NCBI RefSeq assembly: GCF_013449375.1
Contig: NZ_JACDRR010000021.1
Location: 132,853 to 196,852, forward strand
From: Pectobacterium sp. CFBP8739
GTDB lineage: Bacteria > Pseudomonadota > Gammaproteobacteria > Enterobacterales > Enterobacteriaceae
Direction of reading: 5' to 3'
Length of the DNA: 64,000 nt
In this document: positions 1 to 64,000 of the stretch, piece after piece
How the letters are laid out: each line of letters starts with the position of its first letter
How positions within the stretch are numbered: position 1 is the first letter of the stretch
The notes under the pieces: generated by a model
The model's database searches: none
What the model was told of the DNA's origin: nothing
The model's input: only the letters and a program-made list of their open reading frames with translations
Program-made: the position numbers and the translations under genes

Positions 1-1545
1 CTTGTTGAATACCTGAAAGGTACTTTGCCAGTTCAGCGTGACGATTTGTCGCTCCAACTGCTGCCGCTCATGTGCCAGTGCGTCAGATGACAGCGTAAAT
101 AGCGTCTGTCCCGCCTGTACAGGCTGGCCAACCTGCACCTCAATGCGCTGAATCATCGCGGGTACGGGCATATACAAGCTACTTTGCTGTTCTGCCCGCA
201 GCAGCGCGGGGGCATACACGCTGCGCTGCCAAGGAATCATCAGCAAGAGCAGAAGTACGGCGCTCACCGTTAGCGTAGTCGTCATATTACGGTTCATACG
301 ATAATCCTTACGGCGTTTACTCCATTCACGGACTTCATTCACCACCGGCATCACGACGAAGTAGCCGATTTCAATGGCGAAAAGCAGCATCCCCAATAAC
401 TTGAACGCCATGTGGTAAACCAAAATCGCGATACCGGTAAACAAGAAGAAGCGGTATATCCACACCGCAAAGGCATAGCCCACCAGTGTGCGTTGCAACC
501 AGCGCGGGAAGTGCTCTGGCGGGGCATCCCCTAAGCCGAACAGCCATTCCCGCATCTGCCAGCGGCCGATAGCGAAGCCCCGATTTTGCAGATTCGGCAT
601 CTGTAATCCATCGGACAGCAGGAAATAACCGTCAAAGCGCATCAGCGGACTGAGGTTAATCGCCAGCGTCATAATCCAGGTGGTCGTCGCCAGCATAAAC
701 GCGGCGCTGCGCAGCATGCCGTCCGGCAAGAAACTCCATGCCAGCGTCGCCCACGCTGCCAGCACCAGCTCGGTCATCATGCCCGCTGCGCCAATCGCCA
801 TCCGCTGCCGACGGCGCGTGAGCTTCCATGAACCGGACGTGTCGGTGTATAGCACTGGCATCATTACCAGAAACGCGATGCCCATCGTGGCTACCCTTGC
901 ACCAAAACGTTTACAGGTATAGGCGTGGCCGAATTCATGCAGAATCTTGGTCACGCACAGCGTCAGCCCCGCCAGCGCTGCGCCTTCCAGCGTGAAGAAA
1001 TGCAGAAAGGTATGCTTAAACGTTTCCCACTGGCGTCCGGCCAGGAATAGCCCCAGCACAGCCACCAGCAGCGTCAGTTTGAGGAACGTGCGGCTGAAAA
1101 ACGGTTCGACCCACGGCAGCGTTGCGCCCAGAAAGCGATCGGGGTGCCACAAGGGGATGCGAAAAAACAGATAGTTCTTCAACAGCTTGCGCCAGATCGA
1201 AACGCGCGACTGTTCTATCTGACGAGAAAACTGTGCCAGCGCCTCATCGCCGGAAACGCGCGTCAGGCTATTGGCCAGCAAGAAGCGGTTGAAATACTGC
1301 ACATCGCTGTCATCCAGCGTGAGCGCTGAAGTTTGGTTAACCTCGGCCACGATCTGCGCAGCATCCCCGATCGACCAGCGCGAGAGCATCGCCATTTCCG
1401 CCCAGCCGATACGAAAATAGAGACCACGTAGCGGATCTTCCAGCGTCCAACTGGGCGATCCGTCTCGATTAGCCGGCCCGGCGTGCAGGATCAGTTCATC
1501 GCGCAGCGGGCTAAGCCCAGCGGCAGGGGTCGCGCCTCCGGCCAT
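1..1545 (-). CDS. M50-type membrane metalloprotease with HlyD-like C-terminal part (partial, runs off left edge)
   Basis: Reading the minus strand from an ATG at 1545 gives about 515 codons without a stop, continuing past base 1. A cytoplasmic-looking N-terminus of roughly 150 residues leads into membrane segments. The zinc motif HEFGH is at residues 203-207, and the matching third-ligand motif NLSPLMRFDG ends at D305-G306, as in site-2-protease (M50) proteins. Further membrane segments follow around residues 370-440. Near the left edge the protein turns into an HlyD/biotinyl-lipoyl-like periplasmic segment. The start lies 2 bases after the stop of the upstream adaptor gene, so the genes are probably translationally coupled. 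Family knowledge: such proteases occur with HlyD adaptors in export loci that lack an ABC ATPase. Inference: it processes or moves the giant protein encoded upstream. The true C-terminus is outside the window. Confidence 0.85.
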   Translation of the reverse strand, partial: MAGGATPAAGLSPLRDELILHAGPANRDGSPSWTLEDPLRGLYFRIGWAEMAMLSRWSIGDAAQIVAEVNQTSALTLDDSDVQYFNRFLLANSLTRVSGDEALAQFSRQIEQSRVSIWRKLLKNYLFFRIPLWHPDRFLGATLPWVEPFFSRTFLKLTLLVAVLGLFLAGRQWETFKHTFLHFFTLEGAALAGLTLCVTKILHEFGHAYTCKRFGARVATMGIAFLVMMPVLYTDTSGSWKLTRRRQRMAIGAAGMMTELVLAAWATLAWSFLPDGMLRSAAFMLATTTWIMTLAINLSPLMRFDGYFLLSDGLQMPNLQNRGFAIGRWQMREWLFGLGDAPPEHFPRWLQRTLVGYAFAVWIYRFFLFTGIAILVYHMAFKLLGMLLFAIEIGYFVVMPVVNEVREWSKRRKDYRMNRNMTTTLTVSAVLLLLLMIPWQRSVYAPALLRAEQQSSLYMPVPAMIQRIEVQVGQPVQAGQTLFTLSSDALAHERQQLERQIVTLNWQSTFQVFNK

Positions 1546-1547
1546 CG

Positions 1548-2903
1548 TTAGACACCCAGCCAGACGCGCAGGGATGCCAGCGGTTTACGCAGCAGGTAAA
1601 CGAATAGCACCGTGCGTTTCCCGTACAGCTTCGCGGTTCCTTTCAGGCCCACGCGCAGCTGCGGATCGTCCTGTGTAAAGCGCGCCCGCAGCCGATAGGC
1701 CATCACATTGTCCGGCGTCGGCGCAGCGCGATAGCCAATCTGTTCAAGCCGTGCGTCCTGTGCCGAATTCGGTGCCACATTGAGGAACAAGCGCACATCT
1801 GCACCATTTTCCAGCGCAATTGCATCCGCAGCAGGCAATTGGATCTCCAGCTCAACATCGTGTGGATCGGCGATCATCATGATGCGCTCCCCCACCGCCA
1901 CCGAGCGGCCAATCCAGTCGCTGCTGTCGTCAAAAATCGCCACGCCGTCACGCGGGGAAGTAAGCTGCATACGTTCCTGCTGACGTTGCAGAAAATCCAT
2001 CTCGCTCTGTGCCTGCTCGCGGCGGCTTTGCAGCACGGCCAGGCTGGCCTTGCTGTTGGCATCGAACAGCGCCTGCTGCTGTGCCTGACGATACTGGGCA
2101 TCGGCGGTGGCAAACGCCTGCCGCGCAGACTCTAGCCGGTTTTCCAGTTCGCGTACGTCCAGTCGCACCAGCGGCTGATTGGCGCTGATGGCCTGATTAG
2201 GGCGAACCAGTATGTCATCCACCACGCCCGCCACTGGGGCGCGCACCATCACCGGGCGGTGTGCGACAATCTCCGCCGGTGCCAGCACCGACTGGCGCAC
2301 CGGAAATAATAAGATCAGCACCAGCACCACGATCGCCGCTAGGATCACACGGCGTTTCTTCGGGCTAGTGTTGGTCTGCCGACGACGTTGTTTCCGCAAA
2401 CTCGACCAGGCGTGCGCGTAGGCATCCGCCAGCTTTTCCAGCAGAACGATCTCAGCAGGCATCCATGCGCTGTCCCGCGCTAACACCAGCACCAGCGGCA
2501 TATCGCCCTGCGCTAAGCGTAGCGGCAGCCAGAGTAAAAATTCTGGCAGATGTTCCTGCCACAAAATCTGATCATCGGCAGGCAGCTCGCGGCATTGCAG
2601 CGCCTGTGTTTGTCGCCCTTCTTCCTGCCACTGGCGGCACAAGCGACTAAATTCGGTACAAAATGGCGCGTTGTGATCGAGCGAGGCCAACCCAGAAGCC
2701 GCCTGCAAGCGCTGTTTATCACAGTCCCACAGCAGGGCTTGTCGGTACTTCACCAGATTGTGCGTTTCATTGACGATCAAAAACGCCAGTTCATCCAGCG
2801 TTTCACGCGCTCTGGCACGGCTTTGCAGTTGCAACAACTCGGCCAACAACACCAGCCGAGTATCCTGTTCGGATTGTTCTGCTGTCGTGTTCCGATCGGT
2901 CAT
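1548..2903 (-). CDS. HlyD-family adaptor with GAF-like N-terminal domain
   Basis: 451 residues. Residues 1-170 form a soluble segment resembling a GAF-type domain (helix-rich start, then the LPLRLAQGDMPLVLVLARD strand pattern). A single membrane helix follows at about 188-205 (VILAAIVVLVLILLFPV). Next comes a periplasmic adaptor part with a lipoyl half (APVAGVVDDILVRPNQAI), a coiled coil rich in Gln/Ala/Glu around residues 250-315, and the second lipoyl half with a beta-barrel. The start codon overlaps the previous gene by 4 bases (ATGA). A cytoplasmic GAF-like sensor on a membrane-fusion protein is unusual; classical HlyD proteins have only a short cytoplasmic tail. Role inferred: inner-membrane adaptor bridging the M50 protein to the TolC-like channel. 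Confidence 0.8.
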   Translation of the reverse strand: MTDRNTTAEQSEQDTRLVLLAELLQLQSRARARETLDELAFLIVNETHNLVKYRQALLWDCDKQRLQAASGLASLDHNAPFCTEFSRLCRQWQEEGRQTQALQCRELPADDQILWQEHLPEFLLWLPLRLAQGDMPLVLVLARDSAWMPAEIVLLEKLADAYAHAWSSLRKQRRRQTNTSPKKRRVILAAIVVLVLILLFPVRQSVLAPAEIVAHRPVMVRAPVAGVVDDILVRPNQAISANQPLVRLDVRELENRLESARQAFATADAQYRQAQQQALFDANSKASLAVLQSRREQAQSEMDFLQRQQERMQLTSPRDGVAIFDDSSDWIGRSVAVGERIMMIADPHDVELEIQLPAADAIALENGADVRLFLNVAPNSAQDARLEQIGYRAAPTPDNVMAYRLRARFTQDDPQLRVGLKGTAKLYGKRTVLFVYLLRKPLASLRVWLGV

Positions 2904-3658
2904 GGTGACACGCTATCCGCAGTCTTAGGTGGGGTGATTTGCGCCACACCGCTCATGCCTGGCAGTAATCCGGCGGTGGACTGAGTAATGCGACCAAAAA
3001 CTTTTACCGATTGGCTAACCGGATCGATCGCTGACGACAGTCGGCTGATTTCCGCCGGATAGCTCAGACCCGTTTCATCCAGCGTGACCTGAAACGCGCT
3101 GCCCTGCTTGAGCCAGACCAGCCAGCGTGACGGCACGATCATTTCCAGCTCGAACGCGCTGTCATCATAAATCGCCAACAACTCTTTACCTTCCGACACG
3201 GATTCCCAGCGTTTCACCTTGGTTTCCGTAACGCGGCCGGAGAACGGGGCTTTAATCGCACAGCGTTGCAGCATGGCGCGATTGACGCCGCTTTCCGCCT
3301 GCGCCATCGACACCGACGATCGCGCCTGATCGACATCAGACAGGCTGATCGAATTGAGCTTGTCTAACCGATCGGCAATCGCCAGCTTCTTACGTGCGGC
3401 ATTTTCCGCAGCGTTTGAGTAGTTCAGCTTTTCGCGCAGCACAGTGCAATCAAACGTCACCAGCGTATCGCCCTGTTTGAAGTGTTCGCCCTCTTTCACC
3501 GCAATATCCGTCACTTTTCCGGCAATTTCGCTGGATAACACGGTATAGCGCTGCGCGCTAAGCTGCACGCGAATGTCTCCCGTCGTCTCAGCCTGCCCCC
3601 ATAGGGGCAGACTTAACGCACTCGCCAGTAACAGCGGACGCATCATGCCGAAAGTCAT
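2900..3658 (-). CDS. Periplasmic adaptor (HlyD/RND-type membrane fusion protein)
   Basis: 252 residues with a cleavable signal peptide (MRPLLLASALSLPLWGQA, cleavage after about residue 23). It carries a lipoyl half motif (EIAGKVTDIAVKEGEHFKQG), a short alpha-hairpin, the second lipoyl half (IKAPFSGRVTETKVKRWE) and a beta-barrel. There is no membrane helix apart from the signal, so it is periplasmic like the RND-type adaptors. Its ATG shares one base with the TAA of the TolC-like gene (TAATG), and its TGA overlaps the next adaptor. It is shorter than usual RND adaptors (about 350-400 residues), mainly in the hairpin. Two different adaptors in one cassette suggest a composite periplasmic conduit. 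Confidence 0.8.
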   Translation of the reverse strand: MTFGMMRPLLLASALSLPLWGQAETTGDIRVQLSAQRYTVLSSEIAGKVTDIAVKEGEHFKQGDTLVTFDCTVLREKLNYSNAAENAARKKLAIADRLDKLNSISLSDVDQARSSVSMAQAESGVNRAMLQRCAIKAPFSGRVTETKVKRWESVSEGKELLAIYDDSAFELEMIVPSRWLVWLKQGSAFQVTLDETGLSYPAEISRLSSAIDPVSQSVKVFGRITQSTAGLLPGMSGVAQITPPKTADSVSP

Positions 3659-5478
3659 TAACGCGAACCTCCGGCCTGTAGGGATTGCAGGTTATCCCAC
3701 ATATCCGTATTCACGACGCGATAGGGTTTCCCCACACCAGCCGATGATGTCACAGCAGACGATGCCGTCGTCGACGAGGCAATTGGCTTCACCGCAAGCG
3801 CAGAGGATGGGGTTGACGCTGTTTTAGTCGATGCCGTCGTGGTGGCCGGCGTAGCCAGTGTTGACAGGGACAGACGCGGCACCGCAACACCGCCTTTCTC
3901 CAGATTACCCGTGGTGCGGGCAATCGAATTGCTCAGCGCCGCCAGACTGACATCGTTCACGTTATCCGGCAGCACATCCAGCCCAGCCGCCTGATACACC
4001 GCGCCCAGCGCGTTCTGCACGTCGGCAAAGCTGCGGTCACGCGCGCGGGTGGTCAGAATGGTTTCCGTGCTGACGCGCACCTGCTCCATTTGCGTTTCAG
4101 CACGGTGCTGTACGCTGAGCGTGGTCTGATTGAGGATACCGCGCTGAATCCGCGCCAGTTCCTGATAGCGGCCGAACATCCGCGTACTCTGCTGATATTC
4201 CTGCCAGGCGACGTTCACCTGCGTCAGCACCGCCATACGCAGCGCCTGACGGCGGACTTCCGCCAGATCTTCGTTCGCCTGTCCGGCACGTTTCACCGAT
4301 GACCATGACAACACATTCAGCAAGTTACCGCTAACCTGAACGCCAGCATTTGCCCACTGGTGATTGACCAGATAGCTGTTGCTGTCGCCGTTGATACCGG
4401 CAAACAGCGACACACCCGGCAGCAGGCGCAGCAGCGATTTGCGGGTTTCCAGTACGCTATTGCGTGCCAGATAGCTCTCTTCGCGCACTTCTGGGCGTTT
4501 AACCATCGAGAAGTTTTCCAGATCGTCGAGCGAGTAGGCCATCTTCGGCGCGACCAAACTGCTTTCGCTCGGCACGACGACATCGTACTTGCTGGACGGC
4601 GGCAGGTTCATCAGCGCCGCCAGACGGGACTTCGCCACCACCAGATCGCTGTCAACGATTTCCAACTGGCGCACCATCTCCAGCATATTTTTCTGGAAAC
4701 GCAGTGCCTCAACCGGTGCCAGCAGGCGCTGTTGTTCGGTCTGGCGCGCATATTCCAGCGCCTGACGCGCCTGCGTCAGCGCCGTGGTCACTTCCGGCTG
4801 CAAACGCTGCGCCGTTGCGGCTTCCCAATAGGCCGTCCGCACCTGACGGGTAATATCCGCGACAACGCGACGACGGCGTTCTTCCGCCGCCAGCGATTTG
4901 TTCGCCTGTACTTTGGCGTTGAAATAGCTGATACCAAAATCCAGCACGTTCCAGCTCATCGTCAGATCGGCGGTGCGCTGGGTCTGATCCTGACTGGTGG
5001 AGGCTTCCAGCGACTGTCGACCGGTGGTCACCGATTGGCTACTTGAGCCAGCGACGTTATCGCGGGTTTGCAGCCCAGCACGCGCGGTCAGTTTCGGTAA
5101 CAGCATATCCAGATTCTGTACGCCCAACAGATCGTCTTCCATCGCCTGTTCCAGCAATGCGACCCGCTGTTGCAGGTTATATTTCAGCGCGCGGGCAATC
5201 GCTTCATCCAGCGTGATCGTGCCGCGTACCGGTTCCTGATTGGCGAACATCTGCGTTCTATCGCTCAGCGCCTGGGCAACCTGCTGTTCAACCGTAATCG
5301 GCTCAGGCTTGACGGCACAGCCCGCCAACCCCAGACAGGCAAGGGTCACGGCGATCCGTAACGCCCGGGAACCTGCGGTACGTGGTGTAGCCTCGTATTG
5401 AACGTGCTGCTGCTGACTATCGTGTTGCTGGCTATCCCAGAAATGCGCTATGTGCTGATTCACCCAGGTTCTCCCCAT
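3658..5478 (-). CDS. TolC-family outer-membrane efflux lipoprotein
   Basis: About 600 residues. A long polar leader of some 45 residues precedes a lipoprotein signal ending in LGLAGC, so the mature protein should be lipidated. The body has the two alpha-helical repeats of the TolC/OEP family (ITLDEAIARALKYNLQQRVALLEQ and later RPEVREESYLARNSVLETRKS). The C-terminal 90 residues are rich in Ala, Ser and Thr and look like a flexible extension. The ATG at 5478 has poor ribosome-binding spacing. A GTG at 5463 lies seven bases after a GGAG and may be the true start. It follows the giant-protein gene by 97 bases in the same orientation and is presumably the outer-membrane exit of that protein. Confidence 0.85.
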   Translation of the reverse strand: MGRTWVNQHIAHFWDSQQHDSQQQHVQYEATPRTAGSRALRIAVTLACLGLAGCAVKPEPITVEQQVAQALSDRTQMFANQEPVRGTITLDEAIARALKYNLQQRVALLEQAMEDDLLGVQNLDMLLPKLTARAGLQTRDNVAGSSSQSVTTGRQSLEASTSQDQTQRTADLTMSWNVLDFGISYFNAKVQANKSLAAEERRRRVVADITRQVRTAYWEAATAQRLQPEVTTALTQARQALEYARQTEQQRLLAPVEALRFQKNMLEMVRQLEIVDSDLVVAKSRLAALMNLPPSSKYDVVVPSESSLVAPKMAYSLDDLENFSMVKRPEVREESYLARNSVLETRKSLLRLLPGVSLFAGINGDSNSYLVNHQWANAGVQVSGNLLNVLSWSSVKRAGQANEDLAEVRRQALRMAVLTQVNVAWQEYQQSTRMFGRYQELARIQRGILNQTTLSVQHRAETQMEQVRVSTETILTTRARDRSFADVQNALGAVYQAAGLDVLPDNVNDVSLAALSNSIARTTGNLEKGGVAVPRLSLSTLATPATTTASTKTASTPSSALAVKPIASSTTASSAVTSSAGVGKPYRVVNTDMWDNLQSLQAGGSR

Positions 5479-5575
5479 CTTCTATTTGTCTGTTCCCTTC
5501 GGCTTGCAGGCGGTGGCCTGCAAGCGCTTAGGTGTGTGGTTAAGGAATAAAATCTCGTCTCGATCTGCGGCGTGC

Positions 5576-8500
5576 TTACGCACGCAGGCTGCTCAGTTCA
5601 CTGAGCGCCGCCAGCAGCGCATCCTGTTCAGGCTGATGCTGACGCAGTTGTTCGGTAAAGGCGGTTTTCCCCGTTGGTGCTAATCGCTCTGCATCGCGGT
5701 TTTCTGCGGGGAGTGCATCAGAGTGGACAGGCAGTTGCATCGCACCACGGTCAGTCGCCATTTCTGCACCAGCGCCCTGTCCGGTTTGCAGCGTAATCGG
5801 TACGATCCGGCTGGTGCCGTCTGCGGCCTGCGCTTTCAGTGCCAGTTGGATCTGATTAACCTGTACCGCACTGGTATCGGTAATGCGCACCACGCCGCTG
5901 CGGGCATCAAACTGCACCCACGCAGGAAGAGGACGCCCGTTGGCCAGTTGCAGCGTCAGCGTGGCGTTGCCTTCACGCACGCTGAACATGCGCTGCGGCA
6001 GGCTAAAGGCGAGCGCGCCGGAGGCATCCGGCTGTAACGCGCCCTGCACGCTGCTGAAAGCCGATTCCAGCGCCGTTGTCTGACCGCGCACGCTCAGGAA
6101 CAGGTTAGAATCCGCCGAGCGCACGGCGGCGCTATCGCGTATCGCCGCCTCAGCACGTGAAGAGAAGTTGACCTGCTCCAGCGTTGGCATCAGTTGTGAC
6201 ATCACAGGATCAAGGACCCAAGGGGCATCCGACGGACGCGTGGTATCGGCCGCGCGTTGGCGTACAGGTTCGGTAACGATGTTGGTTGGTAGCGGTTGCG
6301 CTTCTAGGCGAGATAAATCGGCGACAATCGCCCCCAGCGGCTGTTCGCGTTCCCTTTCTGCCGCCTCTATCGGCAGGCTGACGCCTTGCTGCACCAGAAT
6401 CACCGGTGCCGCTGTCACGGTGTTATCGGGGGTTTCCGGTTGCGGTTCAACATGGGCTTGCGCCACCGTCACCTTGACAGAATGGGTGGACTCCGCCTTA
6501 CCATCGCTCGCCGTCAGTACCACGGTAAACTCACCGGATGCAGTCGGTGTGCCAGAAATCGTGCGGGTCGCGGCATCAAAACTCAGCCCATCCGGTAGGC
6601 CGCTGACACGCCAGGCAAGGCTGTCGCTATCAGCATCGGTAAACAGATTTTCCGGCAGTGTGTAATGATACTCGGTGCCCGCTTGTAGCTGGCCCAAATC
6701 CAGCCCGGCGTTGTCGTTATAAACCGGAGCACTATTGTCTGGCTCCACATCGGGCGCTTGCGCCACCGTCACGTTGACGGAATGGGTCGCTTCCGCTTTG
6801 CCATCACTGGCGGTGATGGTTACGGTGAACTCACCGGACACAGTCGGTGTGCCAGAGATTATGCGAGTCACAGAATCAAAACTTAGCCCATCCGGCAGGT
6901 CGCTGACACGCCAGGCCAGCGTATCGCTATCAGCATCGGTAAACAGATTTTCCGGCAGTGTGTAGTGATACTCGGTGCCCGCTTGTAGCTGGCCCAGATT
7001 CAGCCCGGCGTTGTCGTTATAAACCGGGGCGTTATTGTCAGGAACTTCAGCGCCTTCAAAGGTAATGACCGCTTTTTCTTTGAACGCGGCCTCAACATTC
7101 TGTCGCCAGTCAGCATCTTCAAATACGGTCAACCCGATAGTGCGGCTACCAGAACCCTCAGAGCCACCGTGGCTATAGGCAAGGCCATCGATTAACTGTG
7201 CGGTGCTTGCACCATCACGCGTTACATAGAGGGTCACGGTAGCAACACCATTAGCAACACTGACACGGTATTCTATCTTGCTGTCACCGACAAACATCTG
7301 ATAGTCAACGGTTTTGTCGATAACAATTTCGCCGCCGTCCACATGTAGCACATCACCGGTTGTTGCAGGGGAAATGACAATTTCCATCCTGTGAATCTTT
7401 TGGCCGACTTCAATAGTGTCGATGGCAGTATTCTTAAACAAGCTGACAGGTTCACCGCCTGACGAGTAGGAACCCCCGACTGGCTCGGTACTGACCACCG
7501 CAGGATCGTTAATGCCGACCACATTCACCGCCGCAGTAAATTCTGCCGTATGGCCTTCACCGTCATTGAAGCTGATGCGGAAAGTGGCGGTGTTTCCCGC
7601 TAGAGTGGGATCTTGACTGGTGGACTGGTAAGTTATTGCACGCAATACTTGTTGCGCTTCAGCCTGAGCGACGCCCGTCAAGAAAGTGATGGTGAGCGCA
7701 CCATTAGCAGCCGTTGTGACAGCAGCAATGGCCTTATCCCCTTGCCAGATTTGGCCGTCGTTGAAGCTCAAACCACTGGCAGATGAAACCCCAAACTGGT
7801 CACCGGTCTGTGTACCGCCAGTGCGCTCAATAACAATGCTGGCACCCTGATAGCTACTTTGGTCGTTTACCGGTGCAGACACCGTACCGCCAGGAAGCAA
7901 CGCTACCGGGTTGTCATTTTCGGTAAAGGTGACATTGGCTGGTTTCAGATCAAGAACAACGACACCCTCTGGGGAACCGTAATCAATCGCACCAGTGATA
8001 TACAGCTGTTTGCCGTCAGCGCTAAACGCAACCTGACGAACCTCATTCAATAGCGTGCCATTAAAATTGGCAAGGTCGCCAAAACCGTCCACGGCCTGAA
8101 GTTGCGTCAGGCTACCATCTGCAGCTCGGGCATATAGAATAATGCCATAAGTAGCAAAATTATCGCTTTGTCCTAAATCGCCCGTGATCACCACCGATTT
8201 GCCATCGGGTGATATCAGCACCTGTTTGACGGTATTCACCCCGTCAGGAAGAGAAAGGGAAGAGGTTGCGGACAATGCGCCATCATCCGCGACCGTAAGA
8301 AGATGAATTGACTTATGATTATCAACTACATACAACGTTTTTCCATCAGGAGAAACGCTCAGTGCAGAAGCATAAAAACCGTCGTCACTGGGACTTGCTC
8401 CAGAAACCGCTTGTCTGAAAGTCAGCGTGCCATCATCACCAATACTAAACCGGCTGACCAAAGTGTCACTGCCAGACGTCGCGACAAACAATGATTTACC

Positions 8501-11500
8501 ATCAGGTGATAACGCCAATGCATTAGCAGCATCAAGTTGTAAACCGCTGCTGTAATCATCCGTAAAGGTCTTGCTCAGTGTCAGCGTATTACCATCACGC
8601 GTGAAGACCAACAGGCTTTCTCCGGTGGTGATATACACTTGATCATCGTTGATCAACACGTCACGCACCATACCGATATCACGACCAAACGTACCGATCA
8701 CGTTCAAATCGCTGGCATTAATGATCGCAATACTCTCCGCGCCGATAACATAGAGACTGCTCCCGTCAATGGACGCACGCACCTGCGTCGCGTCAGTCAA
8801 TCCGGTGATTTCTACGCTATCAGACAGATATAATTTGCCGTCTTCGCCACGCTGAAGCACAGAGAGAGTATTGTAAGTCACATCTTCGCTGGTTTCGGTT
8901 TCATCATGATAGATAGAGTCAGTGTGGGTGCGCACCACATAAATATTCTCCCCCGACACGGTGATACCTTGAATGCCGGTAAAACGTGAGTTCCCGTCAT
9001 CGTCCAGCGCCTCGAATATTTCTGCATAGTCAAGCGAACCGGTCTCTGCCCCCAAATGCACGATCAAACGAGAATCCAGCACAACCACGGCGGTACTAAT
9101 GTCAAGTTGTGCGGCGTTATCGTTCGCATCGACAAGGCGTGTTAGGGTGACGACAACCTCACCTTCAGCGACGGCGTCCTCCAATGCCTGGTATTGTATA
9201 TCATCAATCAATGCAGCCACTGCACTTGGTGCATTGTCTCCGTCGTGGAGCACGAGCGTAATAGTCGTCGTGTTATTTTCGATAGATACCTGATACTGGT
9301 GCCCATTCGTTGTCACACCCGCAGCATCCGTTGCAGTTAACGGGATTGTACTCCCATCAATCACCAGTGCCTGGTCTGCTCCGGTACGGTTCACCGTAAG
9401 CGTCAATTCTGAGAGCGCCGCGCCATCTTTACCCAGAGCAATGTGCACGTCGTCAAATAAATCCACCGCAGCAGGCAAACCATCCAAGCCAACGTCCACC
9501 ACTGGCTGCTGGCTTTCCGCACTCATATTGGGTTCAACAGAAGGCGCAACCAGCATCAGCGCCAGTGGAATGTCAGCGGATTTTCCCCCGCTGTCGCGCA
9601 CACTGACGGTCAGATCAACGCGTGCTGGCAATTCAGTCCCGCTGTTACGGTACGTCACCTGCTGTAAAACCTGGTTAACCACAGTTTTAGATATTGGTGA
9701 TGTAATGCTGACCGTGATCGTGCCTTCCGCTACCGTTACATCGGCGATTTTCACATTATTGAGCAACAGCGTGCTGCCTTTCAGGCTCAGCCCCTGCCCA
9801 TTTGCCAGCCCAAACACATCGTTAGCGGAAGCATTACCTGAACGAGCGATCGTGAAGGTCATTCCCTGATAGCTATCCAGTTCATCCATATCAACATCGC
9901 TAAACTGTATACCCTGAGCAAAAGGCGTATTGGAGATAGATGCACTATAAGAAGCGTGCGCCGCCGCGCTAGACATCATCACACCGGTATTGAAAAAGCG
10001 TGCGCCGGTATACAGCGATTTGCCGTCTTCCGATAACGTCAGCGTCGTGACAGGACGCCCTACCGCCAGCGTCCCAGTTTGCGTGAGCTTACCATCCGAA
10101 CCAATCGCGTAAACCGTCACGGCACCGTTATTACTGCCGACATACAGTGTCTTACCGTCTGCAGAGGCAGTCACGCCCCAGGGATTGCTAAACGTCAGGG
10201 CCTCAACCCGGCTGACCATGTTTTCGGCAACATCGTAATGCAGCACCGTCAGGCGGTTGCCCACATTGCTGGTCACAATGTAGAGATAGCCCTCATCGGT
10301 GACGGTAAATGAGGAATTGGCGTGGTTAAGCTCATTGCTGGTCCCCAGTGTGCCTGCGGCTTTCGGCACACCCGCGCTGTCGGTATAAGTCAGCGTAACG
10401 TCATCACTGCCACGCGCTAACTGGCCTGCGTAGTTCAGCCCACCGTTTGCATCCGTGGTATAAATCGTGATTCGACCCGCATTACCCAGCACATACACCG
10501 TACCACTGGCATTCACCGCCATCCCAATCGGCGTGGTGCCATCAACCTGAGTAAACGTCGCGGGATTGCTCAATGTGCCACTATCACCAATGGTGTAGTG
10601 GTACAACGTGCCCGCCGTGAGCGCATACAAACTTTTTCCATCATCCGAACGGGCCAGTTTCAGCACATTGCCTGCCAGCCCGTCAACGCGCGCAGTCAGG
10701 CTTAACATGCCCGTGTCAGCATTTTTGCTGAATATCAGAACTTCCGAATTAGCGCTCAGATAAACGGTGGAACCATCCGCCGAGAAAACGGCTGCGCGTC
10801 CGATAAGTCCGCTGACCTCCGTCCCATTATCCGCATTGCCATCATCCATTCCCGATACAAGACGCTGTAATAGCGTTAGTTTTCCTGTTTCAGGATCGCG
10901 CTGATAGAGGCTGACCCGCGCATCGCCGCCATAGTTAGTGGTGGTGGAACCAATAACCAGCAACGTACGGCCATCATCGGACAACACCATGCTGCTGACG
11001 TAGTTGTCATAGCCAGTGAGCAGCCCATCGGAGTAATACAAATTAGGATCGACCGCGATATCGGTCTGGATGGTTGGCGCATTATTGATGGCTAACGTTA
11101 AGGTGGCCGTAATATCCGGGAGGCCGGTATCCACACTCTCACCGCTGGTTCCGCCATTATCACGCAGGCTGGCCAGCGTCACGGTACGGGTGCCCGCGGT
11201 TGCCTGCGGCGTATCGTTAACATAGGCAATGCCGTTTACCAGTGCCTGCACCGCCCCCGCGTTCATGCCCGCGCTACTGTGCACCGTCAGCGTGCCGGTA
11301 CCGTCATTCAGCGTGTAGGTATAGGTGTAACCGCTACTCGTCTCGCCGCTTCCTGCCTGAGTCAAATCCACACGCGTGCCATCGACAATCAGGAATTCGT
11401 TCGCGGCCTGCGCCAACCCGCCGATATTCAGCGTCACATCAAGAATGGTTTGTCCTGCTTCACCGGTCGCAAGCTGTGACTGTGTGAACACGTTAACCGT

Positions 11501-13597
11501 CGTGGCAGAGGTGTCATAGACCGGAAGCGGTGCGATCGTCGCCGTCAGCAGAGGCGCGGTATTGGCGGTGATCAACACATCCAGCCCCACGCGCTGGCTG
11601 TCTGCTTTTCCATCATTGGCATGTAGCGTCAGCCTCACCACGGTGCCGTCAGCAACCGTTCCGGTATTCTGATAGGTGATTTGACGCAGGGCAGCATTGG
11701 CATCGCTCCGGCTTACGCCGGGCAGGAAAGCAATCGTCAACACGCCACCAGTCTGGCTGAAGGTAGCAATGGCGCGATCGCCCTGAAGAATCTGTCCATT
11801 ATCCAGCCGCAGGTTATTCCCTTCACGGAAACTGAATACGTCATCGCTTGATGGGCCGCCATCGCGGGACAGCACCAGTTGCGCCGTGCCGTAATCACCG
11901 TTGCCATCGGCCAGTCTGTCAAAATTGGCGTCAGAGAAGGTCAGTCCGGATGCGATCGTTGTTTCCGTTCCACGAATTTGCGTCTGAATTGACGTATAAC
12001 GGTTTAGGCCGTTACCGGAAGCCACGATGGAATTGCCGTCTGCGGACAGAGCAATATCACTGCCGTTCGTGCTGCCGCTCACGCTTCCCGACAACGTCAG
12101 GTTGCCATTGGCCGCGATGGCATAGGTGTTGATCGTGCCATCGGTTGCTGCTGCATAAAGCAGCGCTTTATCGGCATCCAGAGCCAGACTGCCTATGCTG
12201 CCGCTGGATATCGTGTTAATGAGCGACGGCTTGCCATTACCGTCAAGCTTATAGATGGATATCGTGTTTGCCGTTGGATCGCCCAGATACACGAATTGTC
12301 CATCTTTCGACGCGGCAACGGCATACTCAATGAGCGTAGACCCCGTGTGGCTGAGCTGAACGCTGTCGAGGAGCGTTAATACGCCGGTATCGCTGCGCTG
12401 ATAGACTTTCAGCTCGTGTGAATCAAACAATGTTGCGCCTGCGTGGGCGATGTAAACATAGTCGCCAGATGTGGCAATAATACCGTTACGGTGTGATGAC
12501 AAGGTTTGTATTCGTGTCAGCGCCCCTTCATCGCTGCGGCTATAGACGTATACGATCCGGCTAAAGTCGTTGCTGGCATCAACGTAGAGCTGAGTACCGT
12601 CGTCAGCCATCGCCAGGCCGCCAACTGAACCAGAACCAACCGAGAGCGTTGCCGTGTGCGTCAATACCCCATCGCTACCGACGCTGAATTGCATCAGGTT
12701 GCCATTGCCAGAAATGGTATAGACCGACTTGCCATCACCGCTGACCACCAGATGATTGACGGTTCCCAAATTCTCAACCACTACGCTCTGCTGTGGTGTA
12801 AGACGCCCCAAGGTATCGACCGAGAAGACGGAAAGGGTGTTAGCCGTCCCTGCCGCATAAACATAGTTACCATCTGCGGAGTAAGCGATCCCTGTTGAAC
12901 CCGCCAGAGACCCAGCAGTAAAGGACTCAGCCTCCTGTAACGTTCCCCCGAACAGTTCCGGTGCCACGTTGACAGAACTGTCGATAGTGACGGTCGCATG
13001 AATATTCAGCTCGACCGTATCGGTATCATCGCCGCCTTCATCACTCAGGCTTTTCAGCGTCACCACGACATCACCGCCGGCCACGGTGTTATCCAGCGGC
13101 TGGTAGGCGATACTGTCGATCAACGCCCTGGTATCCGCGAGATTATTGGTAAAACCGTCGATATTAACGGTCACCGTCGTGGTGTCGCCGCTCACGGCCA
13201 CAAGGTAAGAGAAGCCATCACTGTCAGCTCGTGTCGTTCCACTTCCCGATTCCAGCGCGATGCTTTTACCGTCAATGACTAATGCCTGATTCGCGCCCGT
13301 ACGGTTAACGGTAATCACCAGATCTTTCAGTGTCTGTCCGTCTTTATCTGCCGATACGCGAACGTCGCTGAACAGATCGACCGGTTGGAAACTGTCGCTG
13401 CTGTCGGTGATGGTGACCGTCGCCTTAACCGGCGTGGCATCAACACCCGGTGCGGTGTCCGTTGCTGCGACGGCTACCGCCACATCTGCCAACGTCGCGA
13501 CAGCAGCAGCATCAAACATCATGCGTGGTTCCAATACCCACGCCTGACGCGGCGTGCGCGTTAAGCCTGAACCAGATTTTGAGCGGGAAAAAGTCAT
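5576..13597 (-). CDS. Giant LEPR-motif repeat surface protein (putative exported adhesin)
   Basis: 2673 residues. The N-terminus is basic and lacks a Sec signal, but carries VLEPRMMFDAA at residues 21-31. This motif defines the LEPR-XLL class, found at the start of very long repetitive Gram-negative proteins. The rest alternates modules: a beta-sandwich of about 150 residues (starting near 53, 695, 1366 and 2043), YVTN/lactonase-like beta-propellers with LSPDGKSL-type blade motifs (about 210-555, 850-1220 and 1520-1890), and a cadherin-like segment after each propeller. Two nearly identical 100-residue Ig-like domains (PVYNDNAG...SGTPT) occupy about 2185-2385, followed by a 290-residue tail. 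I see no cysteine and no RTX nonapeptides. The ATG is 57 bases after tadG, with AGGA ahead of it and no visible terminator between. Function as adhesin or matrix protein is inferred. Confidence 0.9.
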   Translation of the reverse strand: MTFSRSKSGSGLTRTPRQAWVLEPRMMFDAAAVATLADVAVAVAATDTAPGVDATPVKATVTITDSSDSFQPVDLFSDVRVSADKDGQTLKDLVITVNRTGANQALVIDGKSIALESGSGTTRADSDGFSYLVAVSGDTTTVTVNIDGFTNNLADTRALIDSIAYQPLDNTVAGGDVVVTLKSLSDEGGDDTDTVELNIHATVTIDSSVNVAPELFGGTLQEAESFTAGSLAGSTGIAYSADGNYVYAAGTANTLSVFSVDTLGRLTPQQSVVVENLGTVNHLVVSGDGKSVYTISGNGNLMQFSVGSDGVLTHTATLSVGSGSVGGLAMADDGTQLYVDASNDFSRIVYVYSRSDEGALTRIQTLSSHRNGIIATSGDYVYIAHAGATLFDSHELKVYQRSDTGVLTLLDSVQLSHTGSTLIEYAVAASKDGQFVYLGDPTANTISIYKLDGNGKPSLINTISSGSIGSLALDADKALLYAAATDGTINTYAIAANGNLTLSGSVSGSTNGSDIALSADGNSIVASGNGLNRYTSIQTQIRGTETTIASGLTFSDANFDRLADGNGDYGTAQLVLSRDGGPSSDDVFSFREGNNLRLDNGQILQGDRAIATFSQTGGVLTIAFLPGVSRSDANAALRQITYQNTGTVADGTVVRLTLHANDGKADSQRVGLDVLITANTAPLLTATIAPLPVYDTSATTVNVFTQSQLATGEAGQTILDVTLNIGGLAQAANEFLIVDGTRVDLTQAGSGETSSGYTYTYTLNDGTGTLTVHSSAGMNAGAVQALVNGIAYVNDTPQATAGTRTVTLASLRDNGGTSGESVDTGLPDITATLTLAINNAPTIQTDIAVDPNLYYSDGLLTGYDNYVSSMVLSDDGRTLLVIGSTTTNYGGDARVSLYQRDPETGKLTLLQRLVSGMDDGNADNGTEVSGLIGRAAVFSADGSTVYLSANSEVLIFSKNADTGMLSLTARVDGLAGNVLKLARSDDGKSLYALTAGTLYHYTIGDSGTLSNPATFTQVDGTTPIGMAVNASGTVYVLGNAGRITIYTTDANGGLNYAGQLARGSDDVTLTYTDSAGVPKAAGTLGTSNELNHANSSFTVTDEGYLYIVTSNVGNRLTVLHYDVAENMVSRVEALTFSNPWGVTASADGKTLYVGSNNGAVTVYAIGSDGKLTQTGTLAVGRPVTTLTLSEDGKSLYTGARFFNTGVMMSSAAAHASYSASISNTPFAQGIQFSDVDMDELDSYQGMTFTIARSGNASANDVFGLANGQGLSLKGSTLLLNNVKIADVTVAEGTITVSITSPISKTVVNQVLQQVTYRNSGTELPARVDLTVSVRDSGGKSADIPLALMLVAPSVEPNMSAESQQPVVDVGLDGLPAAVDLFDDVHIALGKDGAALSELTLTVNRTGADQALVIDGSTIPLTATDAAGVTTNGHQYQVSIENNTTTITLVLHDGDNAPSAVAALIDDIQYQALEDAVAEGEVVVTLTRLVDANDNAAQLDISTAVVVLDSRLIVHLGAETGSLDYAEIFEALDDDGNSRFTGIQGITVSGENIYVVRTHTDSIYHDETETSEDVTYNTLSVLQRGEDGKLYLSDSVEITGLTDATQVRASIDGSSLYVIGAESIAIINASDLNVIGTFGRDIGMVRDVLINDDQVYITTGESLLVFTRDGNTLTLSKTFTDDYSSGLQLDAANALALSPDGKSLFVATSGSDTLVSRFSIGDDGTLTFRQAVSGASPSDDGFYASALSVSPDGKTLYVVDNHKSIHLLTVADDGALSATSSLSLPDGVNTVKQVLISPDGKSVVITGDLGQSDNFATYGIILYARAADGSLTQLQAVDGFGDLANFNGTLLNEVRQVAFSADGKQLYITGAIDYGSPEGVVVLDLKPANVTFTENDNPVALLPGGTVSAPVNDQSSYQGASIVIERTGGTQTGDQFGVSSASGLSFNDGQIWQGDKAIAAVTTAANGALTITFLTGVAQAEAQQVLRAITYQSTSQDPTLAGNTATFRISFNDGEGHTAEFTAAVNVVGINDPAVVSTEPVGGSYSSGGEPVSLFKNTAIDTIEVGQKIHRMEIVISPATTGDVLHVDGGEIVIDKTVDYQMFVGDSKIEYRVSVANGVATVTLYVTRDGASTAQLIDGLAYSHGGSEGSGSRTIGLTVFEDADWRQNVEAAFKEKAVITFEGAEVPDNNAPVYNDNAGLNLGQLQAGTEYHYTLPENLFTDADSDTLAWRVSDLPDGLSFDSVTRIISGTPTVSGEFTVTITASDGKAEATHSVNVTVAQAPDVEPDNSAPVYNDNAGLDLGQLQAGTEYHYTLPENLFTDADSDSLAWRVSGLPDGLSFDAATRTISGTPTASGEFTVVLTASDGKAESTHSVKVTVAQAHVEPQPETPDNTVTAAPVILVQQGVSLPIEAAEREREQPLGAIVADLSRLEAQPLPTNIVTEPVRQRAADTTRPSDAPWVLDPVMSQLMPTLEQVNFSSRAEAAIRDSAAVRSADSNLFLSVRGQTTALESAFSSVQGALQPDASGALAFSLPQRMFSVREGNATLTLQLANGRPLPAWVQFDARSGVVRITDTSAVQVNQIQLALKAQAADGTSRIVPITLQTGQGAGAEMATDRGAMQLPVHSDALPAENRDAERLAPTGKTAFTEQLRQHQPEQDALLAALSELSSLRA
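6445..7044 (-). repeat. Tandem 300-bp repeat encoding two Ig-like domains
   Basis: Two consecutive units of exactly 300 bases (100 residues) inside the giant-protein gene. The shared stretches around 6661-6720 and 6961-7020 are nearly base-for-base identical. Differences are mostly single substitutions (for example SDLPDG versus SGLPDG, and NLGQLQ versus DLGQLQ). The encoded units begin NAPVYNDNAG or SAPVYNDNAG and end HSVNVTVAQA or HSVKVTVAQA. The near identity suggests recent duplication, and this is a likely site of copy-number change between strains. Confidence 0.9.
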
Positions 13598-13654
13598 CGT
13601 GTTATGTCCTGTAATAAAGGGGCAAATCGCGTCATTCCTGGCTACCTTCAGCGG

Positions 13655-15286
13655 TCATTCAACCAGCCGAACATAGCCGCCCTCGGTTTCTATCTGGCTA
13701 GCAATACGATCCAACCGTCTAATCAATTGATCCTCAACGCCCTCTGCGCCGAACCCTGCACCGTCGATAAAGCTCATCCGCTTTTCACCCTCGGTACAAA
13801 TCAGCAGGCCTGGCGTCGCTTCGGCGTCGAACAGGTTGCGGCCAAAATCCTCTGGGTCGCCGGGACGAATGCCGACAAAATAGAATTTGATGTTGCGCGC
13901 ACGAAAGCTGGAACACAGATCGCGGAAGCGCTGCGCAGCAAAGGTACGGGCGGGATCCGAACCGGTTTGACCACTGAATGCATTGCGGTTGAAGTTGTAG
14001 CTGTCGGTGTCAAACCAGTCACCGACGGTGTTGGCCATCATCACGATCACTTTTTGACCGTCACCGTTGCCGTCCAGATTGAAATCCAGCGGCAGCGTGG
14101 CATCACCCCAGCCGTCTGAACCGCGCATGTTGGGCGACAGCGCCGCCCCCGCCCATGACATCCCGATGGCGTAGTTCACGTTGAAGCGGGCAGAGAACTG
14201 ATCGATACGCTGATTCAGTTTGCTTTCTTCATTGGTCAGCGGCATCAGCGCCGCGTTCGGGCACCCTCTATCAGCGACGATAAAGCGGGTATCTACTGCA
14301 TTGGAGTTGTTATCCCACGGGTAGAGATCGGGATTGGGACCACGCCAGGAGATCGGCGGCGCACCAGGGCTGCCGTTTACCGGCAAATCGTGACGGTAGT
14401 ACACCCGGAATTGGCCAACGGGCGGCTCATCCCAGAAGAAATTTTCTTCCCGCCCCAACCCACGGTACATGCACAGTAAATTCGCTCGGCGATCGGGGAA
14501 ACGACGATCAGCGAGGCTGCTGACAACGCCGCTGGCAAACAGCGAACGCAGCTCTGGCGGGTTCAGCGCTCCCGGAGCAGACCAGCGCCGAATGCGGTTG
14601 GCGTCTTCCGCATCGTACACACTCACCGACTGGCTATACGGCACCAGCGATAGCCACAGGTTGTCACGCTTGCCGTCTGCGCTACTCAGCATGCGCTCGA
14701 CGAAACTGCGGCTAACGCTTTTCAGCGAACGGATATCCCCTTCGCTCATATCCCCCGTCACTGGCATGACAAAGGCAATTTCGGTCGGGCGGTTGACGAT
14801 CTCTGACGTCGAGTATACTTCCTGCTTCCTTGCTCCGAGGTTCAGCAGGCTAGGCTTGGTTTCGAAGGCGACGGTGACGGTATAGGTTTTACGCGTCTCG
14901 CTGTTGCGCCCTTCCGTGACGGCCACATCGCCTACCTCCAGTTTTTCACTCAGGGCCTTATTCATCCCCAGATTATTTTTGACGTAGTCATACGCCAACT
15001 TATTGGTCTCTTCCTGGCTGTACTCTTCACCATTAATGGTCGCCTGATGCCCGACGGCCAGCGCAGCGGCATCCGTCGCACGCTTGATCTGCGTGGCATC
15101 ACCGGTTGCCGTGGAGGTATCCACGATAAAAGCCGCCGTCACCAATAACGCCATCGCACCCAGCACATAAAACCCTGTACCCGCCCCTTTTTCCTGCTGA
15201 ATAAAGGCAGACAGGCGTTCACGCCAGAACAGAGTGATTCCGGTAGCGTCTTTTTTTACTCTTCTGTTCTGTAAGGTTTTTTTCAT
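13655..15286 (-). CDS. tadG: TadG-like Flp pilus assembly protein
   Basis: 543 residues. An N-terminal cytoplasmic stretch of about 37 residues is followed by a TadE/TadG-type membrane segment (GFYVLGAMALLVTAAFIVDTS) and the typical DATQIKRATDAAALAVGH sequence. The large periplasmic remainder has a von Willebrand-A-like appearance (AFVMPVTGDMSEGD near the start, KVIVMMANTVGDWF later), though the usual DxSxS metal motif is degenerate. It is the last tad gene in the operon and lies 57 bases before the giant surface protein gene. A gap of 196 bases separates it from tadF. The exact role of TadG in the pilus machine is not well defined. Confidence 0.88.
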   Translation of the reverse strand: MKKTLQNRRVKKDATGITLFWRERLSAFIQQEKGAGTGFYVLGAMALLVTAAFIVDTSTATGDATQIKRATDAAALAVGHQATINGEEYSQEETNKLAYDYVKNNLGMNKALSEKLEVGDVAVTEGRNSETRKTYTVTVAFETKPSLLNLGARKQEVYSTSEIVNRPTEIAFVMPVTGDMSEGDIRSLKSVSRSFVERMLSSADGKRDNLWLSLVPYSQSVSVYDAEDANRIRRWSAPGALNPPELRSLFASGVVSSLADRRFPDRRANLLCMYRGLGREENFFWDEPPVGQFRVYYRHDLPVNGSPGAPPISWRGPNPDLYPWDNNSNAVDTRFIVADRGCPNAALMPLTNEESKLNQRIDQFSARFNVNYAIGMSWAGAALSPNMRGSDGWGDATLPLDFNLDGNGDGQKVIVMMANTVGDWFDTDSYNFNRNAFSGQTGSDPARTFAAQRFRDLCSSFRARNIKFYFVGIRPGDPEDFGRNLFDAEATPGLLICTEGEKRMSFIDGAGFGAEGVEDQLIRRLDRIASQIETEGGYVRLVE

Positions 15287-15444
15287 CCTTTCCTATCCTG
15301 TATTCCTGGATTCAGCGCATACTCAACCCGCCCATAAAACGGGAAAATAAAACGACATGGCTCACACGTTATTTGTCTTAATCGTTTTGTTATTCCGGTA
15401 ACGAGAAACTCGCTGCCGTTTGCGGTCTATTTGCCGCTTCTATG

Positions 15445-15482
15445 TCTTCTATAAAACCCGTAGTCTTCTATAAAACCCGTAG
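15445..15482. repeat. Two tandem 19-bp repeats after tadF
   Basis: The unit TCTTCTATAAAACCCGTAG occurs twice head to tail, ending directly beside the tadF stop codon at 15483. The 196-base tadF-tadG gap (15287-15482) otherwise shows no gene and no convincing terminator. Confidence 0.85.
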
Positions 15483-16115
15483 CTATTGATCTTCTTCTTC
15501 CAGACCGGCCTCTTTTTTGAGTACCTCATCCAGCTCAACCACATTGATAGCCACCCGGTTAACTGACGATGCATGCAGCAGACCACCCAACGACAGGCCG
15601 CCCAGCAGGCTCACATCTTTCCCCTGACGGCAGATTTCGACCACCATCATGGAGGTGTTCTTGCTGCCCTCTTCGCGGTCTCTTTCCGGCAGTTCAGGGA
15701 GGTACTCTTCGCCCGGCAGGGTTTCACTTTCTGCACATAGCGCCTCTGCCGTACCTCTGCTCAACTGCCAGTACAGCTCGCCGGTCTGGCGCACGTTGCT
15801 GATTAACAGTTGGTAATTGCCTAACCCTTCCGCTGGCAACACCGTATTGAGCAGACCTTGCAGACCTTTCTCATCCAGCTTTTGCTGCATCGCCAGTATC
15901 GACGCAATGGCACCCGCGCGTTGTTCCATACGCGTACGCTCCAACCCGACGGTATAGATATCCGCACACAGCGACCCCATCGCCAACACAATCGGAAACG
16001 CTAACGCCGTTTCTACCGCGGTAGAAGCACGACAAGAAAACCAGAAGCGGCGGAGCCCATTCAGTAAACGGCTGGCTTTCCGTGAACGACTGGTTTTCAG
16101 TAAAAAATCAGTCAT
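15483..16115 (-). CDS. tadF: TadF-like minor pseudopilin
   Basis: About 210 residues from the ATG at 16115, which overlaps the end of tadE by 8 bases; an in-frame start upstream would add eight residues. The N-terminal region has the pseudopilin-like pattern CRASTAVETALAFPIVLAMGSL, with a glutamate at the head of the hydrophobic stretch as in TadE/TadF prepilins cut by TadV. The remainder is a soluble periplasmic domain ending in an acidic tail (EEEDQ). The family works as a minor pilin in Flp pilus assembly. Its position between tadE and tadG supports the name. Confidence 0.82.
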   Translation of the reverse strand: MTDFLLKTSRSRKASRLLNGLRRFWFSCRASTAVETALAFPIVLAMGSLCADIYTVGLERTRMEQRAGAIASILAMQQKLDEKGLQGLLNTVLPAEGLGNYQLLISNVRQTGELYWQLSRGTAEALCAESETLPGEEYLPELPERDREEGSKNTSMMVVEICRQGKDVSLLGGLSLGGLLHASSVNRVAINVVELDEVLKKEAGLEEEDQ

Positions 16116-16668
16116 TGCGCAGTTCCGTCCCAAATACATGTTTGTACTGGTAGCGGAAGGTGTCCCCCAGCGTTAACACCTCCGGTAGCGGCGTGATAAA
16201 CGCCTTTTTAATCTGCACCGTCACGGACCACACTGGCAGTGTCGTCGTTTCCTCGCCATTGGGATTGTCCTGACTGCTATTGCCGTTAGTCAGCCCGCCA
16301 AGCTGGCTCAGATTGTCGAAGTGCAACACGCTGACAGTTAAATCGTCTTCCTTGAGGTAGCCGTATCCCGCTTCAACCATGCGCGCCTTTAGGCGGGTTC
16401 CCATCTGCTCCGCACTGTCCGACGCGAGATTATCGAGCCTGAAAGCCTGCACGGCTTTATCCAACGCAGCGCTACCAGCGGCAATCACTAGCCCGATACG
16501 CGCCAGTTCAAACAGCATCATCACCCCGACCAGAACGACCGGCACCAGAAACGCCACTTCCGTCGCGATCACACCATGCGTGCTGCGCCAGTGACGTTCA
16601 TGGCACGGCACAATACTTTGCACTGTGTCCCTATCACGCCACGGGCCGAGATTACGAAGCCACGCCAT
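16108..16668 (-). CDS. tadE: TadE-like minor pseudopilin
   Basis: 186 residues. A 30-residue leader precedes HGVIATEVAFLVPVVLVGVMMLFELARIG, which matches the TadE prepilin pattern: Gly, a conserved Glu five residues on, then a long hydrophobic helix. Cleavage is expected at the glycine by the TadV peptidase. The start codon shares a base with the tadD stop region (position 16668) and the 3' end overlaps tadF, so translation is likely coupled. Role: minor pilin needed for Flp fibre assembly. Confidence 0.85.
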   Translation of the reverse strand: MAWLRNLGPWRDRDTVQSIVPCHERHWRSTHGVIATEVAFLVPVVLVGVMMLFELARIGLVIAAGSAALDKAVQAFRLDNLASDSAEQMGTRLKARMVEAGYGYLKEDDLTVSVLHFDNLSQLGGLTNGNSSQDNPNGEETTTLPVWSVTVQIKKAFITPLPEVLTLGDTFRYQYKHVFGTELRND

Positions 16669-17534
16669 TACTCAGGAGCGCTCAATTGCAGGCGTTGACG
16701 GCTGGATAACAGCAGCGCTTCACCACGGGATTTATCCTGCTGCATCTGCTGTAAACGCTGATGCAGCTCGTCGATCAAGCCATCAATACGCTGTGGCTGG
16801 GCAATGGTCGCCAGCGCCGAACGTGCGTCATCCTCTCTGCCGCCAGAAAGGTAGGCCAGCGCCAGATTCAGTCGGCCGGTTGCGTTACTTTCATCCACCG
16901 AGCGCAGCAGAGAAATCGCCTTGTCCGCATTGCCGCTTGCCAGCCATGAGAGCGCCAGATTGTTGAGTGCCGCGACATCTGCTGGGTTTACCTGCAACGC
17001 TTTTTCAAACAGTTGTCGCGCTTCGGCGTGTTTACCTGAGGCATCCATTACCACACCCATGCCATTGAGAGCGCCAGCGTCGTTCGGCTGTGCTTTCAGC
17101 GCACAGGCAAAGTCGGTTTGCGCCATCGCATTACGTCCCAATGCCAGCTGTGCACGACCCATTCCCAGACACACCGCAAGCGCCTCTTCCGGCGTCATTT
17201 TGTTAGTATCACCGCCCAGCGCCTGACGTGCGCGTCCGTACAGCTCCAGCGTTTGCTGCGGTGAACGCGCCAGCGCTGCAACACTGGCATACTCCAGCAT
17301 CTCAGCGCCTTTCAACGCATCACGGCTATCCAGACGCGCATACACTTCCGTCGCCGCTTCAACACGCCCTTGATCGCGTAGCAAACGCGCCAGACGCAGG
17401 CCTTCATCTTTACTGCCTTTAATCGCCATCGAGCTGCCGCATCCCACTAGCACGGTACTGACGATGAGCAATGCCAGCATGGGCGCGCCGCGCTTAAGTT
17501 TTGCTACCAGATCGATCATTTTCTCTAACTCCAT
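16668..17534 (-). CDS. tadD: TadD-like TPR lipoprotein
   Basis: 288 residues. The N-terminal hydrophobic segment MLALLIVSTVLVGCGSS ends in a lipobox (LVGC), so it should be a lipoprotein. It then carries four or more tetratricopeptide repeats, for example AGALNGMGVVMDASGKHAEA and AALNNLALSWLASGNADKA. TadD proteins of this type are thought to act as pilotins or scaffolds for the RcpA secretin. MIDLVAKL, five residues in, is an alternative start. The gene follows tadC by 90 bases. Confidence 0.88.
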   Translation of the reverse strand: MELEKMIDLVAKLKRGAPMLALLIVSTVLVGCGSSMAIKGSKDEGLRLARLLRDQGRVEAATEVYARLDSRDALKGAEMLEYASVAALARSPQQTLELYGRARQALGGDTNKMTPEEALAVCLGMGRAQLALGRNAMAQTDFACALKAQPNDAGALNGMGVVMDASGKHAEARQLFEKALQVNPADVAALNNLALSWLASGNADKAISLLRSVDESNATGRLNLALAYLSGGREDDARSALATIAQPQRIDGLIDELHQRLQQMQQDKSRGEALLLSSRQRLQLSAPE

Positions 17535-17624
17535 CGGTTGTCACCCTAGTGAATTCCGGTTCAGACCGGGAATCACGTTTTAAAATCAACATGTCGGAAA
17601 CAAAACTACATGTCTGAAACAAGA

Positions 17625-18584
17625 CTACTGGGCCAGCAGGCGGACCACGCGCACCAGTGCAGGCGACGCCATAATGGCGATAATCGGTGGCAGGATCAGC
17701 GCCATCAACGGCACGCTCAACTGCGCAGGGAGCTTACCCGCTTTCTCTTCCAGACTCAGAATCAGCGTCTTGCGGCTTTCATCCGCAATCGTGCGCAACG
17801 CCTGAGACAGCGGCGTACCGTAGCGCTCCGCTTGAATCAGCGTCGCCACCATACTTTCGATCTCGCTGACGCGGGTACGCTCTGCCAGATGTTTCATCGC
17901 CAGCGTACGATCCGATAGGATCTGTAATTCTGCGGCGGTGTAATGCAGTTCATCCGCCATTTCCGGTGAAGACAGTCCCAGTTCTTTCGATACCACCTGC
18001 AACACACGCCCGATAGGCAAACCCGCTTCGGCACAGACCACCATCAGATCCAGCGCATCTGGCACCGCGCGCGCCAGCTTTTCGCCCCGGCTTGCCGCAC
18101 GCCACTTCAGCCACCACTCCGGCACCATCGAGCCAACAAAGAAACCAATGAGCCCTGCCGCGACGCCCGTCAGCCCAGCACGGTCAGCAGGCGGCAACCA
18201 TCCCCACACCAGAGCGATAGCAAGCAGCGCCCCGGCGGCAAATTTTCCCATCACCAACCAACCCACCGCTTCGTTACGGCGGATCCCAGCCAGATCCAGC
18301 AAACGGCGCAGATTGCGACGATCGCGATCCGATCCCGACAGACGCTCGCCCTGTGTGGCCAGCGGCTGCAATAACGTTTCCAGCAGAGGAGATAATGTCG
18401 TTCCCTGACCTCTCAGGATGTTTTCCTGAGAATTTTCTTCTGAGAGAGGAACGGGCAGATGCCCGCGCATGCGAATCTCCAGCTGCTTGTATTGCTGTGT
18501 TTTATGCTGTGTCCGTGCCAGGTAAATCCCAGCCACCATCAGCACAAGCGCCAGCAGCAGTAAGGGATCGTCAAAAACAGTCAT
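17625..18584 (-). CDS. tadC: TadC inner-membrane platform protein
   Basis: 319 residues with a type II secretion F domain (GspF-like). It has an N-terminal membrane helix, two helices near residues 120-155 (GWLVMGKFAAGALLAIALVWG and the following one), the cytoplasmic F-domain helix bundle (VPDALDLMVVCAEAGLPIGRVL), and a C-terminal helix (VPLMALILPPIIAIMASPALV). TadB and TadC together form the inner-membrane platform on which the TadA ATPase acts. It lies 14 bases after tadB. Confidence 0.9.
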   Translation of the reverse strand: MTVFDDPLLLLALVLMVAGIYLARTQHKTQQYKQLEIRMRGHLPVPLSEENSQENILRGQGTTLSPLLETLLQPLATQGERLSGSDRDRRNLRRLLDLAGIRRNEAVGWLVMGKFAAGALLAIALVWGWLPPADRAGLTGVAAGLIGFFVGSMVPEWWLKWRAASRGEKLARAVPDALDLMVVCAEAGLPIGRVLQVVSKELGLSSPEMADELHYTAAELQILSDRTLAMKHLAERTRVSEIESMVATLIQAERYGTPLSQALRTIADESRKTLILSLEEKAGKLPAQLSVPLMALILPPIIAIMASPALVRVVRLLAQ

Positions 18585-18598
18585 GAATAGCTCTCCCT

Positions 18599-19579
18599 TT
18601 ACCCTATTCGCTTAACCATCACGTGCGTGATCAACATGCCGACCGAGACACTGCACAAGGCATAAATCAGCACCGACGTTCCCACCGGATCGGAGAACAA
18701 GAAACTGAAATCCTCCGGTGACTTCATGTACAGATAGGCCAGACAGCCGGGGAACAGTGCAGCGACAATCTTGGCGGACGCCCGCGCTTCCGACGTTTTG
18801 GATTGCACTTTCAGTTGCAATTCCCGACGTTCACGCAGCGTCGCGGACAGACGTTCGAGCGTTTCGCCCAGTCGTCCACCGGCTTCCTGATTGATGATCA
18901 GAATCACCACGAAGAAACGGTATTCGGACATCGGCACCCGCGTCGCCGAGGCCTGGATCACCTGACGCAGCGGAATCCCCAGACGCAGCCAGTGGTCAAT
19001 CACCTTAAATTCATTTGCCAACGGCCCAGTCAGATGCTCAGCGACAATCGCAAACGTATTCGCAACGGGTACACCGGCACGACAACTGCGGGTAATCGCA
19101 TCAATCGCTTCCGGTAGACTCTCGCGCAGCGCTTTCAGGTGTTTTTGCAGGGTTGAGCGAAACAGCAGCAGACCAATGCTGATAAACAGCAGCAGCGTAA
19201 ATACCAGTCCCATTGTGAGCGGCAGCAGGGTTCGTTGACCCAGAATCATGCCGAATATCAGGCAGACCGCAGCCAGCGCCAGAGCACGCTGAAGCAGGTT
19301 CTTTTTCCAACCAATGAACGTCATCTGCGCCCAGAGGATCGCCAGCCAACGCCCAATCACAGGGACCCCCATCAGCGGCGTTCTGATCTCGTCACGCAGA
19401 ATGGAATCAGACGCTACGGCGGCAGCCGACGGGCTGACCTCATTCAAAATCTGCTGCCAACGCTGTTCGCGCTGCATGCGCTGCTGCCGTGATTTTCTCC
19501 AGGCGTTAACCGCCAGAAGCAGCATCAGCACGCTGCAAAACACCAGCAGCGTAATCAGGTTCAGACGTGCGTCACTCAT
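18599..19579 (-). CDS. tadB: TadB inner-membrane platform protein
   Basis: 326 residues. It has an N-terminal hydrophobic helix (LITLLVFCSVLMLLLAVNAW), a pair of helices near residues 95-145, and the GspF-like domain with ESLPEAIDAITRSCRAGVPVANTF and the conserved LGETLERLSATLRERRELQLKVQS. A C-terminal helix (SVLIYALCSVSVGMLITHV) completes the pattern. It pairs with TadC as the platform of the Flp secretion apparatus. Only 18 bases separate it from tadA. Confidence 0.9.
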   Translation of the reverse strand: MSDARLNLITLLVFCSVLMLLLAVNAWRKSRQQRMQREQRWQQILNEVSPSAAAVASDSILRDEIRTPLMGVPVIGRWLAILWAQMTFIGWKKNLLQRALALAAVCLIFGMILGQRTLLPLTMGLVFTLLLFISIGLLLFRSTLQKHLKALRESLPEAIDAITRSCRAGVPVANTFAIVAEHLTGPLANEFKVIDHWLRLGIPLRQVIQASATRVPMSEYRFFVVILIINQEAGGRLGETLERLSATLRERRELQLKVQSKTSEARASAKIVAALFPGCLAYLYMKSPEDFSFLFSDPVGTSVLIYALCSVSVGMLITHVMVKRIG

Positions 19580-19597
19580 CGGCGTCTCCTTCGTCCA

Positions 19598-21001
19598 TTA
19601 CTGCGCATCAAACAGGTGCGATTTGTCGCTGTAGAACTGCGGACGCTGGATGTGCTGCACATATTCCCCCGTCAACAGCCCCTGTCCATCCATCCCCTGA
19701 ATGTTAAAGCTGAACAGATCCTGAAGCTGGATGACTTCGTTCTCCATGCCGCACACCTCGGTGATGGAGACCACGCGACGCATACCGTCGCGCATACGTT
19801 CGATCTGCACGATCAGGTGCACCGCGCTGGCGATCTGCCGACGGATCGCCATCAGCGGTAGCTGCATGTTTGCCATCATCACCATGTTTTCCAGACGTTG
19901 TATCGCATCGCGCGAGGTATTGGCGTGTACCGTACACAGCGACCCATCGTGGCCGGTGTTCATCGCCTGCAACATGTCAAAGCTCTCGCCGCCGCGCACC
20001 TCACCCAGAATGATACGGTCAGGGCGCATACGCAGGGCGTTACGCATCAGATCGCGCTGATCGACGCGGCCAGTACCTTCGGCGCTGACAGGACGGGTTT
20101 CCAGCCTGACCACATGTTCCTGCTGCAATTGCAGCTCGGCGGCATCTTCAATAGTGATGATGCGGTCGGTACTGCCGATCTTCTGCGACAGCGCATTCAG
20201 TAAGGTGGTTTTCCCCGCGCCCGTTCCGCCGGAAACAATGACGTTGACGCGCGCCTGCATCGCTTTGTTCAGGACATCCGCCATCGCATAGGACATGCAG
20301 CGACGCTCTGCCAGCATTTCCAGCGACAGGTTGCGGCGCATAAATTTACGGATCGAGATCGTGGTGCCGTCGATCGCTAGCGGATAGGTGATGACGTTGA
20401 CGCGGCTACCGTCCGGCAGACGCGCATCCACCATCGGGCTGGCTTCGTCGATACGGCGCCCGACTGCGGCAGCAATGCGCTGCGCGGTGTTAAAGACATG
20501 CTCTTCATCAATGAAGGTAATCGGCGACAGTTCCAGTTTGCCAAAACGCTCGACAAACACCTGACCGGCGCCGTTGACCAAAATATCGTTGACCGTGTCA
20601 TCCGACAGCAGCGGCTGGATCGGCCCGATCCCGGTCATCTCATCCAGCATTTCGGCGGCAATGGCTTCCTCTTCCTGCCGGGAAAGCTGCAAGCGCTGTT
20701 CATCACAGATGCGGCGGATCACCGTTTCGATCTGCACCAGCAACTTGTCACGCCCCATCATCGCCGCTTTACCTGCGTCGATCTGATCGTAGAGCTGTGC
20801 GCGGATAATCCGGCGCTGGCTGGTCCGGCTGTCCGTCTGGCGCGCGGCTGGAGCGGATCCAGACGCGGTATTCGCCGCAGGCTGTGCGCGGCTCTCCGCA
20901 GCCGGACGCGTTTTCAATTCTGCCACATTGGCAGCAGGCGCAGGCTGAGGCGTGCTTTTTCCTGCTTCACTTTTTTGCAGGTTATTCTTGCGAATCAACA
21001 T
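19598..21001 (-). CDS. tadA: TadA secretion ATPase
   Basis: 467 residues from the ATG at 21001; a TTG 15 bases upstream is possible. The first 60 residues are a low-complexity Ala/Pro/Arg region. The conserved VirB11/PulE-type ATPase domain follows: Walker A GGTGAGKTT near residue 258, ITIEDAAELQL (Asp/Glu box), the Walker B-like RPDRIILGEVRGGE, and the His-box region TGHDGSLCTVHANT. It powers Flp pilus assembly (and retraction in some systems) at the cytoplasmic face. The pattern and position in the operon make this identification secure. Confidence 0.95.
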   Translation of the reverse strand: MLIRKNNLQKSEAGKSTPQPAPAANVAELKTRPAAESRAQPAANTASGSAPAARQTDSRTSQRRIIRAQLYDQIDAGKAAMMGRDKLLVQIETVIRRICDEQRLQLSRQEEEAIAAEMLDEMTGIGPIQPLLSDDTVNDILVNGAGQVFVERFGKLELSPITFIDEEHVFNTAQRIAAAVGRRIDEASPMVDARLPDGSRVNVITYPLAIDGTTISIRKFMRRNLSLEMLAERRCMSYAMADVLNKAMQARVNVIVSGGTGAGKTTLLNALSQKIGSTDRIITIEDAAELQLQQEHVVRLETRPVSAEGTGRVDQRDLMRNALRMRPDRIILGEVRGGESFDMLQAMNTGHDGSLCTVHANTSRDAIQRLENMVMMANMQLPLMAIRRQIASAVHLIVQIERMRDGMRRVVSITEVCGMENEVIQLQDLFSFNIQGMDGQGLLTGEYVQHIQRPQFYSDKSHLFDAQ

Positions 21002-21061
21002 AATCCTGAACCCCAAAAAACAGTCTGTAACCCGTTGAAAGACGGCTAACGCTTAATATCA

Positions 21062-22261
21062 TTAGGCGCGCTTTAACCAACGCGAGAACCAGCGCTTTTC
21101 CGCCGGTCTGGCGCGCACGCCGCAGGCCAGATCGACCAACTGGCGCAAACCCTGCTGGAAAGCAGGCGCCGCAGACAGATTCAGTGCGCCGAGCGTCAGG
21201 CTTTGTGCCAACGCATGGCCCGCATTCGGCAGCACGACATCAATCTTCCGGCCAGTAAATTGTTCGAACTGATCGCGGCTTAACGGCGCGGCGCCGGCAA
21301 AACGGCTCTGGTTATGTACCAACAACAGACGTTGCCCTTCGCTTTCGTCGCCGATCTCATTCAGCACGCGCCGCACATTACGCGCATCCTGAAGCGTCAA
21401 TTCCGTCACGATGATGCGCAGATCGGCATAAGTCAGCACGTCGAGCGCACCCGTTGGGTAGCTGCTGGGCAGATCCCAGATCACCTGATTGAACATGCGA
21501 CACAGCGCACCACCGAGGTTCAGCACGTTATCCACATCCACCGGGCTCAATTCACCCAGTTCCGGCTTCTGCGCCAGCAGATGCAAACGGGTATCCACGC
21601 GCAGCATGGCGCGTTGCAGCAATCGGGTATCCAGCTCCTGTGTCCCCAGCACCGCTGCCAGCCCTGCGTCATCGGTTTGCCCTTGCAGCAGCAGTTGGTC
21701 GCCGTTACGCCGGTCGAAATCGACCAGCGCGACGGGCAAATGACGCTCGCCGGACAGCAGGCGGCTTAGTCCCATCGCCACGGTACTCGCCCCACTACCA
21801 CCGCTGGCGCCGACAACCGCAATCGTCCGGCCCATACGGGCATATTCCGGTCCAGCTTGTTGGCCTTCACACTTCGCCAGCGTCGCCGCCAGCAGATCCA
21901 GCGTGAACGGCTTCACCAGATAGTCCACCACGCCAGCCTGAAGCAGCGCACGGTACAAGCCGACATCCTGTTCTTTGCCAATAGCAATCACCTGGCTGGT
22001 AGGGCCACAGACACTCAGCAGCTCTTCCAGTGCAGGTAACGGCCAGTGCTCCGCTTCCAGATCCACCACTAAAATGCGCGGCGGAACATTCAGCTCACAC
22101 CATTGACGAGCAGCAGCGATACCACCGGACATCACCGGTACATCTGGCTGTTTAAGGCGAGTGAAGAGATCGCCGATATCGGCCACATCGCGTACATCAT
22201 TAGCGAATGCCACCAGCGGCAACGCCAGTTCTTCACCATCGTTAGGGGTAATTTCACTCAT
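21062..22261 (-). CDS. tadZ: TadZ/CpaE-like pilus localisation ATPase
   Basis: 399 residues. Residues 1-135 look like a receiver-type fold (ILVVDLEAEHWPLPALEELL, VDYLVKPF). From about residue 145 a ParA/MinD-like domain begins with the deviant Walker A VVGASGGSGASTVAMGLSRLL, followed by ALVDFDRRNGDQLLLQ and VIWDLPSSYPTGALDVL. TadZ/CpaE proteins place the Tad machine at a cell pole. It sits between rcpB and tadA, 14 bases after rcpB. Confidence 0.9.
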   Translation of the reverse strand: MSEITPNDGEELALPLVAFANDVRDVADIGDLFTRLKQPDVPVMSGGIAAARQWCELNVPPRILVVDLEAEHWPLPALEELLSVCGPTSQVIAIGKEQDVGLYRALLQAGVVDYLVKPFTLDLLAATLAKCEGQQAGPEYARMGRTIAVVGASGGSGASTVAMGLSRLLSGERHLPVALVDFDRRNGDQLLLQGQTDDAGLAAVLGTQELDTRLLQRAMLRVDTRLHLLAQKPELGELSPVDVDNVLNLGGALCRMFNQVIWDLPSSYPTGALDVLTYADLRIIVTELTLQDARNVRRVLNEIGDESEGQRLLLVHNQSRFAGAAPLSRDQFEQFTGRKIDVVLPNAGHALAQSLTLGALNLSAAPAFQQGLRQLVDLACGVRARPAEKRWFSRWLKRA

Positions 22262-22275
22262 GGAATGTCACGCCC

Positions 22276-22962
22276 TTAATCTTCTTCAAAGTTAATGTCG
22301 ATGAGCTCTTTCACTTCACCTTTGTGATAGCGTTCGATGCTATTGACCGCCGCTACGCCATCCGCATCATCCAGTGCTTTCGCCTGAATCAGATCGCGTG
22401 GTTCAGCAACCATCATCGCCAGATTGTTTTGCGTGGCGCAGCCGAGAGAGCCAGTGGCTTCATAAGGCTTCACCATCAGTTGATTCGGGTCATTGATCGT
22501 GCAACGGGTGGTTTTGACCACCAGCGCCTCGGAAATCACTTCCAGATCGCCGTTCTGACCGCTCGCCGTAGAACGGCGCATCTGTTTCACGTTCTGTGGA
22601 TTCGCGCCGGCATTTTTCAGCACAGTAGCCAATCGCCCAGCCATCTGCTCACCGCTCGCACTGTGTGGGATCAGCGTCAGCGTCTGTGCCGATAACCGCC
22701 CCTGATCCTTCAGCATGATATTGAGCTGCTTCAATGATTCAGGGAGGAATCCCCGCCCGTTCGGCGCGGCCACTAACGGCACGGACACCGATGAAGGCTG
22801 GACGGCGATGGGTTGAAGCCCAGGCTGGTCAAAACGCTGCATACGAACATCGTTAATCGGTTTATTCCATCCGCAGCCAGCCAGCAGAAAAATGGCGGTC
22901 AGCACCGCTGCACGCAGGGGCAGAGGACGAAACGAAGGGTGGTTGCTATTGATCGTTTTCAT
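22276..22962 (-). CDS. rcpB: CpaD/RcpB-type pilus assembly lipoprotein
   Basis: 228 residues. The signal sequence ends in a lipobox (AIFLLAGCGWN). The mature part includes LSAQTLTLIPHSASGEQMAGRLATVL and a C-terminal stretch GCATQNNLAMMVAEPRDL that is typical of the CpaD family. It is predicted to reside in the outer membrane with the RcpA secretin. Whether CpaD and RcpB are true orthologues is uncertain, so the symbol rests on operon position. Confidence 0.8.
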   Translation of the reverse strand: MKTINSNHPSFRPLPLRAAVLTAIFLLAGCGWNKPINDVRMQRFDQPGLQPIAVQPSSVSVPLVAAPNGRGFLPESLKQLNIMLKDQGRLSAQTLTLIPHSASGEQMAGRLATVLKNAGANPQNVKQMRRSTASGQNGDLEVISEALVVKTTRCTINDPNQLMVKPYEATGSLGCATQNNLAMMVAEPRDLIQAKALDDADGVAAVNSIERYHKGEVKELIDINFEED

Positions 22963-22983
22963 GTGTTATTTCCCCTCGCGAAC

Positions 22984-24423
22984 TCAGTAGAGATAGCCGA
23001 TAGATGCAGAACGCGGCATGGATGAATCCAGCATTTTTACGCCTTGCCCCGGCGTTTGAAGATCGCCCGCATTAACTGGCTCAACCACATAAGCAGTCGC
23101 GATAATCACCAATTCCGTTTCTTCCTGACTGGTGGCTTCGCTTTCAAACAGGCGGCCAAACATCGGGACGCTACTCAGCCCTGGCACGCCGTTGATTGTC
23201 TGGCTACCGGCGCTACGCAACATCCCCGCCAGTGCAAAGCTCTGCCCGCTGGCCAGCTCTACCGTGGTATCCGCACGGCGTACCGTTAAGGCCGGAATAC
23301 GCGATCCGCCCTCCAGTTGTACGGAACCGACGTCCGTGAGTTCACTGACTTCCGGCGCAATGTGCAGGCTGATACGGTTGGCAGACAGCAGCGTTGGCGT
23401 CATGCGCAGAATCACACCGTAAGATTTGTAATCGATGCTGACGCTGTTGTTGGTGATGAGGACGATCGGCACTTCGCCACCTGCGGCAAACGCCGCCGTT
23501 TCCCCAGACATCGCCGTCAGATTGGGTTCAGCCAATACCGTTGCCATGCCCTGTTGGTTCATGGCGGTTAATAATCCACTCAGTCTGGAGCGTCCGAAGT
23601 TCAGGAAACCCGCATCCGTTGGGTTAGAAAACCGTCCAGTCGTGGCATTAAACAAGTTCAGACGCGATCCGCTGCCCGCACTCATGTTGCCGCTACCGGT
23701 ACTCAACGATGCCGCCCAGTTGAAGCCCAGTTCACTGGTCAGCTTGCGAGAGACTTCCACCACACGCACCTGAATATTGATTTGCGAAGGCGTTTTGATT
23801 TTGAGCTGATTGATCACCTTGCCGGACGTTTCGCTGGAACCCGGCAATTTCTCGCCACCGCCTCCACCGCCACCTTGCCCACCACCGGAAGATGCACTGA
23901 TGTAAGCTTGTATGCTGTCGATGACGCGCTTGGCATCCTGCGGGGTATCCACACTACCGCGTACAATCACACCGCTAGGAATCGAGGCTTCCAGTTGGAT
24001 ATCCGCACCGGGGAATTCACGCTTCATGCGCTCACCCAGCGCTTTCAAGTCATGCTCGGACACCAGGCGAATCGCGTTGATGACATTGCCATTTTCATCC
24101 ATCGCATAGAGCGTGGTGGTGCCGACGCTTTTGGCGTAGACAAACAAATTACCCGGTGAAGGCAGTTCAAAGCTGGCGATATTCGGATCGGCCACCAGCA
24201 CGCTGTCCGGCAGTCCATGGAGTTGCAGTAACCGTCCCTGATTCACGGTCAAACGCACCTCATCGGTGACTGGCGCCACAGATACCCCGGCAGCCAGCGT
24301 GGTCGCAGGCAACATCATCGTCGTCAGCGTGACAGGCAATACCGCGTTAAACAGGCCAGCGGTCAGCAATCGTTTGCACGTACCCCGAAAGTCCGATTTC
24401 AAAAACAGCGAAAACATCGTCAT
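22984..24423 (-). CDS. rcpA: RcpA/CpaC secretin
   Basis: 479 residues with an N-terminal signal sequence. An N-terminal secretin-associated domain (EVRLTVNQGRLLQLHGLPDSVLVADPNIA) is followed by a BON-like segment (VIVRGSVDTPQDAKRVIDSI). A glycine-rich linker follows at about residues 185-195. The secretin core contains INIQVRVVEVSRKLTSELGFNW, AEPNLTAMSGETAAFAAGGEVPI and the C-terminal GVPGLSSVPMFGRLF signature. It forms the outer-membrane channel for the Flp fibre. rcpC lies 80 bases upstream in the operon. Confidence 0.95.
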   Translation of the reverse strand: MTMFSLFLKSDFRGTCKRLLTAGLFNAVLPVTLTTMMLPATTLAAGVSVAPVTDEVRLTVNQGRLLQLHGLPDSVLVADPNIASFELPSPGNLFVYAKSVGTTTLYAMDENGNVINAIRLVSEHDLKALGERMKREFPGADIQLEASIPSGVIVRGSVDTPQDAKRVIDSIQAYISASSGGGQGGGGGGGEKLPGSSETSGKVINQLKIKTPSQINIQVRVVEVSRKLTSELGFNWAASLSTGSGNMSAGSGSRLNLFNATTGRFSNPTDAGFLNFGRSRLSGLLTAMNQQGMATVLAEPNLTAMSGETAAFAAGGEVPIVLITNNSVSIDYKSYGVILRMTPTLLSANRISLHIAPEVSELTDVGSVQLEGGSRIPALTVRRADTTVELASGQSFALAGMLRSAGSQTINGVPGLSSVPMFGRLFESEATSQEETELVIIATAYVVEPVNAGDLQTPGQGVKMLDSSMPRSASIGYLY

Positions 24424-24503
24424 TTACTTAATTTCCGTAATGGGCTTCATTTTTCCATGAACAACTCGCGGCTCCCCGCAGGCTGTCAGATGGCGTACTC
24501 GTC

Positions 24504-25457
24504 TTATCGGGAGGGGAACGTCACCACGTCTTTTTGCTCAGCGCGATAGATTTTCACTTTGCGTTCACCAGATCCTGCTGATAGCACCCCGTAAATATCG
24601 GTCGCGCGCGGAACCGTGGTCACATGAGGACGTCCTGTTGCTGGATCGACCGCATCATCCAGATCGGCACTGCGTAGTGCCAAATGCAGAATACCCAGCT
24701 CTTTGGCAACCGCGAGCGCTTCAGCCTGCTGAGGCGTGACTTCCAACGTGACGGTTTGATAGGTAGCAGAACGCGAACGGGGGCCTGCGGCAGGCTCACG
24801 GCTTTTCGCTACAACATCCAGCGAACCGCCGTCTTCTGGGCTAATATCTGTGCGTGTGTAGATCGGCGTACCGACCTTATCATTCAGTGCCAATACTCTC
24901 AGGTCACGAACAATGGTCTGCGAAGCCAAAAGTGGCATCACAACTGGCTGGTTACGGCTTGCGGGTAACTCTGACTGATCGTCTCGTCTCATGCTGAGGA
25001 TCACATCCACGCGATCGCCTGCTGACACCAATCCGGCATTGCTCGCAATCGCGCTAGTGGGAACGGAGATAGCCCGCATTCCTTTATGCAGCACGGCGGC
25101 AACAAAGCCCGGTTCATTGGGTTTCACAACAACGTTACTGCTAAGCCGAGTCCCCTCCTTTACTGTTTCACGCAGGGTTGCGCCAAATAGCAGAGACTGG
25201 CTATCCTGGCCGCGAACGAAGTTAAACGAACGGGAAACGGATTCATCCGTGGTTTGCCAGCGTAGTGAGCTAGAATCAATGAAATCACCGGGATGCAGAT
25301 CTTTTGCGGCCACCAAGACAGCGGCTTTTTCCGGTGCTTTAACCACTACCGGAGGCGGCGCAGGGGGTTCAGAAGAGAGATGGCTACGCACCATCAGCGC
25401 AACAATGCCTGCCAGCACGAGCGCGCCTGACAGTACGTATGTAGAGTTCACTTTCAT
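24504..25457 (-). CDS. rcpC: RcpC/CpaB pilus assembly protein
   Basis: 317 residues. It has an N-terminal membrane anchor (YVLSGALVLAGIVALMV) and a proline-rich linker. A SAF domain (AVLVAAKDLHPGDFIDSSSLRWQ) is followed by the RcpC/CpaB region with MRAISVPTSAIASNAGLVSAGDRVDVILS and the LEVTPQQAEALAVAKELGILHLALR motif. It is periplasmic and linked to secretin assembly. It lies between tadV and rcpA. Confidence 0.92.
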   Translation of the reverse strand: MKVNSTYVLSGALVLAGIVALMVRSHLSSEPPAPPPVVVKAPEKAAVLVAAKDLHPGDFIDSSSLRWQTTDESVSRSFNFVRGQDSQSLLFGATLRETVKEGTRLSSNVVVKPNEPGFVAAVLHKGMRAISVPTSAIASNAGLVSAGDRVDVILSMRRDDQSELPASRNQPVVMPLLASQTIVRDLRVLALNDKVGTPIYTRTDISPEDGGSLDVVAKSREPAAGPRSRSATYQTVTLEVTPQQAEALAVAKELGILHLALRSADLDDAVDPATGRPHVTTVPRATDIYGVLSAGSGERKVKIYRAEQKDVVTFPSR

Positions 25458-25503
25458 TTCAACTTGCCTACCCTAGCGTGTGTGTCTTAAAGCTGCGACA
25501 GAA

Positions 25504-26055
25504 TTAAAACAAGGGAAAAATCAGGACATACATCGCGCCGAACGCAATGGCGACGCCGTAAGGTATGCCTTGAGAAAGGTCGGCGGGCAACGCGGGTGGC
25601 ATAGGCAACCGACTCTTGAATATCCGGTTGGTGGTTTGAATGCCCATCGCCACCGCTGTGGGTACGGTATTGAGCAGCGGCAGGCTAAGCGCCAACACAC
25701 CGCCAGCCAACGCCGTTACCATGACGAAAACGATCTGGTGCCCTTGCCCAACCCACAGGCACAGCACACTCATCAGCTTGACATCCCCTGCACCTAGTCT
25801 GCCGGTGAGGAAAAGCAAAAACCCCACAGCCAATACCACCGCCGCGCCAGGCAACGCCCAAAGCGTTTTCCGTAATACCAACATATCTAACACACCAGAT
25901 TGCAGGACATGTGAAGCGCTGAAGAACAGCCAGCCCAGCAATAAAATCAGTACCACCCGATTGGTAATTTTGCGTACTAACAGGTCGGTACTGATACACC
26001 ACAGCAGGCAGCCCATCAGCAGTACCGTCTGCGGCCAGTGCGTGTAATCCGCCAT
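25504..26055 (-). CDS. tadV: TadV prepilin peptidase (CpaA family)
   Basis: 183 residues from the ATG at 26055; an in-frame extension of 28 residues upstream would overlap flp and is unlikely. It has about six membrane segments. The two aspartates of the GxGD aspartyl protease type are visible: STDLLVRKITNR near the N-terminus and GRLGAGDVKLM in the middle. It lacks the N-methylation domain of PilD-type enzymes, as usual for TadV. Predicted to cleave Flp, TadE and TadF at the glycine of their leaders. It starts 7 bases after flp. Confidence 0.9.
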   Translation of the reverse strand: MADYTHWPQTVLLMGCLLWCISTDLLVRKITNRVVLILLLGWLFFSASHVLQSGVLDMLVLRKTLWALPGAAVVLAVGFLLFLTGRLGAGDVKLMSVLCLWVGQGHQIVFVMVTALAGGVLALSLPLLNTVPTAVAMGIQTTNRIFKSRLPMPPALPADLSQGIPYGVAIAFGAMYVLIFPLF

Positions 26056-26062
26056 CTCGCGT

Positions 26063-26284
26063 TTATTTCGCTGCGCCGGAGGTACCGCCGCTGGTTCCCG
26101 TGCCGGTGATTTGATCGGCGATTTGGGTGAATTTCTCATTCAGCGCTTTCACGAAGATACCGTCGCCGCCGAAAATAGCGCCGATGGCTGCCGCCATCGC
26201 CGCCGCAAGAATGCCGTATTCGATTGCCGTTACACCGCTCTCGTCACGCAGGAAAGAACGTAATTTTGCTTTCATGTTTTTCAT
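26063..26284 (-). CDS. flp: Flp major pilin
   Basis: 73 residues. A short basic leader MKNMKAKLRSFLRDESG precedes VTAIEYGILAAAMAAAIGAIF, the Flp consensus with Glu five residues after the cleavage glycine and Tyr next to it. The C-terminus is Gly/Thr/Ser-rich. A second in-frame ATG three codons on is an alternative start. It is the only flp gene visible and the first gene of the tad operon. It forms the pilus shaft used in adhesion and biofilm. Confidence 0.95.
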   Translation of the reverse strand: MKNMKAKLRSFLRDESGVTAIEYGILAAAMAAAIGAIFGGDGIFVKALNEKFTQIADQITGTGTSGGTSGAAK

Positions 26285-26597
26285 GGGAAGACTCTCTAAT
26301 CCGCAGGCAAAGGAATCATGGCCAACTCGGGAATTCGGGGGGATGCCATGATGATAATAAGATTAATAATGAGACTTATTATCAAACACCGCAAGCAGCA
26401 GAACATTAATATTCGTTAATCTTTCCATACGAAAAATTATCAATATAAATCAAAAGCTAACACGAGTTACATTGTGGGGGAAATTAATAAATATTCATGT
26501 TTTTTGCAGGGGTATTCATAAGAAATTGAGAGTAGCGTATCGCGGCAAGCCGAGGAAAATCGCTCGCCGCGCGTCTGTTCATCGTAAGAAAAGCGTA
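26285..26597. promoter_or_regulatory. AT-rich flp upstream region
   Basis: 313 bases between the sensor kinase stop and flp, with no coding potential I can support. It is AT-rich and contains inverted repeats ATTAA-TATTCG-TTAAT (26405-26420) and GATTAATAA...TTATTATC (26361-26383), plausible operator sites. I could not identify a convincing -35/-10 pair. The promoter assignment is an inference from position. Confidence 0.45.
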
Positions 26598-28097
26598 TTA
26601 ACAGCGATTGAGGCACAGGTAGACATTCAAGCCCGGCGCAGAGGAGTCCAGATAGAGTTTGCCACCGTGTAGGTCAGTAATCGCCTGAACCAAAGACAGC
26701 CCCAGCCCATAGCCGGACTGAAACCAGGTATCCAGCCGCTGAAAGCGTTGTAGTGCTTTGGCGTGTAGCGCGGGCGGAATCCCCGGACCGCGGTCAGCGA
26801 CGCTCAGGGCGATCCAGCCACGATACAGCGTCACGCTTAACGTGATGTATTTTCCCTGTGCCGCGTATTTCAGCGCGTTTTCTACCAGATTGGCCAGCGC
26901 CTGAAACAGTAGCGCCCGGTCGCCAAAGAGCTGGATACCGGCTTTGATTTCAATCTTCAAGCGACAGCCGCGTTCTTCCGCCAGCGGCTGATAATATTCG
27001 GCAATTTCTTCCAGCAGTTGACGCGCTTCAATGTTCTCAAACTGGTGCACACAGCGCCCGCTTTCGATTTCACCGATGCGCATCACGGTACGGAACAACC
27101 CGAGGATTTTATGCACCTCGTCCACCGCCAGATTCAATTCATCACGCACGTCGTTATCCAGCCCTGCACGTTCCGTCAGGTTGAACAATCGGTTTTGCAG
27201 ATGGGTCAACGGGGTACGTAGTTCGTGCGCGACGTGGCTTGAGGTATTACGCACCTGCTCCATCAGGCGCTCAATCCGTTCCAGATTCTGATTAATGTCA
27301 GCACTCAGGCTGTCAAAATCATCGTCATAAGGCGACAGCGGCATACGTACCTGCTGCTCGCCGCTGCTGTAGCGATGCAGCGCCGCACGGATTTTCTCCA
27401 CGCTGCGCAAGCTGCGTAAACTGAAATGGCGACTGACAAACAGGCAGAAGAGCAGCACGATAAACAGTCCCGCTCCCGCCACCAGCGGGATGGTTCTCAC
27501 CCGTTCTAACATGGGCCGAATGTTGTAGGCGGTAAACAGCACACCGCCATCATCCAGCATGACGGACAACCCGATCAGATTGGGATCGTCTGGGCTGGAA
27601 ATTTCGGCCTTAAGGCAACTGACATCCATCCGGCAATCGGTATGCTGCCGCATTTCCAAAGGGTGTGAGTTGATAGAATCGGTACTTAAAGGGTGTGTTC
27701 TTAGAGGGTGATTGTGATACAGAATATCACCGTCTTTATTCATCACCAGAAACAACGGTAATTCATCCCCTTTTGAGCGATTATCCTGCCGTAATTGCAC
27801 GATCAGACTATCGGCATTCGTTAAGCGCGACTGCATCGAGTAATCGTAGATATTACCCAGAATAACTTCACGGACATGCGTTCTAATCAGCGTTTCACTT
27901 AATGAACTGAAGCCGACAATACACATCAGCATCATTAATAAGAATAGAAAAACAATGGTTATTGCCTGACGAAAATTAGAGGTGCATAAAAAGCTGGGAT
28001 ATTGACTTGCCCCCAGTAATTGCCAGTGTTTTATTTTTACCTGCCAGCGCTGCCCTAGCCTCTTTATTTTTATTTTATTCCGCGTGGCTGCCAACAT
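26598..28097 (-). CDS. Two-component sensor histidine kinase
   Basis: 499 residues. There are two membrane helices, about 47-68 (ITIVFLFLLMMLMCIVGF) and about 200-222 (LVAGAGLFIVLLFCLFVSRHF), enclosing a periplasmic sensor region of about 130 residues. A HAMP-like linker, the phospho-acceptor HELRTPL with His near residue 291, and a GHKL ATPase domain (NLVENALKYA, DRGPGIPP, GYGLGLSLV) follow. Its start overlaps the response regulator gene by 23 bases. The pair lies directly upstream of flp in the same orientation, so control of the Tad operon is likely but inferred. The stimulus is unknown. Confidence 0.92.
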   Translation of the reverse strand: MLAATRNKIKIKRLGQRWQVKIKHWQLLGASQYPSFLCTSNFRQAITIVFLFLLMMLMCIVGFSSLSETLIRTHVREVILGNIYDYSMQSRLTNADSLIVQLRQDNRSKGDELPLFLVMNKDGDILYHNHPLRTHPLSTDSINSHPLEMRQHTDCRMDVSCLKAEISSPDDPNLIGLSVMLDDGGVLFTAYNIRPMLERVRTIPLVAGAGLFIVLLFCLFVSRHFSLRSLRSVEKIRAALHRYSSGEQQVRMPLSPYDDDFDSLSADINQNLERIERLMEQVRNTSSHVAHELRTPLTHLQNRLFNLTERAGLDNDVRDELNLAVDEVHKILGLFRTVMRIGEIESGRCVHQFENIEARQLLEEIAEYYQPLAEERGCRLKIEIKAGIQLFGDRALLFQALANLVENALKYAAQGKYITLSVTLYRGWIALSVADRGPGIPPALHAKALQRFQRLDTWFQSGYGLGLSLVQAITDLHGGKLYLDSSAPGLNVYLCLNRC

Positions 28098-28785
28098 CGG
28101 CTTTGTCCTTATCTACCGCGCCTAATGCGTAGCCCATCGCTCTCAGCGTTTTAATTAATGGGCGTGGGAAGCCTTTATCAATTTTCGCCCGCAACTTTGA
28201 CATATGAACGTCGATCAAATTGGTTTGTGGATCAAAATTATAGCCCCATACACGCTCTAACAGCATGGTGCGCGTAATCGCCTGACCTGGATTTTCCATC
28301 AATATAATCAGTAACTTGATTTCTTTATCAGTCAAATCGATACGTTTGCCTCCTCGCCATGCAATACGCTGCATACGGTCAAGTTGCAAGTCTTCAAAAG
28401 TCAGCATGGAAGGGTTATCCGCATGGCATTTACCGCGCCGCGCCATGATATCCAAACGTAGCCGCAACTCATTAAAATTAAAAGGCTTACCGAGATAATC
28501 TTCCGCGCCGAGCTCTAACCCCATCACCCGATCGACATCACGATCTAGCGCTGAAAGCAGCATAATAGGCGGATGACGTGAACCTTGTAATTCACGTAAT
28601 ACCGTGAACCCGTCCATGATGGGTAACATTCTGTCTAACAGAACGACATCGTAGACTTCATCCTTGATCGCTTTTAATGCGTGTGCGCCATCGTGCACCA
28701 TTCGGCAAGAATGGCCGTGGGAATGTAATTTAGATCCCAGCCAATGACACAGCACAGAATCATCATCAACCACTAATACACGCAT
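28075..28785 (-). CDS. OmpR-family response regulator
   Basis: 236 residues. The receiver domain has the acidic pocket D7-D9, phospho-acceptor D51 (VVLLDRMLPIMDG) and the conserved lysine in LGKPFNFNE. The C-terminal winged helix has LTDKEIKLLIILMENPGQAITRTMLLERVWGYNFDPQTNLIDVHMSKLR. It is first of a two-gene operon with the kinase. The promoter region 155-190 bases upstream has a Fur-like box over it, so iron-dependent repression is predicted. Confidence 0.93.
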   Translation of the reverse strand: MRVLVVDDDSVLCHWLGSKLHSHGHSCRMVHDGAHALKAIKDEVYDVVLLDRMLPIMDGFTVLRELQGSRHPPIMLLSALDRDVDRVMGLELGAEDYLGKPFNFNELRLRLDIMARRGKCHADNPSMLTFEDLQLDRMQRIAWRGGKRIDLTDKEIKLLIILMENPGQAITRTMLLERVWGYNFDPQTNLIDVHMSKLRAKIDKGFPRPLIKTLRAMGYALGAVDKDKADVGSHAE

Positions 28786-28946
28786 AATTTTCCCCTATAA
28801 ACGTGGCTTATTACCTAATTAATTCAGGGTTAATGTCCGTTTTATTTTTTATCTGGTACTTCAAACAGCCATTCACCCCACACGGTTCTGACATGTGCGG
28901 GCCGTCTTCTACATCTGAACGTTCTATTTATGAGAATTGTCCTACA

Positions 28947-28977
28947 GATAATAACAATCATTATCATTTAGTGACAA
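28947..28977 (-). promoter_or_regulatory. Promoter with overlapping Fur box, upstream of the two-component genes
   Basis: GATAATAACAATCATTATC at 28947-28965 matches 17 of 19 positions of the Fur consensus. On the minus strand it covers a -10 TATTAT (28948-28953) and most of the 18-base spacer to a -35 TTGTCA (28972-28977). Transcription would start near 28941, leaving a leader of about 155 bases before the response regulator. Binding here would block RNA polymerase. Confidence 0.7.
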
Positions 28978-29020
28978 GCAGTTTACAATCCTCTGACATC
29001 GCTCTTAGGCTGGACGCATA

Positions 29021-29055
29021 AAAAACATCCCCATCGCTTACACCATGGGGATGTT
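29021..29055 (-). terminator. Rho-independent terminator after yjcE
   Basis: On the minus strand an 11-bp stem AACATCCCCAT / ATGGGGATGTT with a 10-base loop is followed by a run of T, 60 bases after the antiporter stop codon. Confidence 0.88.
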
Positions 29056-29114
29056 AAGAAAGGAAAGAGAAGAGAAAGAAATCAACGCGGTAGCGGGGAT
29101 CGTCTCACCGCGTT

Positions 29115-30761
29115 TTACTCATTTTCGATCAACAGCGCTTCCATCAGATCGAGATCGCGCAGCATTTTTTGCAACGTCTCATTGCTGATCTGCTGCGTGG
29201 CGCGAAGATGATACAGCTCCGCACGTTCCGAATTCAGGGCGGTCAGGCGAAAACGCCGCTCCAGATTCTCAATCAGCAGGCCATTCTCAGGATCGTCTTT
29301 ATCGATTAGCCGTCGGCGCAGATTACCGATGACGCGCGCGCTGACTTCTTTCAGCACCTGCTCATCAATGTTTTCCTCCCGATCGGCCGCCAGACGCTCC
29401 TCCATTTTGTGCATGCTTTTAATCGCGACTTCTGCCACCGCCATACGCGCCATGCGAATTTCTTTAGCATGTGCCGCTTTGTCCGCCACCACCACACCGC
29501 GTAGTAAAAGGGGTAAAGCCAGCACACCACAAAACAGAGAAAACAGGATGACACCTGTAGCGATGAGCACCAATTGATAACGAGACGGGAACGCCGTACC
29601 GTCCGTCAGTAGCAGCGGAATAGACAGTACACCCGCCAGTGTAATCGCCCCACGCACACCCGCAAAAGAGGCGATCCACAACTCGCGCGTAGAAAACTCG
29701 GCGAAGACCATCGGGCGTTTTTTCTGGATGTGCATGCTGTATCTTTTCATCACCCACAGCCAGCAGAAACGCAGCAGCAATAAAGCACCGTAGATGATGA
29801 AAATATCGCTAAACAATATCCAGGTTTCAACGGTAGGATCCAGTTCAGCTTGGGTGATTGACGTTTCCAGAATATCCGGTAGTTGCAGGCCCAGCATGAT
29901 GAACACCATGCCGTTAAACACGAATTCCAGCATCGACCACACGCTATTGGCACGTAGCCTCATCGCTAATGGCGCATTACGGATTACCCCAGACTGACCG
30001 ATCGTCATCCCCGATGCCACCGCCGCAAGAATCCCTGAAACACCAATGTGTTCAGCAATCAAATAAGCTGCGAAAGGCAACAGTAACAGCAGTACCGTTT
30101 GTGTTGCAGCATCACCACCGCTCCAACGGCTGATCACTCGCAATGATTTACTATACAGCCAGGTAATACCGATACCTGCCAGTAAACCCCCTAGTGCAAC
30201 CTGAATGAATGCTAACGTCGCGCCAGAAACCGTAAAGACCATCGTACCCATCGCAATCGCAACAGCAAATTTTAGCGACACCAGACCGGACGCATCGTTC
30301 ATCAACGCTTCGCCCTGCAAAATGCCCATCAACTTTTTCGGAATACGATCTTCACCCACGATACCAGACAGCGCTACGGCATCCGTTGGCGACAGCACGG
30401 CGGCCAGTGCGAAGGCCGCAATCAGCGGCATGCCTGGCACCATCCAGTAGATGAAATAACCAATGCCCACCACGGTAATCAGTACCAGAACCAGCGCCAA
30501 ACCAATAATCTCCCGACCGTGCCGCAGAAACTCACGCGTCGGCGTTTTCCAGCCGTCAGCAAACAGCAGCGGCGGAATGAAGAGCACCATAAACAACTCG
30601 GGATTGAAATCAACATGCAAACCAAAATGGGGCCAGGCAAGGATGGCACCCAACGCAATTTGCATTAAAGGCAGAGGAATTTGAAAAGGTAAAATGCGGG
30701 TAATCACCCCAGACAGAGATACCACCAGGGTCAAAATAAGAATCGTAAAAAATATTTCCAT
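29115..30761 (-). CDS. yjcE: Putative Na+/H+ antiporter (CPA1 family, YjcE)
   Basis: 548 residues with about twelve membrane segments and a cytoplasmic C-terminal tail of about 120 residues. Family motifs include LFIPPLLFADGWKTPTREF, the ion-binding AVLSPTDAVALSGIVGE, ALMNDASGLVSLKFA and AGVRGAITLAGVLSIPLLL. Sequence and length match E. coli YjcE closely as I recall it, and E. coli also has yjcE next to ghxP (yjcD). It exchanges cytoplasmic Na+ (or K+) for protons. The substrate is not proven for this orthologue. Confidence 0.9.
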   Translation of the reverse strand: MEIFFTILILTLVVSLSGVITRILPFQIPLPLMQIALGAILAWPHFGLHVDFNPELFMVLFIPPLLFADGWKTPTREFLRHGREIIGLALVLVLITVVGIGYFIYWMVPGMPLIAAFALAAVLSPTDAVALSGIVGEDRIPKKLMGILQGEALMNDASGLVSLKFAVAIAMGTMVFTVSGATLAFIQVALGGLLAGIGITWLYSKSLRVISRWSGGDAATQTVLLLLLPFAAYLIAEHIGVSGILAAVASGMTIGQSGVIRNAPLAMRLRANSVWSMLEFVFNGMVFIMLGLQLPDILETSITQAELDPTVETWILFSDIFIIYGALLLLRFCWLWVMKRYSMHIQKKRPMVFAEFSTRELWIASFAGVRGAITLAGVLSIPLLLTDGTAFPSRYQLVLIATGVILFSLFCGVLALPLLLRGVVVADKAAHAKEIRMARMAVAEVAIKSMHKMEERLAADREENIDEQVLKEVSARVIGNLRRRLIDKDDPENGLLIENLERRFRLTALNSERAELYHLRATQQISNETLQKMLRDLDLMEALLIENE

Positions 30762-30998
30762 GCTTTCCTTAGACGTACTCCTAAATCAAAAAATTCTACC
30801 TGTCAGCGAGCAAATACCCTTCCATATTTAACGCATTTAGCCCGGTATGAAAATGGCTTTTTGGCCGAAACCTGGATTAATAACAAGATTGATTATCACA
30901 CAAGTAACATCAACCCAAAGGCAATAAAAGGGCACATAAAATCGCGTTTGGCGTGGGACGTAATAGAAAAGAGAAAGAGGAAGGAAAGACAAGAAGTG

Positions 30999-31030
30999 AC
31001 AGACCTTCTGGACCGCGCCAGAAGGTCTGT
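30999..31030 (-). terminator. Strong hairpin after ghxP
   Basis: A 13-bp perfect stem (ACAGACCTTCTGG / CCAGAAGGTCTGT) with a 6-base loop, starting 10 bases past the ghxP stop. It lacks a good T run, so it may stabilise the 3' end rather than terminate. The rest of the 278-base gap up to yjcE (30762-30998) shows no gene; it presumably holds the yjcE promoter. Confidence 0.65.
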
Positions 31031-31039
31031 TGGAAGGGA

Positions 31040-32386
31040 TTACAGCGCCCAGCCGCCCGCATAAAACACCACCAGCGCGACAGCGATAATGACGGTGCCG
31101 ATGTTCAGTTTACGCCATTCACCAGCGCAGATACGGCCTAATACCAGCGCGCCAAAGCCCAGCATGATACCGGTCACAATGTTACAGGTCAGTACGATGA
31201 ATACGGCACAGACCAGACCAGACATCGCATCCACAAAGTCATCAAAGTTCAGTTTGGAGACGTTACCCAGCATCAGCAGGCCAACGTACATCAGCGCAGG
31301 TGCAGTAGCATAGCCAGGCACCAGATACGCCAATGGAGAGACAAACAGCAGCAGCAGGAACAGCACACCCACTACGGTTGCCGTTAAGCCCGTTTTACCA
31401 CCGGCTGCCGTACCCGCCGCAGATTCGATGTAAACTGCCGCCGGTGACGTCCCGACCAAGCTGGAGAAAATGCTGCTCACGGAGTCTGCGGTCAGCGCTT
31501 TACCACCGTTGATAATTTGCCCGTCTTTATCCAACAGATTCGCCTGTCCGGCAACGGCACGGATAGTACCAGTGGCATCGAAGACCGCAGTCATCACCAG
31601 CGCCAGCACGCTCGGTAACACCATCGGCTGCAATGCGCCCATGATATCCAGACTGAAGATCAGCGACGAACCGTCAGCCGCCGTCAGGCTCGGTAATGCA
31701 AAGAAGCCCGCATATTTTACCTTCGGGTCAAAAATCAGCCCCAGAATAGAGATCGCGATGATAACCAGCAGGATACCGCCCGGTACGCGACGCTTCTCTA
31801 AACCGATGGTCGCTGCCAAACCCAGCAAAGACATAACAACGGGGAAAGAAGTGAAATCACCCAGTGCGACAGGCAAGCCATCAATCGGATTTTTTATGAC
31901 CAGTCCCACGCCATTAGCCGCAATAATCAACAGAAACAGGCCAATACCAATCCCCGTTCCGTGCGCCACGCCCATCGGCAGATTACGTAAGATCCAGGAG
32001 CGGATGCCCGTGACGGAAATGAGGGTAAACAGCACGCCCATCAGGAAGATCGCCCCCAGCGCCACAGGGATGCTGATTTGTTGCCCCAGCACCAGACTGA
32101 ATGCGGTGAACGCCGTCAGTGAAATCGCACAGCCAATTGCCATCGGCAGATTGGCCCACAACCCCATCAGCAGCGACCCCAATCCAGCTACCAGGCAGGT
32201 TGCAACGAACACGGCAGCAGGCGGAAAGCCGGCCTTGCCTAACATACTCGGCACCACAATCACGGAGTAAACCATCGCCAGGAACGTCGTCAGGCCTGCT
32301 AACACTTCCTGACGCACGTTACTGCCGCGCTGTGTAATTTTAAAAAAAGCATCAAGCGAGCCTGCCTGACGGGTGGTGTTTGACAT
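31040..32386 (-). CDS. ghxP: Guanine/hypoxanthine permease GhxP
   Basis: 448 residues from the ATG at 32386 (AGGGGAT upstream); an in-frame extension to 32425 lacks a good ribosome site. It belongs to the NCS2/AzgA-type permeases with about 12-14 membrane segments. The N-terminal [55 protein letters not shown] and [16 protein letters not shown] match E. coli GhxP (YjcD) rather than the adenine permeases. It imports guanine and hypoxanthine by proton symport, feeding the guanine deaminase and xanthine dehydrogenase encoded about 6.5 kb away. A PurR-like box lies about 106 bases upstream. Confidence 0.92.
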
Positions 32387-32491
32387 GGTGGTATCCCCTG
32401 AAATGCCATTATTATTTACGATCACTTTGACCGATTTCCGCAGCCTTGCTCCGCAAGCGCAACAACTTCACTGGCGTACCCGATGAACCGC

Positions 32492-32507
32492 ACGCAAACG
32501 ATTAACT
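32492..32507. promoter_or_regulatory. PurR-like box upstream of ghxP
   Basis: ACGCAAACGATTAACT matches the PurR consensus ANGCAANCGNTTNCNT at all but one defined position. It lies about 106 bases before the ghxP start, so purine repression of uptake is expected. The remainder of the gap 32387-32825 contains no gene that I can support. Confidence 0.65.
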
Positions 32508-32825
32508 CGCTGAATGCAAAACCGGAAAACGTTGTCTTATCAAGACACTGCGGTATCAAGACAGGCTGTATTAAAACAAGCTGGATAAGACGGTGTCAGG
32601 CAATGTGAAGCGCGTGATTATCCCGCTTCACCCGCGCGTATTTCAACTGCTAATCGAGACAATTTACCTATCTCACGTCATCTGTCCGATAACGAAGCAC
32701 ACAGCGAGTGCAGGTAATGCTCAATCAGACCACGCGCTGAAAATGGGTCAGTATGAAGAAAAAGCAGAAAGGGTTCTTAGACGGAAATCAAAACAGCGGT
32801 TTACTCCTCACAAACTGATCGTTCA

Positions 32826-32853
32826 CTTTTTTGTGATTTTCATCACAAAAAAG
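32826..32853. promoter_or_regulatory. Near-perfect CRP site
   Basis: TGTGA-N6-TCACA (32832-32847) sits inside a longer palindrome with six A/T on each side, extending over 32826-32853. It directly abuts the -35 element of the promoter for the small-protein transcript. The centre lies about 50 bases before the predicted start, which is not a standard activating distance, so repression is possible. Confidence 0.8.
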
Positions 32854-32882
32854 TTGACCACCCGTATCAGTGCGAGTATTCT
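32854..32882 (+). promoter_or_regulatory. Sigma70 promoter of the AzuC-like transcript
   Basis: TTGACC (32854-32859), a 17-base spacer, then TATTCT (32877-32882). The predicted transcript starts near 32889 and ends at the hairpin at 33151-33178, about 290 nucleotides. Confidence 0.7.
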
Positions 32883-32937
32883 TAAAAACGTGAACAGCAT
32901 CACAGAAAAACAATCAACTAACAATGAGGAAATGACC

Positions 32938-33009
32938 ATGAAACTGCTGAACAAAATCATCGCTATGTTTGAAAACATCAACATCAACTTTGGTACTTTC
33001 AACCAATAA
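32938..33009 (+). CDS. Small protein of 23 residues, AzuC-like N-terminus
   Basis: The ORF begins MKLLNKIIAMFEN and is 23 residues long. GAGGA lies 7 bases ahead of the ATG at 32938, better spaced than the in-frame ATG two codons earlier. It is a basic/amphipathic helix start resembling the first half of E. coli AzuC (MKL, KI, MF pattern) as I remember it. It would be co-transcribed with the AzuC-like ORF 28 bases downstream. A much longer in-frame reading back to 32593 crosses the CRP site and promoter and is not credible. Expression is unproven. Confidence 0.55.
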   Translation: MKLLNKIIAMFENININFGTFNQ

Positions 33010-33037
33010 TTATTTAAGAATCGTGGGGATAAAAAAG

Positions 33038-33124
33038 ATGCGCGTTGTCCGCAAAATCAATCAAATATTAAAAGCGTTGGGCAAAACCTATCGCGGTGTT
33101 AACCCCCACGCTATCTTCCGTTAA
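33038..33124 (+). CDS. azuC: AzuC-like small protein (28 residues)
   Basis: The ORF is 28 residues long, starts MRVVRKINQILKALG and ends KTYRGVNPHAIFR. E. coli AzuC, recalled from memory, is also 28 residues and ends KTFKDVPPGNMFR, so Lys16, Thr17, aromatic 18, basic 19, Val21, Pro23, Phe27 and Arg28 coincide without gaps. GTGGGGAT lies about 8 bases before the ATG. AzuC in E. coli comes from the dual-function AzuCR RNA, in which the protein acts on glycerol-3-phosphate dehydrogenase and the RNA base-pairs with targets. The CRP site and short terminator-bounded transcript fit that picture. Base-pairing function here is inference. Confidence 0.7.
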   Translation: MRVVRKINQILKALGKTYRGVNPHAIFR

Positions 33125-33150
33125 TCGTACTGAAGTACGTTAACCACCCT

Positions 33151-33178
33151 AAAATGGCTGCCATCCGGTAGCCATTTT
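33151..33178 (+). terminator. Rho-independent terminator of the small-protein transcript
   Basis: Nine-base stem AAAATGGCT / AGCCATTTT with a 10-base loop and TTTTTG following on the plus strand. It may also help end hpxB transcription from the other side. Confidence 0.8.
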
Positions 33179-33202
33179 TGTTTGTGGTAGAACCTATCGC
33201 CA

Positions 33203-34159
33203 TTACGCCACATACGGGTGATGCTGGCGCCAGTGTTCTGCAATATCCTGTCGGCGGCAAATCCACACCCGATCATGCTGTTGAATGTAATCCAGAAAGC
33301 GCTGTAACGCACGGAAACGCCCAGGCCTCCCGAGTAAGCGGCAGTGCATCCCAATCGATAACATTTTTGGTGCCGTTTCCCCTTCTTCGTAGAGCACATC
33401 GAAACTGTCTTTCAGATAACTAAAAAACTGTTCACCGCTGTTAAAACCCTGTGGTGAGGCAAAACGCATGTCATTAGCATCAAGGGTGTATGGGACTATA
33501 AGATGTGGATGCACGTCACCATTACTTTTTTTCACCGGCATCCAGAACGGGAGATCGTCGCCATAATAGTCACTGTCATACCAGAAATTGTCATGCTCAA
33601 CGACCAACTGACGGGTATTGGGACTGTCTCGGCCGGTATACCAACCCAGTGGTGGCTGGCCGAACAGTGCTGTCTGCACGTCTATCGCTTTATGCATATG
33701 CTCACGTTCTGTGTCGATATCCATATTTTGGTAATGAATCCAACGCCAGCCATGGCTCACCACATCATAGTCAGCCGATTTTATCGCCTCGACAATAGCC
33801 GGATTACGTGCCAACGCCATCGCGACGCCAAATACCGTCAGCGGCAAACCACGTCGCTGAAACTCCTGATGAATGCGCCAAAATCCTGCGCGTGACCCAT
33901 ATTCATACAGCGAATCCATCGACATATGACGATCGGGATAACTTGCTGCGCCGATGATATCGGACAGAAATTGTTCCGATCCTGCATCACCATGCAGGAC
34001 ATTATTTTCCGCGCCTTCTTCGTAGTTCAGTACAAATTGTACCGCGAGCCTGGCATTTCCAGGCCAATTAGCGTGGGGGGGATTTCCGGCATAGCCAATG
34101 AGATCGCGTGGATAATCTTCATCGGCAATACCAATCAATGCGGCAGATTCTTTTATCAT
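33203..34159 (-). CDS. hpxB: Allantoinase, PuuE-type (HpxB)
   Basis: 318 residues of the polysaccharide-deacetylase fold used by PuuE allantoinases, distinct from the zinc amidohydrolase AllB. Family features seen are DYPRDLIGYAGNPPHANWPG at the N-terminus, VQFVLNYEEGAENN, the SHGWRWIHYQN motif, and GWYTGRDSPNTRQL. It opens allantoin to allantoate. AAGGAA is seven bases before the ATG, and hpxA ends 11 bases upstream. The order regulator-racemase-allantoinase with a divergent permease equals the Klebsiella hpxSAB-hpxC arrangement. Confidence 0.93.
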   Translation of the reverse strand: MIKESAALIGIADEDYPRDLIGYAGNPPHANWPGNARLAVQFVLNYEEGAENNVLHGDAGSEQFLSDIIGAASYPDRHMSMDSLYEYGSRAGFWRIHQEFQRRGLPLTVFGVAMALARNPAIVEAIKSADYDVVSHGWRWIHYQNMDIDTEREHMHKAIDVQTALFGQPPLGWYTGRDSPNTRQLVVEHDNFWYDSDYYGDDLPFWMPVKKSNGDVHPHLIVPYTLDANDMRFASPQGFNSGEQFFSYLKDSFDVLYEEGETAPKMLSIGMHCRLLGRPGRFRALQRFLDYIQQHDRVWICRRQDIAEHWRQHHPYVA

Positions 34160-34170
34160 TGTCTTATTCC

Positions 34171-34908
34171 TTAACGCAACGTGCTAAATATGCCGCTCAA
34201 CGGCTTGGCTACAGGATAATCCAGATCACCGTGCTTACTGGTTGTCAGTCTCAGTGCCGATAATGATTCAATCAGTTTGACGGCGGCGCTCACGCCATCA
34301 ATGACCGGTATGGACAGCTCTTCGGTCAGCGCTTGCGCCAGATCAGCCATGCCGCCACAACCCAGTACAATCGCGCCTACGCCATCTTGGCGCAAAGATT
34401 GTATACAATACTCTCGCACTTTCGTTTGCGCGATACCGCTATCTTGCTCCAGCGCAAGCACCGGCAGATCGATCGCGTGCAGCGCAGCACAGTGATGTTC
34501 AAAGCCATAACGCTGTAATAAATGACGTGCGATAATCACGGTGCGCGGTAACGTGGTGACAATAGAAAAGCGAGTCGCGACCAACGTCGCCATGTGCATG
34601 GCGGCCTCTGCAATGCCAATCACGGGTTTGCTGGCCGCCTCACGCGCCGCGAGTAAACCGGGATCACCAAAGCAGGCAATAATATGCCCGTCTACCCCTT
34701 GCGCTTTCCCCTGCTTAACCTGTTCCAATACGCCAACCGCCGCGATTGCTTCATCAAAATGCCCTTCAATAGAAGGCACGCCCTGAGAAGGTGACACAGC
34801 AATAATCTCCGTCCCTGGTGCGGCAGCAGCACGAGCCGCCGTACCAATCGTGTCCGTCATCGCGAGGCTGGTGTTGGGGTTAATGACCTGAATCAGCAAC
34901 GGTTTCAC
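34171..34908 (-). CDS. hpxA: Allantoin racemase (Asp/Glu/hydantoin racemase family, HpxA)
   Basis: 245 residues starting at a GTG (34906-34908) that overlaps the hpxS stop codon by 4 bases (GTGA), with AAGGAG eight bases upstream. Longer ATG starts exist but would read well into hpxS. It contains the two-cysteine racemase pattern: IIACFGDPGLLAAREAASKPVIGI and IVLGCGGMADLAQALTEEL. It begins QVINPNTSLAMTDTI, typical of hydantoin/allantoin racemases. It converts R- and S-allantoin so that the allantoinase can use both. An operator-like palindrome lies inside the gene at 34398-34409. Confidence 0.9.
   Translation of the reverse strand: MKPLLIQVINPNTSLAMTDTIGTAARAAAAPGTEIIAVSPSQGVPSIEGHFDEAIAAVGVLEQVKQGKAQGVDGHIIACFGDPGLLAAREAASKPVIGIAEAAMHMATLVATRFSIVTTLPRTVIIARHLLQRYGFEHHCAALHAIDLPVLALEQDSGIAQTKVREYCIQSLRQDGVGAIVLGCGGMADLAQALTEELSIPVIDGVSAAVKLIESLSALRLTTSKHGDLDYPVAKPLSGIFSTLR
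34398..34409. promoter_or_regulatory. Intragenic TTGTATACAA palindrome in hpxA
   Basis: ATTGTATACAAT is a perfect 12-base palindrome sharing the core TTGTATACAA with the intergenic operator at 35677-35692. It may be a second HpxS site within hpxA, or chance. Confidence 0.4.
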
Positions 34909-35627
34909 GTGCGTTTCTCCTTGAGATGACCAAACAAACGACAAAAATCAGGCTCGGTGTTTTCATCGCGGTCAAAACGCAAGCTGGCAACAATATCGTC
35001 GAAATGTCGCGTCATCGTCTCAGACAACGCCAGAACATCTTTATCCCGCAGCAGTGCGAGGAGGTCGTGATGATCGTGACACCGGCATCCTTGTTGCCAC
35101 GGCGCACCATAAGCGGCAATAACCAACGATGAGCGAAGCGTTAGCTGTGAAACAATTCCCGTTAATACCGAGTTCCCTGAAATCGCCTGTAGCTGAATAT
35201 GGAAAGCGGCAGACAAACGAATCGCCTCCGCGCCGTTTTGAGCGGCGTGCGCCAATTGCTCCGCCGCAATCAGTTTATTTAATGCCGCCAGATGAGGAGA
35301 GCGACAGTGAGAAACCACATCGGGTAGATTGGCACACTCAATGAAACGGCGTGTTTGAAAAATCTCCCGCGCTTCTTCCACTGAAGGTGTCGATACCTGC
35401 GCACCACGCTTGGGCGTTAATGTGATCATTTGCACCACAGCGAGACGCTGCAAAACCTTGCGGATCCCCGTTCTGCTCACATCAAACACGTCCGCCAGCG
35501 CTTCCTCAGGTAATTTTGTTCCCGGCAACAGTTGATGCTCCACAATGGCATTGAGTAACGCCTGATAAATAACATCGTCTTTTTGCTGGGAGAATGCTTC
35601 GTTTTCAAGTCCGTACGTGTAGTTCAT
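34905..35627 (-). CDS. hpxS: GntR/FCD-family regulator (HpxS-like)
   Basis: 240 residues. An N-terminal winged helix (about 20-90: LLPGTKLPEEALADVFDVSRTGIRKVLQRLAVVQMI) precedes an all-helical FCD ligand domain with the metal-site histidines suggested by AAFHIQLQ, HDHHDLLALL and MTRHFDDIV. It is first gene of the hpxSAB operon, divergent from the hpxC permease, across an intergenic palindrome typical of GntR/FCD operators. In Klebsiella, HpxS belongs to the allantoin gene set. The effector is unknown; allantoin or allantoate is a guess. Confidence 0.88.
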   Translation of the reverse strand: MNYTYGLENEAFSQQKDDVIYQALLNAIVEHQLLPGTKLPEEALADVFDVSRTGIRKVLQRLAVVQMITLTPKRGAQVSTPSVEEAREIFQTRRFIECANLPDVVSHCRSPHLAALNKLIAAEQLAHAAQNGAEAIRLSAAFHIQLQAISGNSVLTGIVSQLTLRSSLVIAAYGAPWQQGCRCHDHHDLLALLRDKDVLALSETMTRHFDDIVASLRFDRDENTEPDFCRLFGHLKEKRT

Positions 35628-35676
35628 CTCATCTTCCCGTTATCACAACCCTCTAAATCGTACACACTAGAGATCA

Positions 35677-35692
35677 TTTTTGTATACAAAAA
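35677..35692. promoter_or_regulatory. Operator in the hpxS-hpxC intergenic region
   Basis: TTTTTGTATACAAAAA is a perfect 16-base palindrome with the TTGTATACAA core typical of FCD-type GntR regulators. It is 50-65 bases upstream of hpxS and just ahead of the sigma54-like element for hpxC, so it could control both genes. Confidence 0.7.
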
Positions 35693-35700
35693 AATGAATT

Positions 35701-35717
35701 TTGGCCTGATTCATGCA
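35701..35717 (+). promoter_or_regulatory. Sigma54-like -24/-12 element of hpxC
   Basis: TTGGCCTGATTCATGCA has the GG and GC pairs exactly 12 bases apart. It deviates from the consensus TGGCACG-N4-TTGCA at three defined positions. A start near 35728 would leave about 50 bases to hpxC. Confidence 0.5.
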
Positions 35718-35776
35718 ACGTCGTTTTTACACACAACGTCATTCATTTCACGACTAGGGTAAAAGGAGCAGATTCC

Positions 35777-37261
35777 ATGCCAAAAAATATCAATACCGGT
35801 AATGGCAGTAGTGCGTACAGCCCCAAACTATGTAATGAGGATCTGGCTCCGACCCGCGTTCAGAGCTGGTCTTGGTACAACATTTTTTCTTTCTGGATGT
35901 CAGATGTACACAGCATGGGGGGTTATGTGGTAGCCGCCAGCTTTTTCACATTGGGATTAGCGAGCTGGCAGGTATTACTGTGTCTTCTGGTGGGAATCTG
36001 TATTGTGCAGATCTGCGCCAACCTTGTGGCCAAACCAAGCCAGATGAGCGGTGTGCCTTACGCTGTGATCTGCCGTCAGGCATTCGGCGTATTTGGTGCC
36101 AATATTCCCGCGGTAATCCGTGGCTTAATCGCCTTTGCGTGGTACGGGATTCAAACCTATCTGGCAGCGCATGCCCTGATGCTGGTTCTACTCAAGTTTT
36201 ACCCAGACCTCGCCCCTCTGACGCAAAGCCACTGGCTCGGCTTGTCAACGTTAGGGTGGATATGCTTTGGCATCATGTGGTTCCTGCAAGCCATGGTATT
36301 TTGGCATGGCATGAATGCGATCAAACGCTTCATCGATTTCGCCGGCCCAGCGGTCTATGTCGTAATGACGATGCTCGCTGCTTGGATTATTTACCAAACT
36401 GGCTGGGAAAATATTTCGTTTACCCTGAGTAGCAAAACGCTGACGGCTGGCGAACAAACCTGGCAGATGCTCACCGCAACGGCGCTCGTCGTTTCCTACT
36501 TTTCCGGCCCGCTGTTAAATTTTGGTGATTTCTCTCGCTACGGTAAAAGTATGCAGGAAATCCGCCGCGGCAATCGCTGGGGGCTACCGTTTAATTTCCT
36601 GCTATTTTCTGTTATCACCGTCATTATTGTTTCAGGCACTCAGTCATTATTTGGCCGTATGATGACCGACCCCATCGAAACCGTCACGCACATTGGTAGC
36701 GATGTTGCGGTGGCTCTGGGGGTGTTGACCGTGATTGTCGCCACCATCGGGATCAATATTGTCGCCAACTTTGTCTCACCGGCCTTCGATTTCTCAAATT
36801 GCTCACCACAGCGCATCAGCTTCCGTACCGGCGGTATGATCGCCGCTGTCGGTTCCGTTCTGCTCACGCCCTGGAATCTTTTCAACTCACCAGAGCTGAT
36901 TCACTATACGCTTGATGTGCTTGGTGCTTTCATCGGCCCACTGTTCGGTATTCTGCTGATGGATTTCTACGTTATCAAAGGCGGGAAAGTCTATGTGGAT
37001 GATCTCTTCGACGCGACGCCGAAAGGACGCTACTGGTATCGAAACGGTTTCAATCCGAATGCACTGATGGCGCTGATTCCTGCGGTAGCCATTGGGCTGA
37101 TTATCAGCTTTACTCCAGAATGGCGCGATGCCGCCAACTTCAGTTGGTTTATCGGCGCGTTCCTTTCCGCAGGCTGCTACCGTTATTTAGCCCGTCACGA
37201 ACGTGTCGGCACCACCAAAAAATCTTTTGTTGCACGCCGTATGATCTTAGGAAAAGAGTAA
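35777..37261 (+). CDS. hpxC: Allantoin permease, NCS1 family (HpxC)
   Basis: 494 residues with about twelve membrane helices. NCS1 features: APTRVQSWSWYNIFSFWMSDVHS in the N-terminal region, SGVPYAVICRQAFGVFGANIPA, GIQTYLAAHALM and LLNFGDFSRYGKS. These match the nucleobase/hydantoin/allantoin branch. AAAGGAG lies ten bases before the ATG. It is divergent from hpxSAB, whose products racemise and open allantoin, which argues for allantoin as the substrate. A uracil or other base cannot be excluded from sequence alone. Confidence 0.88.
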   Translation: MPKNINTGNGSSAYSPKLCNEDLAPTRVQSWSWYNIFSFWMSDVHSMGGYVVAASFFTLGLASWQVLLCLLVGICIVQICANLVAKPSQMSGVPYAVICRQAFGVFGANIPAVIRGLIAFAWYGIQTYLAAHALMLVLLKFYPDLAPLTQSHWLGLSTLGWICFGIMWFLQAMVFWHGMNAIKRFIDFAGPAVYVVMTMLAAWIIYQTGWENISFTLSSKTLTAGEQTWQMLTATALVVSYFSGPLLNFGDFSRYGKSMQEIRRGNRWGLPFNFLLFSVITVIIVSGTQSLFGRMMTDPIETVTHIGSDVAVALGVLTVIVATIGINIVANFVSPAFDFSNCSPQRISFRTGGMIAAVGSVLLTPWNLFNSPELIHYTLDVLGAFIGPLFGILLMDFYVIKGGKVYVDDLFDATPKGRYWYRNGFNPNALMALIPAVAIGLIISFTPEWRDAANFSWFIGAFLSAGCYRYLARHERVGTTKKSFVARRMILGKE

Positions 37262-37267
37262 TCAGTC

Positions 37268-37294
37268 CGCGCCGCATAGCATTTATGCGGCGCG
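37268..37294. terminator. Hairpin between convergent hpxC and lpxP
   Basis: An 11-bp perfect stem (CGCGCCGCATA / TATGCGGCGCG) with a 5-base loop lies between the two convergent stops. T runs are poor on both sides, so it may be a bidirectional but weak terminator. Confidence 0.6.
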
Positions 37295-37301
37295 TCTGAC
37301 G

Positions 37302-38225
37302 TCAGACATAGAGCGACACTTCCCCTATCGGGCGTGTTTTAAAACGACGGTGCAGCCAGAGATACTGTTCGGGCGCACGCATGATTTCTTTCTCAATCAC
37401 CGTGTTCATGTAGCACGCCGCAGCCTGTTCATCGTGATACGGGTAACCCTGTAGCTCCGGTTGGATCACCAAGTGGTAACCCGACGCATCCGGCTTACGA
37501 ATCAGCACTGTCGTCATCATCGCAGGTTTGGCCAGACGGCCGATCGTGTACGTGCCGCTGGTGGTCGCCGCATTTTTCACTGCAAAGAACGGGGCAAACA
37601 CGCTGCCTTTAGGGCCGTAATCCTGATCGGGCGCGAACCATACCGCTTCCCCGCGCTTCAACGCTTGCACCATACCGCGCAGATCTTTACGGTCGATCAT
37701 CGCCTTGTTCGAACGAGAGCGTCCCCAAGTTTGTACCCATTCCATCGCTTTATTATTGTGCGGACGGTACATCGCCATCATCGGTTGACACAGCCCCATC
37801 GCCCTGCCTCCCAGCTCCAGCGACATAAAGTGAATACCAATCACCATTACGCCCTGACCTTTTGCTGTCGCGTGCTGTAAATGCTCCAACCCTGAAACAT
37901 CAAACCACTGGCGCACGCGACGATCGGGCCAGAACCAGGCAATGCCGGTTTCAACCAAAGCCATGCCGAGCGATGCAAAGTTGCGGTTTATCATCGCTTC
38001 ACGTTCGTCATCAGAAATGGTGGGGAAACAGAGTTCAAGATTACGCCGAGCAATCGCCACTCGACGTTTTAGAAAGAGACGGGACAGTCGCCCCGCACTG
38101 CTCCCGAGTTTCATCAGCAGCGGGTAAGGAAGTTGAACTAATAAAAACAGCACACCAAGGCCGAACCACGTCGTCCAATAGCGCGGGTGGAGTAATGCCC
38201 TAGTAAATGTTTGCTTAATTTTCAT
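37302..38225 (-). CDS. lpxP: Lipid A palmitoleoyl acyltransferase LpxP
   Basis: 307 residues from ATG 38225. It has an N-terminal membrane helix (FGLGVLFLLVQLPYPLLM) and the acyltransferase HX4E motif as HFMSLE. GGRAMGLCQPMMAMYRPHNN, WFAPDQDYGPKGSVFAPFFA, APEQYLWLHRRFKTRPIGEVSLYV and QAAACYMN read as LpxP rather than LpxL. LpxP adds palmitoleate to Kdo2-lipid IVA in place of laurate at low temperature in E. coli. It is a single gene at the edge of the purine region. Cold induction is known for the family; no cold-shock signal was recognised here. Confidence 0.9.
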   Translation of the reverse strand: MKIKQTFTRALLHPRYWTTWFGLGVLFLLVQLPYPLLMKLGSSAGRLSRLFLKRRVAIARRNLELCFPTISDDEREAMINRNFASLGMALVETGIAWFWPDRRVRQWFDVSGLEHLQHATAKGQGVMVIGIHFMSLELGGRAMGLCQPMMAMYRPHNNKAMEWVQTWGRSRSNKAMIDRKDLRGMVQALKRGEAVWFAPDQDYGPKGSVFAPFFAVKNAATTSGTYTIGRLAKPAMMTTVLIRKPDASGYHLVIQPELQGYPYHDEQAAACYMNTVIEKEIMRAPEQYLWLHRRFKTRPIGEVSLYV

Positions 38226-38531
38226 GATACTCGTCTTTAAGTGATTAACAGCGTACCGCATAAAGAGTCGTTCTTATCGCGCTACATCTATCATGACACT
38301 TATTTATAGGAATCGTTTTATCTGTGTGGAAAACTGCTTCTGACCGTTATCACGCATGAGGTTAAAAAGCAGGATAAACATGCTGATAACACAGAGGGGA
38401 TGTTGAGCAGCCGATGGACGGCTGACGGCGGTACTCATCATACCTGATTCAGACATAATTAAAGAGTGGCTGCATCAAAAATCATCCTCATCACAATCAA
38501 ATCAGCATGAGTGACTAGCTAGCAGGGAAAG
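38226..38531. other. Non-coding stretch upstream of lpxP
   Basis: No credible gene. A small hairpin CAGCCG-ATGGA-CGGCTG lies at 38409-38425. Otherwise only AT-rich sequence that should include the lpxP promoter is visible. Confidence 0.4.
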
Positions 38532-38548
38532 TGCACTATTGTGGGGCA
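38532..38548. promoter_or_regulatory. NtrC-like site upstream of guaD operon
   Basis: TGCACTATTGTGGGGCA matches the NtrC consensus TGCACCA-N3-TGGTGCA at 12 of 14 defined bases. It is about 250 bases before the predicted sigma54 start, within reach for an enhancer. Confidence 0.6.
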
Positions 38549-38621
38549 AATTATCCACACATCATACAGTCAAAAAAGAAAAAACCGCCATCAAACAGAA
38601 TATTATTCCGTCATCTTTAGT

Positions 38622-38657
38622 GCGCAAACGGTTACCAATATTAGCAACCGTTTGCAT
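38622..38657. promoter_or_regulatory. Paired PurR-like boxes forming a large inverted repeat
   Basis: Two 16-base elements (38622-38637 and 38642-38657) each fit the PurR/LacI-type consensus core GCAA-N-CG-N-TT-N-C. Together they form a perfect 10-base inverted repeat (GCAAACGGTT / AACCGTTTGC) separated by 12 bases. They lie between the NtrC site and the guaD promoter. They could bind PurR or a paralogue, or form a stem in RNA. Confidence 0.55.
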
Positions 38658-38762
38658 ACAGAAAGATAACGTCATTTTTTCATTATTTTGAATTTTTGTT
38701 GCGCAACAAGATAAAAATAATTTAATTTCAAACATATAAGTTAAACTCCATAAAATTACACA

Positions 38763-38779
38763 TTGGCATACGCTTTGCA
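38763..38779 (+). promoter_or_regulatory. Sigma54 promoter of the guaD-xdhABC operon
   Basis: TTGGCATACGCTTTGCA has the -24 TGGCA and -12 TTGCA elements with GG and GC pairs 12 bases apart. Only two consensus positions differ. The start would be near 38790, 90 bases before guaD. Confidence 0.8.
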
Positions 38780-38880
38780 AAATTATCGTTATCTGCGGTA
38801 ACAGCCTTGCGTCCTCAACATTGATTTGAGGGCGAACAAGGCACACGAAGGAACGCCTTCGTATAAAAAGAGGTTTTGCT

Positions 38881-40212
38881 ATGACGATAAATTATACCTG
38901 CGCATTACGTAGCCAGTTTTTCGATATTACCGATTTAGCGGCGCGGCCAGATGACATGCTAAAACAGAGTCGCAGCTTCAACGATGGGCTATTGTTTCTC
39001 GACGGTAACCATATCGTCGCGCTAGTGGAATGGGAAACAGGGTGTCAGTGGCTACGTCATCCAACGGACTATATCGATTACCGTGACAAACTGATTGTGC
39101 CAGGCTTTGTCGACACTCACCTGCATTACCCGCAAACCGAGATGGTCGGTGCGTGGGGAGAACAGTTGTTAGAATGGTTGCAAACCTATACGTTTCCCAC
39201 GGAAAGCAAATATGCCGATAGCGACTATGCCGCTGCGATGTCGGCGTTCTTTCTCAATCAGCTTCTGGCTAACGGTACGACAACGGCATTGGTGTTCGGT
39301 ACTGTACACCCAGAATCCGTAGACGCCCTGTTTCGCGCCGCGAGCCATCTTGAAATGCGCCTGATCGCCGGCAAAGTGATGATGGACAGAAATGCGCCAC
39401 CTTATCTGCTTGAAACGCCAGAGCAGAGCTACCAACAAACGCGCGACCTGATTCTGCGCTGGCACAATAAAGGGCGCATCAATTACGCCCTCACGCCGCG
39501 CTTCGCGCCGACCTCCTCACCCGCGCTGATGCGCACAGTGGAACGATTACGTCAGGAATTCCCAGACGTCTGGCTACACACCCATTTAAGTGAAAATCCC
39601 GATGAAGTCGCGTGGGTTAAAGCCCTTTGGCCCGAGCACAGCAGCTATCTCGGGGTGTATCACCATTACCACATGACAGGCAGGCGGAGCGTATTTGCTC
39701 ATGCCATTCATCTGGAACCGTGCGAGTGGGAATGCCTGCGCGACACCGATTCATCAATCGCTTTCTGTCCCACGTCGAACTTATTTCTCGGCAGCGGTCT
39801 CTTCCCGTTACAGACTTGTCTCGATCACGGTATACGCGTCGGGATCGGTACGGATATTGGCGCAGGTACCACCTTTAATATGTTGCAGACACTCGGAGAA
39901 GCCTACAAAGTCGCGCAGTTGCAAAGGAACAAACTCCATGCTTGCCAAGCGTTCTATCATGCAACGCTGGGGGGCGCTCACGCCTTGGATCTCGATCGCT
40001 ACATCGGCAACTTCATGCCAGGCAAAGAGGCTGACTTCGTGGTGTTAGATCTGGCCGTCAGCCCACTGCAAAAAATGCGTCTGGCAAGCTGCCATGATAT
40101 CTACGAAAAGCTGTTTTTACTGATGACTCTGGGAGACGACCGCAATATCTGGCACACCTGGGTTAACGGCCACTGTGTCTGGCGTCAGGATGACGTGGAG
40201 AAAGCCGCATGA
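38881..40212 (+). CDS. guaD: Guanine deaminase
   Basis: 443 residues of the amidohydrolase superfamily. Zinc and catalytic motifs are visible: GFVDTHLHYPQTEM (HxH), WLHTHLSENPDEV, and SIAFCPTSNLFLGSGLFPL and VGIGTDIGAGT (metal Asp). It converts guanine to xanthine and ammonia. The TGA overlaps the xdhA ATG by 4 bases, so guaD heads the operon guaD-xdhA-xdhB-xdhC. A predicted sigma54 promoter precedes it. GhxP would supply the guanine. Confidence 0.95.
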   Translation: MTINYTCALRSQFFDITDLAARPDDMLKQSRSFNDGLLFLDGNHIVALVEWETGCQWLRHPTDYIDYRDKLIVPGFVDTHLHYPQTEMVGAWGEQLLEWLQTYTFPTESKYADSDYAAAMSAFFLNQLLANGTTTALVFGTVHPESVDALFRAASHLEMRLIAGKVMMDRNAPPYLLETPEQSYQQTRDLILRWHNKGRINYALTPRFAPTSSPALMRTVERLRQEFPDVWLHTHLSENPDEVAWVKALWPEHSSYLGVYHHYHMTGRRSVFAHAIHLEPCEWECLRDTDSSIAFCPTSNLFLGSGLFPLQTCLDHGIRVGIGTDIGAGTTFNMLQTLGEAYKVAQLQRNKLHACQAFYHATLGGAHALDLDRYIGNFMPGKEADFVVLDLAVSPLQKMRLASCHDIYEKLFLLMTLGDDRNIWHTWVNGHCVWRQDDVEKAA

Positions 40213-41642
40213 TTCGCTTCTTACTGAACCAAACGCTCAAGACGTTAACGGACACCGCACCCGATACCACGCTGCTCCGCTGGCTGCGCACACAGGAAAG
40301 ACGCACAGGCACCAAAGAAGGCTGTGCCTCAGGGGACTGCGGCGCCTGTACCATCGTTATTGGCGAACCGACCGCTGAGGGTATGGCCTACCAGACTGCC
40401 AACAGTTGCATCATGCTCATGAGCCAACTTCACGGCAAACAGTTGCTAACCGTGGAAGATTTGTCTGAAAACGGCGTACTCCATCCCGTACAGCAGGCCA
40501 TGGCCGACAGCCATGCCTCTCAGTGTGGCTTTTGTACACCGGGTTTTGTGATGTCGACTTTTGCGTTACAAAAATCGGGATGCTCGGGTTCCAGACACGA
40601 TGTTGAACAGCAGTTAGCCGGCAACTTGTGCCGCTGTACGGGCTACCGCCCCATCATCAGCGCGGCACAACAGGTTTGTGGAGTGGATATCCACGATCAC
40701 TTTCGTGAGCAGGCACAAGCAACCGCAAAACGACTCAATGAAATACGTGCGATCCGGCAAGAGAACACCACTGATGACGTGAATGCATTGCCCACGACAG
40801 TGGCAGAACTGGCGCGGACTTATCTGCGCCATCCTTCCGCGCATTTGCTGGCGGGTGGCACCGATTTAGCGCTTAACGTGACACAACACCATCGCCCACT
40901 TGAGCGCATCATCGCCTTGCATCGGGTTGAGGAACTGCAACACATCACTATCACCGATGAAACCATCACACTCGGTGCCGGCGTGACGCTTCAACGCTGC
41001 CAGCTCGCGCTGGAAACGCTGATTCCCGCGTTCAGTCAAGCACTGGAACGGTTCGCATCGCGCCAGATTCGCAATCAGGGAACGCTGGCAGGTAATCTTG
41101 CTAATGCCTCCCCCATTGGCGACGGCGCGCCGATGCTGCTGGCGCTTAATGCTCGCTTAGTGTTACAGCGCGGCGACCACTCGCGTGAGCTTCCCCTCGA
41201 TCAATTTTTTCTGGCCTACCGTCAGACCGCGTTGCAACGCGGCGAATTTATCCGCGATATCATCATTCCACGCGCCAGTATTTCCCCAACATTTGCCGCT
41301 TGGAAGGTATCCAAACGGCGCGATGACGATATTTCGACCGTATTTGCCGCCTTCAATATTCAGACGGAAGAAGGCCGAGTCACGCAAGCGCGCATCGGTT
41401 TCGGTGGCATGGCGGCCATCCCTTCACGAGCAAAAGCCTGTGAGCAAGCGCTGTTGCAACATCCTTTGTCTGATGCATTAGCGTCCGCCTGCGCCGCACT
41501 GGCACAGGATTTTTCACCACTGAATGACTTCCGTGGCAGCGGAGACTATCGCCTCGCTATCGCACAAAACCTGCTGCGGCGCTACGCCTTGCAGCAGCAC
41601 TATCCACAAGCCGCGCTGGAGGTAGATAGCTATGTTGATTAA
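40209..41642 (+). CDS. xdhA: Xanthine dehydrogenase small subunit (FeS and FAD)
   Basis: 477 residues. The N-terminal plant-ferredoxin-type [2Fe-2S] domain has GCASGDCGACTIVIGEP with further Cys in NSCIM. The second [2Fe-2S] helical domain has CGFCTPGFVM and CRCTGYRPI. An FAD-binding domain (from about residue 195) has HLLAGGTDLALNVTQ and IRNQGTLAGNLANASPIGDGAP. It overlaps guaD (4 bases) and xdhB (11 bases). It transfers electrons from the molybdenum site in XdhB to NAD+. Confidence 0.95.
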   Translation: MIRFLLNQTLKTLTDTAPDTTLLRWLRTQERRTGTKEGCASGDCGACTIVIGEPTAEGMAYQTANSCIMLMSQLHGKQLLTVEDLSENGVLHPVQQAMADSHASQCGFCTPGFVMSTFALQKSGCSGSRHDVEQQLAGNLCRCTGYRPIISAAQQVCGVDIHDHFREQAQATAKRLNEIRAIRQENTTDDVNALPTTVAELARTYLRHPSAHLLAGGTDLALNVTQHHRPLERIIALHRVEELQHITITDETITLGAGVTLQRCQLALETLIPAFSQALERFASRQIRNQGTLAGNLANASPIGDGAPMLLALNARLVLQRGDHSRELPLDQFFLAYRQTALQRGEFIRDIIIPRASISPTFAAWKVSKRRDDDISTVFAAFNIQTEEGRVTQARIGFGGMAAIPSRAKACEQALLQHPLSDALASACAALAQDFSPLNDFRGSGDYRLAIAQNLLRRYALQQHYPQAALEVDSYVD

Positions 41643-43986
41643 TACCGAACACCTGTCAGAACAGCGGTTGGTGGAACAGTTTCATCGTGAACTCATGGGC
41701 GGTGCAGGCCGTAGCCAAAAACATGACAGCGCAGACAAACAAGTGAGCGGCCAAGCCGACTATGTCGATGACAAGGCGACATTACCCGGTTTATTACACC
41801 TCTGCCCAGTGCTGAGCGAGCATGCCCACGCTCATATTCTCGGTATTGATACGCAGGCTTGCCTCGCGGTGCCAGGGGTCATTCGCATTCTCAGTTGGCA
41901 AGATGTTCCTGGTGAATTGGATATTGGCGCGCTGGCGCCTGGGGAGCCATTGTTCGCTAAAGAAACGGTGGAATATCACGGTCAGATCGTGTTGATGGTG
42001 GTCGCCGAAAGCTGGGAAGCCGCGCAGAGCGGCGCCAACGCGGTTAATGTCACGTACCAACCGCTAGAAGCCATATTAGATGTGGAAGAGGCGTTGCGAC
42101 GCGAATTCTGGGTAGAAGCCCCGCACGTGCACCAACGTGGCAATGTGGATACGGCGCTGTCTGATGCGCCTCATCGTATTCAAGGGCAATTTCATATCGG
42201 CGGACAGGAACACTTTTATCTGGAAGGTCAGGTCGCCATGGTTCTGCCGGGAGAAGATCACACCCTTCAGGTTTTTTCCTCAACGCAACATCCCACCGAG
42301 GTACAGAAACTGGTCTCATCGGTACTCGGCCTATCCATGAACAAAGTCACTGTCGATATGCGCCGAATGGGGGGAGGATTTGGCGGTAAGGAAACGCAGG
42401 CAGCTAGCATCGCCTGCCATGCAGCGTTGGCCGCCTATCTGACGAGGCGCCCCGCCAAGCTACGTCTGAGCCGTCGTGATGATATGCGAACCACCGGCAA
42501 ACGGCACCCTTTCTTCGTGCGTTATGATGTTGGTTTTACCGATGATGGCATGCTGCACGGTGTCGCGATCGATCTGGCGGCAAACTGCGGCTACGCCCTC
42601 GATCTTTCCGGTTCTATCTGCGATCGCGCCATGTTTCATGCAGACAATGCCTACTACCTCGGCGATGCGCGTATCACGGGCTATCGCTGCCGCACGCATT
42701 TGGCCTCCAATACCGCTTATCGCGGATTCGGCGGACCACAGGGCATGGTCGCCATCGAACAAATTATGGATCGCATCGCCCGTGAACTGGGGTGCGACCC
42801 ACTGACGATCCGTAAACGTAACTATTATGGCAAGGCAGAACGCAACGTCACGCACTACTGGCAAACGATAGAAGACAATGCGCTGCCAGAAATCACCCAA
42901 CAACTGGAGCACCGCGCGGACTATCACGCGCGCCGTGAAGCAATCCACCAATTTAACGCCGCCAGTCCGGTACTCAAGCGTGGTCTGGCGCTCACGCCAG
43001 TGAAGTTCGGCATCTCTTTTACGTCGAGCTTTTTAAATCAGGCTGGGGCATTAATCCTGATCTATACCGATGGCACAGTGCAGCTCAATCACGGCGGTAC
43101 CGAGATGGGACAAGGCCTCAACACCAAAGTCGCGCAGGTCGTGGCGGAGGTATTGCAAATTCCGCTGGAGACAATTCAGGTCACCGCCACCAGTACCGGC
43201 AAAGTGCCCAATACGTCTCCCACCGCCGCGTCATCGGGCGCTGACCTAAACGGCAAAGCGGCGGAAATCGCCGCGCAAACACTGAAAACACGGCTGACAG
43301 AGATGCTGTGTCAATTACATCACTGTGATGAACAGGACGTCGTCTTTCGTAACGGCATTGTACAGGTACCAGGAAAATACTATCACTTTGCCGATGTCAC
43401 CAATCTGGCATGGCTGAATCAGGTTTCGCTCTCTGCCACTGGCTTTTACAAGGTTCCCGGTATTCACTACGACCGCGCCGCAGGGCGAGGACAACCGTTT
43501 TACTATTTTGCCTACGGCGCAGCCTGCTCAGAAGTTCTGGTTGATACCTTGACTGGCGAGTATCGGCTGTTGCGCACGGATATCTTGCACGATGTTGGGC
43601 AGTCGCTGAATCCAGCGTTGGATATCGGCCAGATCGAGGGCGGGTTTATTCAGGGCGCGGGGTGGTTAACCTGTGAAGAACTGGTGTGGGATCAGAAGGG
43701 ACGTCTGCTTACCGACAGTCCGATGAGCTACAAGATCCCTGCCATCAGCGACATCCCGCCGGATTTCCGTGTACATCTGCTGGAAAACCACGCCAATTCC
43801 AAACAGACGGTTTACCGTTCAAAAGCCGTCGGCGAACCGCCTTTTATGTTAGGCATTTCCGTCTGGTGTGCGTTACAGGATGCGGTGGCTAGCCTAGCAA
43901 ACTATCGCCACCACCCGCATCTTGATGCGCCAGCTACGCCTGAGCGCGTATTTTGGGGGATACAGTCGCAGCGGGAGATGGCATGA
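41632..43986 (+). CDS. xdhB: Xanthine dehydrogenase large subunit (molybdopterin)
   Basis: 784 residues. An N-terminal a/b hammerhead domain (GQADYVDDKATLPGLLHLCPVLSEHAHA) is followed by molybdopterin-binding repeats. Cofactor and active-site motifs include MRRMGGGFGGKETQA, NTAYRGFGGPQGM, GGTEMGQGLNTKVAQV and, near the C-terminus, SKAVGEPPFML with the catalytic Glu. GGAGG lies eight bases before the ATG. It oxidises hypoxanthine and xanthine to urate. The stop overlaps xdhC by 4 bases. Confidence 0.96.
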   Translation: MLINTEHLSEQRLVEQFHRELMGGAGRSQKHDSADKQVSGQADYVDDKATLPGLLHLCPVLSEHAHAHILGIDTQACLAVPGVIRILSWQDVPGELDIGALAPGEPLFAKETVEYHGQIVLMVVAESWEAAQSGANAVNVTYQPLEAILDVEEALRREFWVEAPHVHQRGNVDTALSDAPHRIQGQFHIGGQEHFYLEGQVAMVLPGEDHTLQVFSSTQHPTEVQKLVSSVLGLSMNKVTVDMRRMGGGFGGKETQAASIACHAALAAYLTRRPAKLRLSRRDDMRTTGKRHPFFVRYDVGFTDDGMLHGVAIDLAANCGYALDLSGSICDRAMFHADNAYYLGDARITGYRCRTHLASNTAYRGFGGPQGMVAIEQIMDRIARELGCDPLTIRKRNYYGKAERNVTHYWQTIEDNALPEITQQLEHRADYHARREAIHQFNAASPVLKRGLALTPVKFGISFTSSFLNQAGALILIYTDGTVQLNHGGTEMGQGLNTKVAQVVAEVLQIPLETIQVTATSTGKVPNTSPTAASSGADLNGKAAEIAAQTLKTRLTEMLCQLHHCDEQDVVFRNGIVQVPGKYYHFADVTNLAWLNQVSLSATGFYKVPGIHYDRAAGRGQPFYYFAYGAACSEVLVDTLTGEYRLLRTDILHDVGQSLNPALDIGQIEGGFIQGAGWLTCEELVWDQKGRLLTDSPMSYKIPAISDIPPDFRVHLLENHANSKQTVYRSKAVGEPPFMLGISVWCALQDAVASLANYRHHPHLDAPATPERVFWGIQSQREMA

Positions 43987-44768
43987 ACGATACCTGGATT
44001 AACATTCTGAGTACCTTGCACGCCCGTCATGAAGCGTGTGTCCTGCTGACACTGCTGGGCGAGAAAGGCTCCGTCCCGCGTGATGGCGGCACCAAAATGA
44101 TCGTCACCTCACAGGAAAGCTGGCTGACCATCGGCGGCGGCAATCTGGAGTATCAATGCATCGCCATTGCTCGCGATATGTTAAGACAACATGCGACTCA
44201 GCCGCGCATTGAGCACTTTAACCTTGGTGCTAGGGCGGGCCAGTGCTGCGGTGGCATGACCACGGTGTTGCTGGAGCCCTTGGTTTTACCCCAGCCACAT
44301 ATTGTGGTCTTTGGTGCAGGCCACGTCGGTCAGGCGCTGGTGTCGTTACTTGCCACCCTGCCCTGCCGGATAGCGTGGGTGGATGAACGAGAAGAGATGT
44401 TCCGTGAAGTGCCGCCGGGGGTGATCACCCGCCATCTGGAAGATCCGTTAGATGCGGTGAAAGACAGCCCCGTCGGCAGCTATTTCGTGGTCATGACGCA
44501 CCACCATCCACGCGATCTCACACTGGCAGAAGCCATTCTGAAACGCGGCGATTATCGCTACTTTGGCCTGATCGGATCCCACACGAAACGCCAGCGCTTC
44601 ACCTACCAGTTAACCGGAAAAGGCATCAGTGAAGCACAGCTTGCGACGATGCGTTGTCCGGTTGGTCTGCCGGATGTTAAGGGGAAGCTACCGGCAGAAA
44701 TCGCTGTGGCGATCGCCGGAGAAATTATTGCGGTTTACCATCAAGTATCAACTGCCGCGGTAGGTTGA
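43983..44768 (+). CDS. xdhC: XdhC molybdenum-cofactor insertion/sulfuration factor
   Basis: 261 residues starting at the ATG overlapping the xdhB TGA; an earlier in-frame start within xdhB is unlikely. The N-terminal XdhC/CoxI domain has GEKGSVPRDGGTKM, and GQCCGGMTTVLLEP is typical. A C-terminal Rossmann domain has IVVFGAGHVGQALVSLL and the GLIGSHTKRQRF motif. It binds Mo cofactor and helps to sulfurate and insert it into XdhB. It ends convergently with hpxT, overlapping by 21 bases. Confidence 0.94.
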   Translation: MNDTWINILSTLHARHEACVLLTLLGEKGSVPRDGGTKMIVTSQESWLTIGGGNLEYQCIAIARDMLRQHATQPRIEHFNLGARAGQCCGGMTTVLLEPLVLPQPHIVVFGAGHVGQALVSLLATLPCRIAWVDEREEMFREVPPGVITRHLEDPLDAVKDSPVGSYFVVMTHHHPRDLTLAEAILKRGDYRYFGLIGSHTKRQRFTYQLTGKGISEAQLATMRCPVGLPDVKGKLPAEIAVAIAGEIIAVYHQVSTAAVG

Positions 44769-45083
44769 CCAAGACCACGGCGAAATCAGGAAGGGCAGAT
44801 GATAGTGCCCGCCAGAAGTGCTGAGACGAAAATCAATCTGCGCCTCAACAAACAACGACTCGCGGTTTGCCGCAGCAAACCAATCGCCAATCGCGGCCGT
44901 CAGGCGATAGTGTCCCGCAGGCAGCGGGGCGTTGACGAACGCTGCAATACGACCATCTTCGTTGGTGACATCTTCAGCGATCATGCGCCAGTGAGCATCG
45001 TCCTGCCGCTCTAAGCGAACCTTTATGCCAACGGCAGGCTGGCCTAAAGCAATATCCAGAATATGGGTACTTAGCGTGCTCAT
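44748..45083 (-). CDS. hpxT: 5-hydroxyisourate hydrolase (HpxT, transthyretin-like)
   Basis: 111 residues. It begins MSTLSTHILDIALGQPAVG (active-site His, LSTHVLD pattern) and has the C-terminal HYHLPFLISPWSWSTYRGS, matching the HYHVPLLLSPxxYSTYRGS signature of HIU hydrolase. It hydrolyses 5-hydroxyisourate to OHCU after HpxO action. Its ATG overlaps the hpxQ stop by 4 bases. No secretion signal, so it is cytoplasmic. Confidence 0.95.
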   Translation of the reverse strand: MSTLSTHILDIALGQPAVGIKVRLERQDDAHWRMIAEDVTNEDGRIAAFVNAPLPAGHYRLTAAIGDWFAAANRESLFVEAQIDFRLSTSGGHYHLPFLISPWSWSTYRGS

Positions 45084-45580
45084 TCGTTAAACACTCCTTC
45101 CAGTCTTAACATTGTGATTTCCCGTAATTGAATCAGCGCTTCTCGCGTTTCTTGTTCGGGCGTATTTTGTAACCGTTGCTGCAAGAGATGCAGTATGTCC
45201 TCAGCACTGCGTCCTTTGGCACGAACGAGAAACACATGACCAAACTGTGCTTCGTAGCGCACATTGCCCTCGCGTAATGCTTGCGCAAGTGCCGCATCGT
45301 CATGATTGACCGCCGCCTGCTCTTGTCGCGATAGTTCCGCTTCCTGCGTGCTGCCTGCCGCTTTTTCGCCAATGCGGGGATGGGTACTGAGCGCCAGCCT
45401 CAGATCTTCAGCTTGCCAGTCTTGGCTTGCCTGCATTCCGGCTTCCAGCACATCAGAAACGTGCAGATAGGGGCGCCCCTGAGCAACCAGCTTGACCCAA
45501 CGGGGCAGCGCTACGCAGGGCAACAGCAGCGCTTGCGCCTCTTTCTCATTCAATTGATTAAACTGCTCAAGTGAAGCCAT
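45080..45580 (-). CDS. hpxQ: OHCU decarboxylase (HpxQ)
   Basis: 166 residues, all-helical. Signature segments: ALLLPCVALPRWV near the N-terminus, LRLALSTHPRIGEKAAG with the catalytic His in STHPRIG, and FGHVFLVRAKGRSAEDIL. It decarboxylates 2-oxo-4-hydroxy-4-carboxy-5-ureidoimidazoline to S-allantoin. It precedes hpxT in a two-gene operon, divergent from hpxO. A sigma54-like element lies about 95 bases upstream. Confidence 0.94.
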   Translation of the reverse strand: MASLEQFNQLNEKEAQALLLPCVALPRWVKLVAQGRPYLHVSDVLEAGMQASQDWQAEDLRLALSTHPRIGEKAAGSTQEAELSRQEQAAVNHDDAALAQALREGNVRYEAQFGHVFLVRAKGRSAEDILHLLQQRLQNTPEQETREALIQLREITMLRLEGVFNE

Positions 45581-45673
45581 GTCTCCTCCATCAACCTCAA
45601 TGCATCATCCGCGTCTTATCCTGTCACGCTTCCCGTAACATCATGATTCAATGACTTGCACGTTTTAATGACT

Positions 45674-45689
45674 TGCACAAAACACGCCA
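45674..45689 (-). promoter_or_regulatory. Sigma54-like element of hpxQT
   Basis: On the minus strand TGGCGTGTTTTGTGCA has GG and GC pairs 12 bases apart but deviates at three defined positions. The imperfect repeat ATGACTTGCAC occurs twice beside it (45651-45678). Confidence 0.4.
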
Positions 45690-45853
45690 CTTTCATGACG
45701 TGAGAAAAAACCGACGCAATCACGGATCCCCCACGGCAAGAAGCGCCTCACCGCTGAAGTCGCTTACCTTTTCACACTAGTGCTCAGTCACACTGAGGAA
45801 ATTCATCACAACAACGTTTCGCGCCCCTTTGTTGCACAATGCGACAACCATAT

Positions 45854-45870
45854 CGCACTATTATTGTGCA
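45854..45870. promoter_or_regulatory. NtrC-like site upstream of hpxO
   Basis: CGCACTATTATTGTGCA fits the NtrC consensus at 11 of 14 defined bases and is about 97 bases before the predicted hpxO start, a typical enhancer distance. It lies in the divergent hpxQ-hpxO interval and could also serve hpxQT. Confidence 0.55.
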
Positions 45871-45931
45871 ATTAACGCTCACCACCTACGTTTATCTCGC
45901 CTGATTACCGCACATAACCCGTTAACACAAA

Positions 45932-45948
45932 CTGGTACTAAAGTTGCA
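45932..45948 (+). promoter_or_regulatory. Sigma54 promoter of hpxO
   Basis: CTGGTACTAAAGTTGCA has an intact TTGCA -12 element and TGG at -24, with GG and GC pairs 12 bases apart. The start would be near 45959, 62 bases before the hpxO ATG. Confidence 0.75.
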
Positions 45949-46020
45949 GGAAAAACAAACATTGATACAAACGTTGCAGACTGGCAACAGTCACGGGACA
46001 GATTAGCCAGAGGAATAATG

Positions 46021-47196
46021 ATGAAAGCGACAATCATTGGTGCAGGTATTGGTGGCTTAAGCGCAGCAGTAGCCTTAAAGCAGGCGGGCATCACGTGCGA
46101 GGTATTTGAAGCCGTTCGTGACATTAAACCGGTCGGTGCCGCGATTTCCGTCTGGCCGAACGGCGTTGCCTGCATGAATCATTTAGGTATGGGCGACATT
46201 ATGAAACGCTGTGGCGGACCAATGCACTACATGGCCTATCAAGATTACCGTGACGGGCAAATGATGACTCGTTTTAGCCTTAGCCCGCTCGTCGAACAAG
46301 TTGGCGAGCGCCCTTATCCTATTGCCCGCGCCGAACTACAAGCAGAGATGTTGAATTTTTGGGGACGGGATACCGTGCAGTTCGGCAAACGCGTTGAACG
46401 CGTAGCGCAAGATGAACATGGCGTTACCGCCTGGTTTACTGACGGCACCAGCACGCACAGCGATATGTTAATCGCCGCAGACGGTACGCACTCCGTTCTT
46501 CGACCGTATGTGCTGGGATACACACCGGAACGTCGCTACGCGGGATATGTGAACTGGAATGGCCTGGTGGAGATTGATGAACAGATTGCCCCCGCGAACC
46601 AGTGGACGACGTTTGTCGGAGAGGGGAAGCGCGTGTCATTGATGCCCGTTTCCGACGGGCGATTTTACTTCTTTTTCGATGTGCCGCTTCCGCTGGGATT
46701 AGCGGAAGATCGCACCACGCTGCGCACCGACCTACTGCGCTATTTCTCTGGCTGGGCACCACAGGTACAACGGCTCATCGCGGCGATCAATCCAGAAACG
46801 ACAAACAGAATCGAAATCCACGATATCGAACCTTTTGCGCAGTTAGTCCGAGGTCGAGTCGCGCTATTGGGCGATGCAGGGCATAGCACCACACCAGATA
46901 TCGGTCAGGGCGGTTGTGCCGCGCTGGAAGATGCCGTCGTGCTGGGCGAATCCTTGCAACACTGCGCAGCGAATCAGGCCGATATTGCAGCAGCACTGCT
47001 GCGCTATCAGTCACTACGTAGCCCACGCGTCAAGGAACTGGTGCTTAAAGCGCGTAAACGTTGCGATATCACTCACGGCAAGGACGGTGCGTTAACCCAA
47101 GCCTGGTATGACGAACTGCGCACGGAAACGGGCGAACGCATTATCGCAGGGCTATGCGATATCGTGCGCGGCGCTCCACCCTGCATTCAAAAATAA
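46021..47196 (+). CDS. hpxO: FAD-dependent urate hydroxylase HpxO
   Basis: 391 residues from the second of two adjacent ATGs, preceded by AGAGGA. It has the N-terminal FAD motif IIGAGIGGLSAAVALKQAG, the class A flavin monooxygenase DG motif (MLIAADGTHSVLRP) and GDAGHSTTPDIGQGGCAALEDA. AAISVWPNGVACMNHLGMGD and NWNGLVEIDE match Klebsiella HpxO. It converts urate to 5-hydroxyisourate using NADH and oxygen, in place of a uricase. It is followed after 32 bases by the ABC transporter genes, so they are likely co-transcribed. The longer ORF start upstream would cross the sigma54 promoter and is rejected. Confidence 0.95.
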   Translation: MKATIIGAGIGGLSAAVALKQAGITCEVFEAVRDIKPVGAAISVWPNGVACMNHLGMGDIMKRCGGPMHYMAYQDYRDGQMMTRFSLSPLVEQVGERPYPIARAELQAEMLNFWGRDTVQFGKRVERVAQDEHGVTAWFTDGTSTHSDMLIAADGTHSVLRPYVLGYTPERRYAGYVNWNGLVEIDEQIAPANQWTTFVGEGKRVSLMPVSDGRFYFFFDVPLPLGLAEDRTTLRTDLLRYFSGWAPQVQRLIAAINPETTNRIEIHDIEPFAQLVRGRVALLGDAGHSTTPDIGQGGCAALEDAVVLGESLQHCAANQADIAAALLRYQSLRSPRVKELVLKARKRCDITHGKDGALTQAWYDELRTETGERIIAGLCDIVRGAPPCIQK

Positions 47197-47228
47197 ATCC
47201 CCTTATTTCTACGATTGAGGAATCGACA

Positions 47229-48263
47229 ATGCTGCCGACGTTATCAAAGATCCACCAATTACGTGCTACCGCACTGCTGTCGTGCGCTCTCCTGTTTTCT
47301 CAGGCACAAGCGGCCGAGCCGGTAAAGGTTAAATTTTCTCTCGATTGGCGTTTTGAAGGCCCTTCCGCTCCTTTTCTGATGGCGAAAGCAAAAAATTATT
47401 TTGCGCAAGAAGGGTTGGATGTGCAGATCGATTCGGGTAACGGCTCTGCTGGCGCGGTAACGCGTGTGGCAACAGGCGCTTACGATATGGCCTTTGCGGA
47501 TGTCAATGCGCTGATAGAGCAAGAATCACAGCATCCCGGAACCGGCATAAAAGGTGTATACATGCTGTATAACACCACACCAGCCGCGATTTTTCTGTTA
47601 AAAAGCAGTGGCGTGACAGAGCCAAAAGCGCTGGCCGGTAAAACCATTGCCGCCCCCGTTTTCGATGCCGGACGTAAAGCCTGGCCCGCCTTTGCGAAAA
47701 AAGTGGGGTTGGATAAAGACGCCGTGACCTGGCAATCCTCCGACCCTACTATCACGCCTAACCTGCTGGTGCGCAAAAATGTGGATGCCATTTCGGGCTT
47801 TTATTTTACCAATTTGCTGAATCTGGAAGCGCGTGGTGCCAAAGCAGAGGATCTGGTGATTTTCCCCTATTCCCAGTACGGCGTCGATCTCTACGGTAAT
47901 AGCATTATCGTCAGCAAAAACATGCAGGAAAGCCATCCTGAAGCAATCAAAGCCTTCCTGAGAGCCTTCAATAAAGCCGTGAAGGAAACATTGGCCGATC
48001 CTGTGGCTGCGGTGCAATACGTTAAAGCGCAGGATCCACTGATTAACGCCCCGTTGGAAACACGGCGCTTGCAAATGGCGTTTGACCAGTTAGTCGTCAC
48101 ACCGGAGAACAAAAAGATCGGGCTTGGCGATGTCGATCCCGCACGGATGCAGCGCGCCATTACCGAGGTTGTCGACGCTTTTGGCCTGAAGAATACGCCG
48201 GAGATGTCAGCCATATTTACTTCAGCATTCCTCCCGCCGCGTGCGGAACGTGATGTCCCCTAA
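47229..48263 (+). CDS. ABC transporter substrate-binding protein (NMT1/THI5-like)
   Basis: 344 residues with a signal peptide (LRATALLSCALLFSQAQA). The NMT1-like fold shows as VKFSLDWRFEGPSAPFLMAKAKNYFAQEGLDVQI and AVTRVATGAYDMAFADVNALIE. It starts 32 bases after hpxO with GAGG upstream. Relatives bind thiamine precursors, riboflavin-like compounds, taurine, pyrimidines or other small heterocycles. The position in the urate operon suggests urate, another purine product or a ureide as ligand. This is inference only. Confidence 0.88.
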   Translation: MLPTLSKIHQLRATALLSCALLFSQAQAAEPVKVKFSLDWRFEGPSAPFLMAKAKNYFAQEGLDVQIDSGNGSAGAVTRVATGAYDMAFADVNALIEQESQHPGTGIKGVYMLYNTTPAAIFLLKSSGVTEPKALAGKTIAAPVFDAGRKAWPAFAKKVGLDKDAVTWQSSDPTITPNLLVRKNVDAISGFYFTNLLNLEARGAKAEDLVIFPYSQYGVDLYGNSIIVSKNMQESHPEAIKAFLRAFNKAVKETLADPVAAVQYVKAQDPLINAPLETRRLQMAFDQLVVTPENKKIGLGDVDPARMQRAITEVVDAFGLKNTPEMSAIFTSAFLPPRAERDVP

Positions 48264-48282
48264 ACATTTCAGGTGGTGGTGA

Positions 48283-49059
48283 ATGAGCTTCGTTAAATTT
48301 GAAAAAGTCAGCCTGGGCTACAACAGCAGCCAACTGGCGATCAAAGAGATCGACTTCAACATTGAAGAAAATGAGTTTGTCGCGCTGGTCGGTCCGTCAG
48401 GCTGTGGCAAATCAACGTTCATGAAGCTGACTTCCGGATTGATCGCCCCAACGGAAGGCTACGTTTTCGTCAATAACCGTGAGGTCGCCGGGCCGCAGAA
48501 GTGCGTCGGTATGGCATTTCAGGCCTCGAATTTACTTCCCTGGCGTACCACGCTGGAGAATGTGATGTTGCCCATGGAGATCGTGGAGCCATACCGCTCC
48601 ACGTTCCGAGCGAAACGCCGTGAATATGAGCAACAGGCGCGTGATTTGTTGAAACGGGTAGGATTGTCTGGCTGCGAGCATAAATATCCGTGGGAATTAT
48701 CAGGCGGAATGCAACAGCGTGCGTCGATTTGCCGCGCATTAATCCATAAACCGCGCCTGCTGATGCTCGATGAACCCTTTGGCGCCCTTGATGCTTTTAC
48801 GCGTGAAGAGCTGTGGTGCATGGTGCGCGATCTCTGGCAGGAAGAGCCGTTTACCGTGGTGCTGGTAACGCATGACCTACGTGAAGCCGTGTTCCTGGCG
48901 GATACCGTCTACGTCATGAGCACGCGTCCCGGACAGATTCTTGCACGCCGCGAGATCGACCTGCCTCGCCCGCGCGATCTCCAGATCACCTACACCGATA
49001 CGTTTTCCCGCTATGTCTTTGAACTGCGTGAACATATCTCTTCACAACACCATGCTTAA
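48283..49059 (+). CDS. ABC transporter ATP-binding protein
   Basis: 258 residues. Walker A GPSGCGKST near residues 38-46, Q-loop AFQASNLLPWRTTLENV, signature LSGGMQQRASICRAL, Walker B LLMLDEPFGALDA, and the switch His in VTHDLREAV. It belongs to the nitrate/sulfonate/taurine subfamily that pairs with NMT1-like binding proteins. It lies 19 bases after the binding-protein gene. It energises import by the permease encoded next. Confidence 0.93.
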   Translation: MSFVKFEKVSLGYNSSQLAIKEIDFNIEENEFVALVGPSGCGKSTFMKLTSGLIAPTEGYVFVNNREVAGPQKCVGMAFQASNLLPWRTTLENVMLPMEIVEPYRSTFRAKRREYEQQARDLLKRVGLSGCEHKYPWELSGGMQQRASICRALIHKPRLLMLDEPFGALDAFTREELWCMVRDLWQEEPFTVVLVTHDLREAVFLADTVYVMSTRPGQILARREIDLPRPRDLQITYTDTFSRYVFELREHISSQHHA

Positions 49060-49075
49060 AAGAGGACGTCCCACT

Positions 49076-49831
49076 ATGTCACGTGCAACCTTGATACGGC
49101 TTGCCCCTTGGGCACTTCTGCTGCTATTGGGAGGGATCTGGCAAATGGTGGTGGTTGGCTTAGACGTGCCAAGCTACCTCTTCCCTTCATTAAGCGAGGT
49201 CTATCGTTCGCTCATCACCGACTGGCGGCCTATCGCTGCCCACTCGCTGCAAACGCTGTATACCACGCTGGTAGGGTTTGCATTGGCGGTCGTTGTCGGT
49301 GTGTTGTTAGGCGTCGCTGTCGGGGCATCATCGTTGGTCTACAAAGCCGTTTATCCACTGCTGGTTGGGTTTAACTCGATCCCCAAAGTCGCGTTCGTTC
49401 CGGTATTAGTCGTCTGGTTTGGTATTGGCACCATACCGGCCATCGCGACCGCTTTCCTCATCTCTTTTTTCCCTATCGTGGTCAATGTGGCAACGGGGTT
49501 GGCCACCGTAGAACCAGAGATGGAAGATGTTCTACGTTCCCTCGGCGCTTCTCGTCTCGACATCCTGAAAAAAGTCGGTTTACCGCGTTCTCAGCCCTAT
49601 TTCTTTGCATCGTTAAAAGTCGCTATCACACTGGCATTTGTCGGTTCGGTGATTTCGGAAACGGTCGCGTCCAACTTAGGCATTGGTTACTTGATGATGT
49701 CGGCCAGCTCTAATATGAACATGGCGCTCGTCTTCGCTGGGTTGCTGGTCATCGGTGCTATGGGCGTGGTGATGTATGAAATCTTTGCGTTTATCGAAAA
49801 GAAAATGACACATTGGGCACATCGCGGTTAA
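49076..49831 (+). CDS. ABC transporter permease
   Basis: 251 residues from ATG 49076 (AGAGGA upstream); the longer ORF start lies in the ATPase gene. It has about six membrane helices, beginning LAPWALLLLLGGIWQMVVV, and the BPD inner-membrane EAA-type loop LGASRLDILKKVGLPRSQPYFFASLKVA. It is the single permease, presumed homodimeric. It is the last gene of the hpxO-ABC unit. A GGATCCT/AGGATCC hairpin lies at 49858-49877 without a T run. Confidence 0.92.
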   Translation: MSRATLIRLAPWALLLLLGGIWQMVVVGLDVPSYLFPSLSEVYRSLITDWRPIAAHSLQTLYTTLVGFALAVVVGVLLGVAVGASSLVYKAVYPLLVGFNSIPKVAFVPVLVVWFGIGTIPAIATAFLISFFPIVVNVATGLATVEPEMEDVLRSLGASRLDILKKVGLPRSQPYFFASLKVAITLAFVGSVISETVASNLGIGYLMMSASSNMNMALVFAGLLVIGAMGVVMYEIFAFIEKKMTHWAHRG

Positions 49832-49994
49832 AACGCTTCCCCCATTAACGCGATGTAGGATCCTCTCTCTAGGATCCGACAAGAGATAGCTCTGATTGTC
49901 GGATTCTCCTCACGCATTGCTCGAGTATTCAGATAGTATTCATACCCACGAAAGCAGGATAATCAACCACGCCTTCATCAAGGATCAGATCATC

Positions 49995-51062
49995 ATGACC
50001 TTCTCTCTCTCTTCTCGCTCCGCCTTACTGGCTGCACTCATTGCGAGTATTCCTTCATTAGCCGTTTCCACAACTTTTGCCGATAGCTCTTTCTCTCACA
50101 AAGACTGGGAAGTGGTCTGTGATAACACGTTGACGTGTCGAGCCGCCGGTTACTCGTCAGAAGAACAATACTCAGGGGAAGAAAAAGATATTCCTGGGGT
50201 TTCACTGCTTCTTACGCGTCATGCTGGGCAAAACACGCCAATAACGGCTGAAGTCACACTGGCTGAGGTATACCGCGCAATCCCTAAAGGCACCACACTT
50301 ACCTTGATGGTTAACGGTGCGGATAAAGGCCAGCTCACCCCAACCCGAGACAATCTCTGGCAGCTAAACGAGAAACAAATACCTGTCGTATTGCAGGCGC
50401 TAAAGGGAAGCGGCAAAGTGGCGTTTCATCACAATGGCGTCGTTTCTGAACTGTCTGGTGCGGGTGCTTATGCGGTGCTGTTAAAAATGGATGAGAAACA
50501 AGGTCGTATCGGCACAACGGATGCCATCACCAAGAAAGGAAATAAAAGCAGCGCGTTACCTGCCGTCCCCGCCCCCGTCATCCACGCAGCAGTCACGAAG
50601 CAGGCACCATCACGGAATCTGACAGACGCAGAACAGTCATTCATCCGCAAAGAACTGCTTAAAACGCTCAATGATGATTGCGATAAATTGCAACCGCAAG
50701 AGGGTCAAGAAGCAGAACCCATTGAACTTATCTCCCTGACTGACAACCTGTCTCTGCTCAGCACCCTTTGCTGGCGCGCAGCGTATAACGAAGGCTATGC
50801 CTACTGGGTTATCGATAATGCCATGCAGACGCAACCGCAGCTCGTAACGACAGATGGAACGGATTATGGAAAGGGTAAAATTACCTCTGTGCATAAGGGC
50901 CGTGGACTTGCGGACTGCATGAGCGATGATACTTGGACATGGGATGGCAAAACATTCCAGCAAAGCAGTGTATCGACCACAGGTTCATGCCGCATGATCC
51001 AACTTGGCGGCACCTGGGATTTACCTAGCTGGACAACAACCGTAGTGGAAGCCGGTAAATGA
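49995..51062 (+). CDS. DUF1176-family exported protein
   Basis: 355 residues with a signal peptide (SALLAALIASIPSLAVSTTFA). The mature start FSHKDWEVVCDNTLTCRAAGY is typical of DUF1176 proteins. Other features are GVSLLLTRHAGQNTPI and a C-terminal region GRGLADCMSDDTWTWDGKTF. Several Cys may form disulfides in the periplasm. Function is unknown for the family. It is downstream of the ABC genes but after 163 bases, so the link is uncertain. A 9-bp stem hairpin at 51069-51091 follows. Confidence 0.88.
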   Translation: MTFSLSSRSALLAALIASIPSLAVSTTFADSSFSHKDWEVVCDNTLTCRAAGYSSEEQYSGEEKDIPGVSLLLTRHAGQNTPITAEVTLAEVYRAIPKGTTLTLMVNGADKGQLTPTRDNLWQLNEKQIPVVLQALKGSGKVAFHHNGVVSELSGAGAYAVLLKMDEKQGRIGTTDAITKKGNKSSALPAVPAPVIHAAVTKQAPSRNLTDAEQSFIRKELLKTLNDDCDKLQPQEGQEAEPIELISLTDNLSLLSTLCWRAAYNEGYAYWVIDNAMQTQPQLVTTDGTDYGKGKITSVHKGRGLADCMSDDTWTWDGKTFQQSSVSTTGSCRMIQLGGTWDLPSWTTTVVEAGK

Positions 51063-51068
51063 CAGAAA

Positions 51069-51091
51069 TTGAGGTCACTCGCTGACCTCAA
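51069..51091 (+). terminator. Hairpin after the DUF1176 gene
   Basis: TTGAGGTCA / TGACCTCAA stem with a 5-base loop starts six bases past the stop codon; only a weak A/T tail follows. Confidence 0.6.
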
Positions 51092-51153
51092 ATTCACTCA
51101 TGGGAAAAGCGGTCGAGGAAGACTAAAAACGCGCCTGCCTTACCTAAACTGAA

Positions 51154-51546
51154 TCAGTCCAGCAGGGTTGTTCCATAGGAATTATCAATGGTGCAAAGCC
51201 AGTTTCCATCGACATTTTTCCTGAACACATAGGTCGCTCGCCGAGTCGTTGTAACAATATTCCCTTTGTCATCTGGGTAATGAAGGACTGTTTCCATGAT
51301 AACTAAAGCGTCTCCACCACCTTCAATGACCTGCATATTGCCTTGTTCAACAATAAGTTGATTTTTAAAATAATCGGCAATGGCGACAAACGCTTTTCTT
51401 ATCTCCTCTTTGCCTCTCGCAACCATGCCTGGCTTGATAACAAGTGCGGCATCCTCTGCGTAATAATTCATCAGCGCATCAAAATTTCGCTCAGAAATTG
51501 CTTTGTCACAGGCCTCAATAATTTCGCGTATCGGATGTGGTTTCAT
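51154..51546 (-). CDS. SnoaL-like / DUF4440 protein
   Basis: 130 residues from ATG 51546, with GAGG eight bases before it; longer readings exist. It has the NTF2-like fold of the ketosteroid-isomerase type: IIEACDKAISERNFDALMNYYAEDAALVIKPG, ARGKEEIRKAF, and TYVFRKNVDGNWLCTIDNSYG. These proteins are small enzymes or ligand binders of varied function, and no role can be assigned. The 280-base interval upstream, to the tRNA gene, shows nothing recognisable. Confidence 0.85.
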   Translation of the reverse strand: MKPHPIREIIEACDKAISERNFDALMNYYAEDAALVIKPGMVARGKEEIRKAFVAIADYFKNQLIVEQGNMQVIEGGGDALVIMETVLHYPDDKGNIVTTTRRATYVFRKNVDGNWLCTIDNSYGTTLLD

Positions 51547-51827
51547 AAGCATGGCCTCAGTGATATGGCGTAAAACCCAATAAGGAATAACACACAACCC
51601 TATGATAATAGAGATATTATTAATAATAAGCTCTTGTATTCAGATTACGAGAAAATTCTGCTTATGAATGATCTGCTTTTGTCGGGGATTACTTTATACG
51701 CACATTCTATACACTCTGATGTATACATTTCGACAGACGAGTTTTTTCCTAACCGACCGAAAACCAAAGCAATACATTGACCTTAATGAATTTAATGTAC
51801 TTAAGTAGATACAGAGAGGGGAATAAC

Positions 51828-51901
51828 TGGAGCGAGTGAAGGGAATCGAACCCTCGTATGCAGCTTGGGAAGCTGCCGTTCTACCATTGAACTACACTCG
51901 C
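51828..51901 (-). tRNA. glyU: tRNA-Gly (anticodon CCC)
   Basis: A 74-base minus-strand cloverleaf beginning GCGAGTG, with anticodon loop TTCCCAA and T-loop GGGTTCGATTCCC, and encoded CCA at the 3' end. It closely resembles E. coli glyU. Confidence 0.97.
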
Positions 51902-51917
51902 ACAGAGAGCGAGTGGC

Positions 51918-51945
51918 ATTATAGCGCTATGCCGTTGCCGAGCAA
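51918..51945 (-). promoter_or_regulatory. Promoter of tRNA-Gly
   Basis: On the minus strand TTGCTC (51940-51945), a 16-base spacer and TATAAT (51918-51923) lie 16 bases before the tRNA 5' end. Confidence 0.75.
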
Positions 51946-51981
51946 GTAAAAAACCCGGCAAAGTGCTGGTGTTTTAGCCGG
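51946..51981 (-). terminator. Rho-independent terminator after the LysE gene
   Basis: On the minus strand CCGGC / GCCGG form a stem followed by a run of six T, directly after the stop codon. Confidence 0.75.
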
Positions 51982-52665
51982 TTATGCGGCTGTGGAGAGC
52001 GGCAGAAACAGCGTCTCATACCCATTGGAAATAACGTGCCAGGCAAAGTAGGCAAATAGCAGCGCGGAAATCAGGCTGCAATAGAATGAGAGACGTTCTT
52101 TCAGCAACCGCTGACCGTACTTCACCAACGCCGCAAGTAAAAGCGTCCACAGCACGCCGCCCACAAAAAAGCCCAGCAGAAACAGGCTAATCATGAAGGC
52201 TGAGCCATCGGTAGACTGTGCGATAATGGTGCCGCCTATCGCTGCAAACCACAGTAATGCCGTCGGTGACGCCAGAGCCATACCGACGCCGCTGAAGAAT
52301 TCGGTATAACGTGCTGGCGGAGTGGAAGAACTGGCGACGCTCGCTGACTCAGAGAGATCGGCAAAGCGTTTCACCTGATAATCGCGCCATGCCGCACGTG
52401 CCATGCTGATTGTCATCCAGATCAGAATCAGCCCGCCGCCAATCCACAACGCCCAGCGTACTGGCGTCAGGTTAAAGACCACCGCCAGCCCCAGCACCGA
52501 CAGCGTAGCGTAAAACAGATCGCCAAAGCAGGAACCCAGCCCGATATAAAACGCCGAGCGCGCCCCATGCCGCAGCCCACGGTTAATAATCGCGGTATTG
52601 ACCATCCCCAGATCGAGACACAATGACAGAGATAGCAGCATCCCCGTGAACACAACTAACAGCAT
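51982..52665 (-). CDS. LysE-family amino-acid exporter
   Basis: 227 residues from the ATG at 52665, with AAGGGA six bases ahead; an in-frame extension to 52731 touches the upstream gene. About six membrane helices. Start LLVVFTGMLLSLSLCLDLGMVNTAIINRGLRHGARSAF follows the LysE/RhtB pattern with the conserved GP-type loop changed. Also present are GVGMALASPTALLWFAAIGG and a C-terminal helix. It lies 62 bases downstream of an AraC-type regulator in the same orientation. Substrate unknown; lysine, arginine, threonine or homoserine lactone are the usual family choices. Confidence 0.88.
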   Translation of the reverse strand: MLLVVFTGMLLSLSLCLDLGMVNTAIINRGLRHGARSAFYIGLGSCFGDLFYATLSVLGLAVVFNLTPVRWALWIGGGLILIWMTISMARAAWRDYQVKRFADLSESASVASSSTPPARYTEFFSGVGMALASPTALLWFAAIGGTIIAQSTDGSAFMISLFLLGFFVGGVLWTLLLAALVKYGQRLLKERLSFYCSLISALLFAYFAWHVISNGYETLFLPLSTAA

Positions 52666-52727
52666 GGTATTCCCTTCGAGCGTTAAGTAATAAGGCGAGT
52701 CTAGAGCCCAAAGGACACGCTGTATTG

Positions 52728-53483
52728 TCAAAAATTGATACGGCGGAACTGCCCCGGCGTCATGGCGTTATAGCGGTTGAAGGCTTTCGTGAAATGCGCC
52801 TGATCGGCAAACCCGACATCCCCCGCGACCTGGCTGATCGCGGCCCCCTGCCGCAGCAGCTCCCGTGCTTTACACATGCGTCGCTGCATCAACCACGCCA
52901 ACGGTGGCAGCCCAACTGCCAGATTAAACGAACGAACCAGATGGGCGACTGACAGATTTTCCTGCTGCGCGAGCTGATCGAGAGTGGGGACATCGCTGAG
53001 ATCGTTCAACAACCCGTCTTTGATCCGCGTGATCCGCTCTGCTTCTTTGACCTGACCTTGAGACGCCACAGGATGCTGGTTTTCCATCAATGCAGCCAGC
53101 AGCAGGATAATGCGCTCCTGACGCGTGCTGTCGTCCAGATCAGAGATGACCAGCTGTTTTAGCTCGGACGCCAATTGCGGCGATGGATTCCAGCCCCGTG
53201 AGAAGCGAAAAGTTTGGTGGAAATAATGCTCGAATGCCTGCGGGTGAACGTACAGTGATGCGCATTGCCAGCGGTCAAACGCGTTGTCGCTACCTTGTAG
53301 CTGATCGGGATTGTAGGTCGTCACCATATCATTAGTGACAACAAAGGTTTCTCCATCCAGCCAGACCGTCTCCAACCCGCTGAGATTGGCGCTGATGACG
53401 AACTCGTCGTGCGTATGCCGTGGAAAACTGCGCCCGTTGGTTAACAGCGCCAGTTCGAACCAGGCATCGCGGTACGTCATCAT
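52728..53483 (-). CDS. AraC-family transcriptional regulator
   Basis: 251 residues from the ATG at 53483; a start one codon later is equally possible. The N-terminal cupin-like ligand domain (PRHTHDEFVISANLSG) precedes two helix-turn-helix units (PTLDQLAQQENLSVAHLVRSFNLAVGLPPLAWLMQRRM and AISQVAGDVGFADQAHFTKAFNRYNAMTPGQFRR). This is the subgroup often found next to LysE exporters. It probably activates the exporter gene that follows. Confidence 0.92.
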   Translation of the reverse strand: MMTYRDAWFELALLTNGRSFPRHTHDEFVISANLSGLETVWLDGETFVVTNDMVTTYNPDQLQGSDNAFDRWQCASLYVHPQAFEHYFHQTFRFSRGWNPSPQLASELKQLVISDLDDSTRQERIILLLAALMENQHPVASQGQVKEAERITRIKDGLLNDLSDVPTLDQLAQQENLSVAHLVRSFNLAVGLPPLAWLMQRRMCKARELLRQGAAISQVAGDVGFADQAHFTKAFNRYNAMTPGQFRRINF

Positions 53484-53625
53484 GATAGTGTTCCAGCAGT
53501 GAATGAATGCCTGAAAATAACATCTTCCCCCATCGGGCGACAATGGCAGAATGACGAGGGAAAATCAGGAGTCAATTGGTTAGATAGATGCCCCCACCGA
53601 CTTAGCCACTCTGTTTGAGAGGCAT

Positions 53626-54021
53626 CTACGCGACTCCCTTCTCCCGTCGTGAATCCATTACTCTCCAGACATTGAGTTCGATCCAGTCGGCGAGTGTCGC
53701 AATCTGGTCGGAAACCTCACGCCCCAGCGGAGTCAAACTATACTCCACATAAGGTGGTACTACCGGATGCGAGAAACGCAGAACAAATCCATCTTCCTCC
53801 AGACGCTTCAGCGTTTGAGCCAGCATCTTCTCACTTACGCCAGTTGCTTTACGGCGCAGTTCTCCAAAGCGCAGCGTTCCCTCGCGTAGGCTGATTAAGC
53901 ACAACACCCCCCAAAGGCTGCTGACATGCTTGAGCACCTCTCTTGAGGGACAATCCACCGTAAACAACTCTCCTTGCCTGACCTTATCGGTCAGAGTCCT
54001 ACCCTGCGCTTCTGGCAGCAT
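53626..54021 (-). CDS. HxlR-family transcriptional regulator
   Basis: 131 residues from the ATG at 54021 (AGGAG six bases ahead); the longer reading lacks support. The winged helix region VLKHVSSLWGVLCLISLREGTLRFGELRRKATGVSEKMLAQTLKRLEEDGFVLR is a clear HxlR/MarR-like match, and YSLTPLGREV is the family end motif. There is a Cys near the N-terminus (VDCPSREV), as in redox-sensing HxlR proteins (YodB/QorR type). It is divergent from a SnoaL-like gene and an MDR oxidoreductase, its likely targets. Confidence 0.93.
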   Translation of the reverse strand: MLPEAQGRTLTDKVRQGELFTVDCPSREVLKHVSSLWGVLCLISLREGTLRFGELRRKATGVSEKMLAQTLKRLEEDGFVLRFSHPVVPPYVEYSLTPLGREVSDQIATLADWIELNVWRVMDSRREKGVA

Positions 54022-54103
54022 TTTTCTCTCCTGATGTGCATTCGATCGCCATGTCACTAACCTTTTTGTGCGTACTATCAAAAATAAAGTGTAGCCGCTA
54101 CCA

Positions 54104-54116
54104 TTCAATTTTTGAA
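54104..54116. promoter_or_regulatory. Candidate HxlR operator
   Basis: TTCAA-TTT-TTGAA is an inverted repeat in the 220-base divergent region between the HxlR and SnoaL-like genes. Confidence 0.4.
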
Positions 54117-54241
54117 GTTAAACAAGGTTGATTGGAGATGTTCTACCTTGTGAAAACGCTGTAATCGATGGCGACATCGTCACAGGGCAGTCAGTCAACA
54201 TTCCACACTATCGATAGGCCGTTTTTATCAAAGGAGCGACC

Positions 54242-54613
54242 ATGAGCAACAAAGACATTATCGTCGAATACCTGAATATCGTTTTCAATCAACGCAGTCT
54301 GATCAAAGCAGAGACGTATTGGGCTGGCGACATGATCCAGCACAACCCCAGTATGCCTAACGGTCTGGGCATATTACGCGACTTTATCAGCAGCCCAAAT
54401 CCAAGTCCCACCTACGAATCCGGTGTTGCTATGGAAAACGGCGATTTGGTGATGGTGCATGGCCGCTATAGCAATTGGTTCGGGAAAACGATGATTGCCG
54501 TGGACATCTTCCGTCTGGATAACGGCAAGATTGTGGAGCACTGGGATGTCATGCAAGAAGAAGTGACGGCGGATAAATCAGCAAACGGTAACGCGATGTT
54601 CCCAGCACAATAA
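54242..54613 (+). CDS. SnoaL-like protein (NTF2 fold)
   Basis: 123 residues. VEYLNIVFNQRSLIKAETYWAGDMIQHNPSMPNGLGILRDFI, with the His in QHNP, and VDIFRLDNGKIVEHWDVMQE are characteristic of the SnoaL polyketide-cyclase-like family. GGAG precedes the ATG. The oxidoreductase gene starts 22 bases later, so the two are probably one operon under HxlR control. Enzymatic role unknown; homologues are often in quinone or electrophile stress loci. Confidence 0.9.
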   Translation: MSNKDIIVEYLNIVFNQRSLIKAETYWAGDMIQHNPSMPNGLGILRDFISSPNPSPTYESGVAMENGDLVMVHGRYSNWFGKTMIAVDIFRLDNGKIVEHWDVMQEEVTADKSANGNAMFPAQ

Positions 54614-54635
54614 CACTCATATTGGAGATAATTTT

Positions 54636-55643
54636 ATGAAAGCGATTCAACTGCGTGCCCCAGGTGGACTTGATCGACTTGAGATTGTCGATTTACCGGA
54701 TCCCGGCGCACCAGGTGTTGGTCAGATTCGCGTCCGCATCCATGCCAGTTCTCTGAACTACCATGACCTCGGTGTAGTAAGCGGCCATATGCCTTCGGCC
54801 GATCGCCGCATTCCAATGGCGGATGGCGCTGGCGTCGTCGAGGCCGTCGGGGCCGGCGTCAGTGATTTCGCCATCGGCGATCGTGTCGTCTCAACCTTCT
54901 TCCCCACCTGGTTGAATGGCGATCCGGTGAGCGGGGACTTCTCGACAGTTCCCGGAGATGGTGTTGACGGCTATGCCCGCGAGTGGGTAGTCGCCAAAGC
55001 CACTTCATTTACTCACGCACCGCAGGGTTGGAGCCATGCTGAAGCCGCCACGTTAACAACATCAGGTTTGACGGTCTGGCGGGCTTTGGTCGTTAATGGT
55101 GGCATCAAGGCTGGCGACACGGTATTGGTACAAGGAACTGGCGGTGTCTCTGTCTTCGCGCTACAGGTTGCAAAAGCTCTGGGAGCAACGGTCATTGCAA
55201 CGTCGTCTTCGGACGAGAAACTGGAACGCGCACGCCAACTTGGAGCCGATCACCTAATCAACTACCGGCGTGAACCCGAGTGGGCTACACCAGTGCTGGA
55301 GATCACCAATGGTCGCGGCGTCGATCATGTGATTGAAGTCGGCGGTGCTGGTACGCTCGCGCAATCGATCAAAGCTGCACGCGTGGCTGGTCACATTGCG
55401 CTCATCGGCGTCCTTACTGGCCCGGCAGGCCCCGTGCCCACCGCAGGTTTGACAGTGCGACAGCAGCGCTTACAGGGATTGATCGTCGGTAGCCGCCAGC
55501 ACCAGCAGGATCTTGTTCGTGCACTCAACGTACTCCCCATCCGGCCCGTCATCGATAAATCCTTCCCGCTTGCCGACCTCGCCGAGGCCTTCCGCCTACA
55601 GCAGGCTGGCGGGCATTTTGGCAAGATTGGTCTCGAATATTGA
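54636..55643 (+). CDS. NAD(P)-dependent alcohol dehydrogenase, MDR family
   Basis: 335 residues of the medium-chain dehydrogenase fold. GroES-like N-terminal domain (VRIHASSLNYHDLGVVSG, ADGAGVVEAVGAGVSDFAIGDRV), then the Rossmann domain GDTVLVQGTGGVSVFALQVAKALGATVIATSSS. The structural-zinc four-Cys loop is absent, so it is the quinone-oxidoreductase-like, zinc-independent branch. Ends FGKIGLEY. Probably reduces quinones, enones or aldehydes. Paired with HxlR, it suggests a redox or electrophile defence unit. Confidence 0.9.
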   Translation: MKAIQLRAPGGLDRLEIVDLPDPGAPGVGQIRVRIHASSLNYHDLGVVSGHMPSADRRIPMADGAGVVEAVGAGVSDFAIGDRVVSTFFPTWLNGDPVSGDFSTVPGDGVDGYAREWVVAKATSFTHAPQGWSHAEAATLTTSGLTVWRALVVNGGIKAGDTVLVQGTGGVSVFALQVAKALGATVIATSSSDEKLERARQLGADHLINYRREPEWATPVLEITNGRGVDHVIEVGGAGTLAQSIKAARVAGHIALIGVLTGPAGPVPTAGLTVRQQRLQGLIVGSRQHQQDLVRALNVLPIRPVIDKSFPLADLAEAFRLQQAGGHFGKIGLEY

Positions 55644-55753
55644 TACCAATTCTGATCGAACAAGGCAGTGGAATCGTTACATGAAAAGGCATGAAGCCGC
55701 TCGTATGTAAGAACAGATCTGACAGCCGATGTCGTTCTGGAGCCGCTATAAAG

Positions 55754-55780
55754 TAAAAAACCGGTGCAATAGCACCGGTT
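55754..55780 (-). terminator. Rho-independent terminator after lysS
   Basis: On the minus strand AACCGGTGC / GCACCGGTT with a 4-base loop and a run of six T, about 30 bases past the lysS stop. Confidence 0.93.
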
Positions 55781-55808
55781 TAAAAGGTCTAGCGAAGCGA
55801 CAACAAGC

Positions 55809-57326
55809 TTACTTCTGTGGACGCATCGCCGGGAACAGGATCACGTCGCGGATGGTGTGGCTGTTCGTGAACAACATCACCATGCGGTCGATACCAATAC
55901 CCAGACCTGCGGTTGGCGGCAGGCCGTGCTCCAGTGCAGTCACGTAGTCTTCGTCGTAGAACATCGCTTCGTCATCGCCTGCGTCTTTAGCATTCACCTG
56001 CTGAGCAAAACGTTCTGCCTGATCTTCAGCATCGTTCAGCTCGGAGAAGCCGTTACCGATTTCACGGCCGCCGATGAAGAACTCAAAGCGATCAGTGATT
56101 TCTGGGTTCTGATCGTTACGACGCGCCAGCGGCGACACTTCAGCCGGATATTCGGTGATGAAGGTCGGTTGAATCAGGCTGCTTTCTGCCGTTTCTTCGA
56201 ATATCTCGGTCACGATGCGGCCCAGACCCCAGCTTTTCTCGATCTTGATCCCCAGAGACTGGGCGATAGCAGTCGCTTTCTCCAGGCAGTCCAGATCGGC
56301 AACGTTGGTTTCAGGACGGTATTTGCAGATCGCTTCGCGCATCGTCAGCTTCTCGAACGGCTTGCCGAAGTCGAATGTCTGGTCACCGTATTGCACCGTC
56401 GTTGAGCCCAGCACGTCCTGCGTCAGCGTACGGAACAGGTTCTCCGTCAACACAATCAGGTCTTTATAATCGGCATACGCCATATAAAGTTCCATCATGG
56501 TGAATTCAGGGTTATGACGTGGGGAAACACCTTCGTTACGGAAGTTACGGTTGATCTCGAACACGCGCTCGAAACCACCCACAACCAGACGCTTCAGGTA
56601 CAGTTCCGGCGCGATGCGCAGGTACATGTCGATGTCCAGCGCGTTGTGGTGCGTGATGAACGGACGGGCAGACGCACCGCCAGGGATCACCTGCATCATT
56701 GGCGTTTCGACTTCCATGAAGCCGTGATCGACCATGAAGCTACGGATCGCCGCCATCACTTTGGAACGAATACGGAAGGTATTGCGAGATTCATCGTTAG
56801 CGATCAGATCCAAATAGCGCTGACGGTAACGGGTTTCCTGATCGGCCAGACCGTGGAATTTATCCGGCAGCGGGCGCAGCGCTTTGGTCAGCAGACGCAG
56901 TTCGGTACAGTGAATGGACAGCTCGCCGGTTTTGGTTTTGAACAGCTTACCGCGCGCGCCCAGAATATCGCCTAGATCCCACTTTTTGAACTGCTCGTTA
57001 TAGATGCCTTCCGCCAGATCGTCGCGGGAAACATACAGCTGAATGCGGCCACCGACGTCCTGCAAGGTCACAAAAGAGGCTTTACCCATGATGCGACGGG
57101 TCATCATACGACCCGCGACGGTCACTTCAACGCCCAGTTCTTCCAGCTCTTCGTTCTCTTTGGCATCGAACTCAGCGTGCAGACGATCGGACGTGCTGTC
57201 ACGGCGGAAATCATTCGGGAATGCGATCCCGGTTTCACGCAGCGCCACCAGCTTTTCACGACGCGTTTTTAATTCGTTATTCAGATCTTGCGCCTGATCG
57301 GCACCCTGTGATTGTGATTCAGCCAT
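55809..57326 (-). CDS. lysS: Lysyl-tRNA synthetase
   Basis: 505 residues, the usual length for class II LysRS. An OB-fold anticodon domain ([23 protein letters not shown]) is followed by the catalytic core: motif 1 region ([14 protein letters not shown]), motif 2 ([23 protein letters not shown]) and motif 3 ([13 protein letters not shown]). It lies 8 bases downstream of prfB in the conserved prfB-lysS operon. It charges tRNA-Lys. Confidence 0.97.
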
Positions 57327-57334
57327 GTGAATTT

Positions 57335-58433
57335 TTATAACCCCGCTTTTAAACTTGCTTCAATAAATTTGTCCAGATCGCCATCCAGTACGGCCTGAGT
57401 GTTACGTGTTTCCACTCCGGTACGTAAGTCTTTGATGCGCGAATCATCCAGAACATAGGAACGAATCTGGCTGCCCCAGCCGATATCAGATTTGTTGTCT
57501 TCCATCGCCTGTTTCTCAGCATTTTTCTTTTGCATCTCAAACTCGTACAGCTTGGCTTTCAGCTGTTTCATCGCCTGATCTTTGTTTTTATGCTGGGAAC
57601 GGTCATTCTGACACTGCGTGACAATACCGGTAGGCATGTGGGTAATACGCACCGCAGATTCTGTCCGGTTAACGTGCTGACCACCCGCACCGGAGGCACG
57701 GTAAACGTCAATACGCAAGTCGGCTGGGTTGATTTCGATATCGATATCGTCCTCAACTTCCGGGTAGACGAACGCGGAGCTGAATGAGGTATGGCGGCGG
57801 CCGCCGGAATCGAACGGGCTTTTCCGCACCAGACGGTGTACGCCAGTTTCGGTACGCAGCCAGCCAAACGCATAGTCACCGATGATCTTGATGGTGGCGG
57901 ATTTCGTACCGGCCACGTCACCGTCTGACTCTTCAATAATTTCGGTTTTAAACCCTTTGGCTTCCGCCCAACGCAGGTACATGCGCACCAGCATGCTGGC
58001 CCAGTCCTGCGCTTCCGTACCGCCAGAACCCGCCTGAATATCCAGGTAGCAATCCGCACTGTCGTACTGGCCGGAGAACATGCGACGGAATTCGAGCTGG
58101 CCTAATTTATTTTCCAGCGCGTCCAGTTCTACCGACGTTTCATTAAACGTATCTTCGTCTTCTTCTTCCACTGCGAGCTCAAGCAGACCAGCCACATCTT
58201 CCAGACCCTGAGTCAGTTGATCGATGGTGTCTACGATGGCTTCAAGCGAGGAGCGTTCTTTTCCCAATGCCTGAGCGCGTTCAGGCTCATTCCAGACATC
58301 AGGCTGTTCCAGTTCGGCATTTACTTCTTCGAGGCGTTCTTTCTTGGCATCATAGTCAAAGATACCCCCTAAGAACGGCACTACGTTCAGACAGATCCTG
58401 AATGCGGTTTTTTACCGGATTAATTTCAAACAT
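57335..58433 (-). CDS. prfB: Peptide chain release factor 2, with programmed +1 frameshift
   Basis: 365 residues in two frames: 58433-58359 (25 codons), then a +1 shift at CTT-TGA-C and 58357-57335. The shift site AGGGGGTATCTTTGAC is the classical RF2 element, with an internal Shine-Dalgarno and an in-frame UGA at codon 26 that RF2 itself reads. The GGQ loop for peptidyl-tRNA hydrolysis is seen in [12 protein letters not shown], and the SPF tripeptide that recognises UGA/UAA in RKSPFDSGG. Autoregulated by frameshifting. A frame-unaware translation begins only at [13 protein letters not shown]. Confidence 0.97.
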
Positions 58434-58539
58434 GATTTTTTATATTCTTACGTTAAGTCGTTGACAACGGAATGGTGTAACCCGCCATTCTAGCGGATAA
58501 AAGGCTCAGTTTATAGACTTTCTGCCCGCCGTATTCGGT

Positions 58540-60303
58540 TCACGCGCGCGGCCACAGATGTTGAATGAGCAATTGCACCGAACGTTTACCGCGAAACTCG
58601 TTAATATCCAATCGATACACCATTTCCACTTCTTTAATGCTCGGATCCGGCCAAATGGTGGTATCAACATTAAACGCAATGCCATCTAACAGCGGCACAG
58701 CGCCTGTTGCGCCGATCGGTTCAAACATCGCTTTCAAATGGCGCTCTTTGAGTAGGCGAGGTTGCAGAATACGGAAGCAGCCATCGAATGTCGGCTCAGG
58801 GAAGGACTGACCCCACGGCCCCGCGTAGCGCAGCATTTCTGCTGTTGAGAGCAGATCCAGCTCCGGCAACATCAGCTCGCCATCAGACCAAACGACGCCT
58901 TCAAGCTGAGACGGATCAAGCCATTCGCCAACCAGCTCGCCGAAGCGCTGGCGAAAATCCTCAAACCGATCTTCGTGCAGCGATAGTCCTGCCGCCATCG
59001 CGTGTCCGCCGAATTTATCCATCATACCGGGGTACAGCGTATCCAGCCGCTCCAGCGCATCACGCAGATGCAGGCCGGAAATAGAACGCCCCGACCCTTT
59101 CAACATGCCGTCGCCCGCGGGGGCAAAGGCAATCACCGGACGATGAAAACGCTCTTTAATACGCGAAGCCAGAATGCCAACGACGCCCTGATGCCACTCC
59201 GGGTGGTACATCGCCAATCCGTAAGGCAGTTCATTGCGGGTGCGCTCCAGCGATTCACACAGGCGTAACGCTTCTGTCTGCATCCCCTGTTCGATCTCCC
59301 GCCTGTCCTGATTCAGCGCATCTAAATCATTGGCCAGCATGCGCGCCTGAGTAATATCGTCACTCAATAACAGCTCGACGCCGACCGTCATATCATCCAA
59401 CCGACCCGCGGCGTTCAGCCGTGGCCCAAGCGCAAAGCCTAAATCGCTGGCGACCAGTTGGCTGGCATCGCGATTCGCCACTTCCAGCAGCGCCCGAATC
59501 CCCGGACGGCATTCGCCCGCACGAATGCGGTTCAGTCCCTGCGCAACCAGAATTCGGTTATTCGCATCCAGCGGCACGACGTCAGCGACCGTGCCCAGCG
59601 CCACTAAATCCAGTAATTCGGTGAGGTTCGGCTTCGCCAGCCCCTGTTGCGTAAACAAAGGTTGCGTAAACCAGTCGCTATCACGCAGGCGCACAAATAG
59701 CGCCATCATCAGGTAAAACGCGACGCCCACACCCGCCAGCGCCTTGGAAGGAAACTGACAGTCGGGCAGATTGGGGTTAATCATGGCATCGGCGTCAGGC
59801 AAGGTTTCGCCCGGCAGGTGGTGATCGGTCACCAGCACGGTGATACCACGGCGATGCGCATCCTCGACACCCGCGTGAGAAGAGATCCCGTTATCCACGG
59901 TCACAATCACTTCTGCACCCAGCGCGGCGGCCTGCGCCACCACTTCTGGGCTTAGCCCGTAGCCGTTTTCAAAACGGTTCGGCACCAGATATTTCACGTT
60001 CACGCCGCCCATACTGCGCAGCGCTAATACGGTGAGCGCCGTACTGGTGGCACCATCGGCATCAAAGTCACCAACGATGACGATGCAGCGCTTTTCAGAT
60101 AGCGCCTGTTGCAGCAGGTCAATCGCTTTATCAATGCCGCTGAGCAAACGGTAATTGAGTAAACCGCTCAGGCTACGTTCCAGCTCTTGCGCACCTTTCA
60201 CGCCGCGCTGCGCATAAAGGCGACGCAGCAAGGGCGGAACGGTGTCAGGTAAATCAATGTCCTCCACCAGCGGACGCCGACGGAGTTGGGTAATCATATT
60301 CAC
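58540..60303 (-). CDS. recJ: Single-strand DNA exonuclease RecJ
   Basis: 587 residues. DHH-phosphoesterase motifs: VVGDFDADGATSTAL, VTVDNGISSHAG, VTDHHLPGETLPDADAMINPN, GVGVAFYLMMAL, and DHHA1 GGHAMAAGLSL. It acts 5'-3' in the RecF pathway and in mismatch repair. It lies between dsbC and prfB, all on the minus strand, as in E. coli. The start a few residues downstream of the first ATG (second Met) is possible. Confidence 0.96.
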   Translation of the reverse strand: MNMITQLRRRPLVEDIDLPDTVPPLLRRLYAQRGVKGAQELERSLSGLLNYRLLSGIDKAIDLLQQALSEKRCIVIVGDFDADGATSTALTVLALRSMGGVNVKYLVPNRFENGYGLSPEVVAQAAALGAEVIVTVDNGISSHAGVEDAHRRGITVLVTDHHLPGETLPDADAMINPNLPDCQFPSKALAGVGVAFYLMMALFVRLRDSDWFTQPLFTQQGLAKPNLTELLDLVALGTVADVVPLDANNRILVAQGLNRIRAGECRPGIRALLEVANRDASQLVASDLGFALGPRLNAAGRLDDMTVGVELLLSDDITQARMLANDLDALNQDRREIEQGMQTEALRLCESLERTRNELPYGLAMYHPEWHQGVVGILASRIKERFHRPVIAFAPAGDGMLKGSGRSISGLHLRDALERLDTLYPGMMDKFGGHAMAAGLSLHEDRFEDFRQRFGELVGEWLDPSQLEGVVWSDGELMLPELDLLSTAEMLRYAGPWGQSFPEPTFDGCFRILQPRLLKERHLKAMFEPIGATGAVPLLDGIAFNVDTTIWPDPSIKEVEMVYRLDINEFRGKRSVQLLIQHLWPRA

Positions 60304-60309
60304 GTAGCA

Positions 60310-61026
60310 TTAACCGCCAGTTTTCTTGGAGGCTTTATGTGCTTCCAGCATCGCCAGCATTTCTTTCGGCCCTTGGTATCCCGGCACAACCAAACCATCT
60401 TGCAGCACGATGGCAGGAGTCCCCTGCACGCCAAACTGTATGCCCAGTTGATAATGCGCGGCGATATCGGTTTTGCAGGTTGCTGGCGAGATCGCATCAC
60501 CCTTCATCGCGCTATCAAACGCTTTATTACGATCGGCCACACACCAGATGGACTGCATATCTTTCGCAGCTGCCGATTTCATACCCTGACGCGGGAAGGC
60601 CAGATAACGCACAGTAATGCCCAGTGCGTTGTAATCTTTCATCTGCTCATGCAATTTGTGGCAATAGCCGCAGGTGATATCGGTGAAAACGGTGATAACG
60701 TGTTTTTCCTGTGCGGCTTTATACACAATCATCTGTTCCTGTAGCGCATCCATCTTGCCGATCAGGATCTTATTAGTGGTGTTGACCGGCATGGTGCCGC
60801 TCACGTCATAAAGCGGGCCTTGCAGCAAATGTTTGCCGTCTTCGCTGATGTACAGCACGCCGCTGTCGGTAATCACCGTTTTCATGCCCGCCATCGGCGA
60901 AGGCAGGATTTCCGCCCCCTGCATATCCAGACGCGTCAACGTCTGTTTGATCGCGGCATCATCGGCGTGGGCAAAATGGGTTGCTGTCGCGACCAGTAAA
61001 GAAAGCAGTAATAACCCTTTTTTCAT
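60310..61026 (-). CDS. dsbC: Periplasmic disulfide isomerase DsbC
   Basis: 238 residues from the ATG at 61026; a longer in-frame start is ignored because the signal peptide (KKGLLLLSLLVATATHFAHA) begins here. An N-terminal dimerisation domain is followed by a thioredoxin fold with the catalytic pair in TDITCGYCHKLHEQ and the cis-Pro in VQGTPAIVLQDG. The second Cys pair (WCVADRN, PATCKTD) is the structural disulfide. It shuffles wrong disulfides in secreted proteins. It is followed six bases later by recJ. Confidence 0.96.
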   Translation of the reverse strand: MKKGLLLLSLLVATATHFAHADDAAIKQTLTRLDMQGAEILPSPMAGMKTVITDSGVLYISEDGKHLLQGPLYDVSGTMPVNTTNKILIGKMDALQEQMIVYKAAQEKHVITVFTDITCGYCHKLHEQMKDYNALGITVRYLAFPRQGMKSAAAKDMQSIWCVADRNKAFDSAMKGDAISPATCKTDIAAHYQLGIQFGVQGTPAIVLQDGLVVPGYQGPKEMLAMLEAHKASKKTGG

Positions 61027-61167
61027 TTCATCAATCCTGTGTTTTCGCAACATTGTCCGCAGCAAATCGCCTGTAACAACGATGCGCAGTGATAGTAAGC
61101 GGGAAATTCCGCCAGCCAGATAACATCCTGTTACTCTGTATAATGACTCGATTGGTTACGCTATCCC

Positions 61168-62067
61168 CTAGGCGCGCGGATGGTGCTGCTGGTGAAGCTG
61201 CTTCAGCCGCTCCGTCGCCACATGGGTGTAAATCTGCGTCGTGGAAAGATCGCTGTGCCCCAAGAGCATCTGTACGACCCGTAAATCCGCGCCGTGGTTC
61301 AATAAATGGGTAGCAAACGCGTGTCGCAAGACGTGCGGCGAGAGCTTTTCGCTATCAATCGACGCCAGTACCGCATAATACTTGATGCGGTGCCAGAACG
61401 TCTGGCGCGTCATTTGCCGGGCGCGGTTGCTGGGAAACAGCACATCCAGCGTTTGCCCATTCAGCAGCCACGGGCGACCATGTTCCAGATAATACTCGAT
61501 CCAGTACACCGCTTCTTCACCGAGCGGCACTAGTCTTTCTTTATTACCTTTTCCCAGCACGCGTACCACGCCCTGCCGCAGGCTAACATCGCTCATCGTC
61601 AAACCGACCAGCTCAGAAACACGCAGCCCCGTCGCGTACAATACCTCAAGCATAGCCTTATCGCGTAATTCCAGCGGTTGTTCAATGCTTGGTGCATTAA
61701 GCAACGCATCTACCTGCGCCTCGCTCAAATCTTTGGGTAGACGCTGCGGCAGTTTCGGGGACGATAGCGCCGCGCTGGGATCGTCACTGCGATATTTTTC
61801 CCGATAAAGATATTGAAAGAAACGGCGCATCGCGCTCAACAAACGGGCCGAGCTGGTCGCCTTGTAACCGCCATCAACCCTATCAGCGAGAAACGCCTGA
61901 AGATCGAGCGCCTGCGCCTGTAATAGGTCGTTATCATGATGTGCAAGCCATTCCGCGAACGTGCGCAGATCCAGCCGATAAGAAGCCAGCGTGTTCTCGG
62001 CCAGATTTCTTTCCAGCCACAGCGCATCGAGAAACTGTTCAATAAGCACCTGATCGTGTTCTTGCAT
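61168..62067 (-). CDS. xerD: Tyrosine recombinase XerD
   Basis: 299 residues from ATG 62067, matching the E. coli length. N-terminal SAM-like core (IEQFLDALWLERNLAENTLASYRLDL), catalytic Arg in ATGLRVSELVGL, HxxR in SPHVLRHAFATHLLNHGADLRVVQMLLGHSDLSTTQIYTH with the nucleophile Tyr. It resolves chromosome dimers at dif with XerC and FtsK. In-frame sequence upstream to 62130 encodes a repeated GVPISK and is probably not translated. It precedes dsbC by 141 bases. Confidence 0.96.
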   Translation of the reverse strand: MQEHDQVLIEQFLDALWLERNLAENTLASYRLDLRTFAEWLAHHDNDLLQAQALDLQAFLADRVDGGYKATSSARLLSAMRRFFQYLYREKYRSDDPSAALSSPKLPQRLPKDLSEAQVDALLNAPSIEQPLELRDKAMLEVLYATGLRVSELVGLTMSDVSLRQGVVRVLGKGNKERLVPLGEEAVYWIEYYLEHGRPWLLNGQTLDVLFPSNRARQMTRQTFWHRIKYYAVLASIDSEKLSPHVLRHAFATHLLNHGADLRVVQMLLGHSDLSTTQIYTHVATERLKQLHQQHHPRA

Positions 62068-62074
62068 CGCCGTG

Positions 62075-62129
62075 CCCCTTTTACTGATTGGCACCCCTTT
62101 ACTGATTGGCACCCCTTTATTGATTGACA
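62075..62129. repeat. Three tandem 18-19-bp repeats upstream of xerD
   Basis: Units CCCCTTTACTGATTGGCA occur at 62075-62093 (one extra T), 62094-62111 and 62112-62129 (two changes). They start eight bases ahead of the xerD ATG and could vary in number between strains, altering the spacing of the xerD leader. The remainder of the gap to yhjE (62130-62413) shows no gene. Confidence 0.85.
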
Positions 62130-62413
62130 ATAGTATGCCGATGAAGCGGCGACTTTACACCTTCATCAGGGCCGTATTCTCACGCAGACAGAATTGTGCG
62201 CGATCTCACATATTCCGTGAACATCAACATCGCCATAACATTCTCCGGCAAAAACAAGGCTGCGGCACATTATATTTTATGTATCGATAATATATTGGAA
62301 CAGGCTCCTTGAAGCCGCGTACCGACTGGCTTTGTCCTTACTTAATCAACGTTGAAAAGCCAATTTTTCTGTGCGTAGAATGGTCGTTCGTGTTGTTAAA
62401 ATAAAGAAACATT

Positions 62414-63742
62414 ATGCAAGCCACCACCGTCACTCCCACTCTCGATGCCGAAGCGGAAGCACCACCCGTAAACTCACGCAACAAAGTCATTGTTGCGTCG
62501 CTGATTGGCACCGCTATCGAATTTTTCGATTTTTATATCTATGCCACTGCTGCGGTGTTGGTTTTCCCGCACATTTTCTTCCCGCAGGGTGATCCGACGG
62601 CCGCGACGCTACAGTCACTAGCGACCTTTGCGATTGCTTTTGTCGCCCGTCCTATCGGTTCGGCAGTATTCGGTCACTTCGGCGACCGCGTTGGACGTAA
62701 AGTCACGCTGGTCGCTTCTCTGCTAACCATGGGGGTTTCAACCGTTCTGATTGGGCTGTTACCGACCTACGAAACCATTGGTATTTTTGCACCGATTCTT
62801 CTGGCACTGGCACGCTTCGGCCAGGGGCTGGGTCTGGGCGGTGAATGGGGTGGCGCAGCGCTGCTGGCGACGGAAAATGCACCATCCCATAAACGTGCGC
62901 TGTATGGGTCGTTCCCCCAGCTTGGCGCACCGATTGGTTTCTTCTTCGCTAATGGTACCTTCCTGCTGTTGTCCTGGCTGCTGACGGAAGAGCAGTTCAT
63001 GACCTGGGGCTGGCGCGTACCGTTCGTCGCGTCCGCCGCGCTGGTGCTGGTTGGCCTGTATGTCCGTATCTCTCTACATGAAGCCCCAGTCTTTACCAAA
63101 GCGGTCAAAGCTGGCAAGCAGGTGCGTATGCCGCTGGGAACGCTGCTTAGCAAACATATGAAAGTCACGATCCTCGGCACCTTCATCATGCTGGCGACCT
63201 ACACACTGTTCTACATCATGACCGTTTATTCCATGACTTATGGCACGGCACCTGTGCCTAAAGGGCTTGGCTTCTCACGTAATAGCTTCCTGTTGATGCT
63301 GATGATCGCGGTGATCGGTTTTGGTCTGATGGTGCCGGTCGCCGGCTATCTGGCAGATGCCTTTGGTCGCCGTAAGACCATGATTACCATTACTTGCCTG
63401 ATGATCGTCTTTGCCATGCTGTTCCCTTATATGCTTGGTTCAGGCAATCAGGCACTGGTGATGGGCTTCCTAGTGCTGGGTCTGAGCCTCATGGGACTAA
63501 CGTTCGGCCCGATGGGTGCCTTGCTGCCGGAACTGTTCCCAACAGAAGTACGCTACACTGGCGCGTCATTCTCCTATAACGTCTCGTCAATTCTGGGTGC
63601 CTCAGTTGCGCCATATATCGCAGCGTGGCTGACGGCCAACTATGGTCTGTTCTACGTCGGCGTTTATTTGGCGGCCATGGCATCGCTGACGCTGATTGCA
63701 CTGCTGGCGACCAGAGAAACACGTCACCAGTCTTTGGGATAA
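62414..63742 (+). CDS. yhjE: MFS transporter, metabolite:H+ symporter family (YhjE)
   Basis: 442 residues with twelve membrane helices of the MHS subfamily (ProP/ShiA/KgtP). Family motifs: GTAIEFFDFYIYATAAVLVFPHIFFPQ near the N-terminus, GHFGDRVGRK (loop 2-3), GEWGGAALLATENAP, and GPMGALLPELFPTEVRYTGASFSYN. Sequence closely matches E. coli YhjE as I recall it. Substrate not established; organic acids or osmolytes are typical of the subfamily. It stands alone between xerD and fldB, apparently inserted in that otherwise neighbouring pair. A hairpin GGTGAGGGC...GCTCTCACC follows at 63753-63774. Confidence 0.9.
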   Translation: MQATTVTPTLDAEAEAPPVNSRNKVIVASLIGTAIEFFDFYIYATAAVLVFPHIFFPQGDPTAATLQSLATFAIAFVARPIGSAVFGHFGDRVGRKVTLVASLLTMGVSTVLIGLLPTYETIGIFAPILLALARFGQGLGLGGEWGGAALLATENAPSHKRALYGSFPQLGAPIGFFFANGTFLLLSWLLTEEQFMTWGWRVPFVASAALVLVGLYVRISLHEAPVFTKAVKAGKQVRMPLGTLLSKHMKVTILGTFIMLATYTLFYIMTVYSMTYGTAPVPKGLGFSRNSFLLMLMIAVIGFGLMVPVAGYLADAFGRRKTMITITCLMIVFAMLFPYMLGSGNQALVMGFLVLGLSLMGLTFGPMGALLPELFPTEVRYTGASFSYNVSSILGASVAPYIAAWLTANYGLFYVGVYLAAMASLTLIALLATRETRHQSLG

Positions 63743-63903
63743 GTATCCCTTCGGTGAGGGCTACGGCTCTCACCGCTCCTTTCCTTACTGCTGTTCTCCT
63801 TTTAGAATACCGACATCCGGCGGCATCATTCGCCCGTCACGTTATCGCTGTGGCCTGAGGCGAACTTGCCCTTACTGATAAAAATTATTTATAAGCACTC
63901 ACT

Positions 63904-64000
63904 ATGAAAATCGGTCTGTTTTACGGCTCAAGCACCTGCTACACCGAAATGGCGGCGGAAAAAATTCGCGACATTTTGGGTGAAGAGTTGGTGGATCTGC
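63904..64000 (+). CDS. fldB: Flavodoxin FldB (5' part, runs off right edge)
   Basis: The ATG at 63904 opens [20 protein letters not shown], the flavodoxin FMN-phosphate loop ([10 protein letters not shown] in place of GSTTGNTE) found in FldB. Only 32 codons are in the window. FldB is a long-chain flavodoxin in E. coli, adjacent to xerD there. Electron carrier role known for the family. Confidence 0.92.

Follow-up and report, generated by a model that had tools for sequence, protein, structure and literature searches.

How a giant protein might reach the bacterial surface when the genes accompanying it encode a TolC-type channel and HlyD-type adaptors, and no ABC exporter, is the question raised by a 64,000-nucleotide stretch of DNA from the plant-rot bacterium Pectobacterium (hereafter the window). 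Type I secretion is composed of HlyB, HlyD and TolC, with giant adhesins of the LapA and BapA type among its cargos. The surfacing of giant proteins without an ABC exporter constitutes a gap, for which the cassette described here offers a tag, a candidate receptor-protease and, in a sister branch, a candidate motor. A previous, sequence-only reading of the window held that five of its genes act as one system and represent a distinct route of export or assembly; co-occurrence across genomes and a second cassette in the same genome support this view at the level of linkage and anatomy. We consider it fairly probable that the five genes constitute a dedicated, ABC-independent export-and-display system for one giant protein, probably powered by a SecA-type ATPase.

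Organization of the cassette and its relatives

The cassette genes (Table 1) are transcribed in the order giant, TolC, short HlyD, longer HlyD and M50-HlyD, with the first two 97 bases apart, overlaps of 1 base and then 4 bases at the next two junctions, and 2 bases between the last pair. Their initial description as five packed, co-directional genes proved accurate in every coordinate, gap and overlap, and matches to the OEP, HlyD_3 and M50 families confirm the proposed TolC/HlyD/HlyD/M50 composition, including the HlyD extension of the M50 protein. Two features of type I secretion, an adaptor of the HlyD family and an outer membrane factor of the TolC family, are present. The M50-HlyD gene runs 585 bases further left outside the window, and in full (positions 132268-134397 of contig C14, on which the window itself lies; L005:3269-5398) encodes a protein of 709 aa matching M50 (8.5e-8) and HlyD_3 (3.7e-24) in a family search.

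Table 1. Features of the cassette and its right flank, in window coordinates
Feature	Position	Strand	Basis or remark
M50-HlyD: M50 site-2-type metalloprotease, PqqD-like N-terminus, C-terminal HlyD	1..1545, open at window edge	-	
Longer HlyD adaptor, 451 aa: GAF-like N-terminal domain, one TM, HlyD domain	1548..2903	-	HlyD_3 1.2e-15
Short HlyD-type periplasmic adaptor, 252 aa, Sec-type signal	2900..3658	-	HlyD_3 3.9e-20
TolC-type outer membrane factor, 606 aa, lipobox-like LAGC read by eye	3658..5478	-	OEP/TolC 2.9e-20
LEPR giant (cargo), 2673 aa	5576..13597	-	ORF reading and family search
C-terminal motif of cargo, G-K-x-A-F-T-x-Q-L then leucine-rich tail	5579..5671	-	Sequence pattern
LEPR motif of cargo, residues 22-35, LEPRMMFDAAAVAT (LEPR = residues 22-25)	13493..13534	-	Motif and profile match
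Tad/Flp pilus genes (right flank operon)	13655..25457	-	Begin 57 bases upstream of cargo

The absence of an ABC ATPase from the cassette had also been claimed, with the left flank named as the place where a contradicting gene might lie. In the 20 kb fetched there, of which the genes nearest the cassette were searched against protein families and further ORFs were listed by position, a PL4 rhamnogalacturonate-lyase-like gene is followed, moving away from the cassette, by actP, a DUF485 gene and acs. No ABC exporter gene was found in the cassette or among the family-searched flanking genes to its left and right; on the right, the Tad operon encodes a T2SSE ATPase whose ABC_tran match stays below the cut-off. 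A TadG-like gene lies immediately upstream of the cargo here and in L012, L017, L021 and L029, the cargos so preceded belonging to Pectobacterium, two Marinomonas species and Pseudomonas cichorii. As this arrangement is seen in several genera, the cassette may be linked with the Tad pilus in some of its hosts.

A second cassette exists in the same genome, on contig C56, and consists of genes for a short HlyD, a longer HlyD, an M50-HlyD protein 41% identical to that of the window, a tail-collar-domain protein and a DUF4347 giant. The giant, which runs off the contig, bears the LEPR-like N-terminus ALEARMLFDGAVAAT, and no TolC gene lies beside this cassette. The tail-collar domain is of the phage type, and its gene (L006:3696-4649) is located between the second M50 gene and the giant.

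Beyond this genome, a scan of genome contigs gave 391 confirmed relatives, the best 80 of which define the related loci considered here. The order TolC-HlyD-HlyD-M50 is intact in 48 of these 80 and HlyD-M50-TolC-HlyD is found in 2, while shorter chains occupy 27 (11 HM, 7 HHM, 6 M and 3 THM); one further locus has extra TolC-like pieces and two lack an M50 call by the rule used. Many of the shorter chains are taken as the product of contig ends and of simple ORF-caller errors in high-GC loci. A motif scan of 78 of the best 80 loci found no ABC exporter inside the cassette, and nine ABC-like ORFs near it, of which three were checked by Pfam. One, in Serratia (L014:13710-18814), lies 2.1 kb from the cassette on the other strand and is a genuine ABC exporter of the C39 type, accompanied by an HlyD of its own; another (L019), 1.4 kb away on the same strand, encodes an ABC_tran domain protein with no ABC_membrane match; the third (L044), 125 bases away, was rejected as an AAA_15/SMC-type ATPase and no exporter. 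The other six, known by motif only, lie 2-7.5 kb from their cassettes.

The giant cargo and its terminal motifs

The window cargo is built from a K/R-rich N-terminus, the LEPR motif, three beta-propeller (Lactonase-like) stretches and two Ig-like (He_PIG) stretches. Its motif, of a class with the consensus LLxLE[PS]RxMFD[GA]AAxAT, scores 15.9 bits against NCBIfam NF012209, or 17 bits with its neighbors, equal to the cut-off of 17 (E 0.073); it is absent from the NF012209 matches at E<=0.02, and as such is a borderline member. Against A3, a 24-row alignment of cassette-linked N-termini from which the window's own row is absent, and which includes the close Pectobacterium relative L012, the same motif reaches an E-value of 1.7e-10. 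The N-terminal LEPR motif ascribed to the cargo is thus real, though borderline for the named family. At the loci of the best 80 of the 391 relatives, LEPR-type motifs give 29 hits, 26 with at least 150 open codons and 22 with at least 800, as compared to 1-8, 0-5 and 0-1, respectively, for five permuted control motifs at the same loci.

LEPR cargos carry K/R-rich N-termini before the motif and E, R and D within it. By a crude measure, the hydrophobicity of the best 12-residue stretch, 24 of 26 cargos fall at 0.88-1.78 and 39 of 41 adaptor signals at 1.61-3.23; one cargo (L060) reaches 2.6. The earlier statement that the cargo lacks a Sec signal is less certain than it was put for that of the window, whose best stretch, located just after LEPR, scores 2.12 and lies within the range of the adaptor signals.

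The companion statement, that a C-terminal RTX signal is missing, agrees with the lack of a HemolysinCabind match in the window cargo upon family search. RTX repeats are nevertheless present here and there in the cargo class, given that one cargo of the sister branch described below (branch B; L128) matches them and that GGxGxD, absent from 34 of 42 large ORFs near cassettes of the window's branch (branch A), occurs one to seven times in the other 8. In PMC10868602, a Vibrio giant is described that combines LEPR-XLL with C-terminal RTX; it may be a type I case, and it counts against a strict one-to-one rule. LEPR-XLL is also named in PMC9611531.

At the opposite end of the cargo, the pattern G[KR]x[AG][FL]SxQL matches 17 of the 41 large cargo-like ORFs at related loci and misses 24; among 765 other ORFs and 1103 internal windows it has no match at all. 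The enrichment is partly circular, as the pattern was drawn from the cargo-like ORFs themselves. Five cargos, four of Nitrospirota and one of Nitrosomonas (L036, L047, L055, L068 and L083), end differently, with a hydrophobic stretch like AGFVAWxLRxGSLLAS and no GLSxQL motif.

Co-occurrence of the LEPR motif and the M50 gene

A survey of genomes for joint occurrence of LEPR-XLL giants and M50-HlyD genes had been proposed, and was carried out in 398 genomes of the window's phylum with an M50 alignment (A2, 59 rows; strong M50, E<1e-190) and with A3 (motif, E<=0.01). Since the motifs that make up A3 were taken from the vicinity of M50 genes, A3 favors that type; the search itself was blind to M50 positions. 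Strong M50 genes were found in 77 genomes and the motif in 72, with both in 71, M50 only in 6, the motif only in 1 and neither in 320 (Fisher p 3e-70, a descriptive value given that the genomes are related). The single motif-only genome (G189) is 57% complete. Among the six M50-only genomes (G052, G057, G088, G129, G203 and G271), the last encodes beside its M50 gene (L137) a giant starting LELRFIFDGAA, a variant missed by A3. Among 118 genomes of the Nitrospirota, to which Nitrospira defluvii belongs, the M50 and motif searches single out an identical set of 15 (Fisher p 3e-19, likewise descriptive). Taken together, these data reveal a strong linkage between LEPR and M50.

At the level of single genes, the motif lies on the same contig and no more than 25 kb away for 59 of the 113 strong M50 genes. 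Among the weaker M50 genes, 0 of 22 have an A3 motif within that distance, as they belong to the sister branch with its other motif type and A3 models the motif of branch A only; for this reason they were rejected as a negative control.

The named family yields a comparable picture. When NF012209 was searched in 349 of the 398 genomes, 62 matched at E<=0.02, 56 of which also possess an M50 gene of branch A or B. Overall, an M50 gene of either branch is present in 89 genomes and a LEPR call in 92, with 86 genomes having both. The six LEPR-call genomes with neither M50 branch are G189, G212 (86% complete) and G003, G076, G279 and G302, in which the LEPR matches lie in frames of only 64-311 aa; the three M50 genomes with no LEPR call are G129 (75% complete), G203 (82%) and G057 (100%). 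The G057 cassette (L135) is a branch-A type HlyD-HlyD-M50 chain; the fetched stretch of 19 kb contains no LEPR giant.

The M50-HlyD protein and the adaptors

Residues HExGH (203-207), N297, P300 and D305 of the M50 domain are invariant in 59 of 59 aligned homologs, making it likely that an active protease has been conserved. In comparisons with PDB profiles, the protein matches adaptors of the MacA/HlyD type and, weakly, the S2P proteases MJ0392 and RseP. Its closest named M50 family is that of the daptide protease, NF041824 (145.5 bits against a cut-off of 300), and it also falls below the cut-off of the YydH/LiaK family (NF058609). The window protein is 97% identical to the P. versatile M50 protein in the best segment.

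PqqD is a peptide-binding fold, and PqqD/RRE domains belong to RiPP systems. The N-terminal ~115 residues of the M50 proteins were compared with PqqD profile to profile, yielding a Prob of 94 between branches A and B, 97 between branch B and PqqD, and 57 between branch A and PqqD directly, with unrelated controls below 1. The Pfam PqqD model scores over cut-off for the branch-B proteins of L121, L150 and L151 and matches 2 of 36 branch-A members at E<=1, and a PDB profile search with the N-terminus gave no match up to E 10. As judged from these profiles, the branch-A N-terminus appears to be kin to PqqD, mostly transitively via branch B, and is a candidate receptor for the LEPR leader. Given the orientation of the HExGH helix in known S2P enzymes, the N-terminal domain would lie on the cytosolic side of the membrane and the HlyD part on the periplasmic side.

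With regard to the adaptors, homologs of the short HlyD carry a signal-like stretch, and Pectobacterium homologs of the longer HlyD (L010-L012) have their TM near residue 186. The GAF match of the longer HlyD is weak in branch A (7 of 28 homologs at E<=1, best 1.5e-4) and clear in branch B (4e-10, one protein scanned). Two nucleoporins matched by the GAF-like domain in the PDB, at 0.055-0.058, are taken as chance.

A sister branch with a SecA paralog

The weaker M50 genes make up branch B, a sister clade to branch A, the M50 branch of the window. The two clades separate with an SH-aLRT of 100 in a quick tree of chosen rows (30 of the 59 A2 rows, 12 A6 rows and both M50 genes of the window genome). 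Branch B comprises 47 M50 genes (E<=1e-120) in 38 of the 398 genomes, and most of its loci that were viewed encode an HlyD of ~600 aa, the M50 protein, a SecA-like ATPase of ~670 aa and a second HlyD, of ~300 aa; some have a ShlB/FhaC-type barrel or TolC. For 43 of the 47 M50 genes, a SecA-like gene follows downstream at a distance of at most 1.5 kb and on the same strand; 37 of these matches score at least 648 bits and 6 are weak, split or cut. The four M50 genes with no such neighbor are those of G186, G010, G085 (contig C38) and G332.

In the SecA-like proteins of L121, L126, L133 and L150, the SecA_DEAD, PP_bind (preprotein cross-linking) and P-loop domains are present by Pfam, the helical wing/scaffold domain not being among the matches listed. 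Two SecA-like proteins score 558.5 and 509.3 against TIGR00963 (cut-off 800), and SecA2 models also fall below cut-off. Branch-A cassettes contain no motor gene of their own, and nine genomes with branch A only, including that of the window, each gave one SecA match. A 907-aa SecA-type gene of housekeeping length located 124 bases downstream of an M50 gene (L034) is a single case and was given no evidential weight.

Motif types likewise differ by branch, being FD[GA]A-like beside branch A and LLSA/LLNA-like beside branch B. The six branch-B N-termini that could be reached read LEQRLLLSGE, LEPRFLLSGE, MEPRLLLSAE, LEPRVLLNSD, LEPRVLLDGT and LEPRLLFSAT, and two annotated branch-B plasmids add MEPRVLLSAD and LEPRVLLNAD; several other giants ran off the fetched stretches. 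NF012209 matches are found in 37 of the 38 branch-B genomes, and within 60 kb on the same contig for 21 of the 47 M50 genes. The motif-bearing frames beside branch-B genes mostly span 4,000-15,000 codons, the shortest having 353 and 2,850.

The Pontibrevibacter cassette runs LEPR-XLL giant (31,812 bases), DUF3467, GAF-HlyD, M50, SecA-like and HlyD, its M50 protein being annotated as PqqD family and its SecA-like protein as a DEAD/DEAH helicase. This M50 protein has no Pfam M50 match at 0.001, and scores 868 bits against the branch-B profile with HELGH and RFDG kept; that of Methylosinus behaves likewise, at 927 bits. A DUF3467 gene (L150:11725-12006 and L151:11553-11873) separates the giant from GAF-HlyD in each of the two annotated plasmid cassettes of branch B that were viewed. 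Across loci L120-L134, L150 and L151, a shortened SecA paralog adjoins the M50 and HlyD genes, and on plasmids the SecA-like gene is annotated as a prepilin peptidase, a DEAD/DEAH helicase, a hypothetical protein or SecA.

A proposed mechanism and its alternatives

From the observed gene order, co-occurrence, catalytic residues and domain kinship, we infer recognition, cleavage, transport, location and energy source as follows. The PqqD/RRE-like domain of the M50 protein, in the cytosol, would bind the LEPR leader, and the M50 domain would cut this leader or gate entry. Together, M50-HlyD, GAF-HlyD and the short HlyD would build a conduit across the periplasm that leads to the TolC-type channel, and by this path the giant would reach the surface without a dedicated ABC exporter. 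Energy would be provided by a SecA-type ATPase, the least certain step: a dedicated paralog in branch B and the housekeeping SecA in branch A. A SecA-type motor is the better guess on account of the SecA paralog in the sister branch, from which we infer the same for branch A.

A bolder reading, put forward tentatively and with more doubt than belief, is that of a new envelope-spanning secretion class in which a site-2 protease bearing a leader-recognition domain of the RiPP type would provide a TolC-HlyD conduit with its gate or channel in the inner membrane, a SecA-type motor would drive export, and the LEPR-tagged cargo would range up to more than 10,000 residues. Its motor, a suggestion held just as tentatively, would be the dedicated shortened SecA in branch B; in branch A, housekeeping SecA or extracellular folding of the cargo would take that part.

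The TolC and HlyD parts are type I parts, a fact in keeping with a type I system in which the cassette supplies TolC, adaptors and leader protease, and a distant LapB/HlyB-like ABC exporter, acting in trans, provides the power. Exporters that could fill this role include an LssB-type type I ABC exporter elsewhere in the window genome (contig C29, 979 bits), with matches over the LssB cut-off in 30 of the 48 cassette genomes searched, themselves drawn from the 71 with both genes, as well as the C39-type exporter near the Serratia cassette; the Vibrio giant described in PMC10868602 points the same way. However, the other 18 of the 48 fall below the cut-off, four of the genomes having low matches (G023, 2e-87; G064, 7e-85; G213, 9e-93; G298, 3e-89), counts that concern the LssB family model only and leave absence of an ABC exporter unproven. 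As no ABC exporter is located inside the cassette in the 78 of the best 80 loci scanned by motif, and as the sister branch has a SecA paralog, power from an ABC exporter in trans appears improbable.

That same paralog is compatible with a second alternative, in which the giant crosses via SecYEG by means of an unusual long leader, the M50 protein removes this leader in the membrane, and the adaptors with TolC then either convey the giant or keep it at the outer membrane. The S2P-type active site, the K/R-rich N-termini preceding the motif, and the window and L060 cargos, each with a stretch as hydrophobic as Sec signals, are in agreement with such a route. Yet the leaders carry E, R and D within the motif, 24 of 26 are of low hydrophobicity relative to adaptor signals by the crude measure given above, and a cytosolic RRE-like domain would presumably be superfluous for Sec targeting; prior passage through SecYEG is thus unlikely, if somewhat less so than an ABC exporter in trans. 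The kinship of the M50 protein to the daptide biosynthesis protease, together with that of its N-terminus to PqqD/RRE domains, raises the prospect of a RiPP-like role, of the kind that daptide M50 proteases have, in the export or maturation of a small peptide, with the giant a mere neighbor. Near one-to-one co-occurrence with giants in two phyla, and a motif type that tracks the M50 branch, make this highly improbable. The dedicated export-and-display system outlined above is accordingly the reading we retain.

Relation to known systems

The cassette resembles type I secretion in its TolC-type channel, HlyD adaptors and giant, repeat-rich cargo of surface type, but differs in having an M50 protease in place of an ABC exporter, a LEPR N-terminus on its cargo and, in the window, a cargo with no RTX match. 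The RiPP M50 proteases (daptide, YydH/LiaK) share with it a homologous M50 core and, as it appears, a PqqD-like N-terminus; the cassette protein, in contrast, has a C-terminal HlyD, partners of thousands of residues rather than peptides, and scores below both cut-offs. Branch B alone can be likened to accessory SecA2 systems, in which a dedicated SecA paralog is found beside large surface-type proteins, although the branch-B gene lies between M50 and HlyD, sometimes near TolC or ShlB/FhaC, and encodes about 670 aa. Finally, NF012209, at whose cut-off the window cargo stands, shares the LEPR-XLL motif and names that motif only.

In the open papers searched, no work linking LEPR to M50, HlyD or SecA, and no export route for LEPR-XLL giants, was found. 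On this literature, the SecA of branch B suggests a so far undescribed way of placing very large proteins on the bacterial surface. At present, cassette genes are annotated as HlyD efflux adaptor, site-2 protease, PqqD, prepilin peptidase, DEAD/DEAH helicase or SecA, and carry no common name.

Plasmid-borne copies

Since plasmids of Azospirillum and of a faecal E. coli carry the cassette whole, the system is testable via simple gene removal. In E. coli, a complete branch-A cassette resides on the IncHI1B plasmid NZ_CP060066.1 (L152, L154), its giant of 3668 aa bearing the N-terminal motif LESRQLFDGAALAE; matches to the M50 protein occur in 18 plasmid records of Escherichia. An annotated cassette is also found on plasmid p2 of Azospirillum brasilense (L155), where the cargo is split into a LEPR/DUF4347 protein of 798 aa followed by an Ig-like protein of 3383 aa, with an annotated 4-base overlap between the two.
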